A stretch of DNA of 64,000 bases, from the NCBI GenBank assembly GCA_038503075.1, contig JBCAML010000010.1, positions 1,736,001 to 1,800,000 of the forward strand. Direction: 5' to 3'. Source of the stretch: Gyromitra esculenta. Its lineage: Eukaryota; Ascomycota; Pezizomycetes; Pezizales; Discinaceae. This document shows, in pieces, positions 1-64,000 of this stretch; within the stretch, counting starts at the first letter, position 1, and the number at the start of each line of letters is the position of its first letter. The translations under genes were made by a program, and so were the position numbers. The notes under the pieces are model-generated. The model saw only the letters and a program-made list of their open reading frames with translations. It had not been told where the DNA came from and searched no databases.

Positions 1-575
1 GATCCCATTTGTAAATAGGCTGGCTAGTTTGTAAACCAGCTTGGCTATTTTGTAAATCGGCATTCTTGACAAACGGATCAGAACGCACGTATTACTAAGA
101 AGCGGAAGTCTTGTGATATTTGATTTATTTTACAATCTATTCCTAACCGCAGGCAACTTTGAGCAACCGTGAACAAATGTATATGTGTATCCTTATCATC
201 TCTTCGGGGGGCTGTCCAATCCTTCGCGAAGAATAATGCAGTCATATACATATGTATCTGTAGGGCGTGAGATAGAGATCTATTGATTTAACAGAACAAG
301 AAGTAACCTAGTGCAACTCCAAAACATACGTTGGGGGCTAGCCGCAGGCGCTACGTGTGGTCGCAACGAGATGAATGGTCATCAAAGCTATTGAACCTCA
401 ACTCGCCATTCTATCTTCAACCGCGAACCGAAGCATTCGTTCTATTTAAACTGTCTCCACCTATCTATTTCCCTCTTCTCCCTCCTCTTCATCCTTTTCC
501 TCCTCCAAGAAATATTTTCTAACCAATACAGCGAAAACTTCACCACCAACGAAGACCACAAACCTCTCCTCCATC
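1..575. other. intergenic / promoter region of first gene
   Basis: No gene is seen. Bases 1-60 hold three imperfect units of about 20 bp, each beginning TTTGTAAA or TTGTAAAT. A TATTTAAA-like box near 443 and a pyrimidine-rich tract at about 455-510 precede the ATG at 576, a normal fungal core-promoter arrangement. Confidence 0.5.
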
Positions 576-1328
576 ATGGAAATCATGATGCATGCCCCAG
601 AGTACAGCTCCATCACCGATAATTCCTCTATAAGCCATCCAAGCCAGATCTATCATCCAATGTCTCCTACATTCGATAGCCAGCCATCAGACCTACCCCC
701 TCTAGCCATCACCGATACCAAGCTAAGATCGACAACACCAACAGAGCCACCACCTTACCGCTCTAGTATCCGAAGTTATCGAACACCAGATCTTAAACAC
801 CTTTTCATCCTCAAAGCGAAAGGCGCTAGGTTCAAGAATCTGGCACAGGAATTAAAACTTTGGATGGATAAGGTCCACTTTCTCAAGAACGAGTTCCTGG
901 ATTTGATAATATTTTTCGTGGGAGCAAACCAGATCTCGCAAGGGGATTACAGTTTGGAAAAAAAACTGCATGGAGCAAAGGTTGTTGCCGCTGAGAATGT
1001 TTTTGCTGCGTTGAAAATCACACATTGGCAAAATGTTGAGTTAGTTGATATCATCCGATCCCTCATTCTTTCCTTTCTTTCCGTGTACAATTTCGCTAAA
1101 TTGTTCGATGATAGGTCACAACCAGATGCGAGCACTATTGCGCGGCTGGAGAAGATGTATGATTTGTGGAATAAATTTGATCAAGAAGTCTTTGACGCTG
1201 TTTTTAGGGTAAGCAACCCAACACACTCTTTCCTGCGCGTTATAAATTTCGTGAGCTTATCGTTAGTAGGTCTTCTATCCACAACACTGTCCAGAATGAT
1301 CCGAGTCAGGGGGCACGAAAGAGTTTGA
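576..1328 (+). CDS. hypothetical protein, possibly spliced near its 3' end
   Basis: I do not recognise this 250-residue reading frame. Residues 1-70 are Ser/Pro/Thr-rich and probably disordered. From about residue 73 the sequence is a compact mixed helical region without a familiar motif. The CT-rich leader and TATTTAAA-like box upstream support the ATG at 576. A good donor (GTAAGC) begins at 1209, exactly between codons. Splicing to an AG at 1308-1309 would replace the hydrophobic tail with another frame that stays open to about 1537. I therefore trust residues 1-211 and regard the last 39 as uncertain. Both ends of the alternative are inference; only transcript data would decide. Confidence 0.5.
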   Translation: MEIMMHAPEYSSITDNSSISHPSQIYHPMSPTFDSQPSDLPPLAITDTKLRSTTPTEPPPYRSSIRSYRTPDLKHLFILKAKGARFKNLAQELKLWMDKVHFLKNEFLDLIIFFVGANQISQGDYSLEKKLHGAKVVAAENVFAALKITHWQNVELVDIIRSLILSFLSVYNFAKLFDDRSQPDASTIARLEKMYDLWNKFDQEVFDAVFRVSNPTHSFLRVINFVSLSLVGLLSTTLSRMIRVRGHERV

Positions 1329-2070
1329 GTTCCAGGAGAACCATCCTTTATTTTTATTTTTTCCATTGCGCTAGAAGAGAGAAGGAAGAATTTACAGTAA
1401 TTTCGGGAGGTATAAGAGTAGTAGCAATAACGGTCAGCCGATTTGTAGCTTTATGGGTTGGTGTTCGGAATGGAATTGATTTTGCTTCCTTGATAAGTTT
1501 AGGCTCGCCATCGGCGGGCTGTTTACATATCGAGTGACCAACTATGATCATTTTGTCGGTATTCATCGGAATTCGTGAAAATATTGGACTGCGTACATTC
1601 CCTCCAATAAAAGAACTTCCGCGAGGGAAACTGCTGTCTTACAAGCTCTTACCCAAACAGCCGTTAGTTAATGCCTTCAAGTGGCTACCGTGTTATAGTC
1701 CTTAGTCGATGATTTACGAAGGTCAGCCCACCCTAAGTTACTATGAGATCCTCGAATATAATCCTGAAAATGAGATAACTCTTAGATACTATTACGTGCA
1801 AGATCACTTCATAATTTGCTATGTTAGAGAAAGAACTTCTGTGCATAAAGAACATAACTTCGTGGTCACATGACAAACCAGAATAGCTCTCGAGCTTCAA
1901 ACCAATGTCTGTTAAACAAGCTAAAGCAACAATAAATCCACGTTGAAGCCGAGGGGCTATATTATTTATACCAAAGAAATAGATAATCCGATATGCTTAG
2001 CAGTGAAAGAAAAAACTCCCGCTTAACAAAACTAGAGAACGAAAAGAGAAAAATTGGAATAATCAAAGAA
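1329..2070. other. intergenic, convergent gene ends
   Basis: AT-rich spacer between the plus-strand gene ending near 1328 (or 1537 if spliced) and the minus-strand gene ending at 2071. No RNA gene or repeat is seen. Confidence 0.5.
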
Positions 2071-4383
2071 TCACATGCTATCTACACTCCGCAAGCAAAA
2101 AATAACGTCACTGTCTAGCATGCTGTTCCTGCCAGCAATATATCTTGTTCTAGGCCTCTCTCTCCACTCCCCATCTCCCATCGCTGCATCTATCCCGGCC
2201 ATACCCTCTTCGACTTTCCCCACCTTTTGAACACCCATCTCGATATCGAGGCCAACCATGATATCACCTTCCCATTCATCAGTCTGCTCTGGGGAGGATG
2301 AGCCGGCAGAGTAGATGTCATCTCGCCAGTCATCCGGGCTGCCACCGCCGTAGGTCCCGCTGAGAATCATTTCAATTTCTTGCTCAAGGCGGGAGTCAAA
2401 CTCGCCAGATGTGTCCGATGAGTTATCGTCGTCGCCGTATTCCTCACCACCATAGAACTCGTCAACATCTAGCTCACATGATTCCCGCGGCTGGATCTGC
2501 TGGGGCTCTAGCAGTTTATTTTCCTCTCGCCCATCAAAAACCTGCTCATCCAGCTTCTCGGTATCGTCCCGTACCGGACTGAGTTGATACAACTCGTCAA
2601 CATCAACATCATGTTCTTCACGTTCCTCGTCAACATCGCTGAGTTCCTCCCCCATCTCCAAATCAAATCTAAAAGCGTCCCCCACACTACTGGCAATACT
2701 GCTCCTTGCCCCGTAATAGCTCACTAGCCTCGGGGATAATGGGTAGACTGGTGATAGGAGTCCGGAATTATTCGCCATGGTGTTATTTCTGGGCGAGAGG
2801 AAAAGTCTAGGCGGGAGTAGGGAAGGCTCCCTGTTCCTAACAGCTCCATTGGGATCCAATACCGAGGCCCGATCATCAATGCTAAACGTAATTTTGTCAC
2901 TCTGGGGAGTTTGAGGCGCTCTTGAGAGGGGAAGCATGAAGGTGTTGCTACTGTTTGTCTTCGAGTCCCGAGGAGTTCGCGCACTAGTCGGGGTTATAGT
3001 AGTGCCAGGTGTTTTCTGGGGAGGATTGGAGGATAACACTTTCCCCCAATGGAAGTTCTCGAACCACTCAATCAGCCCGTCTGTATCACCCATTTCTAGC
3101 TCAATATCGATGATCGGTGATGATTCGCTTGGCTTGGACGTTGGGCTTGGTACTGGAGTGGATAAACGAGATTGTGAGGGTGTGGGGACAGCAGGAAGTG
3201 GTAAGCGGGCATATATTTCTCTCCCTTCAGGCATTTCAGAGTCTGAGTGTGATAGAGTGGGTTTTATGTTTAAAGGTTTGACTTTTTTCCTTCTAGGCTT
3301 GTTGTTTATTGTTGCGGTCGGCGTAGGCATAACACTCTTTGTATCGGAAGCATCGCTCTTTGCATTAGCCACAGGGAAGCAACCCTCTAACTCCGCAATG
3401 AACCCCACCGGTGTCAGAGACGCTGTCAGTGATAGTGGCGGTAGCGCTCGGGCCCGTTCTCTCTGGGTCCGACTCTTCGCTGGTGTTGGCGGTGGTGGGG
3501 GTGTTCTCGGGGGTTGTGTTTGGGAATTGATGGTAATCCGCTTAGACATGGTCCTTTGTGCAAAGTGGTCTGCAGCTACTTCCACCGTGCCTCCGACAGG
3601 CGGGGAACGAGGCTTACTGCCAGAATGGATACCTAACACCGATTCGAGAACTCCAGAAGCGCGAGTTCGGTGATGCCTCTGGCCTCGACGTTTAACAGGC
3701 GATGTTGACATCCGTGTTGTCTGCGGCCTTGGGGATACTGAAACAGCGACTGATTGCGTGGTAGGTGGAGGTATAATTCGTAGATCCGTACCACGATGAG
3801 GCAAGGTGTTGTTGCCTCTAGGAGGTGGAAGTAAGGGACTACTCTCAGGGCTTGTTCGTAGCTGCGGAGGAATTGCGAGCTCTGGGATAGCTGGAGATAA
3901 AAATCGATCTCTAGCGCTCGTAGGATGTTCCTGATCTATGAAGCTCGCAGGTCGCCGCCGTTGCTGCCATGGCTCCATCATCATCCTAAATCTACTCGGC
4001 GAGGATGCAGATGTTGATGATGTACGAGTAGGTTGGCTATAATTTGCCATTGCTGATATTTCTTTAGTGGTTGGCGAGGAAATGGATTGTAGCCTCGCTT
4101 TCGAAGGCTTCCGGGTGAGTTTTACCAGCTTTTTTTCTCGTGGAAGTGAAGGAAGTGGGCCTGGGGGCGTGGGGAGGCTTTTGTCCTTGTTGAGTAAGGG
4201 AGTACGGGAATGTATTGAAGGAGAAGACGGCTGTTGTTCGTTGTGAAGACAGGCTGTGCGTTTTTCCGCAATGAAAAGTCGCATTTGTTGATCTAGATCG
4301 AAGGGACGCGAAGCAAGAACAAGATCAGGTGAGGTTCGGGAAGTTGGTGCCGGAGGCGCAAAGTTGTACTTTATGCCGGTCAT
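2071..4383 (-). CDS. Ser/Pro-rich, largely disordered protein with acidic C-terminal half
   Basis: An uninterrupted 770-residue reading frame starting with an ATG at 4383. The first 400 residues are basic and rich in Ser, Pro, Thr and Arg, with short Pro runs (PPRTPPPPPTP), which suggests an unstructured scaffold or regulatory protein. Around residues 435-455 lies a short ordered-looking segment (GLIEWFENFHWGKVL) that could be a docking helix. The last 200 residues are strongly acidic and contain two related blocks, DVDELYQLSP and DVDEFYGGEE. There is no signal peptide or membrane segment. No enzyme motif is visible and I cannot name a family. The length of the open frame in moderate-GC DNA makes it very likely to be a real gene. 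Confidence 0.75.
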   Translation of the reverse strand: MTGIKYNFAPPAPTSRTSPDLVLASRPFDLDQQMRLFIAEKRTACLHNEQQPSSPSIHSRTPLLNKDKSLPTPPGPLPSLPREKKLVKLTRKPSKARLQSISSPTTKEISAMANYSQPTRTSSTSASSPSRFRMMMEPWQQRRRPASFIDQEHPTSARDRFLSPAIPELAIPPQLRTSPESSPLLPPPRGNNTLPHRGTDLRIIPPPTTQSVAVSVSPRPQTTRMSTSPVKRRGQRHHRTRASGVLESVLGIHSGSKPRSPPVGGTVEVAADHFAQRTMSKRITINSQTQPPRTPPPPPTPAKSRTQRERARALPPLSLTASLTPVGFIAELEGCFPVANAKSDASDTKSVMPTPTATINNKPRRKKVKPLNIKPTLSHSDSEMPEGREIYARLPLPAVPTPSQSRLSTPVPSPTSKPSESSPIIDIELEMGDTDGLIEWFENFHWGKVLSSNPPQKTPGTTITPTSARTPRDSKTNSSNTFMLPLSRAPQTPQSDKITFSIDDRASVLDPNGAVRNREPSLLPPRLFLSPRNNTMANNSGLLSPVYPLSPRLVSYYGARSSIASSVGDAFRFDLEMGEELSDVDEEREEHDVDVDELYQLSPVRDDTEKLDEQVFDGREENKLLEPQQIQPRESCELDVDEFYGGEEYGDDDNSSDTSGEFDSRLEQEIEMILSGTYGGGSPDDWRDDIYSAGSSSPEQTDEWEGDIMVGLDIEMGVQKVGKVEEGMAGIDAAMGDGEWRERPRTRYIAGRNSMLDSDVIFCLRSVDSM

Positions 4384-7382
4384 TGCTGCGGACGGTGCTC
4401 TATGTTCACTGAGCTGTAAGATTGCGGTTTAGGAAATTTTGTAGGACGATCTACGCCGACAGGATAATTTCACAGAGAAATGGAAATGCAGAAGTTAAAC
4501 TAGTAGGATGAGCATGTGGTATGATCAAGGTAATAGCTCCAGGCTCGTCTGAAGAAAGGGATATCCGAAGGATTGAAAGGAGTAATGAATGGGAAGCCAA
4601 AACTAGTGACCATCTCATGGAAGCAGCAAATCCTCAACGTCAAAACAACCCAGGAAACAGGAAGGCGCACTACCTGTTGCCTTCTGCGAGAAGCACTCTA
4701 GCACAGTTACAGGGTTGTGCAACGCGGGGGTGGAGAAACTGCTTCACCTATAAGCGCTGACAGCCTGAGTTACAACTCGTGTCACCTCAAACTGGACGGT
4801 AGACAAGTATGCGAGAAGTGAATGCGATTTTACCCATTCATAAAATAGTCCCATTATCTAAATATGTGTATCAGAAGAATATTCGCAACGACGACAAAGA
4901 GTTCATCTCCTTCATATTTACAGACCGAAAACGTTGGAATTGGGAGTATATCCATCCGACACCACGAACTTGGGCCGGAAGTACGACTTACCAAGAGTAA
5001 ATTTTTCAGGGAATTCATCAACTAGCCTACTGGCCGAGTTAGGTCACTCAAGTTCGAGACGGAAAATCCTAACTATCCATTGGTAAGGTGACTTTCTTTT
5101 TCCCCAAGAGCCGCCATCGCATCGACGGTTGTTCAGGGGCAGATCTTGAATCCCAGGGTCCCTGAAACCTTCCCTAGGGTCCTAGGTCGTGACCTTCTGC
5201 TCTTGATATGAGCTCCTGTCTCTCGCTTAGTATTATTAACAACCCCACCATCCCACTTTAGGAGAAAGACAATGTTGGTGATTCAGTGCGACAGTGTGGG
5301 TATGATGACCGCAGCACCAGGTGGATGGCTATCAAGGGGGAGATGCCATCCTCGGAGAGCCACAAAGTTAAAATTCGGAGACCCAGTATCATGGAATGGG
5401 GAATACAAAACATACGGATAGTGTTGGGGTAGTACATATTAGTTACTTTACTATACAAATTCGAATCACTCCCCGCTTACCAAAACGAACCACCAGAATC
5501 CTGACACTTTCTCCAGCAAAACAACTCCTACGGCCTTCTTCTTTTGACGGCGCGGTCAAGGTAAACTGAAAATAAAATAAACCATAGACACCAATTGTAA
5601 AAGAGCGAAATGGTGGGGTTAATCTGGATTCAGTTCATATTGTGGCACAGCACCAAGCGAAACCATATTCTTCCTATACTTCTACTTTATGAAAACAGGA
5701 TAATTTCGGATACAAATCTTAGGCAAAAATACTATATATCCATAGAGATAGCCCTGAGAGTTGGGCGGTATTTCCACTTACTCCTTTGTAGGCCTCTACT
5801 AGGAAATAATCCTACCTAGAAAGCTCCAAACGTTGAATCAGAAAGAGCAACTACCAAATCCCTCTCCTAGAGAGACTTGAAACCAGCGCTCATATTTGTA
5901 TCAGATCTCCACTCTCAATATGAGCGGAACTCTAGCCGCACAAACACAATACCCTTGCTGTGATGTGTGTCTGCGTGGATCAACGGGAAGAATACACGGT
6001 GATCTCAGATTCCGGGAGAGTTATCTCCAAATTTTGTAGCGGGTGATTGCATTCCCCTAGACATGCGTTACCGACACGTTTGGATATCAGTGTGTCTGGA
6101 ACCAAATTTTCATTATAAGGCTACAAGAAGCGAGCCTTAGTCTAATGCATAGGGATTGTAGGTATATGGCTTAGATGTCTTGATTCTCAAGTTGGTTCTA
6201 GGCCTCATATCCTCTCTCTTTTGATTGCATTTGAGCTTTTGAAAAGGCAACTAATCTCTGTAATCATTAAATTCGCAGCCCAGATAGAAGCACACGAACG
6301 ATACGTATTCCCCGTCCTAAGCTTTCCCCTAGCTTTCTAAGAGTTGACCCGGACGAACATGCTTGGCCACGCTAAGCTCTCACAACTAATTTCACCCGAT
6401 ACCACCAAATTATACATGAAAGCACCAAAAATGAAGAAGGGGCTGAAATGGGCTGACAAGCCTTCGAGGATGCTCTATTCATCAGTGATTATCTATGGCG
6501 AACACTAATGTCGTCGCTATTAAACCTTCAAACATCGTCTGCCGAGCCCAATCACTTCTCAATCTACTTAATACCTGTGTAACCTGCCCCGCGCAAATCA
6601 AAACTTACCCTGCAGATGCAAAGCGCCTCGGGAAGTCTTGTGGACATTATTTGATACATACCCCGCCAAGGATTATGAATGATAATTATTTAGAAGCTCT
6701 AAATACGTGCCGGGGAAGTAAAATGGCATTGGGAGCGATTCTAGCGAACCTAGAATGGAAATTCGAAACACGAACGCCAAATAATCTACTTTCTAGAACT
6801 ATCGAAAAAAATATGTGCCTAATTTGAACATCTTATTTGGGCTAATTTAGACAAAGCAATACTAAAAGGGCTTCGAGAAAAAGCTTCGACTGTAGTTTCT
6901 GGCGCATACCACGACCGGGAAAATGCATCAGATACTCCCTGGTGCGAAGATACTTAGGCTATAGGGCAAATAAACTATTACTAATAAGGAAGCATCGAAC
7001 TAAAGCTACTAAAATATGTAACCGACGGTAGTGAATATCTCCGATGATACCCTAGCATGCCCCGATGAATCATCAATTTTGATCTCCGCTTGTTTGCCAC
7101 AGCAATCAATTATGTTTTCCAAATTTAGTACCGACATATACCTTCGTGTCAAATCCTATCAAATTCCGATTATTTCTGCAAATCTAGGTATAATATAACA
7201 ATATACATGTAATGGCGGGCTGAACATCAGGCACAAACCCTCAGAGCATCGAGGCTCAGCAGAAGATCCGTCAGGTCTGAGTCTGCGTCTCTAATGTTCC
7301 GGCACTTAAAATTCCCATCACCAAAGCACCGCTTTCTTTAGAAACCATTTTGGCCTGAGTCTTCAGTCACAGCTCCACAATG

Positions 7383-7407
7383 CATATCATAGCGAGGCTA
7401 TGATATG
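7383..7407. repeat. perfect 11-bp hairpin
   Basis: CATATCATAGC and its exact reverse complement flank a 3-nt loop (GAG). No gene lies beside it, so it is not an obvious terminator. Confidence 0.6.
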
Positions 7408-7692
7408 TAGCTTACGTTATACGCATCTTGGTTCTAGTCAACAGTGCATATATTCACTTACCCCATAAGCATATATAATTAATCCATTTTTAGACTCTAA
7501 GCATCCTAAAAAAAACATGCTTTTAATCCATATTGCTTTAATTTCTAGTCAAGGCAGTAGTTTTTTCTCCGTGTATCAGGGTTAGGGTCGCCCCAACGTC
7601 AGATCACGATGCATCACTCGATAGAGCGGCAAATCCTTATTATTGTTTGAGTGAGAATCGGATGATTATAGCAAGCAGTTACTTGATGGATT

Positions 7693-7710
7693 GATAGATA
7701 GATAGATAGA
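7693..7710. repeat. (GATA)n microsatellite
   Basis: About 4.5 uninterrupted GATA units. Confidence 0.8.
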
Positions 7711-9720
7711 AAAGAATAAAGCAAAACGAGTCTAAGAAGCGAGTCTATATATACAGTGTCACGTTGTCTAGCTTAGTCATCCTTCGCACTAGCTCTAGAT
7801 TTCTCCGGAGTCACGGAAGCACATAATCTATCACGATTCCTAGCACTCGTCCGTTCCTCTTTCAGTCTTCTGTCGCAGCTGCTCCGAAAGGAGCCCTGAA
7901 TCTATGTGTAACATCAACGACCCTCCCTAGTCGTAGAAAGTCATATGCAACTTTTTCCGACGCTTCGGATGTTTTGCCCTGGATAAAATCTCGGGTAGTT
8001 AAAGCTACCCATTACTATAGATGATCCACTCCCCCACCGCGGGGCGAAGGGTTCTATCTATCTTCGGGACTACTTTATACATACGCCGAGACTCCTGTTT
8101 CAGGTTGGATGGTGTACGGAAAACCGGGGATTCGGATGCACGGTTTTCGAAACGTGAACACTAGGACATGGCTAGCCGGGTCTTGAGATTCCAGAGTAGA
8201 ACCTATGATACTCAATTAAGTCGAGTTTAGTTAGTATTGAGTTCAATAGATGCTAATCCAGGACAGCGCTTCGGCTGATAACATGATTCTAGTCGGCAAA
8301 AGAATTTTGAACCATGGCTTTGTTTGGTCTGTATGTGCAGTCACAAAAGAGATCTGGTGCGATTGAAAAATTCCGCTATATAAGACCTGATCGTCTACTG
8401 AAACCTAAAGGGCTGTACCTTACCTCAATGATTATAGCCTTCCTTGCGCCTCAGCGATGTTCCAGTGACTGGGCGCTGTTAGCTAAAGGGATGAAGAATA
8501 GCCATCGCGAATGTTTTCGCGGGGGAGGGAAACTCAGCCTCTCGGGACTGGGATAACCGAGAATCTCGTCAGGAGAACCAATGGAAAACTCTTGTTTATC
8601 TGCCGAAGAATGTCAAAGCCATTGGATCAAGTTCGGCTGGGCGTGTGTTCGGCACGAGTTTAAATGGTCCCGCTGTGATTTCTTTGTTGCTCCTGTGTCG
8701 CAAATTGGCGGGATCAATGCCGTGGATGGAAAGATATGTCTGGGGCTAACCTCTTTTGGATGTGCTACTATTTAGTAATGTTTGGATCTTGGCGTCCTCG
8801 TACTAAATATCCGTGCTGCGTGTTATGTGCGGGACATAGGTAACGGCATTGGCTTGGCGCTTCCTAGTTCATCATCGTAGATTGTTTCCTTCTTCTTTTT
8901 CTCTTCTTTTTCATTCGTATTCAATTCAATACAAAGTTACACCGCCAGGAAAGCCTTCCAGATCGAGTTTAAGGCCTTCCCCTTTAAAATATCTATGTTT
9001 CGGCTAGAATTTCATGAGCTATGCAGAATAGCAGAAATCAATGCTCTGTTAGGAACCAGTGATCGACACTGCAGTCGACACAAGATGTCTCGGTTGCTCA
9101 CCTAAGGCCACTAACATCTAACTGGATGGATTAGTTGGAAGAGATTACTCATTATCATTCTCTAACTTACAATCTAGAGTTATCGTGGGGAGTACCCTTT
9201 CGCACTTTGCCATCATTGCGCTCGACTGCTACATTGTACCTCTAGTCCTTTTTACAAGTTTCAGTCGCCACCAGCCAAAGTTTTCAATGATAGCGCAATA
9301 GGTGAACTAGCCACTACTTACTACATGATGTTGTGTATTGGTACTAGTTCCCGAAAAATATACTAGAATCAATAAATAAGATACAGCTCCCAGCGACTCA
9401 CATGAGAATCGCGTCTTTACTGTCTATATACCAAAGTCCCTTAAGACTATTGGATTGGTATTTCGATTCGATCATTATTACTCGTTCGGAATCCAGAAAA
9501 ACTGAAGGACAAACTTTACAGGCATTAACGCTTCTCAGCTTATTCATTGAAGAAATTATACCAAAGAAATTTACACCCCCATAGATCATCCATATGCAAA
9601 CCCATTAACCCCCAGAAAAATAAACTGCATCTTCAAACTATAAAACAAGCGACGAATAACTTCGACAAAATAAATATCTCAAATAAATCAAACGTTTTCC
9701 GTTTAATAAGGTTCCTGGTT

Positions 9721-12700
9721 TCACCAAGCCACAGGAGGCTCCGCCCATGACTCTTCCCAAGCCGCGAAAGGCGTGTTCTCAGGGTTCTTGGAAGTTGTCT
9801 TCCATGATGCTGCTTTCCTCTTCGCTATATAGGTATTCCACTTGTCCATTGTATCCTCATGTTTCTTGATAGCGCTGTCTTCAAACTTCTCGCTAGCACC
9901 CCACAGCCCCCACATAAATACCATTACCAATAACAAAAGCGTAAATAGTGTATTAATTTTGCGGCTGACGGTACGCTCGGCCTCCATTTCCCGGTTCTTG
10001 TTCTCTGTCTTTAGCTTCCAGAGAGCGAATGAATCCGGAGAGTTTATATTGTTCTCTCTGCGTGCCGATGAAAATGCCCCACGACGTTGGATCTGGGTTT
10101 TAGGCTTTGTACCGTTTTGAAGGTCGTTAAATAAAAAGCTCCGTAATGCATTTATCTTATACCCAGGTAAGTTTTCCGCAGCGCCAGTAGGTTTCTCAGC
10201 AGCCGCATAGTATGCAGCAATGATTTTGTCGGTATCTGCATCTGTTTCCCGCAAGTACTCAGCCATGATCTGTTCCTCATCAACTGCGGGTGCCAAATAG
10301 TTCTCCGAAACCCATTTCATCGCCCACTCTCCCACAAGGATTTTCAGAACCCATTTAAGCATCTCTGCTTTCTGTATAGAGCGCGATCTTAAATTATAGC
10401 TCTCTCCGATGTTTCCAGGAAGCTCAGCCCTTTTTACCCTAGGGGGTGTAACTAGTAATACATCGGTTATTGCTTCCCCGTATTCATTCTCAGGTTCCCC
10501 CAGATCTCCGTCGTCAGAGTAGTCTCCCTCACCATTGCCAGGCACATAGTCGCCGTCACCTGGATCTTCTCTTTCTTCTGGTGGCTCCCAGTCATCGTCA
10601 CTATCATCATCTTTATCTTTTTTGGGTGGGCCCTTTTTGGGTGGACCCTTTTTGGGTGGACCTTTTTTAGGAGGAACTTTTTTACCTCCGTCACCATCGT
10701 CATCGTCTTCTTCTTCTTCTTCTTCTTCTTCTTCGTCTTCCTCATCTTCACTGTCCCTTTTCCCCGCCGGGCCTGGGTCTACAGCCCTCGGGCCTGTTTT
10801 TATCGCCGTCTGGAGTGGGGCTAGGGCACTCTTGGTTGGCGTCTCTGGCTCTTGTGTCGCTGGTTCTGGGCCTGCTGGGTTAACAGTTGCGCCCAAGGGG
10901 GGGAGAGGCGGATAAAGCACGCCCCCTGCGCCAGGGACTATTGGATCTGCATCCACACCTATAGATTCTTTCTATTAGTTCTTCTGTAATTGAAATATTT
11001 TCTGTGATCTTGATTACGCTCGACTATATAATGATCCATACCTTTAGTGATCACCTCGTTATCATCACGTAGAGCCGGAAGCCGTGGGTAAAATAGCTCA
11101 TCTAGAGCTTCAATGATATCAAATTGTTTCACTTCGGGAATGGATTGTTCAATGTTCGAGGTATGATCGGCGGGAGGTGCTACGGGTGGTGCGGCGGGTG
11201 GTGCGGCGGGAGGAACGACGGGAGGTGCGGCGGGAGGTGCGGCGGGAGGTGCGATGGGAGACGCGGCGAGAGGAACGACGGGAGGAACGACGGGAGGTGC
11301 AATGGGAGATGCGGCGGGAGGAACGACAGGAGGTGCGGCGGGAGGTGCAATGGGAGGAACGACGGGAGGTGCAATGGGAGGTGCGACGGGTGGTACGACG
11401 GGAGGTGCGATGGGAGGTGCGGCGGGCAGAACGACCGGTGGCGCGGCGGGTGGTGCGGCGGGTGGAACGACCGGTGGTACGATGGGGGGTGCGGCGGGTG
11501 GTGCGGCGGGTGGTGCGGCGGGAGGAATGATAGGAGGATTATCACTTCCTAGCCCTATCCCCGCACCATTAGGAGCCGCTGGTCCACCATTGGAAGGAAA
11601 CTCCGCGCTGAACAAACCAGACGGCCCACCAAGAGGTGGTAACCCGTTGAGAGGTAGCGTCCCATTTGAGAGCGTTGTCCCATTAGAAATTGGTGTCTCA
11701 TCAGGCTCTGATGCATTATCAGACTGTGACGCATCGTCAGACTGTGATTCATCATCAGACTGTGATTCATCATCTCCATTATCAATATCAGAATCCTCCA
11801 AGCTCGACAAATCCGCATCTGAGCCCAAGGCTCCATCGTCAACAGGATGTATCACTCCGTTAGTAGCATGTATCACCCCGTTAGTCACTTGTATCTCACC
11901 AGTATCTGGCGCCTCATCATCTCCGTTATCAATATCTGAATCCTCCAAGCTCGACAAATCCGCGTCTGAGCCCAAAGCTCCATCGTCATCAGGATTCGAT
12001 ATCTCGTCCTGATCTTGTGCCTCATCGTCCCCATTATCAATATCAGAATCCTCCATGCTCGAAAAATCCGAGGCTGTATCTTCGGCGTCGCCATTTCTAT
12101 CAGGCTCCACATAGAGCAATGGATCTGGCCCCAGCGGTTGGGTTGCGGGTGCGGTAACAGGAGGGGTTGCGATATATCTGTCGGGGAAGAAATGCCGTTG
12201 GCGGTTATGCCGTAGGGGGGTAGGCATGTCGTCAAGCCATGGATACGTAATAGGAGAGTCGTCGTCAATCCCAGGAAGTTTGATTCCTATAGGCTCTGGG
12301 AGGGCCATGACTCCCTCAGTGTTCAGAAACCTTCGATGAGGCCATGAAGGCGTCCCATACATAGGGTCTTCTGCTTCTAGACCATCCCTTGCCCTCACAC
12401 TATCAGCAGAGGTTGGGAGCAAATCCATCGTAGGAGGGGGACGTCGTTGGTGATTACGCCGTAGGGGGGTAGGCATGTCATCAAGCCATGGATACGTAGT
12501 AGGAGAGTCGTCGTCAATCCCAGGAAGCTTGATTCCTATAGACTCCGGGACGTTCATGACTCCCGAAGTAGTCGGAGACCATTGATGACGATGCCGTGCG
12601 GGGGTCCTAAACGTAGGACTTTCTGCTCCCGGGGTATATCTTGTTTCCGCAGAAATCGGAGACTGTTGACGATCATCTAGAGGAGGGGGCCGACCAGTCC

Positions 12701-15107
12701 CGGGAAATAGAGGTTCTGTAGCCTCTGGAGATGGAGACCGTTGACGATCAGCAGGCAACTGAGGGGGAGGAGGAGGCAAGTTCACTGTGGGCAACGTTGG
12801 CTCAGCGGCCTCCGGAGAAACCCTGGTGGACACAGGAGTTGCTGAACGTTGGCGATCGACAGGCCGCGAGGGAGGGGAGGTTGAAGTTGCCCTAGGAGTT
12901 AGACGTTCTGAAGCTGCCGAACTCTGGCGATCGACGTACCGTCGGGGAGGGGAGGTTGAAGTTGCCCTAGGAGCTAGACGTTCTGAAGCTGCTGAACTCT
13001 GGCGATCGACATACCGTGGGGGAGGGGAGGTTGAAGTTGTCCTAGGAATTAGAGGTTCTGAAGCTGCCGAACTCTGGCGATCGACGTACCGCGCGGGAGG
13101 GGAGATCGAAGCCGGCCCAGGAGTAAGACGTTGTGAAGCTGCTGAAGTTTGCCGATCGACGAACTGTGGGGGAGGGGAGGTTGAAGTTGTCCTAGGAATC
13201 AGTTGTTGTGAAACTGCTGAAGTTTGCCGATCAACAAACTGTGCGGGAGGGGAGGTCGAAGTTGCCCTAGGAATGAAATGTTGTGAAGCTGGTGAACTTT
13301 GGCGATCGACAAACCGTGGGGGAGGGGAGGTTGAAGTTGTCCTAGGGATTAGGCGTTCTGAAACAGCTGAGCTCTGGCGATCGACGTACCGTGGGGGAGG
13401 GGAGGTCGAAGTTGGCCTAGGGATTAGATCTCCTGAACCTTCTGAAGCTTGTGGGGAATCTCTCGTCTCCGCAGGAGCTTGGGGCTGTTCACCATTAGTA
13501 GTAGGCGGTGGAGGAGAAGAGGCCGGATTCGCCCCGGAATCCGTAGTCCCCGGAAGACCCCTCACGTCCCCAGGACTTCGACCACTACTTGAAGATGAAC
13601 CTAGGGAAGCTCTTGAACGCGCCGTCCCCCAATTCCAACCACCAAAAGGATTCGGAAAGACCGGTTGGGACCGCTGTCCCTCAGGAAGCACATTTCCACC
13701 ACCTAGGCCATTCAGGGGAAGACCGTTCGTGATCGCGCCAGCTAAGTTTGCTGGAGATGAGAGAGGGCGATCTTGCGGAGAGCCTCTGCGAGGGGGAGGG
13801 CTAATTGGTGCGTTTGCTGTATCATGTCCGTTAGGAAGACGTATTTCAGGCGGACTGTTACCTGTCCCCGTATCACGTACTGTAGCGCCGTTCCCGGGGG
13901 GGTCATCAGCTTGGTTCTCGGGGGTGGTGGGAGGATCCTCGTCGGCCGGTTCACTCGTTGATTTCCTCGGTGGAGGTGGGGGTGGAGGGGGCGGCGGCGG
14001 AGGGGGCGGCGGAGGGGGCGGAGGCGGAGGGGGCGGTTGAGCGCCGCCGCCGGTATTACTACCACCACCACCTCCTCCACCATCTACTCCTCCACCACCT
14101 CCACCACCTCCACCACCTCCACCACCTCCAGCATCTCCTCCACCTCCACCTCCACCTCTGCCTCCACCTCTGCCTCTACCCCCTCTCTGCGCTTCTTTCC
14201 GCGCTGTCCCCCGCCGCGGCGGGAGATCACTATCGTTATTATCACCACCGCCACCACCACCTCCTCCACGACGTCCTGGCCCTTCCTTCTGCCCTCTTGG
14301 CCGCCTCGACGTTTCCCTCAACTGGCCAAACAGGCGCCACGCAGTCCACACACCCATCCCATACGGCGACCAAATCGTCCACTTGAACCACAACCACGCA
14401 CAGAACCACTGAAACCCCCAGACCCGATCCTCCACCCACGCATACTCCGTCTCCGGCAGCAAGAACGCCACAACAACAGTCGCCAGCGCCCACTGCGCCA
14501 CAAACAGCGCTCCCACTCTCCGCATCTCACCCAGCGCGACCACAACCCCAGCATACGGCGAGGTCCACCACACGCTCCACAGCGCCGCGCCCCACACGCG
14601 CACATAGTGGTCCTGCCACGGCAGCACGAACGGCGACACAGCCAGGTATCCCGCGATCGCGTACGCCAGGCGCGGCCAGTCCACGCCGATGTCCACCGCC
14701 CGCGCGAGCACCCCGTACAGCCGCACCCGCCGCTGCAGCCACCGCCGCGCCCACCGCACCCGTCGCTGCCCGTACGGCGACTGCAGCACCACGTACACGT
14801 AGAACGTCCCCACCGTGAACCGCCACTTGGCCAGCCACCAGTTGAGCAGCGGGAAGATCGGCAGCACGGACCACCGCAGGGACAGCACCGCCGTGATGCG
14901 CCGCAGCGCTAGTGCGTAGGCGGCGAAAACTACCCATATCGGGACCACTCTGGGGATCAGCGCGCCGACGCCGTCGACGAAGATTTGGAAGCCGAGTAGT
15001 AAGGGGATGACGTTGGCGAAGAGGAGGAAAATGATGCTCTTGAATTCGCCCTTGAGGATAGATTGGGCTTCGTTGTAGATGGGGCCTAGGAATTTCGGCG
15101 GCGCCAT
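9721..15107 (-). CDS. giant repeat-rich multipass membrane protein (two exons, 1767 aa)
   Basis: Exon 1 is 15107-11042 and exon 2 is 10958-9721. The 83-nt intron (11041-10959) has donor GTATGG, branch AACTAAT and acceptor TATAG, and it restores the frame between two long open frames. Residues 1-275 are hydrophobic with about six to eight membrane segments and Trp-rich, Arg-rich loops. Then come an Arg/Gly-rich run, poly-Gly, a 25-residue poly-Pro stretch, eight tandem 25-residue units (core VDRQSS-A-S---IPR-TSTSPP), a duplicated 83-residue block containing GIKLPGIDDDSP, three acidic SSLEDSDIDNGDDE units and a long (PPAAPPVV)n tract. Exon 2 adds a Glu/Asp run, four KKGPP repeats, a soluble domain and a final membrane helix (TLFTLLLLVMVFMWGLWG). 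I know no family with this layout. A cell-surface or wall-linking role is only a guess. Confidence 0.8.
11160..11540 (-). repeat. intragenic Pro/Ala/Val codon repeat
   Basis: Degenerate 12-15-bp units (on the plus strand GGAGGTGCGGCG, GGAGGAACGACG and variants) encode alternating PPAAPP and PPVVPP. The plus strand is strongly purine-rich, and alternate frames stay open only because of the repeat. Confidence 0.85.
12205..12580 (-). repeat. intragenic duplication of an 83-residue block
   Basis: The segment near 12208-12330 recurs 249 bp further on (about 12457-12579), an exact multiple of three. Both copies encode GIKLPGIDDDSP-TYPWLDDMPTPLR. Confidence 0.8.
12851..13450 (-). repeat. 75-bp minisatellite, eight units, in the giant gene
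   Basis: The word GGCGATCGAC (or a one- to two-base variant) occurs at 12851, 12926, 13001, 13076, 13151, 13226, 13301 and 13376, exactly 75 bp apart. Each unit encodes 25 residues around VDRQSS and TSTSPP. Unit number is likely to vary between strains. Confidence 0.9.
13970..14170 (-). repeat. poly-Pro / poly-Gly coding tract, asymmetric purine-pyrimidine strand
   Basis: On the plus strand about 70 bases of GGN-type triplets (GGAGGGGGCGGC and variants) change abruptly near 14040 to CCN-type triplets (CCACCTCCACCA). On the coding strand this is poly-Gly followed by poly-Pro. Confidence 0.85.
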
Positions 15108-15782
15108 CTTGGGGAGGGAGATAGGTTTGGCTGGTTGGTTTGGCGACGAGAAATGGGGGAAGGGGAATTTGGTAAGGGTGTTTGGGGGGATTTGGGCCTG
15201 GAGGTTTATTTAAAAGTGGGAGCTGAAAGGCATTGATCTCACTGCTCTCTCTCTCTTTTTTTTGAACAAAGGTTCGAGGAGGTTAGTTAGTATAGTTTGG
15301 GCAGAAAAAAAACGAGGAAGGATGGGGAAAATTGCAATAATGTGGTTCCAGAATATGCTGTTTGACAGCGCGCTGTTTGTCCTATATTATATTATTATCA
15401 AGTCCTATACTATAATCCCATTTTGAGTTATACAAACGCCATGTCCAAACCCTCCGTTCCCACCAGAGTTAAACAAAAATCGAAAAATAAGACTCGAAAT
15501 AAAATCAGAAGGGAAATGAAATGAAAAAAAAAAAGGGATTGTTCCCCGATCAAAGGAAGGAGGGGGGGGTGGTACACCTATAGTCTTTGTTCAGTGATAA
15601 ACAAAGGGAAACAATACCCCCTCCGACAAGGGCGCCCCCCCTTACTTTACTCGTCCCTGATACAACAAGCAGAATACTTTTCGACCTCCCAGGCAACCAC
15701 ACCCGTCACAACCGGCCACACATTCTCGACCCAGTCCCACCACCCATCCGTATCCGTCTCTTCATTTTTCAACGCACAAATC
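15108..15782. other. intergenic spacer between two minus-strand genes
   Basis: Promoter side of the giant membrane-protein gene and 3' side of the next. It holds poly-A/poly-G runs at 15520-15570 and TTTAAA near 15208 (on the minus strand about 100 bp before the start codon). No further gene is seen. Confidence 0.5.
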
Positions 15783-17000
15783 CTACACTTGATCAGCCAC
15801 CACCACCCCTAACAAAGAAAAGAAAACCACAAAGAGCGATATGGTGGGTAAATACCGATATTTCGTACAGCCCCAACTCATCTCCCCCCAGATATCGTCT
15901 TTGCCAGCATCGGCTCCGGTCTTGCCCATCGATATTCGCGGCGGCAAACACACATGGTCCGTGAAGCGCCACTCGTCGGAACCAAGTGTCTGCTCGAGCC
16001 GCAGCGACGGGAACGAGAGGTTGTGCGAAGCGATGTTGAACGTGCCCGTGCTGCTAGAGGGATACAGCGCTGAGCTGTTAGTCGTGGCATTGGTATACAC
16101 CGCGTTGTAGCTACCCGCCTTTATTAGTAATGTATCCTTGTAGTTAGGCAGATGTAAAACATACCTAAACGAGCGAAGATCAAACCTCACCCCACCAACC
16201 GGCGAGGGTGTAGCTTTCACCGTCTCATTCCTTCTTCTCGCACCGCCTACCGTCCCATTCCCCCCAACAGCACCATTAGCAGTAGTATTAGTAGTGTTGG
16301 TGGTGGTAGCAGTATTAGCAGTGTTATTATAATACCCCTCCCTCCCCATCTGCACAATCCCCCAATCCTTCACATTCTTATTCTGCACCCTCTCCACCGC
16401 ACCGGCACGATACGGCGCGAACCCCAACGGCATCCGATAATCCCTGACCAAGTCCATCGAATCCACCAGGATCCCGTCCCTGTAATAGCTGACCCTGGAG
16501 GACGCGCCGAGAACGGACGAATTCCCGCCGTCGTACCCAAACCCCTGCAGCACCTCCACCTCCGCCATGAGCACGTACCCATCGCACGCATGCACATACG
16601 CCTTGCGCGCGAACGCATTGCGGAACGCCAGCGCGGACAGCAGGGCGTAGCTGCCCGCGAGCAGCAGCGCCGCCGCCGCGAGCGGGACGTGGAAGAAGCG
16701 CAGACGCGGGTGCGCCCGCGGCGTCAGTGCCTCCTTGAGGTGGCGGTACCGCGCGGACGTGGGGTGGTAGGTGCGGTACAGCGTGAACACGTTGGCGACG
16801 GAGAGCACGGCGGCGCAGGTGCAGAGCACGAGGTTGAGGATGGAGTAGTACCCCAGGCCGTGGGAGCGGAGAGCGTAGGACAGCGGGACGGAGGTCGGGT
16901 GCACGAAGGCGTGGTTCATCAGGACCATGTAGACGATGAAGGCGATGTTGAGAGGGGGGAGGGCGTACTGCAGGACCAGGAGGACGATGGCGAAGTTCAT
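15783..17000 (-). CDS. four-helix membrane protein with glycosylated extracytoplasmic domain
   Basis: A single-exon 405-residue frame starting at the ATG at 17000. Hydrophobic helices lie at about residues 3-25, 50-72, 104-125 and 382-402. The long loop between helices 3 and 4 carries many Asn-X-Ser/Thr sequons, including an Asn/Thr-rich run (NTATTTNTTNTTANG) encoded by trinucleotide repeats near 16270-16330. The loop is therefore probably outside the cytoplasm and N-glycosylated. I do not recognise the family. It follows the giant membrane-protein gene on the same strand, but the 675-bp gap argues for separate transcription. The GC-rich 5' half is typical of expressed genes here. Confidence 0.7.
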   Translation of the reverse strand: MNFAIVLLVLQYALPPLNIAFIVYMVLMNHAFVHPTSVPLSYALRSHGLGYYSILNLVLCTCAAVLSVANVFTLYRTYHPTSARYRHLKEALTPRAHPRLRFFHVPLAAAALLLAGSYALLSALAFRNAFARKAYVHACDGYVLMAEVEVLQGFGYDGGNSSVLGASSRVSYYRDGILVDSMDLVRDYRMPLGFAPYRAGAVERVQNKNVKDWGIVQMGREGYYNNTANTATTTNTTNTTANGAVGGNGTVGGARRRNETVKATPSPVGGVRFDLRSFRYVLHLPNYKDTLLIKAGSYNAVYTNATTNSSALYPSSSTGTFNIASHNLSFPSLRLEQTLGSDEWRFTDHVCLPPRISMGKTGADAGKDDIWGEMSWGCTKYRYLPTISLFVVFFSLLGVVVADQV

Positions 17001-18223
17001 TGTGGCGGTGGAGACTGGACTGTAGAGACTGGGGGGAGTCAGGGAAGTGTGTATATGGCGGGGAGGGGTGTTCGCACCTGTATTGCTCGCAACTGCTGCG
17101 GCGGTGATAGTGACGATAACGACAGCAATGGACAGAGGGACTGGCCGTGGCTGTTCGGAGGGAGAGGAGAATAGAAGGAAAGGAGGGAATCAAGGGGAAT
17201 GTCTCTCAGAGATTAGTCTGAGTCGCAGCACGTGCAGCACGGACAGGATTGGGACAGCGGCTCCGGGTGATTAGCGACAAGCGGACGGACGGTATTCAGC
17301 ACTCCAAAAGGGTCCGAGTGGCAGGAGGGAGCTGGGTGAAGGGAAGTGAAGTGAAGAGTGAAGCTCGCGATAGTGCCAGTGGGGAGTTCTCTCGCAGGCT
17401 GGTGAGGGGTTGGATGACGTTGGGGCAGCGGCTTTCCGCTTCATGGAACGTCACTCGGGCAGACGGCGGGACGAGGGCTGCCTGCCACGCCCCCCGCAGA
17501 ATATAATATACAGGTGCAGCCCAGCCCCCGACACCAAAACACACGCCCATCACCACAGTAACGCTGCAGCCCCTCACTGGCCACCGCGACGGTTAACCAC
17601 CGCCCGTTGCTGGCATCCCGGCTGCCCGGCTCCAACCGTGGCCCGCGTCGCCGGTGGAGAGTCGGGAGATCTGCCGCGTGCATATGCAGTGTGGCCATTT
17701 GTTTCGTCCCAGATGTTCCGTGGCCCGCAAACGGCCCAATCGAGCGCGCCCGAGTGATTCCCCGTGATGTGCATCTCCACATTCCAATCCCGCCCGCATG
17801 CGCACAGAGCCCCAGCAATCGCCCTGTCAACACACGCACGCGACAAAACGCCCCCCCAATGCCCGCGAATAGAGCCCACAGCACCACAGCGTGTCCCACG
17901 AACAATCCCCATCGACAATCCGGGTAGTCTCGACACTCGACACTCGACACTCGACATCGCCAGCCATCAACTACCCACAGCCCAATTCAAAACACAGCCA
18001 TAAACCGTTGATCCGAACACGAATGTCCAATCATAAACTCCCACCCAGCTACCGCTTCTCCGCTCCACCCTGATTCGCTCGCCAGATCACTTCGCTAACC
18101 TCCTCCAAACCCCATTCGCCCGTCACATCCAACGCTTTCGGCCCGATCCGTGTCTATACTGATGCATTCGCCAATCGCATCCAGCGCGCTGTCGAGCATA
18201 AACAGATGATATCACCACAAATC

Positions 18224-18236
18224 AGGGTTAGGGTTT
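18224..18236. other. interstitial telomere-like motif
   Basis: AGGGTTAGGGTTT, nearly two TTAGGG telomere units inside a chromosome arm. Confidence 0.6.
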
Positions 18237-19509
18237 CGGATGGATCATTGGCAGCAGAGGCTCGCCAGCAGGAAATCTGGATGCAACGTCGGGCGGGATG
18301 CTGAGACACACCTAGCGATAAGGTATTCCCCAGCCCTGTGTAGTAGAGATCTTGTGGGGGGTGGCTGAGGATGGATCAGCAGAGAACGGCACGTCGCACC
18401 AGTAACAGGTAGATATCCTACCGTATTAACGAACCTGCTCTCCAGCCGAGTCAGGCCGTGCTTGGGTAGAGCCTGGGCACTGTAAGGGAGAGACTGCTGC
18501 AGCTAGGCTAGGCTCTGCTCTGGCCCTTTTGATCTCTGGGTGCTGATTGGCCTGACAGTTAGTGAGGTGATGGTCTGGAAGCAGAGACAGAGCTCTGAAG
18601 TTTAAACCGCTGTTCACGTTGCTCTAGTTACGTAATACCGAACAGCCGGTATACTCTAGCACGGACTCCGATTCAAACTCAGAATACATACTTCCCCCCA
18701 GTCACCATTCATCATTCCCCACGCCCCACTGAACGATCTAGCATGTTTGCGAAGCACTGGATGGCGTATCGCAAGGCGAGCTTGAAGGATGGGGAGGTCG
18801 ATCCAAAAGTAGGCTGGGTGTGTGCGTTTATGGCTGATTTTCCGGGGTTTAGGCAGGGGTGATTTGCGTTGTGTCTGGGGATGGATGGCGGGTGTCCAGG
18901 TGTCTGAGGAGCGGGGCGCTTAGTGCCGTTGAGAATGGGAGTAAGCAGAAGAGAGAGCGTGGTGGTGATGGGCTGTTTGGGTTTGCTGTGGGTTGCTTAT
19001 TTGTGCTTGGGTTTGGGTTGTCTATATCACGTTATTTCTGGTAGAACCGTAGCCCGTGGGCCATGGGGTAGCTGGACTCGATCGTGGGTTCGCTGCTTGT
19101 AGTGGTTGGGGTTGGGGTTGGTTGCGCTCAGGGTATTGGTGTGGGCGTATTTAGTATTTCAGCGCTGATTCTCGCGACGTTATTGGTCAGCTGCTGATGC
19201 GCAATGGGCTAGAAATAGCTGATTAGCTGACGGCTTACGAACCCCCCCTCAGGCACCGCCTTTGCTTTCTTTCTGCTGCGTCGCCAGATGGTGATAGTCA
19301 CGCTAGCGCTTCACTGGCAGCTAAAAGTTAAGATGGTGTTGCAGACGAGGTTCTTTCCCTCGTTACTACAGAAGACTAGCTCTTGCTGTAAGAATACAGT
19401 CGACACGTACGGGATATCATATTCTCATAAAGTGTATATTCCTATTCACAGCATTCTTACAGCGACAATCACCCACAGCTCTCTCTCTTCTTCTTCTTCT
19501 TCTTGAATT

Positions 19510-20023
19510 CTACACCCAACGGTCGGTCATCCAGTCGAACCCCCCCCTCCCCCCGGCCGTAGAGAAGCCAGGACTCCATCCCCGCACCGACCACGAAAAG
19601 CAGAAACCAATCTCGAGCATCTCTAAGCTGAGGCCAGATAGGATTTTGTATTCAGTCCCTTCCTCTCGATTCCCCCGTAGCCGCGACTTATGTATTTGTA
19701 ATACTGTATTCGCGGGAGCCGAGCACACAAGCTGCAAGAGCAGCGCCACGACGAGCGGAGCGGCGGTAGAGGACATCAGTCGGATTCCCGCAGCGGGGTA
19801 GAGCGAAGAGTTTGTGTGGCTGGTGGGTAATGGGAGTTTGGGATAGGATATTGAGGTGGACGTCGAGCTCGTGTTGGTTGAACCGACAAGAAGGGGTATT
19901 GGTTCGCTTCCAAACGGGCTGGTGGAGAAGCGGGGTATTGTGGTTTTGGGGGAGGCTGTAATTGGTTCTTACCTTCCGTCCATTAGTATCTCTCCTGGTG
20001 GGTCTGGGGGGGGGGGCTGACAT
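19510..20023 (-). CDS. possible small two-exon gene (doubtful)
   Basis: The ATG at 20023 opens a basic, Pro-rich stretch (MSAPPPRPTRRDTNGRK) followed exactly at a codon boundary by a strong donor, GTAAGA, at 19972. A long pyrimidine-containing acceptor (CTGCTCTTGCAG) near 19732 would join it in frame to an open stretch ending at 19510, giving a product of about 90 residues with an aromatic-rich C-terminus (SLEMLEIGFCFSWSVRGW). The phases agree, but the intron would be long for this locus and I recognise nothing in the product. It could equally be chance. Confidence 0.25.
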
Positions 20024-20314
20024 TGCTGCTACGGGTTTTTGATGGTTTGGTGTTTGTTTAGTCGGCGGTAAAGGCGGTAAAGGCTGTCTACAGATGGTCG
20101 CGGTGGACTCTCTCGCCTTCCTCCTATTGAGCTTTCTTCTGGCTCCACTGAGGGCGCCGACATAGCCTTTGGAGGCTTTGAGGCTTTGAGTGTGTAGATA
20201 CTCTTTTCGCCCTGATAGCGAATTCGGTCTGTCGGAGATGCGTTGTCTCTACAACCACGGGAAATGCATCAATTAACACATTGCCCACACAAAAAATGAG
20301 GGTAAAGACACAAA

Positions 20315-20590
20315 ATGATGCCTTTCCTGGGTATGTTTGATGGAAATGCATCAGAGGGTTCATTTACTGATTCCTTTACTAACACCTTTCCCACTTATTT
20401 TTCCTTGGAAAAGGCACAAAGATGGGGAAAGCATCAGGAAAAGCATCAGGTAAAAAGGCATCAGGTAAAAAGCACTGGAAAAGGTACCAGTAATGGCACC
20501 AGTAATGGCATTGATAAAAGCATAAGGGAAAAGACATTGGTAAAGGCATTAAAAACGGAAATTTCCTGCAAAACAGAGGTTCATAGAGTG
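20315..20590. repeat. GCATCA-family degenerate tandem repeat, cluster 1
   Basis: Successive units such as GGAAAGCATCA, GGAAAAGCATCA and GGTAAAAAGGCATCA with 11-15-bp spacing, grading into GGTACCAGTAAT and GGCATTGATAA variants. The same vocabulary recurs at 20.82, 37.73, 38.40 and 38.94 kb. Confidence 0.7.
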
Positions 20591-20819
20591 GTTGATTAAT
20601 ATTGATATACATGAATAGGTAGCATAGGTGATAGGACCAGTGCCTTGATGATAAATAATCTGTGGTGGCAGGCAAAAGACTATGGGTTCGAGTCCCTCAA
20701 AGTTCATTCATTTTGGGTAGAAGTTCTCCAACCTTTAGTGTGGGAAAAGGGATGAAAAAGGGATGGCTATAAAAGCAGGCCTCTATGTACCTAGGACCGG
20801 TATTAGGGGGAAATGGGAT

Positions 20820-20935
20820 GGAAAGGCATCATATTTCCCTAACTGCACATTTACTGATGCTTTTCCTGATGCTTTTCCCACATGAATATTTGGTAGCGAA
20901 TTTGATGCATTCACTGATTCATTTCCCATCGGTGT
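20820..20935. repeat. GCATCA-family repeat, cluster 2 (mostly reverse orientation)
   Basis: Contains two perfect tandem copies of TGATGCTTTTCC at 20855-20866 and 20867-20878, plus GGAAAGGCATCA and degenerate TGATGCATTCAC and TGATTCATTTCC units. Confidence 0.75.
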
Positions 20936-22779
20936 AGATTGTGCATTTATGTTATTACTAGCCCCCCTCTCCCTGCACGATCTCTGGATCTACATGGCAG
21001 AGTAGAAATCGAACGTAGGATCAAAGTGCAAAATGCGAGGCTGGGTTCATGCAGGCTGAATTGAAATGCCAGATCGTCATATAGTATCACTCGATCAAAT
21101 CAGCAGTCTCGCGTCAAAGGAATGCGTATACACAGTGTATACAGAGTCAAGTGGTAAAGGAGACGGCGGGACGAGGAGGGGAATAGTAGAGACAATGGTA
21201 GCGGTAGTGAAAGACGAAGGTTTTAAGAGGCGAAGATGAGAAGAGTGAAAACTAAAGATGGATGAAGATCAGGATTTTAGCTTCATTATCGCTGATAGCA
21301 GAATCACGCAGCCAGTATCCCGATCATCAGTATCGCTTTTTGACTGGTTAGAACTGTAAGCTGCCACCCTAGCCTCGATCCTGTCTACACGAAAGTTGTG
21401 GTTCAGACATCAGAAACTCAAATATTCCCGTGGTACTGATAGGAACTCCGAGTTGTAGCCCGGGAAATATACCTACCCAGACAGAAAGTATATTCCATTA
21501 TATCAAGCACCAGAGATAGGACAAGTCCTTTCACCAGCGCCTCTTAACATCCGATCATCCGGGGATCTGGAACCTACGATTTCGTGGTATGTAACGTGAA
21601 AAGAACGCGAAAGTGACCATCTTCGCTCCTCCACTAGTCGCAGTTATCGCCATTTTAATATTCGCTGTATATACACGTAGTTAACACGAGTTTCGCTTGG
21701 ATATTTATCAAGCGAACTAGTGCTAGTAAGGGAAGTAAGGTTCGAAATGGACTTTACTTATCTCGATCGAACTACAACTGTAAATCTGCGGATACGAGCT
21801 AAGCTAGATTAGGCTTGGTCGGTATACAAGTTCTATCTCAGCAGACCTTAGCTAATGCGAAATAGGAACATCGTGTTATAGAACTCGATAGATATGTTAA
21901 ATCACCTTTCCTCCGATTCTGTATCTACGCCCATCTCTCCAGTCAATAAACTCCTGCCACGAGCAGACAGAAGGCCTTCGTAAATGACTTGTGTGTTTTG
22001 CCAGCTCACTAAAGCCAGCTGGCCAAACCATAAAGTCATAACCCATCACTCGCCATTGCGAAAAAAAAGCAGGGAAAACATCACAACATACCTCTCCGGC
22101 GTTTACAGATAAGAGCTATAATTCTGACAGGACTATCGGCTTTATATCCCACCGAGAAACAAGGCGGAAAACCGATTTGTGATCGCTGATATGTCTGCCC
22201 CACTGTAATACCGAGAACCAACACAGCAAACTTGTTTCTGGCGATCTCTAAAGCCCGGGAACGACGTGTCTGCCTTTTATATCATTTCCCAGCTCTCTCG
22301 TTGTCATCATCTACACTTCACGATCTATGCAGGTACAGCACCCACCCTGGATCACCCATTCTCATTGGCTTCCGATTCCACATAACCTTACATGAAACCC
22401 GTATCTCTTCAATGTAACCCCTCGATGAGATGGCTCGCAACACAAATGCACAAAAACCATTCATATATATAGCAAACCTATCGAACCCTTCCCCACCACA
22501 TGCAGTCCGTCCCCCGCATGAGGCTCTCTCGCATTCTGTGAACCCGCACCGCCATCGCAGAGGTGCAGCTGCAGCGGTCCAATCGGAGTGAAACGCGCAT
22601 CACCCAAACAAAACCGCGATTGCAATACGGGCCGCGGGCATTGCATCACACCATTATCGATATCTCACCACCTCTATCGCATACTTATACCCATACCTTT
22701 ACCCCACCTCCCTCTCAGAAGCTCCCTCTCCACTACACCCTCACAGCAGCTGCGAAGGAAGGAAGACATAAAAAAAAGG

Positions 22780-23238
22780 ATGTCGTCATCATCGTCTGCC
22801 CCACCTGAGGTCTCGTTCGCAGTCCAGACCGTACAATTGTAGCCCCCTCCCCCCTCACCTGCTGCGATAAGCTCCTGATGACAGTGCTGATTAGTTTAAA
22901 TACCACCGCCACAACCCTAATCCCGTCGTGGCTCACGTTGCTCCTCCGGTTCATCCTCCTCACAGCCGCGCTCCCGCTGTTTATCGTAGTTCTATCAGTC
23001 TACATAGTCCACGCCCTAACCGCCTGGAAAGACCAAAGCGTCGAAGTACCCCCCCCCCAATCCCCCCCTCTCCTCACCTTTCATATCCCCCCCTTGCAGC
23101 AGTTGTGCTGACAGCACCTAGATCTCCGAGGCGCCAGTGAGGTATAACCATATCCGCTGGACCTCGCTCCCGCTACTACCAAAAATGGAAGCGGTCCTGA
23201 CATGGAATTGGTACCGCGCGCCGAAGCGCAGGAAATGA
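22780..23238 (+). CDS. small single-pass membrane protein (three exons, 108 aa)
   Basis: Proposed exons are 22780-22838, 22895-23045 and 23122-23238. Intron 1 (56 nt) runs from GTAGCC to ATTAG. Intron 2 (76 nt) runs from GTACCC through a C/T-rich tract and a GCTGAC branch to CCTAG. All phases fit and give MSSSSSAPPEVSFAVQTVQ, then one strong membrane helix (about residues 33-58, LLLRFILLTAALPLFIVVLS), then a basic, Trp-rich tail ending APKRRK. The 5' side is CT-rich. I do not know the family. With a short hydrophilic N-terminus and a positively charged tail it would sit in a membrane with the tail probably cytosolic. Splice sites are inferred; the unspliced alternative (ATG 22878, 77 aa) is less satisfying. 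Confidence 0.5.
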
Positions 23239-23625
23239 CTTGGTTGCGCGTGTAGCTGTCATGGCGACGGGAGGTCTGTGTATGAGGAGTTGCTATGGGG
23301 GGTAGGGCTTGCGGGACTTTTTCTGGCGGTGGTGTTTTGGAATATAGTGTTTGGGTAGTGTGCAGGTGTGCAGGTATACGTTTTTTTTCTTTCTTTTGTT
23401 GTTCGCAGGGGAGGGAGAGGATGCTGTTCTGCTTGAATTTTTTCTTTTGTTTGCGCTGTTTAGTTTTTTTTTCAAGGCGGGCAGGTAGGCGGGGTTCTTG
23501 GTCTCTTTGGGACGGTGACGCTGTATACGAGAAACATGTCTGGTAGTTAGTTACTTTTGAGGGGTGGCTGAAATATGATTGGAATGAACTAACGAACTGC
23601 GTAAAAGTATACTCTTTGGATTCTG

Positions 23626-23717
23626 CTCGGGGGGTAAATCGAAGTATTCGGACACCAATATGCCAAGACGCCAATATGTACCTGTCTTGGCGTCCGAATA
23701 CTTTAATTTCGTCCGAG
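23626..23717. mobile_element. very short MITE-like foldback (same family as 60.5 kb element)
   Basis: The right arm contains TTGGCGTCCGAATACTTTAA, nearly the same as TTGGCATCCGGATACTTTAA in the terminal repeat at 60841. The left arm is its inverted copy (AAGTATTCGGACACCAA) with a small indel. TA follows the right end; the left flank is TG. The whole element is about 92 bp, almost only two terminal repeats. Confidence 0.6.
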
Positions 23718-23743
23718 TATACTCACGTCGCCAAATTTATAAT

Positions 23744-23798
23744 GCGTCACGTGACTGGCTTCTGGTGGAAAAAGGTCCAGAATCCGGTCACATGACGC
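23744..23798. repeat. 22-bp-stem hairpin with CACGTG core
   Basis: The arms at 23744-23765 and 23777-23798 match at 19 of 22 positions. Two of three differences are C/T transitions. The loop is 11 nt. Confidence 0.65.
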
Positions 23799-25167
23799 GT
23801 TTTAAATCTGGAAACACGAGTTACATACTCTGTTAAGGAGCACACACCCCCGTGATGATCGCGAACCCAATCCAAACTTCCAAGTTCTTTGGTATCACCC
23901 ATCGCATGTATCACCCGTCCTATCTGAATCAACCCACTCAAATACTAAGCCCCCTACCGCCCCCTGTGAACACTAATGAAAAAAAAGGATCGAGCGACCG
24001 TTGAAGATCCGGAGCATCAACCCCAGAAGCGACTCTGACTTCCACTGACGTTCAGGGGGGAGGTTGCTTTGGCGTGTAGAGTATAGTTAACGTTACACGC
24101 GGAAATTCATTGATCCAGAACCACGGTGAGACAAGTGGTTTCGCTCGGGCCTTTTGAATTCATTGTATCTCACTCGGCAGGGCACACAGAACTACTTGCT
24201 TTGTTGGTTCGAGCCTATCGGGTAGTAAATTTCCTTATAAGTAGAGGTATGGTAATACAGCTTTGTGGCTACCGTGGAGCCGGTCTGATCTCGATGCAAC
24301 GGTGGCGTCTTCTCTGTTGAATCATAGGTAAGTATTTCCCACGCAAGAGGCGATAAGATTGGCTGTTATTACTCGCGGCCCTGGGCTTGGTTGCTTCTGG
24401 GCTATTTGAATACTTAGGGGGCGTATTATATCTTTCGCCTCCGTACCAGTAACGGTATGGCTTGGTATTGCTTGTACGGCTAGCGGCTAGAGCATGGCTT
24501 AAGCACCGAAAGATTAGATCCATTGCTGTGGCTCTTACTTCCTTCTTGATACACCCTCAAGTACATCCATAGACAGCTGGGTTCAACTGAAACATAAGGC
24601 GAAGCATCACTACACGTAAACTCCACGATCACAGTCCATCACTCGCATCAGCGATCAATTCCAGAAGAGGGTCTGTGCACTCACCAGGATTTGGCAGAGT
24701 AATCTCCCAGTGCTATAAACTGGGGCACATCAAAAGTCTTGTTCCTGCGCCTCATGCACAGACTTGCCTCGTTTGATGAGATCAGTTCTGCGCCCTAGCG
24801 CCCTTGTTCGCCGAAGGTTTGTGTCAAGCATTGCTAGGAAGCTTGGCCTGGAAGCTCTTACTAATACTGATTACCTGCAGCTGGGATTCCACTGGCCGCG
24901 CCGGGCACCGCTCCTGCGAAGAGCAATTATTTCCACAGCTCCGCAATACTGTTTCTATACTTTATTTTTTCCGACGACCGAATGAGACAGGCGATTGAGA
25001 ATGCGCAAGGTTACAACTGTCCTGCAGACATAAGAAGGCGAATTTCCCCTGGAGCACAGAGTTGCCACCCTTCCAACCCAATATCCATCTGTTCTTCCCT
25101 CTGCGATACCTCGTCTCATTCCCCATCATATCCACGACTCTCGGGCGCGCCTAAGAATCTATCAACC

Positions 25168-26868
25168 ATGTCGGCCGTGATCACTACGCTCCCCACGGAG
25201 ATCCTGTTGGAAATATTCGAAAAGCTCAGAAAGGCTGATCTTTCGTCTGTATCGCGGGTGTGTCGGCGCTGGAACGCGATCGCGCTGCCAGTGCTCTATC
25301 ACACGTTCGATGCTGGCGACTACAGCCAAAACACCATGGAACAGCAGGCTCTGGTCTACAATTTCACAGCTGTTGCAGCAGGGTACAACCACTCTTCTGG
25401 CTCTCAGCCAACTTAGCTAACAGGCTTGTCGTATAGCAATCCGAAAATACGCGCGCTTATCCGACATATGCGTTTCAAAACCTCATCTCTCATACTACCC
25501 ACAGCCCTGGATCCATCCATTTATCCTAACCTACGCACAATAACAGCCTTGAGCATCGATAGGAACTGCGACATGGACTCGTACGCACGAATCCTGTACG
25601 CCACTCCAATGCAGGGTCTCGGGAAGGCACACTTCGGACTCCGCTGCGAAGCAGCCGAAGCAGTGTTTCCACGGCTTCTCGTGGAGAATGCAATGAGCCG
25701 TGGCCCTCTCGTGCTTGAAGAGCTACGCTACAGCCGGCTGAGAACAAGGACCGAGGCTGCAGCAATCGGAGGCTATAGGGACGAAACCGTAGTGATCGAC
25801 GATCGATTCTGCGGGGTGCCAATAGAACTCGAATACACGCACATGAGATCCCACTACCAACTCTTTGTACCTCCACCCTCTCCCCTTTTCACCCACCATC
25901 TTCCGCACGCTACTAACAAGCACTAGACAGAAAACTACATCTACTACCTCTCCCGTCTCACCACCCTGAAGGTCCTCGACCTCGATATCGGCGTGAGCCC
26001 AGACTCATTCGTCTACCTCCCACCCTTAAGATCCATCCACACCACCATAACCAACTACCTCACACCCACGTCCACACCGCCCTGCCCGCACCACCCCAGA
26101 TCCGCCCACCAGCCCACCGTCCACTCCAAGCTCCTCCGCCTCTCCCACCCCCAATTCATCGAAATCGCACGCGACATCGCCGACGAGATCATCCGCCAGA
26201 GCAGCAGCACCCCGCGCGCGCCCCCATCCCTGCAGCCCGTCCCATCCTACCACCCAAGACGCAACCAAGCGCGCGCAAGACTCTCAACCCTGCCAAACAC
26301 CCGGTTCCGCGATCTCGTCGCAGACGTGCACTTTGAGCTCCTGTGCTCGTTCCCACGGCTATCGAACCCCACTGCTGCGGCCCCGACTGTGTTGTTTCCA
26401 CCGCCGTCGCTGGAGGGGGAGGGGGAAGGGGGATATAGGGACAGCTGCTACGACGACTTCAAGAGCATGGGGAGAGCGCTCTTCGCCGAGCGGCTGAAGC
26501 AGCTGCAGACCGCGCGGGGGCAGACGGGCAGGGATGCGAGGCTGATGGCGTATATCAGGGATGTGCAGGCGTATGTTACGCCGTTGATATACGAGAGGAT
26601 TGAGGAGGCGGGGCTGCGGAATGTGGAGGTTGTGAGGGTGAGGTTGTTTATGGATGGGCCGTGGATGGAGGTGGCGATACAACGAGCTGGCGAGGAGCGG
26701 GTGGAGGTTTTTTCGGTTTTCTCGGAGGTTGTGGTGGAGGAGGGGGGAGGTGCTGGGAGCGAGGGGAAACCGGGGGTTTATGCGCTCTACAAAGAGGGCT
26801 GTAGGGTCAGGGTTGGAGTCGGACTGCTGAAGTTCGTGGAGGGTAAATGGGGGTTGAAGGGGCTTTGA
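25168..26868 (+). CDS. F-box protein (three exons, 528 aa)
   Basis: Exons are 25168-25382, 25437-25866 and 25927-26868. Intron 1 (54 nt) runs from GTACAA through GCTAAC to GTATAG. Intron 2 (60 nt) runs from GTACCT through CTACTAAC to CACTAG. Phases are 2 and 0 and the frame closes exactly. Residues 6-45 (TTLPTEILLEIFEKLRKADL...VCRRWNAIALPVLY) form a clear F-box, the motif that binds Skp1 in SCF ubiquitin ligases. The middle exon looks like the degenerate leucine-rich region usual in fungal F-box proteins (KIRALIRHMRF; LTTLKVLDLDIGV at the start of exon 3). The last 250 residues are unlike any domain I know and probably recognise the substrate. Exon 3 is markedly GC-rich. Confidence 0.85.
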
Positions 26869-27395
26869 GTTTTATAGAGTGGTCAGAACGTGTTAGGTGT
26901 TCAGACGGGGTGGAGTAGTGAATAAATAAATAAATATTGTTAGCCTGCGTTGGGTGAAATGCACGAGTGATGGCTTATGATTTTACGGTAATTTAGGCTT
27001 AGTACATTTTGGCCTACCCAGTAAGGTAACTCTATCCGTCACTAACATGTACCCGAATTATAATACCCACTACACAACTTCACCACAATAAATTAAAAAG
27101 TGGGTATAATACCCTTTTACTAGTCATAAGGATATCGCCATTGCCATCATGGGTGTATTTAGGGGAGCCCTGATGTTCTGTGATATTAAGGCATCCTAAT
27201 GGGCGCTTAGTCAACTCATCACGAAAACCTTTACCATTTTACAAACTCTCCATGCGTCTGGTTCCCTAACGCGGGTACTATAATCTATGGATTGAATGTC
27301 CCTAATGAATAAACAACAACAACAGCAATTCTCTAACGCGGTGCATTAGTCGCATGAGTGATAATCCATGATCACGCACTACTTTAGCCTTAATA

Positions 27396-27615
27396 CTCGT
27401 GATACCATCGGGTATTCAATGATACAAGGATTTGAACCAATCAAGATATGGGGCGAATATGGTGAGAAGCGGCATAGATGGTTCGAAAACTTCCATAAAT
27501 GGCTTGATCAACGAAGTGGCGGTGCTATACATCACCACCTTGAGTCTTGCTTGCCCAATAGGGCCTCCCCTTCACCAGAATCCCTGTATCATTGAATACC
27601 CGATGGTATCACGAG
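27396..27615. mobile_element. MITE with 34-bp terminal inverted repeats, TA target duplication
   Basis: The left end CTCGTGATACCATCGGG... (27396-27429) and the right end (27582-27615) are inverted copies matching at 33 of 34 positions. TA flanks both sides (27394-27395 and 27616-27617), as for Tc1/mariner/pogo-type insertion. The 220-bp body has no transposase, so it is non-autonomous. The near-identity of its ends makes it the best preserved element here. Confidence 0.85.
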
Positions 27616-27639
27616 TAGAGTGTTTTGTACAGCAGCCTG

Positions 27640-27800
27640 CAGCAACCGAATCACCATGATACAGAAAACCGAACCTCGAAAACACTCCCCAAGATTCCTC
27701 CCCCCTCCTCCCTAGAACCACTAGCAGAGCCTGAAAAGCCCGGGGCCCATCCATATAGTCCTCCTTGGTATTTTGGTGACCTCGAGAAGCCATTTATGGC
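27640..27800 (+). pseudogene. relic coding segment, inverted duplicate of 28570-28740
   Basis: Reading from about 27719, the frame gives PLAEPEKPGAHPYSPPWYFG and DLEKPFMA. The same peptide with few changes is encoded on the minus strand at 28564-28752. Conservation of the protein more than of the flanking DNA suggests both derive from a gene or element that once coded for protein. I do not recognise it. Confidence 0.5.
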
Positions 27801-27836
27801 CTAAATAATGTGGGTAACGGCTGATAATCAGCATAT

Positions 27837-27852
27837 AACCCTAACCCTAAAA
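27837..27852. other. interstitial telomere-like motif
   Basis: AACCCTAACCCTAAAA, more than two CCCTAA units. Confidence 0.7.
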
Positions 27853-28038
27853 ATTAGGTATGGCCCGGGAAAAAAGTTAATCAGCAGGTATACTGCTGCA
27901 AGGTTAGAATGCGATATATACAGTCGTGCCTGCTAGTAAAAGCAGTGTGTATATTGCCGCAACTACTAAATTGATTGACTGCCCCGTTTAGGCCATCTGA
28001 TGGCGCCTAAACCAGCTGATTACTTCACGTCGAATAAA

Positions 28039-28308
28039 TTAGCTACAGCCCTGGGAAGGAGGGAGAAATTGGTACGGCATTCGTACATCATTCTCACAAG
28101 TGCAGGAGTCAATCGGTAGTGCTACGGAGTTCTCAAAGGTAATACGGTAGTCATCCTGACTTATTCCTACACTTTCTAACAAATACGGTACCAAAAACAC
28201 CACATTTTCCAGTACAGTATAAGTGCATGCACAACTAACATTAATGATCAACCCTAGTCCTAAGTCAACTGGCTGCGAACTACTGGATGTTTTGGGTGCA
28301 TAGCACAT
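28039..28308 (-). pseudogene. gene relic, paralogue of 39970-40260
   Basis: The minus-strand frame contains LLESVGISQDDYRITFENSV followed by ALP-DS---END. The copy near 40 kb reads LLESAGISQDDYHISFENLV. Nucleotide differences between the two are mostly C/T and G/A. The shared part is about 70 residues, with weaker similarity upstream (Gly/Trp/Val-rich). Neither copy has a convincing start or full-length frame. The parent family is unknown to me. Confidence 0.55.
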
Positions 28309-28537
28309 TCTCGGTACATAAAAGAGAAATTGTAAAATTTAGACCAGATATGGGGATTGAGAAGAGTAGAGTTGTGTAGATTGAGTGCGATTAGTTAGAC
28401 TGTGAGAGTGTTGGGGTTTTTTGATTATTTTATTTGATTGTTTTTGATTATTTTGTTTTTTAGCTAGTGCGATCGCCATAACCAAAGGGTTGGATGCGTA
28501 TATGAAATTTACTTACTTACTATTCTCGGGACATACT

Positions 28538-28549
28538 TAGGGTTAGGGC
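28538..28549. other. interstitial telomere-like motif
   Basis: TTAGGGTTAGGG, exactly two telomere units, opposite in orientation to the motif at 27837. Confidence 0.7.
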
Positions 28550-28563
28550 TATTTCTCTAACTA

Positions 28564-28752
28564 CTAGCCATTACTTGGGGCATAAAATGGCTTCTCAAGG
28601 TTGCCAAAATACCAAGGAGGGCTGTATGGATGGGCCCCGGGCTTGTCCGGCTCTGCTAGTGGTTCTGGGGGGGGGAAAATCTTGGGGGGGTTTCTGAGAT
28701 TTGGTTCGGTTGCCGCAGGCCGCCGTATACGCGAAATCCACCAAGTATTCAT
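28564..28752 (-). pseudogene. relic coding segment, inverted duplicate of 27640-27800
   Basis: The minus-strand frame reads RRPAATEPNLRNPPKIFPPP, then PLAEPDKPGAHPYSPPWYFG and NLEKPFYAPSNG. It matches the plus-strand relic 0.9 kb away. Together they form an inverted repeat around the gene relic at 28039-28308, which may have been internal to one element. Confidence 0.5.
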
Positions 28753-29734
28753 ATTTTGAGCTCAAATTTTAGTGTCCAGAACACTCTATTACAAACTCTG
28801 ACTTCCACCTAGTAAACTATAAAGCTTAACTAAACCTCCCATGCGCCAGCTCCTTCCAAACCCCGGTTGAAAATCTTCAGCTCAGTAAATAAATATCTAT
28901 AACATCTATCTGAAAACTTTTACATAAATTCGAGGACATCTCACAACATTCTCGTTCCTAGGGTACATGTAACTTAGAATGCGTGGGTACGAGAGAGCCT
29001 CCGCATCTCAGCATCAGAATCTGGCCCGTACGAACACCATCACCAAAAAAATTCCTACCCCTTCCGAACATGAAACTCAGCTTCACTCCTAGGGTTTCCA
29101 ACATGTCTTCACCTGGGCTAATTAACCGTACCTCCCCCCCTTTTCACACTCCCCTTCGCTCGCTGTCATAATCTAACAAATATTCAAGAAACCACTATTA
29201 CCGACCCCACCAGCACGCCGTCCTAACCACCCACATCATCGTGCATAGACAGCTTGCCATTCGATATCCAACTGAAACGCCAGATCAAAAAGAAACGTTC
29301 GGGCCTAGGGGTAGGATCGATATAGCCGCAGGGCTGGTACATGAAGTTTGGATTGGGAGTGAAGGGTGTATGTATGTCATCGGCGAGTGATGCAGAGGGT
29401 GTTGACACAGCAGAGTAGTAGTTAAATAATTGAGATTCTGGGATAGGGTCTAGTTTTGTGGGGGGGTTGGCTAGTAAATAGTTGGTTTTTTGGGATTTTG
29501 AGAGTCCTAACTATGTAACCTATTACTGTTTTTCTAATAATCTAGAGATAAGATACTGCTGAGCGAAGAGTTTTCACTGACGTTCGTGAGGGGACATTTG
29601 GGGTATCCGCACGTTACGTATCCGGAACCACACATGTAGTAAGGGTTTTGTGTCTGGATTAGATGACATCACTGTTAGTGGCACTGCGGGTGGGATTTTG
29701 CTAGGTATCATCTACCACTGGACTTCTTTCTGCA

Positions 29735-29916
29735 GCTACATACACCTACGTGGACATAATAGTTGAATGTTAATACGTGGAGGTAACACTATCTTGTGAA
29801 TAGGTGCCCGCTTGACGCCATGCCTAACTGCTAGCTGAACTTTTTTTTTCCAGCGAGTACATACACGTATGCGGGCATAATAACTGAATGCCAATACGTG
29901 GACACGGGGGTAACAT
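29735..29916. repeat. diverged direct repeat of about 55-60 bp
   Basis: Copies at 29735-29789 and 29855-29916 share TACATACAC, GCATAATA or ACATAATA, TGAATG, AATACGTGGA and GGTAACA in the same order. Differences are largely C/T transitions. Confidence 0.55.
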
Positions 29917-30114
29917 CATACTAACAAAAATTTATGTAGGAAACATCCTGTTTGCCGGATAAAGCTTAAGATCCTGCGCACTTGATCATGTCTTGATGCG
30001 CTATATAAATGACTTAATAGTAAGTCAAACCTTCCAATAGGAAGCTGGATAATGAGGAACAAGCCCGTATCACCGCTTACTAATCCAAAGAATCTTCCAA
30101 ATGTCTTAGGCCTA

Positions 30115-30322
30115 CCGTATTATCTCGGTCATAATGAACACGCCCGGGCCGGGCTAGATCAAAATACTTAAATAAGAATATCCATATCTGGAGATTCCGT
30201 TGCTTGTTAGTTGTTGGTTCGGGAAGTCATTTCTGATATTTTCAAGCAGCTTGGTGGGCTTTGTAAAGGTCGATTTGAAACTGCCTAGCCCGGTCGTGTT
30301 CATTGTGGTCGAGATAATACGG
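30115..30322. mobile_element. MITE with CCGTATTATCTCG ends, TA target duplication
   Basis: The left end CCGTATTATCTCGGTCATAA and the inverted right end agree at about 31 of 35 positions, mostly transition differences. TA flanks both ends. The internal sequence is GGGCT/AGCCC-rich and non-coding. A solo end of the same family lies at 37564. Confidence 0.8.
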
Positions 30323-30600
30323 TATATAATGTACTTTAGCCCGGGCTAAGAGATTTGAAGGCCAAGCCTAGCCCATATATCAAAAACCTCAACCCGGGCT
30401 GGCCTATCAGAAAAAATCCCCGGGCTGGTCTATAGAGGTTGATCCATTAGAAGCTTTGCCTGACACAGAATGTGTGGATGAGCCATAAATCCAATTAACG
30501 AATAGAAATATAACTGAGTTCCTATATCCTTAGCTAGTAGCTGCAGTGGCGCGATACCCTGTTCGTATGCGTTACTCTAGCCGGAACAGCTTATCACTAC

Positions 30601-30617
30601 AACCCTAACCCTATAAA
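30601..30617 (+). promoter_or_regulatory. telobox plus TATA box upstream of 30678 gene
   Basis: AACCCTAACCC overlaps the start of CTATAAAG; TATAAA at 30612-30617 lies 61 bp before the ATG. Telobox-like motifs near promoters are known to bind Myb/TRF-type regulators in fungi and plants; a function here is inferred. Confidence 0.5.
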
Positions 30618-30677
30618 GTGGTAGCATGCTAAGCTTTCTTCCCCGCAATTTCGATCAAAGCCAGACGCAACGACAGG

Positions 30678-31290
30678 ATGGATGTCAGTAATAAAAGTCA
30701 ACAAGACCGAGAAGCTCTGTCAGAACTCCAATTTCCAAACTTCTCCATCGAAGCAGAGCGCGCCCATATCGCTCCATATATCGGAGAACATGCCAAACAT
30801 GCAACGCCTATGGAACTGCTAAACTTCCACGCATCCAGAATCGTGATGCAGAAACTACTGGAGATCGCCCCTCGACTGGAGGTTCAGCTGCCAGAACGGA
30901 ATAGTTATAGCGCCGTTAAAGCGCCACCGCAACCACGGCGGACTGCTGCGGATATCGATGTGGATAAAGCAGAAGCTCAAGTACAATCTTGGGGTATTCC
31001 ACATACTAAGGTTATGACATTGAAGCCGTATAGCTCTCTCCTCTTCAGGGTACCGGTGGAATCTCTCCGCTTACTCTGGTGGCAGCAACCAAAACTTTAA
31101 ATCGACGGCCCCGAGCAGAATGGTACGCCTTGTCGCGTGCGGGGAGCTAACCATGCGACGTCTCGCAACCGATAACAGTAAGGAACAAATATTTGGGCCT
31201 GGAGATAGAAGCGATGTCGAGAAGGGGCAGAATTATGAACTCAGGGCGGGTGATAAGGGATGTACATACGTTGTTGGAGTATGGCCATAG
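30678..31290 (+). CDS. unknown 185-aa protein (two exons)
   Basis: Exons are 30678-30993 and 31049-31290. The 55-nt intron runs from GTATTC through TACTAAG to a perfect pyrimidine tract CTCTCTCCTCTTCAG. Removing it joins two frames in the right phase and replaces a short unspliced frame (to 31100). The N-terminal half (to about residue 75) is predicted helical (SIEAERAHIAPYIGEHAKHA, then a second helix with MQKLLEIAPRLEV). A Pro-rich linker leads to a C-terminal half rich in beta-type sequence (YRWNLSAYSGGSNQNF, MVRLVACGELTMRRLA) ending CTYVVGVWP. There is no signal peptide. A telobox and TATA box sit 60 bp upstream. I do not recognise a family. The gene is isolated in a repeat-rich region. 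Confidence 0.6.
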
Positions 31291-31794
31291 ATTTAAGACT
31301 AGGATTAGTTGAACCACGATTTGGGTGTGGGTGGTTGGATAATGAGAAAGAAAAAAAGACTTCCACTAGTGTTACTGGATTGCACACCCTAGATTTGGAT
31401 TTTGTATATCAACGCACAATTTTATAGCGTCCTTTTGTTTATTTTTAGGATAGATACGGGACGGAAAAGCCATGTGGATTTGGTACGGTATTATTAAGAA
31501 GTGCTAGTTTAATCATGGTGGATTGGCGTATTTACAATAGCGAACTAGGATTAGTCCTATCTTTTCCTAGATGCCGGAAGTATATATGCTACCCATCTCA
31601 ATCCCATCCCGTTTTTCGTACTTATCTTTAAGGAGAAGAGCCTAGGTGCCTATGATAAGAGATACGGGAAAAAGTAGGAAAAAGTAGGATTGTGAGAGCA
31701 GCAACTTTGGCGCATTTTCAATTTTCAGTAACTTGTGGCTGCTGAAGAACCGAGCCTCCCGTGGGGGTTTCTACTGACCTGTTTTCGCACTCAC

Positions 31795-31990
31795 TACTCA
31801 CAGTCAGATGCTGTCACAAAACGTTACTCTATTTGTCGTTCAGGATAAGAATTAGAAAACAGGAAGGGGTGTGGCTTTCGACGCTATGGCATTGGGCACC
31901 TATTCTCTATTCCTTAGCATATAAATCTATACCTCCTGTTTTCGAGTTTGTTTTTAGTACGAGTTTAATAATTCTAAAACTGGAACCAAA
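31795..31990. repeat. dispersed diverged repeat, copy 1 (others at 32080-32180 and 34080-34250)
   Basis: The three copies share a core related to CTATACTTGTCCTCCAGGGC / AAGAACCCGGAAACTGGGGC followed by GTGTGGCTTT and ATGGCATNGGGCA. The middle copy is inverted. Copy 3 is C/G-rich where copy 1 has T/A, the pattern expected if copy 1 was RIP-mutated. Confidence 0.5.
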
Positions 31991-32283
31991 AGGATAGGAC
32001 CCTTTATGGGTATTTATCCTACGGCATGTAAAGACAGCCAACTCTATAAAGTTCTTTGGATTTTCCCAAGTGGAAAAACCCCGATAGTAACTCCAGGAAG
32101 CTACTTGCTTCCTCAGCCGTCTCTTTCCCTGGGCCCGCAAATTCCTAGTTCTTATCCTGCTAGGCAAGTACTGCTGTGGGATAACCGGATCATCGGGGCT
32201 TTTTTCCTGTGTACTCAGACCTGAAATAGGAATACCAGCAAGCCTTTTCACGTGATTGCCTATATTGCAAAACTGCCTGTAGC

Positions 32284-32600
32284 ATTGGCCTTGAATGCAG
32301 GCTTTTACCTAGCTTCGAAAGTGGATAGGGTGGATATATGATAGCTTGGGATTTCTCAGTTAGAAAATCACGTGATATATCTGCCAACCGCTTCCTTCTA
32401 GCTTCGATTCCAGGCTCATTAGTGATCAGTTCTTTATGTATGGATACGTGTATCTATGTATTTTTCATAGCTACCGGCTGAAGTGGCTAGCTGATATATC
32501 ACGTGATTTTCTAACTGAGAAACCCCTAAGTCTTAAAGTATCATATATCCACCCTAACCACTTCCGAAGCTAGGTAAAAGCCTGCATTCGAGGCCAATCA
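32284..32600. mobile_element. foldback element with about 100-bp inverted arms
   Basis: The left arm (32284-32384) and right arm (32491-32600) are inverted copies containing AATGCAGGCTTTTACCTAGC, GGTGGATATATGAT and CTCAGTTAGAAAATCACGTG. The loop is about 105 bp. One arm has a short extra segment. There is no coding capacity. Confidence 0.75.
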
Positions 32601-33330
32601 TGTGATCGTGGTATGAAAAAATACAGATATCCATACCAACCACCAGAGAGCCTGGAAGTGAGGCCACTGTGGCATAGCGGCTGAATACACAGGAAATGCG
32701 GGCAAGAAATGCGCGTGTGTGGTGTAACGGAACAAACAAGCTCCCAGCAAAAGCTTGGTCAGACTTCATGGACACCGCACATTACAGCCTCTGGTAAAAG
32801 CTTTACAGTCGAGTGGGGCTGGTGAGTAGATAGGGGTCATTTTACACCAAAATAACAACTTTTCACATAGGAATTTCATAGCAACTAAATAGCCTACCAA
32901 GCATAAAATTTTAGGACGAAATAAATAGTCCTCTAGATTGTACTATGTATTTTTTTTGTATTTTTTTAGTCTAGATCTAAACACCCTATGTGGCTCTGAG
33001 GTAGGTGAGCTTGGAAATTGTGAGGATTTGGCAATGCAACTAACCCCACACAGTTCCACATTTTTTTATCACCGGCCGCGTCAAAAATAACTAAATACAA
33101 AAACCGGATATCTAGGGTTACCAGAAACAAATATGGCCTTCCACCAAGTTTTGGTACAGCGTGACACGGGCGGATGGCGAACACGGTCTAATGACGAATA
33201 GGGTTAGGTCTTAGCAGGACTATTAAGAGGGTACAAGACCATAGAAATGGTACTAGTTTTTGTACTATAAAAAAGGTCCTATAATACGGATTATCAAGAA
33301 GGTATAGGACTGTAATAAGGGTGCAAAAAA

Positions 33331-33815
33331 TCGAGAAAACGTTTTCAATGCCAGCGTACTAGCCACGAACACCTTTAGAATACCATCCAACGCCAAGCAC
33401 AGCCAGAGACACATGGAACCCTCTGCCTAAACCACACACACAATGTGTTACCATACTATTCCTACTCCCCAAACCTAAGGTTTTAGGATAAGATTGAATA
33501 AATTAAATTAAATAAATAATAATTAGATTAGCGATGGGAGTCCTTCAAGTTAGCGTGTATGGTCTTGTTGGACATTATTTAGTTTAAACGAGGCATATTT
33601 AGGGCAGCTGGAACAGCTGGAGCCTAGGAAGAAGCTTAGGGAGACAATGTGCTCAAAGTGTTACTATATCTAGGAGAAGCTAGGAGACTTTAATCGATAG
33701 CGGGACTGTTTGTGTGGTAGGCGGAGGGTTCTGTGTGTCTCTGGTTGTGCTTGGCGTTGGATGGTATTCTAAGGTGTTTGTGGCTAGTACGCTGGCATTA
33801 AAAACGTTTTCTCGA
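33331..33815. mobile_element. foldback element with about 105-bp inverted arms
   Basis: The left arm 33331-33440 and right arm 33711-33815 are inverted copies at roughly 90% identity (shared AATGCCAGCGTACTAGCCAC, AGAATACCATCCAACGCCAA). The outermost word is TCGAGAAAACG. The 270-bp loop is AT-rich and non-coding. Confidence 0.8.
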
Positions 33816-34407
33816 AAAAAAAAATACACCGCCACAACTTTAACGTGCATGCGGGTATGAAGTGAGCGAGCAGAAACAAAAATCACTTGACTGTAGATCC
33901 TGGGTTGCCACAACCGCACATCGTAATTCGGTGCTAGCTTGGCAATCCACCCGACACACGGGGCAAGCACCGGGAACCTGAACATGCAAGTGCGAGTTGG
34001 CCAACTTATCCGTCGATGTGCTAGCTGAACTTATCCATCGATGTGCTAACTGAGGACGACGAATCAAAAATCGCTACCAGCAAAAAGTTATGCTCAGGCC
34101 GTGGTGACCGGACCAGACGGTTTCTACTATACTTGTCCTCCAGGGCAAGAACCCGGAAACTGGGGCGTGTGGCTTTAATGCCAATGGCATCGGGCATGGT
34201 TTCTAAGAATACAAAGCCGACGCCTGGGACAAGTAACGCTTACCGAATAGCTCATTGGTGTAACCCGATAAGTTTGTGCCGCTGTGCAGGTACTCTACTA
34301 CTCGTAATTGACTGACGTTTTTGCATCAGGCCGACTCTGCATATCATACAAAATTGCAGGAAGCATGTGGGGCACGGGCCCAGCCCGGCTCACAATCGTC
34401 ATTCGCG

Positions 34408-34549
34408 AGTAGGTATCCCATAGACTGCTAAAGCTGGCCCCCCTGTCAAGGGAATCACTTTCATTGAGTAGATTTCAGTTGACACTGAGCTGAGCCACAG
34501 CCATACAGGGGGGTCAGCATTTTCTAACAGTCTATGGGATACTCTACCG
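34408..34549. mobile_element. MITE-like element, TATCCCATAGACTG ends
   Basis: TATCCCATAGACTG near 34414 and its reverse complement near 34528 lie in inverted arms of about 40 bp that also share CCCCCCTGT. The body is only about 60 bp. The left boundary shows a 1-bp indel relative to the right, so exact ends are uncertain. Confidence 0.65.
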
Positions 34550-34571
34550 ATCGAATTCTGCTCGTGCTCTA

Positions 34572-34845
34572 CTCGTGTCACCGTTTTGAAGTGACTTACC
34601 TAATAAAGAAGTTTCTTATTACCAAACCAAAAGGATTCAGAGTAGTGGGAATATGAAATACCTAGATACAGGAAGCCGGAACATGGTAATATCGCCCTTA
34701 AAATCCGCATCTAGGCAGCTCTATTGAGGAGAAAAGGTGTCGAAACGGTAGGAAAAGGGTGCCAAGTATTCATTTAACCAATACAATGTCTCAAATCACC
34801 GATTCTTGCCTTTTCGGGTAAGTCACTTCAAAACGGCGACATGAG
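34572..34845. mobile_element. MITE with 29-bp ends, TA target duplication
   Basis: CTCGTGTCACCGTTTTGAAG... at the left end and its inverted copy at the right match at 27 of 29; both differences are transitions. TA flanks at 34570-34571 and 34846-34847. It begins about 20 bp after the preceding element. Confidence 0.8.
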
Positions 34846-34914
34846 TAGAATAAGTACCTGAGAATGCCTTTTGGAAAATTTGGTTGGCCAAAGCCTTACC
34901 CTTTTTTTCAGGTA

Positions 34915-35146
34915 CAGCCTCTGGTAGAATTATTGTAGAAAAACAAGGGTAAGCGAACGCCCAAGCAGCCAATACCCAGCTAAAATCTTTCTGATGAACC
35001 TGGAAGAATTATCGCGGAAAAACAAGGGTAAGCGAACGCCCAAGCAGCCAACACCGCAGCCAAAATCTTTCTGATGAACCTGGAAGACCAATAAAAGCTT
35101 TAGATTCTGAGTCACCACAATTCTGCGATAATTCTACCGGAGACTG
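34915..35146. mobile_element. MITE with CAG ends, TA target duplication and internal 79-bp duplication
   Basis: The left end CAGCCTCTGGTAGAATTATT and the inverted right end match at 22 of 26, all four differences C/T. TA flanks at 34913-34914 and 35147-35148. Inside, 34926-35004 and 35005-35083 are a 79-bp direct tandem duplication that begins within the left terminal repeat. Confidence 0.8.
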
Positions 35147-35817
35147 TACTTATTCTGGAGCACAAGTAGTGTCCTATATACCGGGTTTAGGGAGATGTCC
35201 TATTTGCTAGGTTTGGGTATGCGGTTGTCTTGGATCAAACTCCGTGAGCTCTGATTGGTGAAATAAATTACATAAGCAAGCTAAGCCCAGCTAGGGATGC
35301 CTTTTAGACGACCGAGCTGGTTTCTCTTGTCCAACAGGGATCAGGACCTAGCTGTTAAGAAGGCGGCGACTCTCGCAACGACAAAATCTCGCAACGCCAG
35401 ATTCTCGTGACCCTAGGCAATATAGCATTAATAACGGAATCCGCCGTTCGCCCCAAAACCAAAAAACAGTTTTGCATATTGATGATACCATTCGTATTTG
35501 ATCGATTCGGCCACTATAACTAACCCCACTGGGAACCGGGGGAAATCAGCCCGCAAAGGCAGCACACCAGGGCACTTTAATAGAGCCATCTAAATCCACC
35601 ACAACTATATATCCCTCCTTTCCCTCCCGCTTACCTGCGGAGTATCGCCAACACCGCTATAAACACAAATACCATTCAAGACCGATAACCCAGCTATCTA
35701 CTCTCTAGTTCTCAGGAGTCTTTGTCACGAAGGAATAATCTGACTCCCGACGATCGACACCCTACCCTCTCACGCCGCCTTGCTTAACAATTTCATCAAT
35801 TCCATAAAGTCGCCTCA

Positions 35818-36837
35818 ATGCCAGTAGAGCCGATCGGATTAGCTATAAGCGTTGTTGGTCTTGTTGGGCTTTTTACTAGCTGCTTAGATTTAATCGATGC
35901 CGTCTCTGGTCTCAAAACTCACGGTGCAGCTTACCAGGACTTGACATGCATGTTCGAGGTTGAAAAGGTTCTGCTCCTGAAATGGGGGGAAGCAGTAGGA
36001 CTTCTTCATGACCCAAACCTACCAGCCACTCAACAACGTTACAACCAACATCTAAAAGATAAACGCATCTTAAACAGCGTCGCACAGACTCTCAGCTGCC
36101 TTAAACGAAAGTTTGAAAACGCCAACCATCTTGTCACAAAGTACAGCGCGCGCTACCAATACACTGTCGAAGACCGATACGGTTATCTCGATAACAGCAC
36201 GCATACCACACTCGAGACTATCCACGAAAAACAACAGTCAATTCTAAAACGCGTACAAAGCGAGGCTTCACTCACGATGAAAGTTCGTTGGGCTATCCAC
36301 GATCGTGCCAAGCTTTCGGACTTAATGAACGATATTAGGAAATTCAGCGAGAATTTGCGCCGGCTTGTTCCAGTAGACGTAGTTGGATGTTCCGAGGTTG
36401 AAAACCTTCGTCTTGAAATTGCCAATGGTTCCAGTGTCGGGAAGGCGCCAACTCGACACATGGCTTTAGACACGGTTGAAAATCAATCTTCGAAGCTTTT
36501 GGAGGACGATACCAGGGTTATTCATGTGTACAACTGGTTAGAGCATGTCGCCTCCGAGTATACGACGGATCAAAGTAGTTATCATTCGGTAAAAACATCA
36601 GCTGAATCGCATAACTCAAATAATACAATGTACTCCTTTAGCATCCGGGAAACCCAAAGCATATCCATCAAGACACGGGTTGGGAGCAACAGTTCGAGTT
36701 ACAGTACGCTTTGCAATCGCCTTGAACAACACATGCGAAGCCGGATGGACGAGATGTTTTTTTTGTGTGTTTATGTGGCTATTTTCTTTATGATAATTAC
36801 ATGTATTGTGAATGTCTTGTTGCTTAAATTGATGTAA
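35818..36837 (+). CDS. HeLo-domain (prion-inhibition/propagation type) protein with C-terminal membrane helix
   Basis: A single-exon 339-residue frame starting with the ATG at 35818; TATATAT lies at 35606. Residues 1-200 resemble the HeLo domain of fungal HET-s/HET-S proteins: an N-terminal hydrophobic helix (PIGLAISVVGLVGLF) followed by C-D-I/V residues, a conserved KWGEAVGL-type segment after about residue 55, and further helices. In that family the domain inserts in membranes during heterokaryon-incompatibility cell death. The usual C-terminal amyloid-forming motif is not obvious. Instead residues about 260-300 are Ser/Asn-rich and residues 313-336 form a strong membrane helix. No NLR partner gene lies nearby. 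The HeLo assignment is by eye from pattern, not alignment. Confidence 0.7.
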   Translation: MPVEPIGLAISVVGLVGLFTSCLDLIDAVSGLKTHGAAYQDLTCMFEVEKVLLLKWGEAVGLLHDPNLPATQQRYNQHLKDKRILNSVAQTLSCLKRKFENANHLVTKYSARYQYTVEDRYGYLDNSTHTTLETIHEKQQSILKRVQSEASLTMKVRWAIHDRAKLSDLMNDIRKFSENLRRLVPVDVVGCSEVENLRLEIANGSSVGKAPTRHMALDTVENQSSKLLEDDTRVIHVYNWLEHVASEYTTDQSSYHSVKTSAESHNSNNTMYSFSIRETQSISIKTRVGSNSSSYSTLCNRLEQHMRSRMDEMFFLCVYVAIFFMIITCIVNVLLLKLM

Positions 36838-37563
36838 TTTCGTTTGTATAGGAGGGTCTTGTTAACGATGGCGAGTAAAAGTTACGTCTAAAGAGAGAGT
36901 GCTAGCTCGTAAAAATCTAGAGAGCCTTGGAATTGAGTTCATAATTTCTTTTGTGATGGCACGGAGAGCCTTAGTGTAGCAAGGCGTGAAGGCGGAATAT
37001 GCGGAGCGGCTTAGTCATAGCCATTAAGTAGTTGGGCCCTAATGTGTATCTCAGCATTTAGCCAATCTGAGAATTTCTTTTATCAAGAGATCCTGTGCGG
37101 TATTGCTAAGAGAGGGGTGTGTATATGCTACGCTGGAGGTGCAGACCAGTAGAGAAGAAGCAAGAAGCAGATTCTAGCCAACCAAGCAGTGAATTTCAGT
37201 GGAAATAAAGGTGTTTTTAGCTTGCATACCAACCCTGAGGCTCAGAAGAGGTCCAAAATCCCCAACCTCAATAATCTCGACCTAGATCTGAGTGACCGTA
37301 GTTTTAATTACGACTTGGTTGGCAAAATTTCGGGTACCGTGCTGTTCACTCCTAATCAACTGGCTGAAATCTTTACCACCCACTGCTTCTCTACTGGTAT
37401 ATACCTTCATGCGAGCCCAGGCCTTTCCAGGAACTTCATTCAAATACGAGTACTTAGTATGCGAGCCGTAGTATGCACCCTTTTATTAGCTGATTGCCTC
37501 CCCTAGGGTTTCACGGGTCTCATAGGCTGTATAGCAATACGTATTCTAAGCACGCATAGAGTA

Positions 37564-37594
37564 CCGTATTATCTCACCTATAGTGAATACAACT
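37564..37594. mobile_element. solo terminal repeat of the CCGTATTATCTC MITE family
   Basis: TA plus CCGTATTATCTCACCTATAG then TGAATACAACT matches the ends of the 30115-30322 element. No inverted partner is seen nearby, so it is a truncated copy. Confidence 0.6.
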
Positions 37595-37724
37595 AACTTG
37601 GTGGCCCAGACCAAATCAGTATTCGAATATAGTTTTCAGGATTAGGGTTTGGGTCTATTGTTATTTATTTATTATTTCATTTGGCACAGGGTTTGAGTCT
37701 AGCAACCTCTACAGCGGAAGTAAA

Positions 37725-37925
37725 TACATCAGTAAATGCATCATTCCCCCCCCAAAAAAAACATTAGCATAGGTAAAGCATCAGTAAACGAATCAATTTG
37801 CCTGCAGAGGGCTGTATGGGGAAAATTAAGTATCGGTAGATGAATCAATAAATGAATCAGTGAATGGGTAAAATGCCAGCAAACGAATCAAAAACTGCTG
37901 GGGAAATGCATCTGGAAAGCCGTAG
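37725..37925. repeat. GCATCA-family repeat, cluster 3
   Basis: Units such as AAATACATCAGT, AAATGCATCA, GGTAAAGCATCAGTAAACG, AATGAATCAGTGAATG and GGGAAATGCATC, spaced about 12-20 bp. Confidence 0.65.
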
Positions 37926-38399
37926 TTAGGGAAATTGAATCCCTTTACCTCCCTTTACCCTCCCTTTGGCATACCCTTTAAATTCATAAAATGGCTGAAA
38001 AATAGTTGAAAAAAAGGGATCTCTGGGGGTTAAACAAGATACCTTCAGCTTACCTAGACTGGTATCCACTCCTAGGGGGCCCTACCTCCTACTAGTCAAC
38101 AAATAAAGTCTTTTCGGTTCGGTACAAAGCAACGACTCTCCACATATTGAATTACATCTCGCTGTGGCCATAGAATTTAATAAAGTGACATAGGTAAACT
38201 CCGTACCATTACGGTAAAACATATTCATGTGTATCGAGATACATAGGAAATAAAGAAGTTCGTTGTTCTTGAGGCTTTCCTCTGCGTTTCTTGTACCAAA
38301 CCGAGCAGACTTTATTTTTTTTTGGCTAGTACATTACCGCTTTCTACAGACTACATGAGACACTACTATCTAAGTGAATTTAAATGATAGTTTTGGGAG

Positions 38400-38570
38400 A
38401 ATGGGTCGGGGGAAGACATCGGGAAATGTGTAGGAAAGGCATCAGGTAATGGGCATTGAGAAAGGTGTCAGGAAATTGGTAGGAAGACATCAGGTAATGT
38501 GTATTTGGGAAGGGCATTGGAAATTTGTATGTATTCGAAACAAATCAGGAAAGGCATTGTGGGCGGACGG
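38400..38570. repeat. GCATCA-family repeat, cluster 4
   Basis: Units such as GGAAAGGCATCAGGTAATG, GAAGACATCAGGTAATG and GGGAAGGGCATTGG, with a smaller patch at 38940-38985 (AGCATCAGGAAAGGCATCA). Confidence 0.7.
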
Positions 38571-39969
38571 TAGGGACATCCTATCAGTAACCTTGAGATC
38601 TGACGTTGTGATTCCCTTTGCTATAGGAAGTAACGTCAACGCGGGCTTCCATAGGCGTAAGTCTTCCCTATGGGCATACCGCCAAACAGAGAAACAGAGC
38701 GGCGTCTAGAGAAGTCTAATATTGGAGGGAGCCCCTGAACCATACGTCGTAGAATTGAGTCAATTGTAGAGTATGTTGAGCGGTGAATGGGATGATGGAT
38801 GATGGAATAATACAAAATCCGCGATCCCGTCAAAACATATAAAGAAACCCCCCCGCTGCCTCGATAACCCTAATCTATAACACGTGACGTACCACGTGAC
38901 ACCGCCTTTCTTTCCACGTTCACAACCTCGCGCCCCACTATAGCATCAGGAAAGGCATCAAAGAAATGTATCAAGTAGTACATTTACCACACTCATCCCC
39001 CCAAGCACATTTATTTACACATTTCCTCGCCTCTTGTACGGGTAATGCGCAAAATGACTCATTAGCCAGCGCTGTAGAGAATTCAACGACTGCTGAGTGA
39101 AGATCGATGCCCCTAAATTCGCGAAATTTTATAGATGCTTTGTCTGTTTCGACATATAGACAGGTTAAATGTTTGGCGAAGAGTTAGTAGAGGGCTTAGT
39201 AAAAGACTTGGGGATTTGAGGTCAGTGCTGCAGCCGATATTGTCGGATAGCAATGCTTGAAGTAAAAAGCTAACCTGACAATGTTTATTTGGCCTATCAA
39301 AAACTAGACTAGTTGCCAACAACTCCCCAGTCGGTTGTTTTCACTATAGACGAGGTCATGCGCTATGCTAACACCCGAGTAGAGTATTGATAAGATAAGA
39401 TCTTTGTGATAGGTGTTAGTATCTGCAAAACTACTGTAAAACCAGACAACGCCCGAAACCTAAAATTCGTACTCGTGTTCATGTATTGTTTGAGTAGTTA
39501 CTAAATAGATGCTTGCATAACTTTCGCTGGGATTTAAGTCCTCTAGAATATAACACATTTCAGTTTTGAGTTGTTTATGATGCCGAAAAGGTGATCTTAA
39601 TCACATACTATCACTCGCTTTTAGTATTAGCTTGCTCAAGAGCTATATGCAGTTAGAGCATCTTGATGATAGATACATGTACTACTGCTTTTTAATAGCC
39701 ATATATAGGCTGTTTTATGTTGGAGAAGTTTCCTAATGCGGGGTGCCTCCACGGGTGTGGCTTCGGAGTCGGAAATGATTGAGAGACAGGTACCCGAGCA
39801 CACGGGTACTCGGGCACCCAGAGAGCTATTTAGATAGGGACCGTATGCCCACCTCTAGCAAGCACGAAAGCAAGCCTAAGCAATACAAGCAATCGAGTCC
39901 TCTATTCCTCCCTGCGCCCCAATATCACAACATTTTACAACTAGCTCGCTTATAGTTATGTCATATATA

Positions 39970-40260
39970 TTAGTAGCACCATTCAATTTTCTCTTCCGGA
40001 GCGAAGGTGGTTCTAGGGTTATTAGCCCAACAAACTTCAAGATCTCTGTGCATCAGTATCAGGAACGAAGGTGAAATCGGTGCATCATTCTCATGAATGT
40101 GGGAATAAATCGATAATGCTACTAAGTTCTCAAAGCTAATATGGTAGTCATCCTGGCTTATTCCTGCGCTCTCTAACAATACGTTACCGAGAACGCCCCA
40201 CTTTCCGGTACCGCATTCGTCACAATTATATCACCCACTACAATTAAAGCATGAACTAAA
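39970..40260 (-). pseudogene. gene relic, paralogue of 28039-28308
   Basis: The minus-strand frame includes LLESAGISQDDYHISFENLV then ALS---HENDA. Upstream on the same strand a weaker match (TGKWGVLGNV-type) continues the similarity. This copy keeps more C and G than the 28-kb copy and is probably the less mutated one. No intact start or stop context supports a present-day gene. Confidence 0.5.
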
Positions 40261-41141
40261 ACAGCACAAATTCTGCCAATGAAGTAGATTATAGCCTAAC
40301 TTTATTTTGCTGCGGCAAATTACGCTCTATTGTTTTCAAATTTGGCGCCCGCAATTTGTGATTACTGTTTTCCTCATTACCTAGGCGTACCCACGTCGAT
40401 GTAGGTATTATTTAGCCTGGCATGCTCTTGCACTAGCAGCTATATCGACGACAGCTATCTTTTATCTAACCTCATAATTTAAAACCATATACGGGATTCT
40501 CTGAAGATTTAGATTAATGTGTCCCCTCTCGTCTCGACACTACTGTAAAGGGTGAAACACGGATCCATGAATGGATAGCACCCCCTGTAACCTCCCTAGG
40601 TAATACATTCTAACAGGCCTCCTAAGCCATATATCTTGTCTTTTCGTGACTAGGCATATGAACCGAATAAAACTTACCCATTTGGCTCAGATTTACCGGA
40701 AAATCTGTTCATGCGCGATCGGCTGGTGATCATACAGTGATCGACATGTCCTTGAGATAATCTACTGGTATTTCCGGGAATTTAACAAGTTTTGACATGA
40801 AATTACGGATGTTTGATCGCCGTCATATATATCCAATAGATTGGGGTTGGGATACGGATCTAGACCCACGGAAAGGCACTTAATCTCTTCGTTAAGTGAT
40901 GTCGAGCTCTTTTTATTATAACTCGATGCATATGCATACCCTCAAACGCCCCGCAATCTGCGAATGAAAACCCATTTTTAACGATAGTCTTGTACAGCCA
41001 ATAACCGAACCCAGAAAACCACCACCAAACAATGATTGAACGAAAACCCTAGCCCTAGCCCTAACCCCATACCAAAACCCCCGTAAAATCGTAAAAAGCG
41101 CCAATAAAACGTCCCTAGCCCCCCCCGTTGCTACAGCGTGC

Positions 41142-41457
41142 TCATGTCCTCTTCCGACCAACAGACTAATAGCCTTTAGCACTACGCTTCTGGCCAAAGA
41201 TTTTCGAGGTGGACGGTTTTATCACTTACCCGCATCGAAGGTGTGTTCTGTCTAGCACAGTCAGTAACCCCAAAGCTAAGACTTTCGCCCTCCTCGATCA
41301 TGTGCAGTAGACAGTCGTTGAACTTCTTGTCGAGTTCCGCCCAGTCTATCCGTATTTGTGCGTCTCCGAGGGTTTTTGAGTTCGGTATTGGGGCGGATAG
41401 CGCGTGGTGTGCAGCAGATAGTAATACGCTTAGTATGAGGAAGCTTGAAGCGTGCAT
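41142..41457 (-). CDS. small secreted protein (two exons, 83 aa)
   Basis: Exon 1 is 41457-41230 and exon 2 is 41165-41142. The 64-nt intron has a perfect donor GTAAGT at 41229 and acceptor ATTAG. The start at 41457 gives a textbook signal peptide (MHASSFLILSVLLSAAHHALSA); an in-frame ATG nine codons earlier would put polar residues before it. The mature part is about 61 residues, acidic at first (WAELDKKFND), with two cysteines that could form one disulfide, and ends SVGRKRT. This is the size class of fungal secreted effectors, but with no homology I would only call it secreted. An unspliced reading gives 100 residues (91 from the chosen start). Confidence 0.6.
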
Positions 41458-42433
41458 CTTATATACGGCAGGGGGTATATTCAAAGACTGAAGTGCAGGG
41501 GGGGAGGAGGAGGTAGAAGATGACTAAATAGATATCTGGAGCAGAGATATGTATATCGCTGAAGGTTAATACTAAGGTTTAAAGGCCAAGTAAGACAAAT
41601 ATGTGTGCGAAAAGTGTTTTTTGCAAAAAAAAAAAGTTCACAAACATGTGTCGTTCACGGGGCGGGAGGATCGGGGTATTTATGAAATTCCCGGGTGTGC
41701 TGTTCAAACAAGAATGATCGTCCCGTAAGCCCAGTCTTGGTATCTATTCCTCTTTCGAATTTTGTGACCTTCCAATGGTTTCGCGACAAAACCGTTACCA
41801 AAGCTTAAACACACCATTCTGATTGCATATAAGGAAGCTGCATATGCGGTGTGTGAAGCTTCACAGGGCGCTTGCGATCTGACCTCGAAGCAACAAGAGG
41901 GGAGCTCGAGCTGCATTAGAACTTCAAACACGACTGAGCATCGTAAATGGGCCATTCGGTATCCAGTCTCTAATCAACATGAACATCCACTCCCCAGACT
42001 CCAGGATCGGGTTACGTAGGTACTCTGGATAAGAGTAACCTTACTTCTGTCATATTTCTACCCCTTCCTCCTTGATCGAATTGGATGCACCCAGAGGCGC
42101 AGAAACGGGCTTCTGGAAGCTCGGTTAGCTTCAGATACAGCGCCTCGTTCCAGGTTCGCAGTTCTCTGACACGCAGGGCGTCACGCATGTCAGCGTTGCA
42201 GCGTTTCCCTTTCCCGCTGCAGCATTGTGTAACTAGCGCTTGTGGCGCTCTGTGGCGCCTTATCACGTGGGTGCATCCACCACACAGGTAAACCAGAAGG
42301 CTCTTAACCATCTATTTAAAACTAAATACAAAATCGATATCATTGTAATTGAAACCAATAGACTCTAAAGATCTAGTCATCATATAAAAAAAACCCCCCA
42401 CCCCCCTCTCTCCTCCCTCTTCTATCGTGATCA
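41458..42433. other. intergenic between two minus-strand genes
   Basis: Promoter side of the small secreted protein gene and 3' side of the transporter. Open frames at 41704-41955 and 42012-42311 have no support. An A-run at 41625-41636 and a C-run at 42392-42406 are the only simple repeats. Confidence 0.45.
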
Positions 42434-44617
42434 TTAAGCCATTTTATGATTGTCCTCTACGTAATCCATCGGTTTCTCCGAACTATCGCCAAGCACAAAT
42501 CCATACCGTATCGCATACTCCTCCGCCTCCTCCGGCGACAACAGTGGCATTTCTTTCGCGGCTTTGACGTATGAGATCTTTTCTTCGAAGCCTTTGGCGA
42601 AGATGAAGTCGATTTCTTCTAGTGAGCGGCGGCGAGTCTCGGGGTAGAAAAAGTAACTGTTGGCTGTCAGCAAGCCCATAAAACCGTAGATTGTAGAAAG
42701 GGGGGGGAGGGGGCGGTACATGAACGGGAGGAAACAAGCATTGACGGCAGCAAAGAAGACATAAGTTCCCCAGCCGATGCGGTCGATCATGATAGGCGTT
42801 ATCATAACCACCATGAAGTTAAACAGCCAATTCGTAATCGTCGAGACTGCGTTCGCCTGGCCTCTAGTCCGGAGGGGATTTATTTCCGCCGGATACAACT
42901 ACAACCTCATTAGCACCTACCCTCTACACGTTTGGAGAGGGGGGGAGGGGGAGGGGGAGGGGGAGGGGGAGTTAATTACCCAAGGCAGCGGAAGCCAAGT
43001 AGCTCCAAACGAAGCAATATACAGGAACAACCCCGCCGCGGCGCCTTTCGCAGCGTTTTGAGTCCCGGGTATAAGACAGCAGAAGGTGATTGTCATAGCC
43101 GTCATCTGGCCAACCGTGCCGACCAAGAACAGCTTCCGCCGTCCAGCCCGCTCGATAATGAACCATGAAGTCGTGGCGAAGATGGCATAAACCACCATAT
43201 TCACGCCGCCCATAATAAGACTCATATCACGGCTCTGTCCGATCGATTCTTGGAACAGGATAGGGAAGTAGTAGATAACCGCGTTGCAACTACAGTGTTT
43301 AAATCATCAACCCATATCCTTGGCTCCCGTCGCTAGGGAACGGGGGAGGACATACCCTCCAATCTGCTGCATCAGCTGCGAAGATGCGCCAATCAGCATA
43401 CGACGGAAATGCTGCGTCTTCCCATTCGTAAACAGGTCTTTGTAACTCGCTTTATTCCCGATCTCGCCGGTTGCGGCCATTGAATCGAGGATTATACGTT
43501 TTTCGGTTTGGACGATGTGGGAGTCGATGGGCTCGCCGTTGAGTGCTGCGATGACTTCGGTTCCTTCTTGGTCTAGGTCTTTGGACAGTAGCCTTTGCAG
43601 TTTTAGTATGTGGTTGCTTTTGGGGATTGCGGGGCGGGGGACGAACCAACGCGGGGATTCGGGGAGGAAGCTCATGAAGATTATCATGATGATTGCAAAG
43701 ACAATTTGGAACGCGATTGGGAAGCGCCAGACCGCGTCGGTTTTCGTAAAGGATACACCTAAGAAAGTTAGGATTTGATAGCTACGAGATAATGATGGTG
43801 GTGGGAGAGTACCATAGTTAAGCCAGTAACTTATCACTACGAAAGCATTAACACACAATCCCATAAAGCGGTTGAGGGGGGGGTTACAACTTACATGTTC
43901 CAAAAGCGATAGAACCGCCTTCAATACAGATCAACAGACCACGATTCTTGGTCTTTGCGCACTCCGCTTGATACGTCGGTATCGAAGAAGTATTCATTCC
44001 ATTCCCCAGCCCAGTTACGATCCTCCCAATAACAAATTGCGCCTTCACACCGCCGGCCATTAGCATTAGCATAAATCCGATCTCCAAACTCTCTCTTCCG
44101 CACCCTGCAGAAATCCATACCAAAGACTGATGTCCAGCATAGGCAGTGACCTGGATCGTCACACCAACAATCATGATCGCAGCACCGGTCATAATCGATC
44201 TCCGCCGTCCTAGCCTTTCGCCTACACACAGCACCAGCACCGCGCCGACTAAACACCCGATCTCGTAGATCGCTGTAACGAAGCCCTGCATTGTCGAATT
44301 CCCCCTCGTTTCGGGTATTTCATCGTTGAATTCTGGCGCGGTGATAATACCGCTCATAACACCTGTTTGTAGTAAACCGACGGTTAACAAACTAGTTCCT
44401 ACTTACGGTGCGAGCGCTCGGGGATTTGCGGAGGGGAGAGGAAAGGGGCTTGCCTTGATCGTATCTGTAGAATCAGTCACGTTAGTAAAAGAATGGTGAT
44501 TCCGGTGGGAGCCTGTGTGGTAGGGCAAACATACCCGAACAGGAGAAATCCAGTTGTGCAGACGAACGAGATTGCAAACTGGAGGGACTTCCCTTGAAGT
44601 CCCAGGTATTGCTTCAT
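42434..44617 (-). CDS. MFS sugar transporter (nine exons, 540 aa)
   Basis: Exons: 44617-44535, 44464-44454, 44362-44121, 44042-43895, 43836-43813, 43758-43356, 43289-42980, 42898-42720 and 42656-42434. Every phase closes. The product has the twelve-helix fungal sugar-porter signature: GYDQGVMSG in helix 1, GERLGRRR, GRIVTGLGNGMNTSSIPTYQ, WRFPIAFQ, PESPRW, QQIGG then NAVIYYFPILFQ, ERAGRRK, YPAEINPLRTRGQANAVS and PFIYFFYPETRRRSLEEID. It should move a hexose or related sugar across the plasma membrane by proton symport; the substrate cannot be told. The second exon is only 11 nt (within GYDQG) and is followed by a GC-AG intron (donor CAAG|GCAAGC). The intron 44120-44043 is 78 nt, in frame and without stop, so reading through it would add 26 residues between TAYAGHQSL and AQFVIGR. 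Confidence 0.9.
42938..42971. repeat. (GGGGGA)n in transporter intron 6
   Basis: About five GGGGGA units on the plus strand, that is CCCCCT on the transcript, beginning eight bases after the donor GTAATT at 42979. Confidence 0.85.
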
Positions 44618-47318
44618 GATGTTTGATTCTGTGCGCGCGCTCTTCTGTAGCTACTGTAGGTATGTCCCTTCTTCTTCCTTTTTTTCCAATCTCTTGGAGA
44701 AAAGAGAGAAAGAAAAAAATACAAAAAATAACCTCCGTGCGACAAAATAAAATAAAATACTTAGGCAATGCCTCGACAGAAATGAATGACGCAGAACAAA
44801 AAAGAGGACAGGAAAAATATGGGGATTGGACCGATTAAATAGGATCTCGCAGAAACTACTACCTCGGGCAAGAAATATCAATTCTCACCAACTACGTTAG
44901 CCCATTTTCCCCACGACCGGACACATTACCGAGAACAGCCAAAGGCGGGGAGGGAGCAAGGGAACGGAAATGATCGCCGGCAGGATGAAGCAAGAGAACC
45001 ACCGCAGCCTAGGGTTTTCTCATGCTAACTACAACTTCCACGTCATTGGAAGACATGTGCTTCTTTGCTGGGGGAGGGAGGGGAGGAGGGGAAGGGAATA
45101 ACTAAAAACCTCACCTAAAAAACGTATAACCTCGCATACAGTATACCCGATCCTGTCGAAACCGTCAGCTAGATCTATCGTCTGTTTACCGTTTCTCTTT
45201 CCTGCTCCGATGCACCCTCCTACAATGTGCTGGGCCGAGAAACGGGCAATTGCAGGTCTCACTCGGGTATGCCAAACACCGTGTTTCTTTTCAAACGTTG
45301 TTTGTTTCGCCGTGCAGGTTTCTCCCGCAGCGTGCATGTGACGACGATATATGCTACGGTTAAAACAGGAGAAACCAAAACCCAGAACTGTATCAGGGTG
45401 GGTAGGGCTGGCATCGGAACAGTGCTGTCGGTCGGTCGTCATATGTCCTGCATAGGTAACGTTTCCACCTTAATTTCCAAGGCCCTTGATACATACCTAC
45501 ATGTATTTGCAAGACAAACCAAACCAGTCCACCGCTGATCCACCCTAACCCGTGGATCCTCAAGGAAGGCACAAATTACACAATAGGAAGGACGTTTCGA
45601 CGGTGAGCCGCGTAAAAAGGATGAAAAAACGTCGGGACAATCCAAAGCGACCACTTTCGGTAAACGAGCCGAGCGTACCCTGCTAGCACGTGATCTGGTT
45701 CGGGGACTAGTTTGGGGTGATCGACGGTGGCGATGTGGGGCTTCCGTGAATTCTCCTAGCCGGCTGGCGGGTTCTGTGAATTGCTAGCAGTACCTGGAGT
45801 GCCATGAGAGAGGGTCTTAAGCTTTGTCCTGTGTAGTTGCAAAGCTCGAGATGAGGTTTTTCCGGGAGATGGAATTCAAAGTCCCAGAGGAATTGCCGCG
45901 TGCACGTGGAGTAGTATATCGATAAAATACCCCGCGTCTCCCTGGATACGTGTATCTGTCTCAAAACAAGCTTCAAGCGATGAGTAATTAGAGAAAGCCA
46001 CACTCGATAAGAGTCTTCCTTGAAGCTCGCCAAGGCCCACGAAAAACCAGATCCTCGCTGCAGAAACCAACCCTAACCGCTTCAGAGAACTACAACGATT
46101 CCAACATCCTGGTTTTCTAACCTCTACAGACCCGGCCCTAGGGCTGGCAAATGAATGGGTTTCTCCCCGGGGAAAAGGAAGTGATACGATTCGGTAGCTG
46201 ATCCACCTTACTGAAGCTACATGTACTGTCTAACCTTCCACCCCACCACCTACCTACCCACCAGTGTTTCAGCGGCCGAGTAGTTTCAATAAGTACATGA
46301 GTGCCGCCAAGCTGGCGTGATGCAAAATGGCGTCTAGAGTTTACTACTCTGTCAGCCAGTGCTGTCTCAGCCTGTCTGTCATATTAACTATCGACGAAAA
46401 CCCTAACCCATACCCAAACCCTCGATTCTTCCTACCAAAGGCCTAACCGCAATACTCGCTTGGCAACGGCATCCTCACTGTCTCCGGGTTTGGATCGGAA
46501 AACCCCCCGCAGGATGCCAACCATATGAGCACCTACATACGCATCCGTATTGTAGGCTAATGTCGAGAATTGGAAATTCTGTTTACCCGGTACGGATTCT
46601 AGGATTTGTAATTATCTGATATTTAGGAGACAACTCGTGGGTACCTCGGCAGTAAGCAGGCTGAGTGGATTGCGGGGGAAAAAACCAATCACGGATGTGG
46701 GAAGTAGGCAGGTAGTTAGGTACCTGGTAAATTATTCGTTGGTTTATGCTTGCTCTAGGAGTGCTTGCTTGTGATATAAGGGCTCGGTTATCGATAAACC
46801 GATATGGGATGCTCCGTGCGCGTGCGCGGTAACGTGTGATGATGCTGCGAGAGCGTCCAGGTATGCAGAACTCAAAGTGCATTCCTTGTGCGTAATTATG
46901 TGTCCTTGGGAGTTGCACTTTGTAGTAAGTCAGATAACCGGCAAACGGCGCCAATAGGATGGGATGGATATGTTACCCGATCGAGCGAATGCAAGGAATG
47001 CCCTAGTTAGAGTAGTTAACAGCCCTCGATCAGTCAATTAATTGGATAGAAAACAGTTGCCCTATTGGTCCAGCCTACAGACGGTAGTAGGCAGCAGGTT
47101 ACACCTAGATATTTCCTCAAATCTATTAATAACGCCTTCCCCTGAGGGGTGCATGACATGTCACATCGCACATCGTGGCTTCTCAACTGCAACCACAAAC
47201 CCTACTATTCACATACCCAAGCCTCTCTCTCTCTACTCTACAGTTGTAGTTCTTGACTACCCTGTCCCCCTTCTCTTAACCAGCCCACCAACCCACCAGC
47301 CCCACAATCCCCCGCAAT
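44618..47318. other. gene-free spacer
   Basis: No convincing gene. It holds the transporter promoter, short unsupported open frames, two TACATGTA palindromes (45498 and 46218) and telomere-like AACCCTAACC motifs near 46071 and 46399. A CT repeat at about 47224-47237 lies upstream of the next gene. Confidence 0.45.
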
Positions 47319-47759
47319 ATGCCATCCAACACCATAACAACAACCAGCCACTTCCCCCACCCCCCTCCAAAACTCATCGCGTTCATACAGTCCCCCGTAA
47401 ACATCCTCGAGCTCAACCAGTACGGAATGACGCATACCCGAACGTCAGAGGCGCCGCCTACCTACAGCCTCAGCTTCAACATCCCGGTGCTCTTCGGTCT
47501 CTTTAGTATTCCGGTTGCCACCGTCGCGGTTTTCGAGGACACGGAGGACGGGGTGTATTTTACGACCGCGACGACGGGGGCGCGGACGTCGAGCAGGTGG
47601 AGCGTTGTTGCAGATGGAGAGGGAGGGAGTGTGCTGGTTGAGGAGTTTAGGGTGCTGAGCTGCTGGTGGGGGCTTGGGTGGTTTATTTTATGGACTGCGC
47701 GGGCGGAGCGTGGGAGGCTGTTTGAGATACTAGAGGAGAGGATGCGGGAGGAGGAGTAG
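47319..47759 (+). CDS. SRPBCC-like / DUF7053-type fungal protein
   Basis: A single-exon 146-residue frame. The order of features resembles small fungal proteins of the DUF7053 type, which I believe adopt a START/SRPBCC-like fold: an N-terminal ITTTSHFPHPP segment, a helix leading to a Leu-Asn motif (VNILELNQ), a central strand region (VATVAVFEDTEDGVYFTT), SSRWSVVADGEG, then EEFRVLSCWW and a long C-terminal helix (RGRLFEILEERM). No catalytic residues are known for the family. The gene is GC-rich with strong third-position GC and has a CT-rich leader. The match is from general pattern, so an unrelated protein remains possible. Confidence 0.55.
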   Translation: MPSNTITTTSHFPHPPPKLIAFIQSPVNILELNQYGMTHTRTSEAPPTYSLSFNIPVLFGLFSIPVATVAVFEDTEDGVYFTTATTGARTSSRWSVVADGEGGSVLVEEFRVLSCWWGLGWFILWTARAERGRLFEILEERMREEE

Positions 47760-47965
47760 GTAGGTAGATGTGGGTTTTGTATGCTGCTTTGGTTGGGGGG
47801 GGGGGAGTGTCACTTTATGCAGGGCAGGGCAGGGCAGGGTCTAGGTTGTTATATATTGATTCTATCTAACTACGTCCCCCCCGCCCCCGCTCTCCCCCGC
47901 TCCCCCGGCACAAATAGTATCACCCCCTCCCCACTACTACTTCCCATCCCCCAACTTACACACAA

Positions 47966-48923
47966 TCACCAAGGACAATTCCCATACCCATAAGTCGTAA
48001 TATCAATCCTGACACACCCCGCCGGCACCTCCATCCCCTCGCCTATGTAGTACAGCTGATACGACGACTCCGGAACCGGGATCAAACAGCCGTACCAGCC
48101 ATCGTAGTCACTGTGTCTACAACCCCACCCACATCCATCAACCGTTAGCTTCCACCCACTTCCACCTCCACCTCCACCCCCCCCCCCGCGCGCGAGATAA
48201 GGTCATACCTCAATAACGTATCCGTCACCCCGACCGTAAAATCCTGCGTAGTCCCGCCTGGGGCCGGCGGGATGCCGGAGTGGGGCAGCGTGAACGCGAC
48301 GGGCTTCGTGCTGTGGTGCATGTTAGTCTCTATACCACCACCACCACCAACAACAACAACGATAACTCTTGGACGTGTAGAGAGAGGGGGGAGTTACTCG
48401 TTGGGATAGATAACGAATCTCTGCCATCCCGTCGGCGCCGTATGGAAGCTCGTGAAGCTCATTTCACCGACCTTGCCGGGCGCGCCGCCGGGGTAGGATA
48501 CTGTGGCGTGGGATCAGCATTTTCCGATCTCGCGGTTATATATATATTTCCGTGGTAGGCAGTGGTTTAAGGTTGGGGGGAGGGGGAGGGGGAGGGGGAG
48601 GGGGAGGGGGAGGGGGGGGGTTACTTATGAGGGGTTGGGAGTAGAGCGAGCCTATGATGTCGCCGAAATAGACGGAGCCTGGGATTGGATTAGTTGGTTA
48701 GCGGGATAGCTCCGGAGGGGGTTGGGTTGGGTTAGGTAGGTAGGAGGTAGGTAGACAGGGTGGTAGGTAGGGTGTACGTACCGTTGGCGTAGACGAGCTG
48801 CTTGTTGGTTGTTACGAGGGAGGCATTAGACTGAATCCATGAACTGAAAGTTCCTGATCCGGCGGCGGATGTAAGGCCGACGACGAAGCTCTGGAGCGTA
48901 AGGACTGAAAGGAGGAGCTTCAT
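47966..48923 (-). CDS. secreted protein of unknown function (five exons, 183 aa)
   Basis: Exons: 48923-48782, 48678-48625, 48500-48398, 48310-48209 and 48116-47966. Introns are 103, 124, 87 and 92 nt, all GT-AG, with donors GTACGT, GTAACC, GTAACT and GTATGA and branch-like CTAAC/CTGAT sites. All phases close. The ATG at 48923 starts a signal peptide (MKLLLSVLTLQSFVVGLTSA). The mature protein is beta-rich with little charge (SVYFGDIIGSLYSQP, MSFTSFHTAPTGWQRFVIYP, DFTVGVTD), ends DITTYGYGNCPW and has three cysteines, all in the last exon. No family is recognised. Exon-intron structure this intricate in a short gene supports it being real. It is convergent with the gene ending at 47759, 206 bp away. 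Confidence 0.8.
48575..48620. repeat. (GGGGGA)n in intron 2 of secreted-protein gene
   Basis: About seven GGGGGA units (plus strand) ending in G9, starting four bases after the donor GTAACC at 48624 in the transcript direction. Confidence 0.85.
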
Positions 48924-51900
48924 TTTTGGCAGTGGTGAGCGAGTGGGACTTGGTCTGAAACGAGCGATTGAGGGATGGACCTGATGGATAGATAGCGCCC
49001 ATAACAGCAAGAGGGCAGACAGGTATTTAAGTGAGAGCTACAGTATCAAACTACACGGTGGGAGCTTGTGTTACCGAAATACTGGTTTGTGGAGGCGGCG
49101 GCGAAGAACTGTCATCAGCCCGAATATCTGCAAGATCAAGCCCATGCGAGATATGGGGGGGCGTTGAGCCCTAGACCAGGAATATGGCTCTAAATACGAA
49201 TGCACGTTGCAGCAGCGCCGTCAAGACAAGCATCGCCAGTAGATCTATTTTTAGAATATATACCGAACCCTGGAACACCGCTGCACATATGTATATTGTC
49301 GCACGTCTTACTTAAACCCTTACGTAGTCAACGAGTTCCACCACAAAGCCAGCAAGCAAGTGACGAATCCCACAGACAGCACTGCAGAAAATTAAGCTTG
49401 AACAACGCAACCCTCCCGCCGATCATTACCTCAACCCGGCTCCCGTTTATCCGAGCAAACACATGATTCTTATTCCCTACCCGCTGCCGCTAGGGTTCTG
49501 GAAAAATAAAATAAAATAAATACCGTATTGCAAGACGAGCGATCTTCAGTGAATCCCCCCCCCCCCGGTTAACCGGCATCTATGCCATATTTAGAAATAC
49601 CGTACATGTACCTAGAAAAGCGGGCTAAATAAAGAACAGCGTTCGTATGTACTACATGTAGTACTGTGTGGTTTGGCGATTGGGGGAGGGGCTCGTAGGG
49701 CTCGATTAAAGGGTAGCTACTAGAGATGCGCTATAGTCGATCTTAGATGCGGGTCGGAAACACAGTCAGATAGGCTTCACTAGTACGGTACGAGTGACGG
49801 TGTCATTGTACATGGTATGGATATGGGCAGACCTCAAGCTAGCGATGGAATTGTTAGAGGGGGGTGTTAAAAGGGTCTATGCTGAGGCTGCTTTCATTCG
49901 TGTCTTATCTATGGATGTGATATTAGCTTTCTAGCGTAGGTTTCGCCCACTCGAGTCGATACGGCAGTCGATGTATGTAGTTGTTGTGCCGCTTATGTAA
50001 CCGGGCCACCAAACCTTCGATTGAACTCTACAATCATCGCACAGAGCTTCGAGCTATGCTTTACCACAAGTCGTATGGCGGAATCGGGCCCCGCGACGCG
50101 TAGATCATCGTAATCAAGCTTTCTGTGCACTCTGGAAGAAAACAGTCTTTCGTGGCCGCGGGATGCTATCTTGGTCCCGGCTGCTGTATATGTATATGCG
50201 ATACGGCCTCGGAAAACAGCCAGAAGACCCATCGAGTATCAACCCCTTGTGGAAACTCCCAGTACAGCCAGTCGCCCCGAAACCTAAGTGATAAACCTTG
50301 CCATGGCGGCCGCTTAGGGGATCCGATGATGCAACAGAGCACAGAAAACGCATCGTAGGTTTAGACTACCGAAAGCGTTCCGACCAAACACCCAATCTAT
50401 GTAAGTTGACCACAAGGCATAAATCGGGGCGTACACTGACCGCAGTGTTGCAGAAAGTAAATGGTCAGTTTAGCTTAGTGAGTGTTCGATCGCCAGAACT
50501 TATCAGTGTCGTTAAGCGACTCCTTTAGCTAGCTACCGTGGCCAATTACTATCTCACCCTATTGTTCTAGGTTTGTTGGGGGGCTGCTACAATCTCGCAC
50601 GGGAGAAATACGCATGGGATACGAACCTTGGCGCGGAGGATCAGAGACTGGGCTTGGTCACGTGATATAAGCGAGTGATATTGCATGACTACACTGTGTA
50701 GTCCACGAAAGTGAAATGCTGGAATACATGTATACCTGCAAGATGGTCGTTTTAAATCCTTATGCTTAGCTAGAAACTATATCTTAGGTAATTGCAGGCT
50801 GTTATTGACAAATTATCTAAAATAAGCTACACTCTGCGGAGAATATTGAGTGATGGTATATGACTATCGAAGAAAAACGACGGAATGAAATCTGTTTTGC
50901 TGGGCGGAATCCGATTTCTACCATTACAAGCTAGCTATAGTCACGATATTAGTGATTTCCATCTTTACCTCCCTTGAGGACCTGAGTCTGATAGCGGATG
51001 TCCCTAAGTTCGCTAGCGCCACCACTAACCTAACATAGCCTTAACCCTACACACAACTACATCGAGGGCTAGTTGCTTCGTACATGAACCTCCTTGAGCA
51101 CCCGCTACCTCGGCATACTACGCCATATCCGACAAACCGCTCCTTTTAGTCGCACCCAGGATCCAAGGACCGAAAACTTAACCCCAGACCTAATAACGCG
51201 CTACGGTCTTTGCTAGAGCTGGAAAGCCACCTGCACAAATTGATCGGATTACAACCCAGCACGACCACCTCTTATTAGAACCAATAAAAGAGACGAGACA
51301 CAACACACGCGATCCAGGGTTGGAAAAACGGGTAGACATGTGGTCCGTGCACGCTTGGATGTCGACCCTCGATTTCAGGCCGAAATTCCAGCCCTCCACA
51401 GAAAGTCAGGTAGTCCAGGAAAACTTGCAAAGCCCACCAGTATAGTAACGAGCTCTGCAAGTTTTCATAAGGCAAAAGACATGTATAGGTAGGGTGGTTG
51501 TGGCGGAATAAAATCTCATTTTTGGTCGTTCTTACAGATACCGTAAGCATGATCAAATATACGCAGAGAATAATGTTGTGTTAAATACTACATTTAGAGG
51601 TTAAACTAGATGACCACCATACTCATTAGGGGCGGAGGGTTTCAGAGGACATCTCTTGAAAAGTAAAGCACTGATAGATATATCTAGGCTGTAAAAAAAA
51701 TTTCTTTCTGGACATTCCACATGCCGATTTCATTGGTCTACATTTGTTTTATGAGTGCCTGCACCGCACCATATGCATATGCTATCGTGATGCTAAATAC
51801 ACACCACTGCGAACTAACCACGCGTAGTACTTCCAGCCACGTATCGTAATCCACCACCTGCTTTCGAAACCGGTGCTCCCGAATACTGACAGCGGGTCTT

Positions 51901-54900
51901 ACTTAAGTGGAGTGTGTGGCGCGGCTGCATACCTATATCGCTCTGCCCTCGCGGGGCTCGCTGTTTGTTTCTTGGGGCTTTCTGGTCTGGATAGCTTGGG
52001 AGAAAGCTGTTCTCTCGCTGTTGCAACCTGGGGTAATAGTGGTGTAGTTTTACCTGATATTGTGGATAACGGATATATTCGTGTATCTGCGCGATGCAGT
52101 AACGAAGAGGAGAGAATGGAAGACCAAATACGGGCATCAAACCCCTATACATACTCTCTGAAAAGCCATAGAAACAGGGGGTTCTCTGGGCGCCGAATAG
52201 ATCGGCCCGAGGAACACTCACCCCCATAGTTGCTAAAGCCTCCAGCTGAACCGGTATACCGCTCGGAGAACGCGACGTTGGGAAGCCTATGGATATATCC
52301 CATACTCCGTATCCAACACCTAACTTTCGTCGTAAAGCGAGTGATACGCGATGACCTCAAGTTTATCCTCCCACCCAGTGTTAACCCGAGTATACGTAAG
52401 TAACAACACAGAACCCTCCACCTTAGTCCTCTAAACTAAACTCTCAACCCCCCCAATTAGGAAGGTTCTAGAAAAAGCCGACGACGAGAACCCCAGTACA
52501 CTCCAGACACAAAGCGTTTGATCCCCAGCCCACAACAGCCAATCACCCATACCCGCAACTAGAGCCTCGAAGTGTCCCCCTGCTCGTCGGGTCCGTCGGG
52601 TCGGGTCGCCAGGTCTATACCGAGGATTCTATCATAAGTGGAGATATAGCGATAGCGTCCGTAGCGTATTTGGCTAGGATATGGAAGTTAGGGGGAGGGA
52701 GGAGAGGGTCTGCCGTATCCGCCCTGCCCTATAGAGCCGTGGACTGGCGTTCGAATCAGAGACAGGTACTTGCCTAGTTCGCTAGCTAGCTAGTTAGGTA
52801 GCTACCTATTTGGAGTACTTCCGAGCAGGGTTGTGTGCGATCTGTGTTGAGTTCAATCGAGCAGTAAAACATGTCGTCCATGATCCTACACCCCCCACCC
52901 CGGGCACAACTATCGTTGGTGCAGGAGCTGGAGGTGTGATATAGAGTGGACATTAGAGTTATATAGCGGAGATTGGAGGAGGGAGGGAGGGAAAAAATAG
53001 TAATACGGATTCTTGTATCTTGGCGGACTGGCAGGAGGGATTGTTGATCTGAGGTTTTGACAGCGCGGGCTTGCATGATCGATCGACTGTAATTTCCGAT
53101 ACATACATGTACTCTGCTCTGATCTCTGTGGCGGGTAGTTATGTACCTGCTTACCTACATGTAGCTTCCCTCGGCTAGCGACTGGATACATTGTATGCAG
53201 TATTAAGTTATGCCTGCATACGGAGGGTGTCAACTATGTATGTATGTACGTATTGTAAACCAGCCACTGCCCCTCCCCCCTCGTGGCTCGACAGATGCAG
53301 GGTCTCAATCCATCCATCCACCCGCGCTCGAGTAAACAAAAGAAAAGAAAAAAAGAAAAAAAAACGTCCGAATCGCGTAAACGGTGCAGCATGGCAATGC
53401 AACGCCACGATGAGTGCGTTGCTACGGGCACAGAAACCTTATCTCATCAACCCACCACACCACACCCACCGCCTTGGCCAAGCCAAGCCAAGCCAAGCCA
53501 AGCCAAGCCAAGCGACGGAGAATTTGTTAAAACGGGCAGAGTCGCACGATCGATTGGTTAACGACAGATGCAAGCTAGTGCTAGGAATTAAAAGGGGTTT
53601 TCTTTCTTTTCTTTCTTTCTCGTTTTCTCGGTTGGGGGAGGGGTTATCCTAGCGGAATTAATTAGATTACGGTTAAAATGGGGTGTTTCGTTTTCTGTGG
53701 GTGGGGGACTGTTGTTCACTCTCTCCCTGGGCTATTACTCGAAGCTACATGTATGTACAAGCCCGCAGAGGAGGAGGAGGGAGAACCTATCGTTTCACGA
53801 ACCACCGCACGCGATGGCGCTACCGTATAAGTCGTAACTCAGGTACGGATCTCTCGGTTTCACCACCCCATGCACGCACCCTATCGCTCGGTCGGTTCGC
53901 ACCGTAGCCGAGAGATGGAAGTGTAGCCTAGTCTTTCGGAGACTTTTCAGGAGGTTCGCCCGGGGGGGAGGGAGGGTTTTGATCGCTTAGCAGTCGCAGA
54001 GCATATGAGTAGGGAAGTAGCATGTCAGAGCGCGCGGCGCCACGGATGAGGGGAGAAAAAGCTCCGATGGGTTGAAGGTTGGTAGTGGAGAGATATCGAG
54101 CTGGGTTGGAAGACCTGAGGGGAAATGATTTGGCGCTGGAGCTGACCGCACAATGGCTGAAGCGCCACGATGTCGCGGCTAAGAGACAATGGCAGCAGCA
54201 GAGGCCTAGAATCCGCAACTACGGGCAATTGAACTGCTTGAGCGAAGTTTGATTGTGGTGCTGTGTGCCCGTCCGGTAGGGCTTGCTTGCTTGAGCAGAG
54301 ATTGAGGCGGCAAACATTCCATGGTGAGAGCGAGATAATAATATTGCTGCTTGGCGCCTTCAAGCGCAGAGAACAATAACAGGACGAGGGCTATCGCCAA
54401 CAATCTGAATAAGATTCCAAATTTCTGAGTGGGCTCGCTATGAAACCGGCTTAACGATATGATTCCGTGTAGTTGGTCCAATCATAGCCATGCGCAGAGC
54501 ATGTATTTGTGGCGCGGCGCCTGGTGAGGTCCTGGGGTGTATCAGGTTGCCAAGGCCGCAATCACCACATGCAGCGTAAATAGGTGCAGAGCCCTGGGGT
54601 AATCAAGGAAAAGGCCCATAATAGCTCTGTTTTGGGCATGGAAGGATACCTGCAACAGCCTGTGTAGGAAGTATTTTCCGCACCGTTGAAAACACTTAGG
54701 AGTCGTTGGGCGAGAGCGTTTCACCCCTTGGATTAGTATCAGGCAGCGGCGTTGGCTGGTTGGCTGGGGCATTACGAAGAGGGGCGGACAGGGATGCGGG
54801 ACGATCGTCAGAGCGCTGGGTTCCTGCATATGGGCCTAGCGAGAGACGCTAACCCGAGTGGGATTTGCAGCAATTGAATGCTACTATTCAGCTCTCTGCC
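48924..54900. other. 6-kb gene-free region rich in TACATGTA
   Basis: No gene can be supported. Open frames such as 50114-50353, 51814-52227 and 52786-53076 (Cys-containing) lack starts, splice sites or recognisable content. Six TACATGTA palindromes fall here (49603, 49653, 50725, 53104, 53156, 53746), with a pentamer microsatellite at 53477. Confidence 0.45.
53477..53512. repeat. (CCAAG)n microsatellite
   Basis: Seven consecutive copies of the pentamer CCAAG/AAGCC. Confidence 0.9.
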
Positions 54901-54907
54901 CGTTTCC

Positions 54908-55326
54908 TATAAACTGGCTGCCTCTTCCCGCCCATTGTCTTCTTCTTCTTCATTCAAGCTCGGTCTTTGATAGCCTCCTCAAGCTGTTTCTCTGGGATTG
55001 ACTGGATCTCCCGTTTCTTTTCTTTTCTTTCTTTCCTTTCTTTCTTTCTTTCCCTTCACCGTCGCTCTTGCGGATTGCTTGCATTCCCACCCCCTTCCAT
55101 CCAACTGCTGCTTTCTTCAAGTGCTTCCAGCCTTCCATTCCGTTCCCTCTTTTCTTCCTTCGGTACCGACCACCCATTCTCTTGGAGAGCCGCGTCGATC
55201 GCTGTCTCTCGGTTTTCCACGTTTTTATCTCGTCGTTGTGCTTGTTCTGCTTGGCTTAATTGCCTTCTAGGTGAGTTTACGCCACTTGCTAAAATCCACA
55301 AACGGAATGCTAACAATCCGTGACAG
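54908..55326 (+). promoter_or_regulatory. subtilisin promoter and leader with probable 5'UTR intron
   Basis: TATAAA is at 54908-54913, followed by CT-rich DNA (about 54940-55060) suited to transcription start. A strong donor GTGAGT at 55271, a GCTAAC branch near 55308 and GACAG at 55326 define a likely 56-nt intron in the untranslated leader, upstream of the ATG at 55433. Confidence 0.6.
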
Positions 55327-55432
55327 CATTTCATTTTCTGCCTTTTAGTTTTTGTGGATTGATTCCATTCTATCCCATCTGCAATAGCCTCTGCTTCTGC
55401 TTTTTTGCCTCCTCCCCCCAGTGAAAATCATC

Positions 55433-56871
55433 ATGAAGTTCTCGTCAATCGCACTATCATTGCTCTCGTTCGCAACACTATCACTATCAGCCCCCCACGG
55501 CGACCACAGTGCTCCCGCAGCCAACACCACCACTACCATCACACCCACCAACTCGACAGTCCCTGCAGCCCCTACCTCTTCAAGCCCACCTGCGCTCGAC
55601 GAAACCCCCGGCTCAGCAGGCGTCTACATCGCCATCATCGACGAAGATGACCCGCGCACTCTCGACGACATGCTGAACGAAATGAACCTCACAGTCGCAG
55701 ACGTAAACTACATCTACAACAACACCGCCTTCAAGGGCTTCGCCGCCAACCTGTCCTCCCACTGCCTCGACCGGATGAGCAACATGACGGGCTGGAAGAC
55801 CTACGAGCAGGAAGTCGACGCAAAGCTGCACGACAAAACCACCGGTACCTGGGGGCTGAAACGGGTCTCGCAGAGCTCAACCGTCGACCTCGGCACGCAC
55901 GGCGTCGCCGACTTCAACATCAACAGCTACCAGTTCCGCGGCAAAGCCAGCACGCTCGGCGCCGGCGTCGATATCTATGTCGTCGATACGGGGGTCAACG
56001 TGGATCACATCGATTTCGACGGCCGCGCCACCTTCGGGTTCGCGTTCGACGGGGTGAAACAAGACGGAGTCGGCCACGGGACCCACTGCGCTGGCACTGC
56101 CGCGTCGACAACGTTCGGAATCGCAAAGGCTGCGAACGTCATCGCCGTGAAGGTCCTCGGCGACGACGGCACCGGGAGCACGTCCCACATCGTCGCAGGG
56201 ATCGACTGGATGGTGCAGAACCACGAGAACCGGTCGCAGCAGGCGAACTTCCGGGGCTCGGTCGCGTCCATGTCGCTCGGCTCTGTCACCATCTCCTCGG
56301 CGCTCGACGCGGCCGTCAAGAGCGCCAGTGCCGCCGGCATCCATTTCAGTGTTGCGGCGGGAAACGAGAACGACGTCGCGTGCAAGAGCTCGCCGGCGCT
56401 CTCCTCGAGCGGCACAGACGTTCTCTCTGTCGGCGCGGTAAACGTCACGGACCACCGCAGCTCCTTTTCGAATTTTGGGGCGTGTGTTAGCGTATATGCT
56501 CCTGGAGAAGACGTAACTTCGACCTGGATCGGGGGGGACCATTTTATTAATACTATCTCTGGAACGTCGATGGCTACTCCTCGTAAGTTACTCTCTTTGC
56601 TTTTTGTGTGGGCGGCGGTGGGGGGTGGAGGGGGAGGGGGAGGGGGAGGGGGAGGGGGAGGGGGTTTGAACATGCACTAATAGACTGGTTTACAGACGTT
56701 ACGGGAATGATCGCATACTACCTCGGCATCAATGCCACTGCACCAACCGACACTGCGGCGATGAAGAAACTCATCGTTAGCTCTGCGCTCCCGATCACTA
56801 TCGATAAGAACTTTGCGAACGATCAGGATCCTAGCATCTTGATCAATAACGGCATTCTCAAGCAGTCTTAG
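55433..56871 (+). CDS. secreted subtilisin-like serine protease (S8, proteinase K/cerevisin type; two exons, 441 aa)
   Basis: Exons are 55433-56582 and 56696-56871. The 113-nt intron runs from GTAAGT to TTTACAG and splits the codon after GTSMATP, restoring HVTGMIAYYLG. The start at ATG 55433 gives signal peptide MKFSSIALSLLSFATLSLSA; the frame extends 12 bp upstream without another ATG. A Thr/Ser/Pro stretch is followed by an I9-type propeptide (YIAIIDEDD to about residue 135). The catalytic triad is Asp in YVVDTGVN, His in GHGTHCAGT and Ser in GTSMATP; the oxyanion Asn is in VAAGNEN. It should be an extracellular or vacuolar endopeptidase. Codon use is strongly C-ending, unlike the AT-rich surroundings. 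It is slightly longer than typical proteinase K-like enzymes because of the Thr/Ser linker. Confidence 0.92.
56620..56664. repeat. (GGGGGA)n in subtilisin intron
   Basis: About six GGGGGA units on the plus strand, here the transcript strand, roughly 45 bases after the donor and 30 before the acceptor. Confidence 0.85.
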
Positions 56872-58354
56872 GAGTCTAGCTATTCGTTTTGGCTATATAT
56901 AAAAAGGTACGGGGGTTGGGGGAAGAGGAGGAAGGGGAAGGGGAATATGGGAATGTCTAGCTACATCTTACCATCATTAAGCGCCTTTTTACTTGTGTTT
57001 TCTATATAAAAAAAGTTCATAGCATAGCGGGACGGGGGCGGGGCGGGGCGGGCTGGGTTGCGGGGTGGGCTTCGATTCTTATGTATATTTTGCATATTGT
57101 GTCACTAGTTTCTTGTGTCCATCATTTGAAGCCTTTTGAGCGTTTTCTGCGTCTCGATAGTGGTCTATCTGGGCTGTTATCGCGATCGGAAAAGATGTTT
57201 TCATCACGGACTACTCTTGGGTGTGGCCTGTTCCGAGATTATCTTCCAACTGCGTAAGCGCAAGGGGGTGATATCGGAAAGAGTTTGAGGCGGGTTGTAG
57301 ATGCGTGTGTTAGGTGCGCTGGGGATGGTTTATAGGGTGGTAATAAGCGTCTTGAAATTTGGTCGCAGCGCTGCACACGCAGGCTGTACCTCCATGACGG
57401 CTACACCCTTCCATCGCTTGCTGCCTGTCTAGCGCACTTCATATTAGATAGCTGAACAGACATCATACGACTAGAGACCGAAAGCCGCAGGGGAAAGGAA
57501 CTAGCTTCAGAATAATAATAAAAAGCAAGAAAGAGTGGGCTTGCGTATTCCTGTAATCGTCGTTGATCCTTGGAGTTTCAGCATTGTACCAGGATTAGTT
57601 CGCGGACAAGGGCACAGTGAAACAGGGTAGAGTAGGCGAGGGTAGCCGTAGATGCGCGTGCCCTGAAGAGAAAATGTATGGAGTTGAATGAAACTGGGTG
57701 GATTGGCCCACAGCAGTTAAGTGGTAGGGTTAATGGTATCATATGCTATCACTCGAATAATCAGGGCTAGGGTTGGGCGTTATACAATTTGCGCGCACCG
57801 CCCCCGTTCCTTCATAAAATTTGGGCTTCGCACTAGGCCCCGGGCTCTGTACCGAACCAAATCGATAGAAAGGCAAAGGTTTTAACAAAAAACTTTGACT
57901 ACTATAAGTGTGGTGGGCAGGTAATAGAGAACTGTTTAGTTGATTAAATCACTTAGGTACGGACCTATATAGGCTCTCTAGAACCCTCTATCATGCTCTC
58001 TAATTTTCCGGTAACAGGTAGAATATGTGGCCAGGTTGCTTATTTCACATACTTTTGATTAATATGATGTAGGTAACCGATAAAAGGCTTTGCTTAGAGT
58101 TTGCTTACTACTTCTTTTGATTTTTACTTTCCAAGTGTGGGGAAGTGGTTTAGAAGCCATTTGGGATTAAGACATATATGACTGCCTATACGGTCTTCTT
58201 TTTAATAGTCCTAGCTAATGTAGTATCAATCTTGGGATCCGGCCGCATCACGTGTTTATTGTATGCGTAACCTTAGCGTCTCAGGAAGGTTGGTTCTGCG
58301 TTAAATTCAGGAGTCTGGAGCAATCAGTGTTTATGCTAACCTGAAACAGCAACT
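56872..58354. other. intergenic between subtilisin and F-box genes
   Basis: 3' flank of the protease gene with a G-rich repeat at about 57030-57065 (GGGGCGGGGCGGG). The rest is AT-rich, with no gene or RNA seen. A telomere-like GGGCTAGGGTTGGG lies near 57766. Confidence 0.5.
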
Positions 58355-59464
58355 ATGAATAAACTTAGTACTGAAATTGTATGGGAGATCCTTGCGTATC
58401 TGGATTCGGCATCAGATTTTGGGAGCTTCCGGCTTGTGCAGCGCTCGTTTGCCCCGCTGGCACACGAATTCCTCTTCAGTAATGTCACCATCCGGAATAC
58501 CAAGCACAGTTTCTCTCGCTTCCTCAAAATCTCACGTAGGCCAGAATTGGCCCGTCATGTTAAAGAGGTAACTCTGGAAATCTATTCTGGTGTTAATTAC
58601 CTGGTCTGGCCTGATTTCATCGAAAAGCTGGAACAAGAGAATATTAAGCATGACGATGAAGCACAGGGACACAAGGTGGCAAAAATATTTCGAGCGTGTG
58701 TTACAGCATGGTATGCTTTTCAGAAATCACCAGACTACACAGCGATGCTTTCAACTGCTTTCGTCTGCTTATCACGACTCCAAACTCTCACCTTGAGGAA
58801 GGGCTCAGAACTGAAACTAGGACTTGGACTTGATATCCCGAATAATAGACGATACTCGTTTAGAAAACGGGGTAAGAGTGATGAATTACTTGATATTTCC
58901 CGGGGGTTTGCAGGTTTAGTAAATGCGGCATACATTGCAGCGACACGAATTATCGCCTGTAACGTCCTGGATATCGATGATATTTATTTAAGGGGGGACG
59001 ATCTTCCCGAACGTGTGGCTGCTATCATCTGCCACTGCCGCACCATGAAATTGCAATTCAACAGTCTCGCCCCCCGCTCGGGGATGGATCCGTACTTACA
59101 AAAAACTCGGACGCTATTGGGTGCGCTGAAGCCGAGCGCGAGTGTGGAACAACTATGTATTTCATTTGAAAGCTCTAGCATATCGTATGCCTTTCACGAG
59201 CTCTTTGGCGACGCCATCGCCTACAGATGGCCTCGCCTAAAGCTGTTAGAGATCGCCTTCTTATATATAGATCAGGGAAATTTTCTCAGTTTCTTAATCC
59301 GACATAAAGCATCCCTTCGGCAGGTCAGTATCTATTCCTGCACACTTCAAACAGGCAGCTGGGCCGAAATAATAAAATTTATGGAAGGGAGCCTACAGCT
59401 TACAAGCTTGAATCATAATATATTGCAATCAGAGGTTGCAAAGACAAGATTCTTAAGTCGATAA
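58355..59464 (+). CDS. F-box protein (single exon, 369 aa)
   Basis: The ATG at 58355 opens directly into an F-box: LSTEIVWEILAYLDSASDFG, then FRLVQRSFAPLAHEFLFSNV by residue 45. This is the Skp1-binding helix set of SCF ubiquitin-ligase adaptors. The remainder has the loose, Leu-spaced strands usual in fungal F-box proteins (LQTLTLRKGSELKLGLGLDI, VEQLCISFESSS, WPRLKLLEIAFLYID, LRQVSIYSCTLQTGSW), probably degenerate leucine-rich repeats that bind an unknown target. It is intronless and AT-rich compared with the F-box gene at 25 kb, so it is not a recent duplicate of it. The frame is intact. Confidence 0.8.
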   Translation: MNKLSTEIVWEILAYLDSASDFGSFRLVQRSFAPLAHEFLFSNVTIRNTKHSFSRFLKISRRPELARHVKEVTLEIYSGVNYLVWPDFIEKLEQENIKHDDEAQGHKVAKIFRACVTAWYAFQKSPDYTAMLSTAFVCLSRLQTLTLRKGSELKLGLGLDIPNNRRYSFRKRGKSDELLDISRGFAGLVNAAYIAATRIIACNVLDIDDIYLRGDDLPERVAAIICHCRTMKLQFNSLAPRSGMDPYLQKTRTLLGALKPSASVEQLCISFESSSISYAFHELFGDAIAYRWPRLKLLEIAFLYIDQGNFLSFLIRHKASLRQVSIYSCTLQTGSWAEIIKFMEGSLQLTSLNHNILQSEVAKTRFLSR

Positions 59465-59902
59465 CTATTTAGTAACTGGCGCGGTAATTATAACGGTCAG
59501 CCTAGTTACTTAACCGCTGTGCATGTGGAGTAGCCATGGGTGAAGTTAGTAATCACAAATGAACACTCGGCTGCAACGTGTTTCTTGATCATTTCCATTT
59601 CGGCAAACCTTGGTAGCATTGATTTTAAGTAATTGTAGGTATATAGGCGTAGTCATTTATAAAAAGCTCGTTGGTAATAATACAGAGCTAGCAGGGTTGT
59701 TGCTTGGAGGCTTGCTGTACTTAAACTAATTTGTGCCGTGCCGAGACGTTTTACTTGCCTACTACATATCTACCTCTACATGTAGTTCTGATGGCCGTTA
59801 GACATACATGTAGTTATATGTACTTACATTTACTTATAGCCCACCTCGGTAACAATAGGCACAGAATCTTTTAGCATTATCTTGATTGCCGTTCATGAAC
59901 CA
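59465..59902. other. intergenic between F-box gene and tRNA
   Basis: AT-rich; holds two TACATGTA palindromes (59777 and 59805) about 100 bp upstream of the tRNA. No gene. Confidence 0.5.
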
Positions 59903-59992
59903 GCGCCGTTGGTCCAGGGGTAGGATAGTTGCCTTCCATAAGATTAATTTCACAGTAAGCAACTGGGAGGGGTTCGAGTCCCCTACGGCGCA
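59903..59992 (+). tRNA. tRNA-Gly(TCC) with 19-nt intron
   Basis: All arms fold. The acceptor stem GCGCCGT/ACGGCGC is perfect. The D stem is GTCC/GGAT, the anticodon stem GTTGC/GCAAC, and the T arm AGGGG-TTCGAGT-CCCCT is perfect, with a 4-nt variable loop as in tRNA-Gly. Anticodon TCC (reads GGA) is at 59935-59937. A 19-nt intron (59939-59957) follows position 37, the canonical site. The mature length is 71 nt plus CCA. A TTTT Pol III terminator lies just downstream, within 59999-60002. Confidence 0.95.
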
Positions 59993-60475
59993 TTAAACTT
60001 TTGGTGGTAATTCGTGTGCTGTGCTCTTCGCATGACTTAGTAACTACAGTCGCAGCTCGATATGCCGGATCTCACTGCCGGATCTCTTGCTGTCACGTAC
60101 AAGTTTTGCTGCTGTGAGTTTCTACTACCAAAATTAATTTACTACATGTCCCGGATTTTTTGCTATCCCATGCCGTATGGTAGGTAGGAGATATTAGGCC
60201 CCCGCCATTTTATAAATAATATTTGTTATCACGGGTTTTCTTAGCTTGACACCTAATTTTTATACCTATTGGGGGGGCATTAGTGTCTTTCATAGACCCA
60301 AACGCCCCTAACCCTAGGATTTTATGATGCCCTGAGCTTAGGAATCGTTTGCTGTTGCGGGTATTTTGCTATCACGTGCGGGGTCCACCTGATACTTAGC
60401 ATCCGGCGTATTGAGTTGCGACCGTTGATTAAACTGTTTTCTGAGACCTTTGTGTAGAACGGTGTAACCCGTGTA

Positions 60476-60871
60476 CTCGACGGGGATTAAAGTATCCGGA
60501 TGCCAAAAAACCCTGACCCACATATAGCACATAGCTTTCTGCGTGTATTCTCATCAATCCTTGTTTAATAGACGTCTCCACGGTCCACACGGGCATCCCC
60601 CTCACCCCGATAGATGATGATTGGTTAATATTTGGTAGAAGCCGGTTGCAACGCTAGAAATTTTCCTATTCCCGTTAGCTGTCCGGGCGAGGGGGTGTCC
60701 GGGTGGACCGTGAAGGCGTCTAAGTCACAAAAAGGACCAAATGAATCAAATAATGTGGATATTTGCTTGGTCAAGCATAAAATATTATGTATGGACCAAT
60801 ACCCATGATTGCCGAGAGAGCCAAGCTTGCCAAGAATTTCTTGGCATCCGGATACTTTAATTTTCGTCGAG
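60476..60871. mobile_element. MITE with 31-bp ends, TA target duplication, carrying a second MITE
   Basis: The left end CTCGACGGGGATTAAAGTAT and inverted right end match at 28 of 31; the three differences form a CCC/TTT block. TA flanks at 60474-60475 and 60872-60873. Another inverted-repeat element (60571-60720) is inserted inside. The same terminal repeat occurs in the 23626-23717 element. Confidence 0.85.
60571..60720. mobile_element. MITE nested inside the 60476-60871 element
   Basis: The ends GACGTCTCCACGGTCCAC and, inverted, GACGCCTTCACGGTCCAC continue as arms of about 38 bp at roughly 80% identity. TA flanks at 60569-60570 and 60721-60722. Length is 150 bp, non-coding. Its position shows it inserted after the host element. 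Confidence 0.8.
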
Positions 60872-61178
60872 TAGGATTGGGGGGCGATATACTTATATTT
60901 GGTGGATACATCGCTGACTATTACCTCTCTAACCCAGCTCTTAGATAATCTCCGGTGGCCTTTTCTCCTAAATCCTCGAGATTTTACTCTCGCTGAAGTA
61001 AATGGTGATAATTAGACTGGCTAGTTGGCATTTCATGGGTTAGGGTTATGGCACTGTCTTGGCAAATATCCAGGTTCGCTGTCAATCTTATCAGATCTAT
61101 CCCAGATGAAGACACTACCGCCATATCATGCGTCTATCACTGCGCAGCAGAGATAAACACAACCGGAATTCCTGAACG

Positions 61179-62183
61179 ATGTCACTACTAAGTCTCCCAA
61201 ACGAACTACTCCTCCAAATCGCGAAATATCTTTCTTCGAGCGACCTTAATTGTCTCACTCGGTCCAGTCGTCTACTCGCCTGCTTGCTGACCGATGGCGT
61301 AAACGATCTTGCATTGCGTGGTGGAGTAACTGCTCTTCAGTGGGCCGTACGGCATGGCGACGAAGATCTTGTTAAGATAGTGTTGTCATTTGGCGTTGAT
61401 GTTGACTTTCTGCCCGGCGAGCTTTCTTACAACCCTCTTCACTCGGCTGTTCTATACAGACACCGCGGAATAGTCGAGATTCTGTTGGATAGTGGAGCAG
61501 ATATCGAATACCTAGAACCCACCCACGGAATGACTGCCCTTTATTTTGCAGCAGGGGTCGGCCAAAAATCAATCATAAAGCTTCTGCTACAAAGGGGAGC
61601 AAATATAGAGGCAAGGAATAAGGACTGGGAAACACCGCTGCACCATGCCGTATACTGCGGCTCCGAACAGATGGCGTGGCTTCTTCTGAGGCATGGGGCG
61701 AATGCTTCTGCCCAAAATTCAACGGGCGAGACACCACTTCACTATGCGGTAAAGGCGGCTGAGAAGGTTATCGGACCACTACTGGAGGGTGGAGCTGATA
61801 TCAACATTCCGGATCACAATGGGAAAACCCCGCTTCACTGGGTGGTGGAGCGATGCGATTTGGCCACCACAAAAAATTTCCTCGAATGTGGCGCGAATAT
61901 AAATGCCGTAGATTCTACAGGTAGAACTGCACTTCATGCAGCGGCAGCAATTAAGGGCTTTGAAGCAGCAGAGGTCGTAAAGGTCCTGTTGAAAAATGGA
62001 GTCGATATCAACATCCGAGATTTGCAGAGTCGGACAGCGGCTGACGTGGCTGCAGAGTGTGAAAATCATAAGATTGGAGGTCTAATTTCATACTACTCGC
62101 CCACCCAGATGCCAGGAAAGCGTACTTATGCGCATGCATGCGAGATCGCAGGGTTGCACAGATTTCTGGCTGCTCAACGGTGA
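61179..62183 (+). CDS. F-box-like plus ankyrin-repeat protein (334 aa)
   Basis: A single exon from the ATG at 61179. Residues 3-35 (LLSLPNELLLQIAKYLSSSD, then LNCLTRSSRLL) form an F-box. From about residue 45 there are seven to eight ankyrin repeats with clear consensus (TALQWAVRHGDEDLVKIVLS, TPLHHAVYCGSEQMAWLLLR, TPLHYAV, TPLHWVVERCD, TALHAAAAIKG). The repeat after the first is looser (NPLHSAVLYRHRGIVEILLD). The protein is likely an SCF adaptor or a scaffold whose ankyrin stack binds a partner. F-box-ankyrin fusions are common in filamentous fungi and often multiply in subtelomeric or repeat-rich areas. The frame is intact. Confidence 0.88.
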   Translation: MSLLSLPNELLLQIAKYLSSSDLNCLTRSSRLLACLLTDGVNDLALRGGVTALQWAVRHGDEDLVKIVLSFGVDVDFLPGELSYNPLHSAVLYRHRGIVEILLDSGADIEYLEPTHGMTALYFAAGVGQKSIIKLLLQRGANIEARNKDWETPLHHAVYCGSEQMAWLLLRHGANASAQNSTGETPLHYAVKAAEKVIGPLLEGGADINIPDHNGKTPLHWVVERCDLATTKNFLECGANINAVDSTGRTALHAAAAIKGFEAAEVVKVLLKNGVDINIRDLQSRTAADVAAECENHKIGGLISYYSPTQMPGKRTYAHACEIAGLHRFLAAQR

Positions 62184-64000
62184 TCTTGGTTGTGTTTTTA
62201 TAGGGGCTTCTGGAACCTTCTTTCTAGACATCTATTCTTCATTTGGATTTCGAGTTTGGTGTTGCCACTTTGCTTCTTTGTGTCTTTGGGATTTTTCTTG
62301 CAAAATCAACTAGGTCGTGGGGTAGGGCCAATATAGATTTCCTTTTCTTTCATTATATGTGGGTTGGGTACCTTAGATTCCTAGCTAGCTTTCCCATTGT
62401 GTGACCTGGCTCCAGTAAAACAATCATAAATATTTCTGTATCAGCTGTAATATTACTGAAACACTAGTTCTAGTGTGGGAAAGAGAGCTTGTAGTGGAGC
62501 AAAAGTCATGTCATCCATTGCTAAGAGTATCAACAACTGCGTTGGTGATCGGGGTTTTGCGTATCGTAAATTTCTCGTCATATAGCCTCTGATAGCACTA
62601 GATACAGCACGCGTATCCGTCCTTCTCCTGGGGTATTCCGGGGAGAATGAAGATGTTGCGCTTGGAAAGGCATTGTACGAATTTTTCTCGAGGATGAGCG
62701 GTGACTATCTGCAATTTGTGAAAAAGCGTCTGTATGAATGGGATTGCCAGAATGGGGATTTTATGAAGGAAGATGATTTAAATTCCTTTCTTTCTGAGAT
62801 AAACATACTCCGTAGTTTATCGCAAGGATCTAATCCTACAGCATCAGGATGCTGAGTACTATAATGCGATTAGGTTTAGGTTAGATGCAATATTAAGCCT
62901 ATGAGAATACTGCCCCATCAACTAGATTTAAATAACTCTCAGCAATGAACCTTGAAATAGGAATGAAATACATCCGCGACTGGCTAGGGTTAGAGCTGTT
63001 CCTAGTAGCGCCGTGTCGTGGTGGGGGTAGCTAGTTATAGCGCGATATTAAGTATGCAGTGGGGAATAAGGAAGACTCTGCGGCCCTGCACTAAAGCGAA
63101 GGGATTTGTATATTAAATTTGAATAAAAAGGTAATAAAATATTGAGATTTAGGTATCTGAAAGATATGCAACGGCAAAGATCACCGTGATTTATGCTCTT
63201 ATATGGCGTAGTACTTATTTTATTTCTGTTGCCGTAAACGACACCTTAGATAGCACCAAGGCATGATCACAAATCACAAAATAAAATCGTAACATCGAGG
63301 TGTTTGGAGGGAGAGTAGTAGAAATGCCTTATGGGCGGCGCATCACTGATAACTTGAAAGCCACTAAACACATACTATCTCCGTGGCATTTCAGCTGGGG
63401 TTGAAGAGTTTTCCTGTACTGCTATGAGTGCACCCTCTATAAATCCGAGCCTGCAGGTTTGAGAGTTAATCAGTCACGTCTCTATATCTCTATAGGTTAT
63501 GAGCCTGATCAGCAATCACCATCCGCAGTAGCTGCCTATGTATTTACTTTCTACCCCAGCGAAGTTTAAGCTTTTAAGCTTTAGCCTCCATCGCTATTTG
63601 TAATCAAGATCTCAAGCCAATTAACAACCGAAGAACTCTACAAGTGAAAAGACTAGTGTTGCGAATGCCCGAAGCTCAACCAAATCAGTAATTTGCCCTT
63701 GCGTAGCAGGATAGAGGTCTTTCTCCGTGCCGAGAATTCCTGGCAAACAGCGCTCGATGGAGAAAAAGAACCTGCAGCCAATTAATGAGCCCAGCTCTCT
63801 AGGATAGGGGTGTTGTAAAAGGTCTGAGTTTCTCGGAGTGAGGAGCCATCGTCGCGTCGTCTTGTCTGAAATTTTTCTGTAAATAATCTGCTCCGCGCTT
63901 TTTGTTAGAATCCGCATCCATATATATGTTGTCCCGTTTGTAATGAAATACTGTTCGCAAATAGGTTAACTGGTTGAAAAATCGGGCATCTCCTTCTACC
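62184..64000. other. 3' flank and gene-free end of window
   Basis: Apart from the broken frame at 62508-62855 there is no supported gene. A 98-codon minus-strand frame (63621-63917) has an ATG but no recognisable content. Confidence 0.45.
62508..62855 (+). pseudogene. possible decayed gene or mis-split exon
   Basis: From the ATG at 62508 one frame reads MSSIAKSINNCVGDRGFAYR, is broken by a single TAG about 25 codons in, and continues in the same frame for about 90 codons to 62855 (LGYSGENEDVALGKALYEFF, YLQFVKKRLYEWDCQNGDF). The residue composition after the stop looks coding (balanced, helical). A short intron removing the stop would need to be under 50 nt, so a pseudogene is more likely. 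Family unknown. It lies 0.3 kb after the F-box-ankyrin gene. Confidence 0.35.

Follow-up and report, generated by a model that had tools for sequence, protein, structure and literature searches.

What kind of protein is encoded by the long gene at 9721..15107 (-) of the window, i.e., the whole 64,000-nucleotide stretch of Gyromitra esculenta DNA that was analyzed, and on which side of a membrane would its repeats lie? The reading put forward here, tentatively and with a little less than an even chance of being right, is that of a single-copy, apparently lineage-restricted Pezizales gene whose product would be a membrane protein anchored at both ends, with a disordered linker in the cytosol acting as a tether or scaffold.

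Gene model and its surroundings

When positions 15107-11042 and 10958-9721 of the minus strand are joined, they translate into 1767 residues followed by one stop, which reproduces exactly the coordinates and the one-intron, two-frame, 1767-residue model given in an earlier note on this DNA. Exon 1, at 11042..15107 (-), encodes residues 1-1355 and the first base of codon 1356, and exon 2, at 9721..10958 (-), runs from the remainder of that codon to the stop. This two-exon gene has a single place in its own genome: no second copy was found in the 47.1 Mb of the assembly (23 contigs), and the sole other match, with an E-value of 5.28, was taken as chance.

The likely intron, at 10959..11041 (-), was placed from sequence signals. 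It is 83 nt long, with a GTATGG donor, a TAG acceptor and a CTAAT branch-like motif starting 20 nt before its end, and its A+T content of 0.71 exceeds that of the adjoining 200 nt of exon on either side (0.45 and 0.37). On a simple score composed of donor, branch motif and acceptor, the donor is in the top-scoring group among the 54 frame-keeping GT-AG pairs. With the same donor, the acceptors at 10947, 10938, 10872, 10866, 10860 and 10845 equal 10959 on this score. Of these seven tied acceptors, 10959 lies closest to the donor, yields the shortest intron, and is preferred given first-acceptor logic and base composition. A similar intron end (...GCTAATGAGGTTGTAG) was seen by eye in the adjacent sugar-transporter gene. 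Translation through the intron terminates at its last codon, hence an unspliced message would yield 1382 residues.

The exon-1 frame remains open for 1416 codons, which exceeds what chance produced in 300 dinucleotide-preserving shuffles of the region (longest 411, mean of maxima 186). Given that the first ATG of the exon-2 frame does not occur before residue 1555, a separate gene starting in the front part of exon 2 is spoken against; the front half of this exon is of the same low-complexity kind as the exon-1 linker described below.

Several other features lie in the window. The upstream neighbor on the same strand, at 15783-17000 (-), encodes a membrane protein of 405 residues, the first 125 of which contain three hydrophobic stretches. 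A further one lies at its C-terminal end, 9 N-x-S/T sites are present, and Pfam gives only a sub-threshold match to TraQ; this protein looks anchored at both ends too, but with a lumenal or extracellular part between them. The 770-residue frame at 2071-4383 (-) has no Pfam match and one place in the genome. Two stretches of Spa2 homology domain (PF08518, E-value 1.1e-12), a polarisome-type motif, are present in the short frame at 25993-26868 (+), and a HeLo-domain protein (PF14479, E-value 4.8e-35) whose C-terminal stretch is hydrophobic is encoded at 35818-36837 (+). Pfam scans of the flanks yielded nothing in all six frames of 1-9701, and nothing in the two of six frames of 15701-30698 that were scanned whole. 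The short repeats around GGCATCAGGWAA, at 20423-20880 and 38411-38529, may be a small mobile element: seven places in the window match with at most one mismatch, against 0.66 expected, with inverted arms at 20423-20880 (27 nt, 96% complementary, 404 nt apart) and tandem copies at 38411-38529. There are also three G-rich hexamer arrays (GGGGGA / GGAGGG), located at 42941-42971 inside an apparent sugar-transporter intron, at 48575-48620, and at 56627-56664, where the array is at the end of the subtilase frame and is perhaps intronic.

Anatomy of the encoded protein

The N-terminal membrane domain comprises residues 1-275, at 14283..15107 (-), and was recognized from its hydrophobicity peaks. On a hydrophobicity scale that was also used for the C-terminal helix, eight peaks are present (residues 22-40, 53-71, 70-88, 95-113, 146-164, 168-186, 200-218 and 229-247), three of them strong (22-40, 53-71 and 200-218) and five weaker. 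Since in the N-terminus Kyte-Doolittle values exceed 1.3 only over residues 16-89 and 186-225 (a level also reached by a PPVV stretch of the linker), the eight-helix count is a working scheme; there may be up to eight membrane helices, a count that is not secure. The domain is rich in tryptophan (23 residues), has a GC3 of 0.84, and is modeled from its single sequence as all-helical at low confidence (mean pLDDT 54.2, pTM 0.25). Local self-alignment gave no signal of an internal repeat in the N-terminus (score 44, matched by 88 of 200 local shuffles).

The motif scan located SPY three times in the protein, at residues 110-112 (14772..14780 (-)), 183-185 (14553..14561 (-)) and 247-249 (14361..14369 (-)), closing helices 4, 6 and 8, respectively, i.e., each time an even-numbered helix of the eight-helix scheme, at what would be its cytosolic end. 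Three copies of this motif, which was picked post hoc, were obtained in none of 20,000 shuffles of the N-terminus with each of two block sizes. For 3-mers made up of three distinct residues other than A, L, V, R, G and W, three copies were obtained in 1 of 3000 shuffles in blocks of 25 and in 0 of 3000 whole shuffles, and for any 3-mer in 1744 and 1485 of 3000, respectively; RRV is also present three times.

The linker, residues 276-1515, is a low-complexity stretch of 1240 residues, 83% of which are P, G, S, T, D, E, Q, N, K, R or A (G 10.6%, K 1.6%, R 6.0%, H 0.9%), with no cysteine and 4 N-x-S/T sites. It begins seven codons past codon 269, where a step in GC3 occurs, with poly-Gly (Arg-Gly) and a run of 23 prolines (residues 358-380), both within residues 276-380 (13968..14282 (-)). 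These are followed by eight tandem 25-residue units (residues 557-756; 12840..13439 (-)), a stretch in which a 41-residue segment occurs twice (residues 848-888 and 931-971; 12195..12566 (-)), three acidic repeats (LEDSDIDNGDDE; residues 1006-1140; 11688..12092 (-)), (PPAA/PPVV)n (residues 1191-1315; 11163..11537 (-)), an acidic run of D and E, and a KK(V/G)PP block (KKGPP; residues 1448-1469; 10618..10683 (-)).

Residues 1516-1767 are modeled mostly at low confidence up to residue 1663, where an unbroken helix is predicted to start that extends over 80 residues, to residue 1742 (9799..10038 (-)), and in which 10-residue blocks of the single-sequence model present a mean pLDDT of 80-93 over model residues 141-210, and lower values at both ends. 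Included in it is the C-terminal membrane helix, residues 1690-1708 (9901..9957 (-)), which is the strongest hydrophobic peak of the whole protein and is followed by a tail of 59 residues. Its flanks of 15 residues contain 5 K/R and 3 acidic residues before the helix, and 3 K/R and 4 acidic residues after it, a weak preference for an inside-to-outside orientation. KASH proteins end in PPPx at the C-terminus; the C-terminus here ends in PPVAW, unlike PPPx, and a nuclear-envelope KASH reading was dropped.

The elements described in the earlier note are thus all present: hydrophobic helices lie in the N-terminus, for which several helices had been claimed, according to the peak scan and translation; poly-Gly, poly-Pro, 25-residue repeats, acidic repeats, (PPAA/PPVV)n and KKGPP were found by translation and repeat analysis; and the C-terminal helix corresponds to residues 1690-1708.

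Relatives and comparable systems

Pfam returned no family for residues 1-280 at E-values up to 1, a match to the PalI/SUR7 family being absent, and none above the curated cut-off for the whole protein. Exon 1 had no match at all, and two sub-threshold ones, PF15017 (17.8 bits, cut-off 27) and PF02724 (11.5 bits, cut-off 34), fall over the acidic part of exon 2. When residues 1-275 were searched against 5.8 billion proteins, none matched at E-values up to 1 among 2780 candidates with lengths 0.55-1.75 of the 1355-residue query, a range that leaves out relatives under about 745 residues and split gene models. Likewise, the last 272 residues matched none at E-values up to 1 among 846 candidates with lengths 0.55-1.75 of 411, i.e., proteins of about 226-719 residues, full Lah being outside this range. 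The protein search is word-based and misses distant relatives. Against PDB chains, at E-values up to 10, there was one match each, a purN formyltransferase (E-value 1.1) and a DNA terminal protein (E-value 0.5), both taken as chance.

As a control, the neighboring subtilase was searched, yielding 6682 proteins at E-values up to 1e-10 among 7994 scored. Among the best 120 of these 6682, the five top-ranked proteins present 68-79% identity, the nearest by species name are Choiromyces venosus (63%), Tuber melanosporum (62%) and Tuber magnatum (67%), and Geopyxis, Sphaerosporella, Rhizina, Tricharina, Terfezia and others appear further down. Judged by this single gene, the fungus belongs to the Pezizales, close to the Tuberaceae. 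Given this control indicates Pezizales proteins are present in the database, the gene under study looks lineage-restricted or fast-evolving. The claim that no known family has this layout is upheld by the Pfam and protein-database searches within the lengths covered, and no match assigning the N-terminal and exon-2 parts to separate known genes, which the earlier note had considered, was found in those searches. Literature searches gave nothing fitting for a described protein of comparable layout or kind, and nothing usable on the septa of Pezizales, the available portion of PMC6492006 included.

None of the systems compared here (Lah, SPA/SPP and PalI) is claimed as a family match. The layout is comparable to that of Lah, the Woronin-body leash, to which it is likened by description, with no kinship claimed. 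The N-terminus of Lah is not known to contain a membrane bundle. According to the available text of PMC5345055, Lah (leashin) of Aspergillus fumigatus tethers Woronin bodies, to which its N-terminus binds, exceeds 5300 residues (residues 5303-5304 were substituted in that work), and has a predicted C-terminal inside-to-outside helix that is required for septal targeting. The two proteins are alike in being very long and in having a C-terminal membrane helix after helical sequence, and a tether logic would be common to both. In Lah this helix is predicted to run from inside to outside, with the tail on the far side (PMC5345055, same portion); here the flanks favor such an orientation only weakly. 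They differ in the tail, of 219 residues in Lah (PMC5345055, as available) and 59 here, and in the N-terminus, which in Lah binds Woronin bodies, whereas residues 1-275 here look like a membrane bundle.

PalI offers a more limited likeness. Its tail is of low complexity. In the available part of PMC9021693, PalI/Rim9 (SUR7/PalI family) is described with three membrane helices, a signal peptide and a C-terminus toward the cytosol, and is thus similar only in its multi-helix N-terminus and cytosolic end. It differs in its three helices and signal peptide, and in that no C-terminal anchor is mentioned in that part (PMC9021693); the protein studied here, in turn, has no Pfam match.

Topology, proposed function and competing readings

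In the eight-helix scheme, K and R residues are unevenly distributed over alternate loops, with 22 in the N-terminus, loops 2-3, 4-5 and 6-7 and the C-terminal flank, vs 3 in loops 1-2, 3-4, 5-6 and 7-8, a distribution that would make both the N-terminus and the linker cytosolic; this count holds for that scheme alone, and an odd number of helices would place the linker outside. Judging from charge, the linker is probably intracellular.

On this basis, an N-terminal bundle of about eight helices would be embedded in a single membrane, its two ends being cytosolic, the 1240-residue disordered, repeat-built linker would extend through the cytosol, and the C-terminal helix would traverse a membrane from inside to outside, leaving the 59-residue tail on the far side. 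Such a protein would be a long flexible tether or scaffold. It may connect two membranes, e.g., the plasma membrane with the ER or an organelle; alternatively, its linker may loop out from one membrane and collect partners via blocks that are polyproline, basic or acidic. Besides the long open frame and the charge bias, this reading is favored by the composition of the linker, by the SPY motifs at the presumed cytosolic helix ends, and by the RxxS sites, of which there are 20 against a shuffle mean of 6.6, a number reached in 0 of 1000 shuffles; 15 of the 20 fall in the 25-residue array, whose tandem copies are not independent. Against it, SH3-type motifs present no enrichment over shuffles, and the two PPxY motifs are no excess (reached by 107 of 1000 shuffles). 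The likeliest function appears to be that of a cytosolic tether or scaffold, with tethering and location suggested by the analogy with Lah.

Unlikely, yet the likeliest of the alternatives, is a membrane-anchored condensate or phospho-scaffold that tethers nothing, in which both ends would be in the same bilayer and the linker would collect partners. Consistent with it, the blocks of the linker alternate between basic (residues 557-760, net +14), acidic (residues 1001-1140, net -49) and polyproline. The RxxS array also favors this reading. Further support comes from septal SPP proteins, whose disordered, partly proline-rich regions are reported, in the available part of PMC10023807, as necessary for wound-induced accumulation at the pore. 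SPA and SPP proteins are, like the linker, disordered fungal proteins, some of them proline-rich, and the composition reported for them in that part comprises glycine antipathy, histidine bias, low lysine and high arginine (PMC10023807). The low lysine would fit the 1.6% of the linker, whose arginine is 6.0%; however, its 10.6% glycine and 0.9% histidine are unlike the low glycine and high histidine reported there.

Rather more doubtful is a mosaic or wrong gene model, in which a genuine membrane protein some 270 residues long would carry a rapidly drifting or non-essential read-on tail, or exon 2 would be a separate downstream gene. Composition and constraint are among the points in its favor. 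Within the first 600 codons, GC3 is 0.85 to codon 269 and then 0.39, a step that coincides with the end of the membrane domain; exon 2 presents 0.46. This step may mean that the linker was joined to an older domain, or merely that the two parts are constrained differently. Elsewhere in the window, the GC3 values of other frames form a high group of 0.75-0.77 (the subtilase, the Spa2-domain frame and the upstream membrane protein) and a low group of 0.46-0.47 (the ankyrin, HeLo and F-box frames and the 770-residue frame).

Protein-level constraint on the repeats is only partly supported. Synonymous changes account for 5 of the 8 distinct changes among the acidic repeats (reached in 92 of 5000 random placements), for 17 of 41 among the 25-residue units (reached in 535 of 5000, and the highest of six frames), and for 5 of 14 in the 41-residue duplicate, which gives no signal (1605 of 5000 simulations reach 5). 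Pairwise pN/pS in the claimed frame is 0.13 for the acidic repeats, with 0.18 in one antisense frame; 0.62 for the 25-residue units, the lowest value, the nearest antisense frame presenting 0.68; and 0.58 for the duplicate, which is not the lowest, as an antisense frame presents 0.56. By these values, one part supports the frame, a second is suggestive of it, and the third lends it no support. Codon-usage scoring did not identify the frame in the low-complexity parts, where the claimed frame ranks from first to sixth by region. The weak constraint outside the acidic repeats and the seven-way tie among acceptors thus favor the mosaic or wrong model, yet they are opposed by the one unbroken frame of 1416 codons, by the mostly synonymous changes of the acidic repeats, by the late first ATG and low-complexity front half of exon 2, and by the strong C-terminal membrane helix further on.

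The cell-wall span raised in the earlier note, i.e., a wall-spanning or surface protein whose extracellular linker would pass through the wall as proline/alanine- and serine/threonine-rich rods, is improbable: proline-rich and S/T-rich repeats are frequent in wall proteins and the number of N-terminal helices is uncertain, but such a role is disfavored by the 22:3 charge pattern, which in the eight-helix scheme favors a cytosolic linker, by the absence of cysteine and the presence of only 4 N-x-S/T sites in 1240 residues (the membrane protein at 15783-17000 has 9 in 405), and by the long acidic and KKGPP blocks.

Returning to the tether or scaffold with a cytosolic linker, a lineage-restricted, double-anchored and mostly disordered membrane protein is plausible. 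It is a long shot that the gene founds a class of giant cytosolic linkers, anchored at both ends and restricted to Pezizales, in which a multi-helix bundle would have acquired a C-terminal anchor and a fast-evolving linker of repeats (the GC3 step at codon 269), and which would tether a membrane assembly specific to the lineage, e.g., the septal-pore apparatus. If real, the protein would represent a second kind of giant membrane tether in fungi, anchored at both ends, and its gene would exemplify a mosaic, with a low-GC3 repeat linker borne by a membrane domain of high GC3. It would also be a concrete candidate for membrane or septal structures that are specific to the lineage in truffle relatives. 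Even if the gene is merely a drifting orphan, it would still illustrate the lengthening of membrane proteins by tandem repeats.
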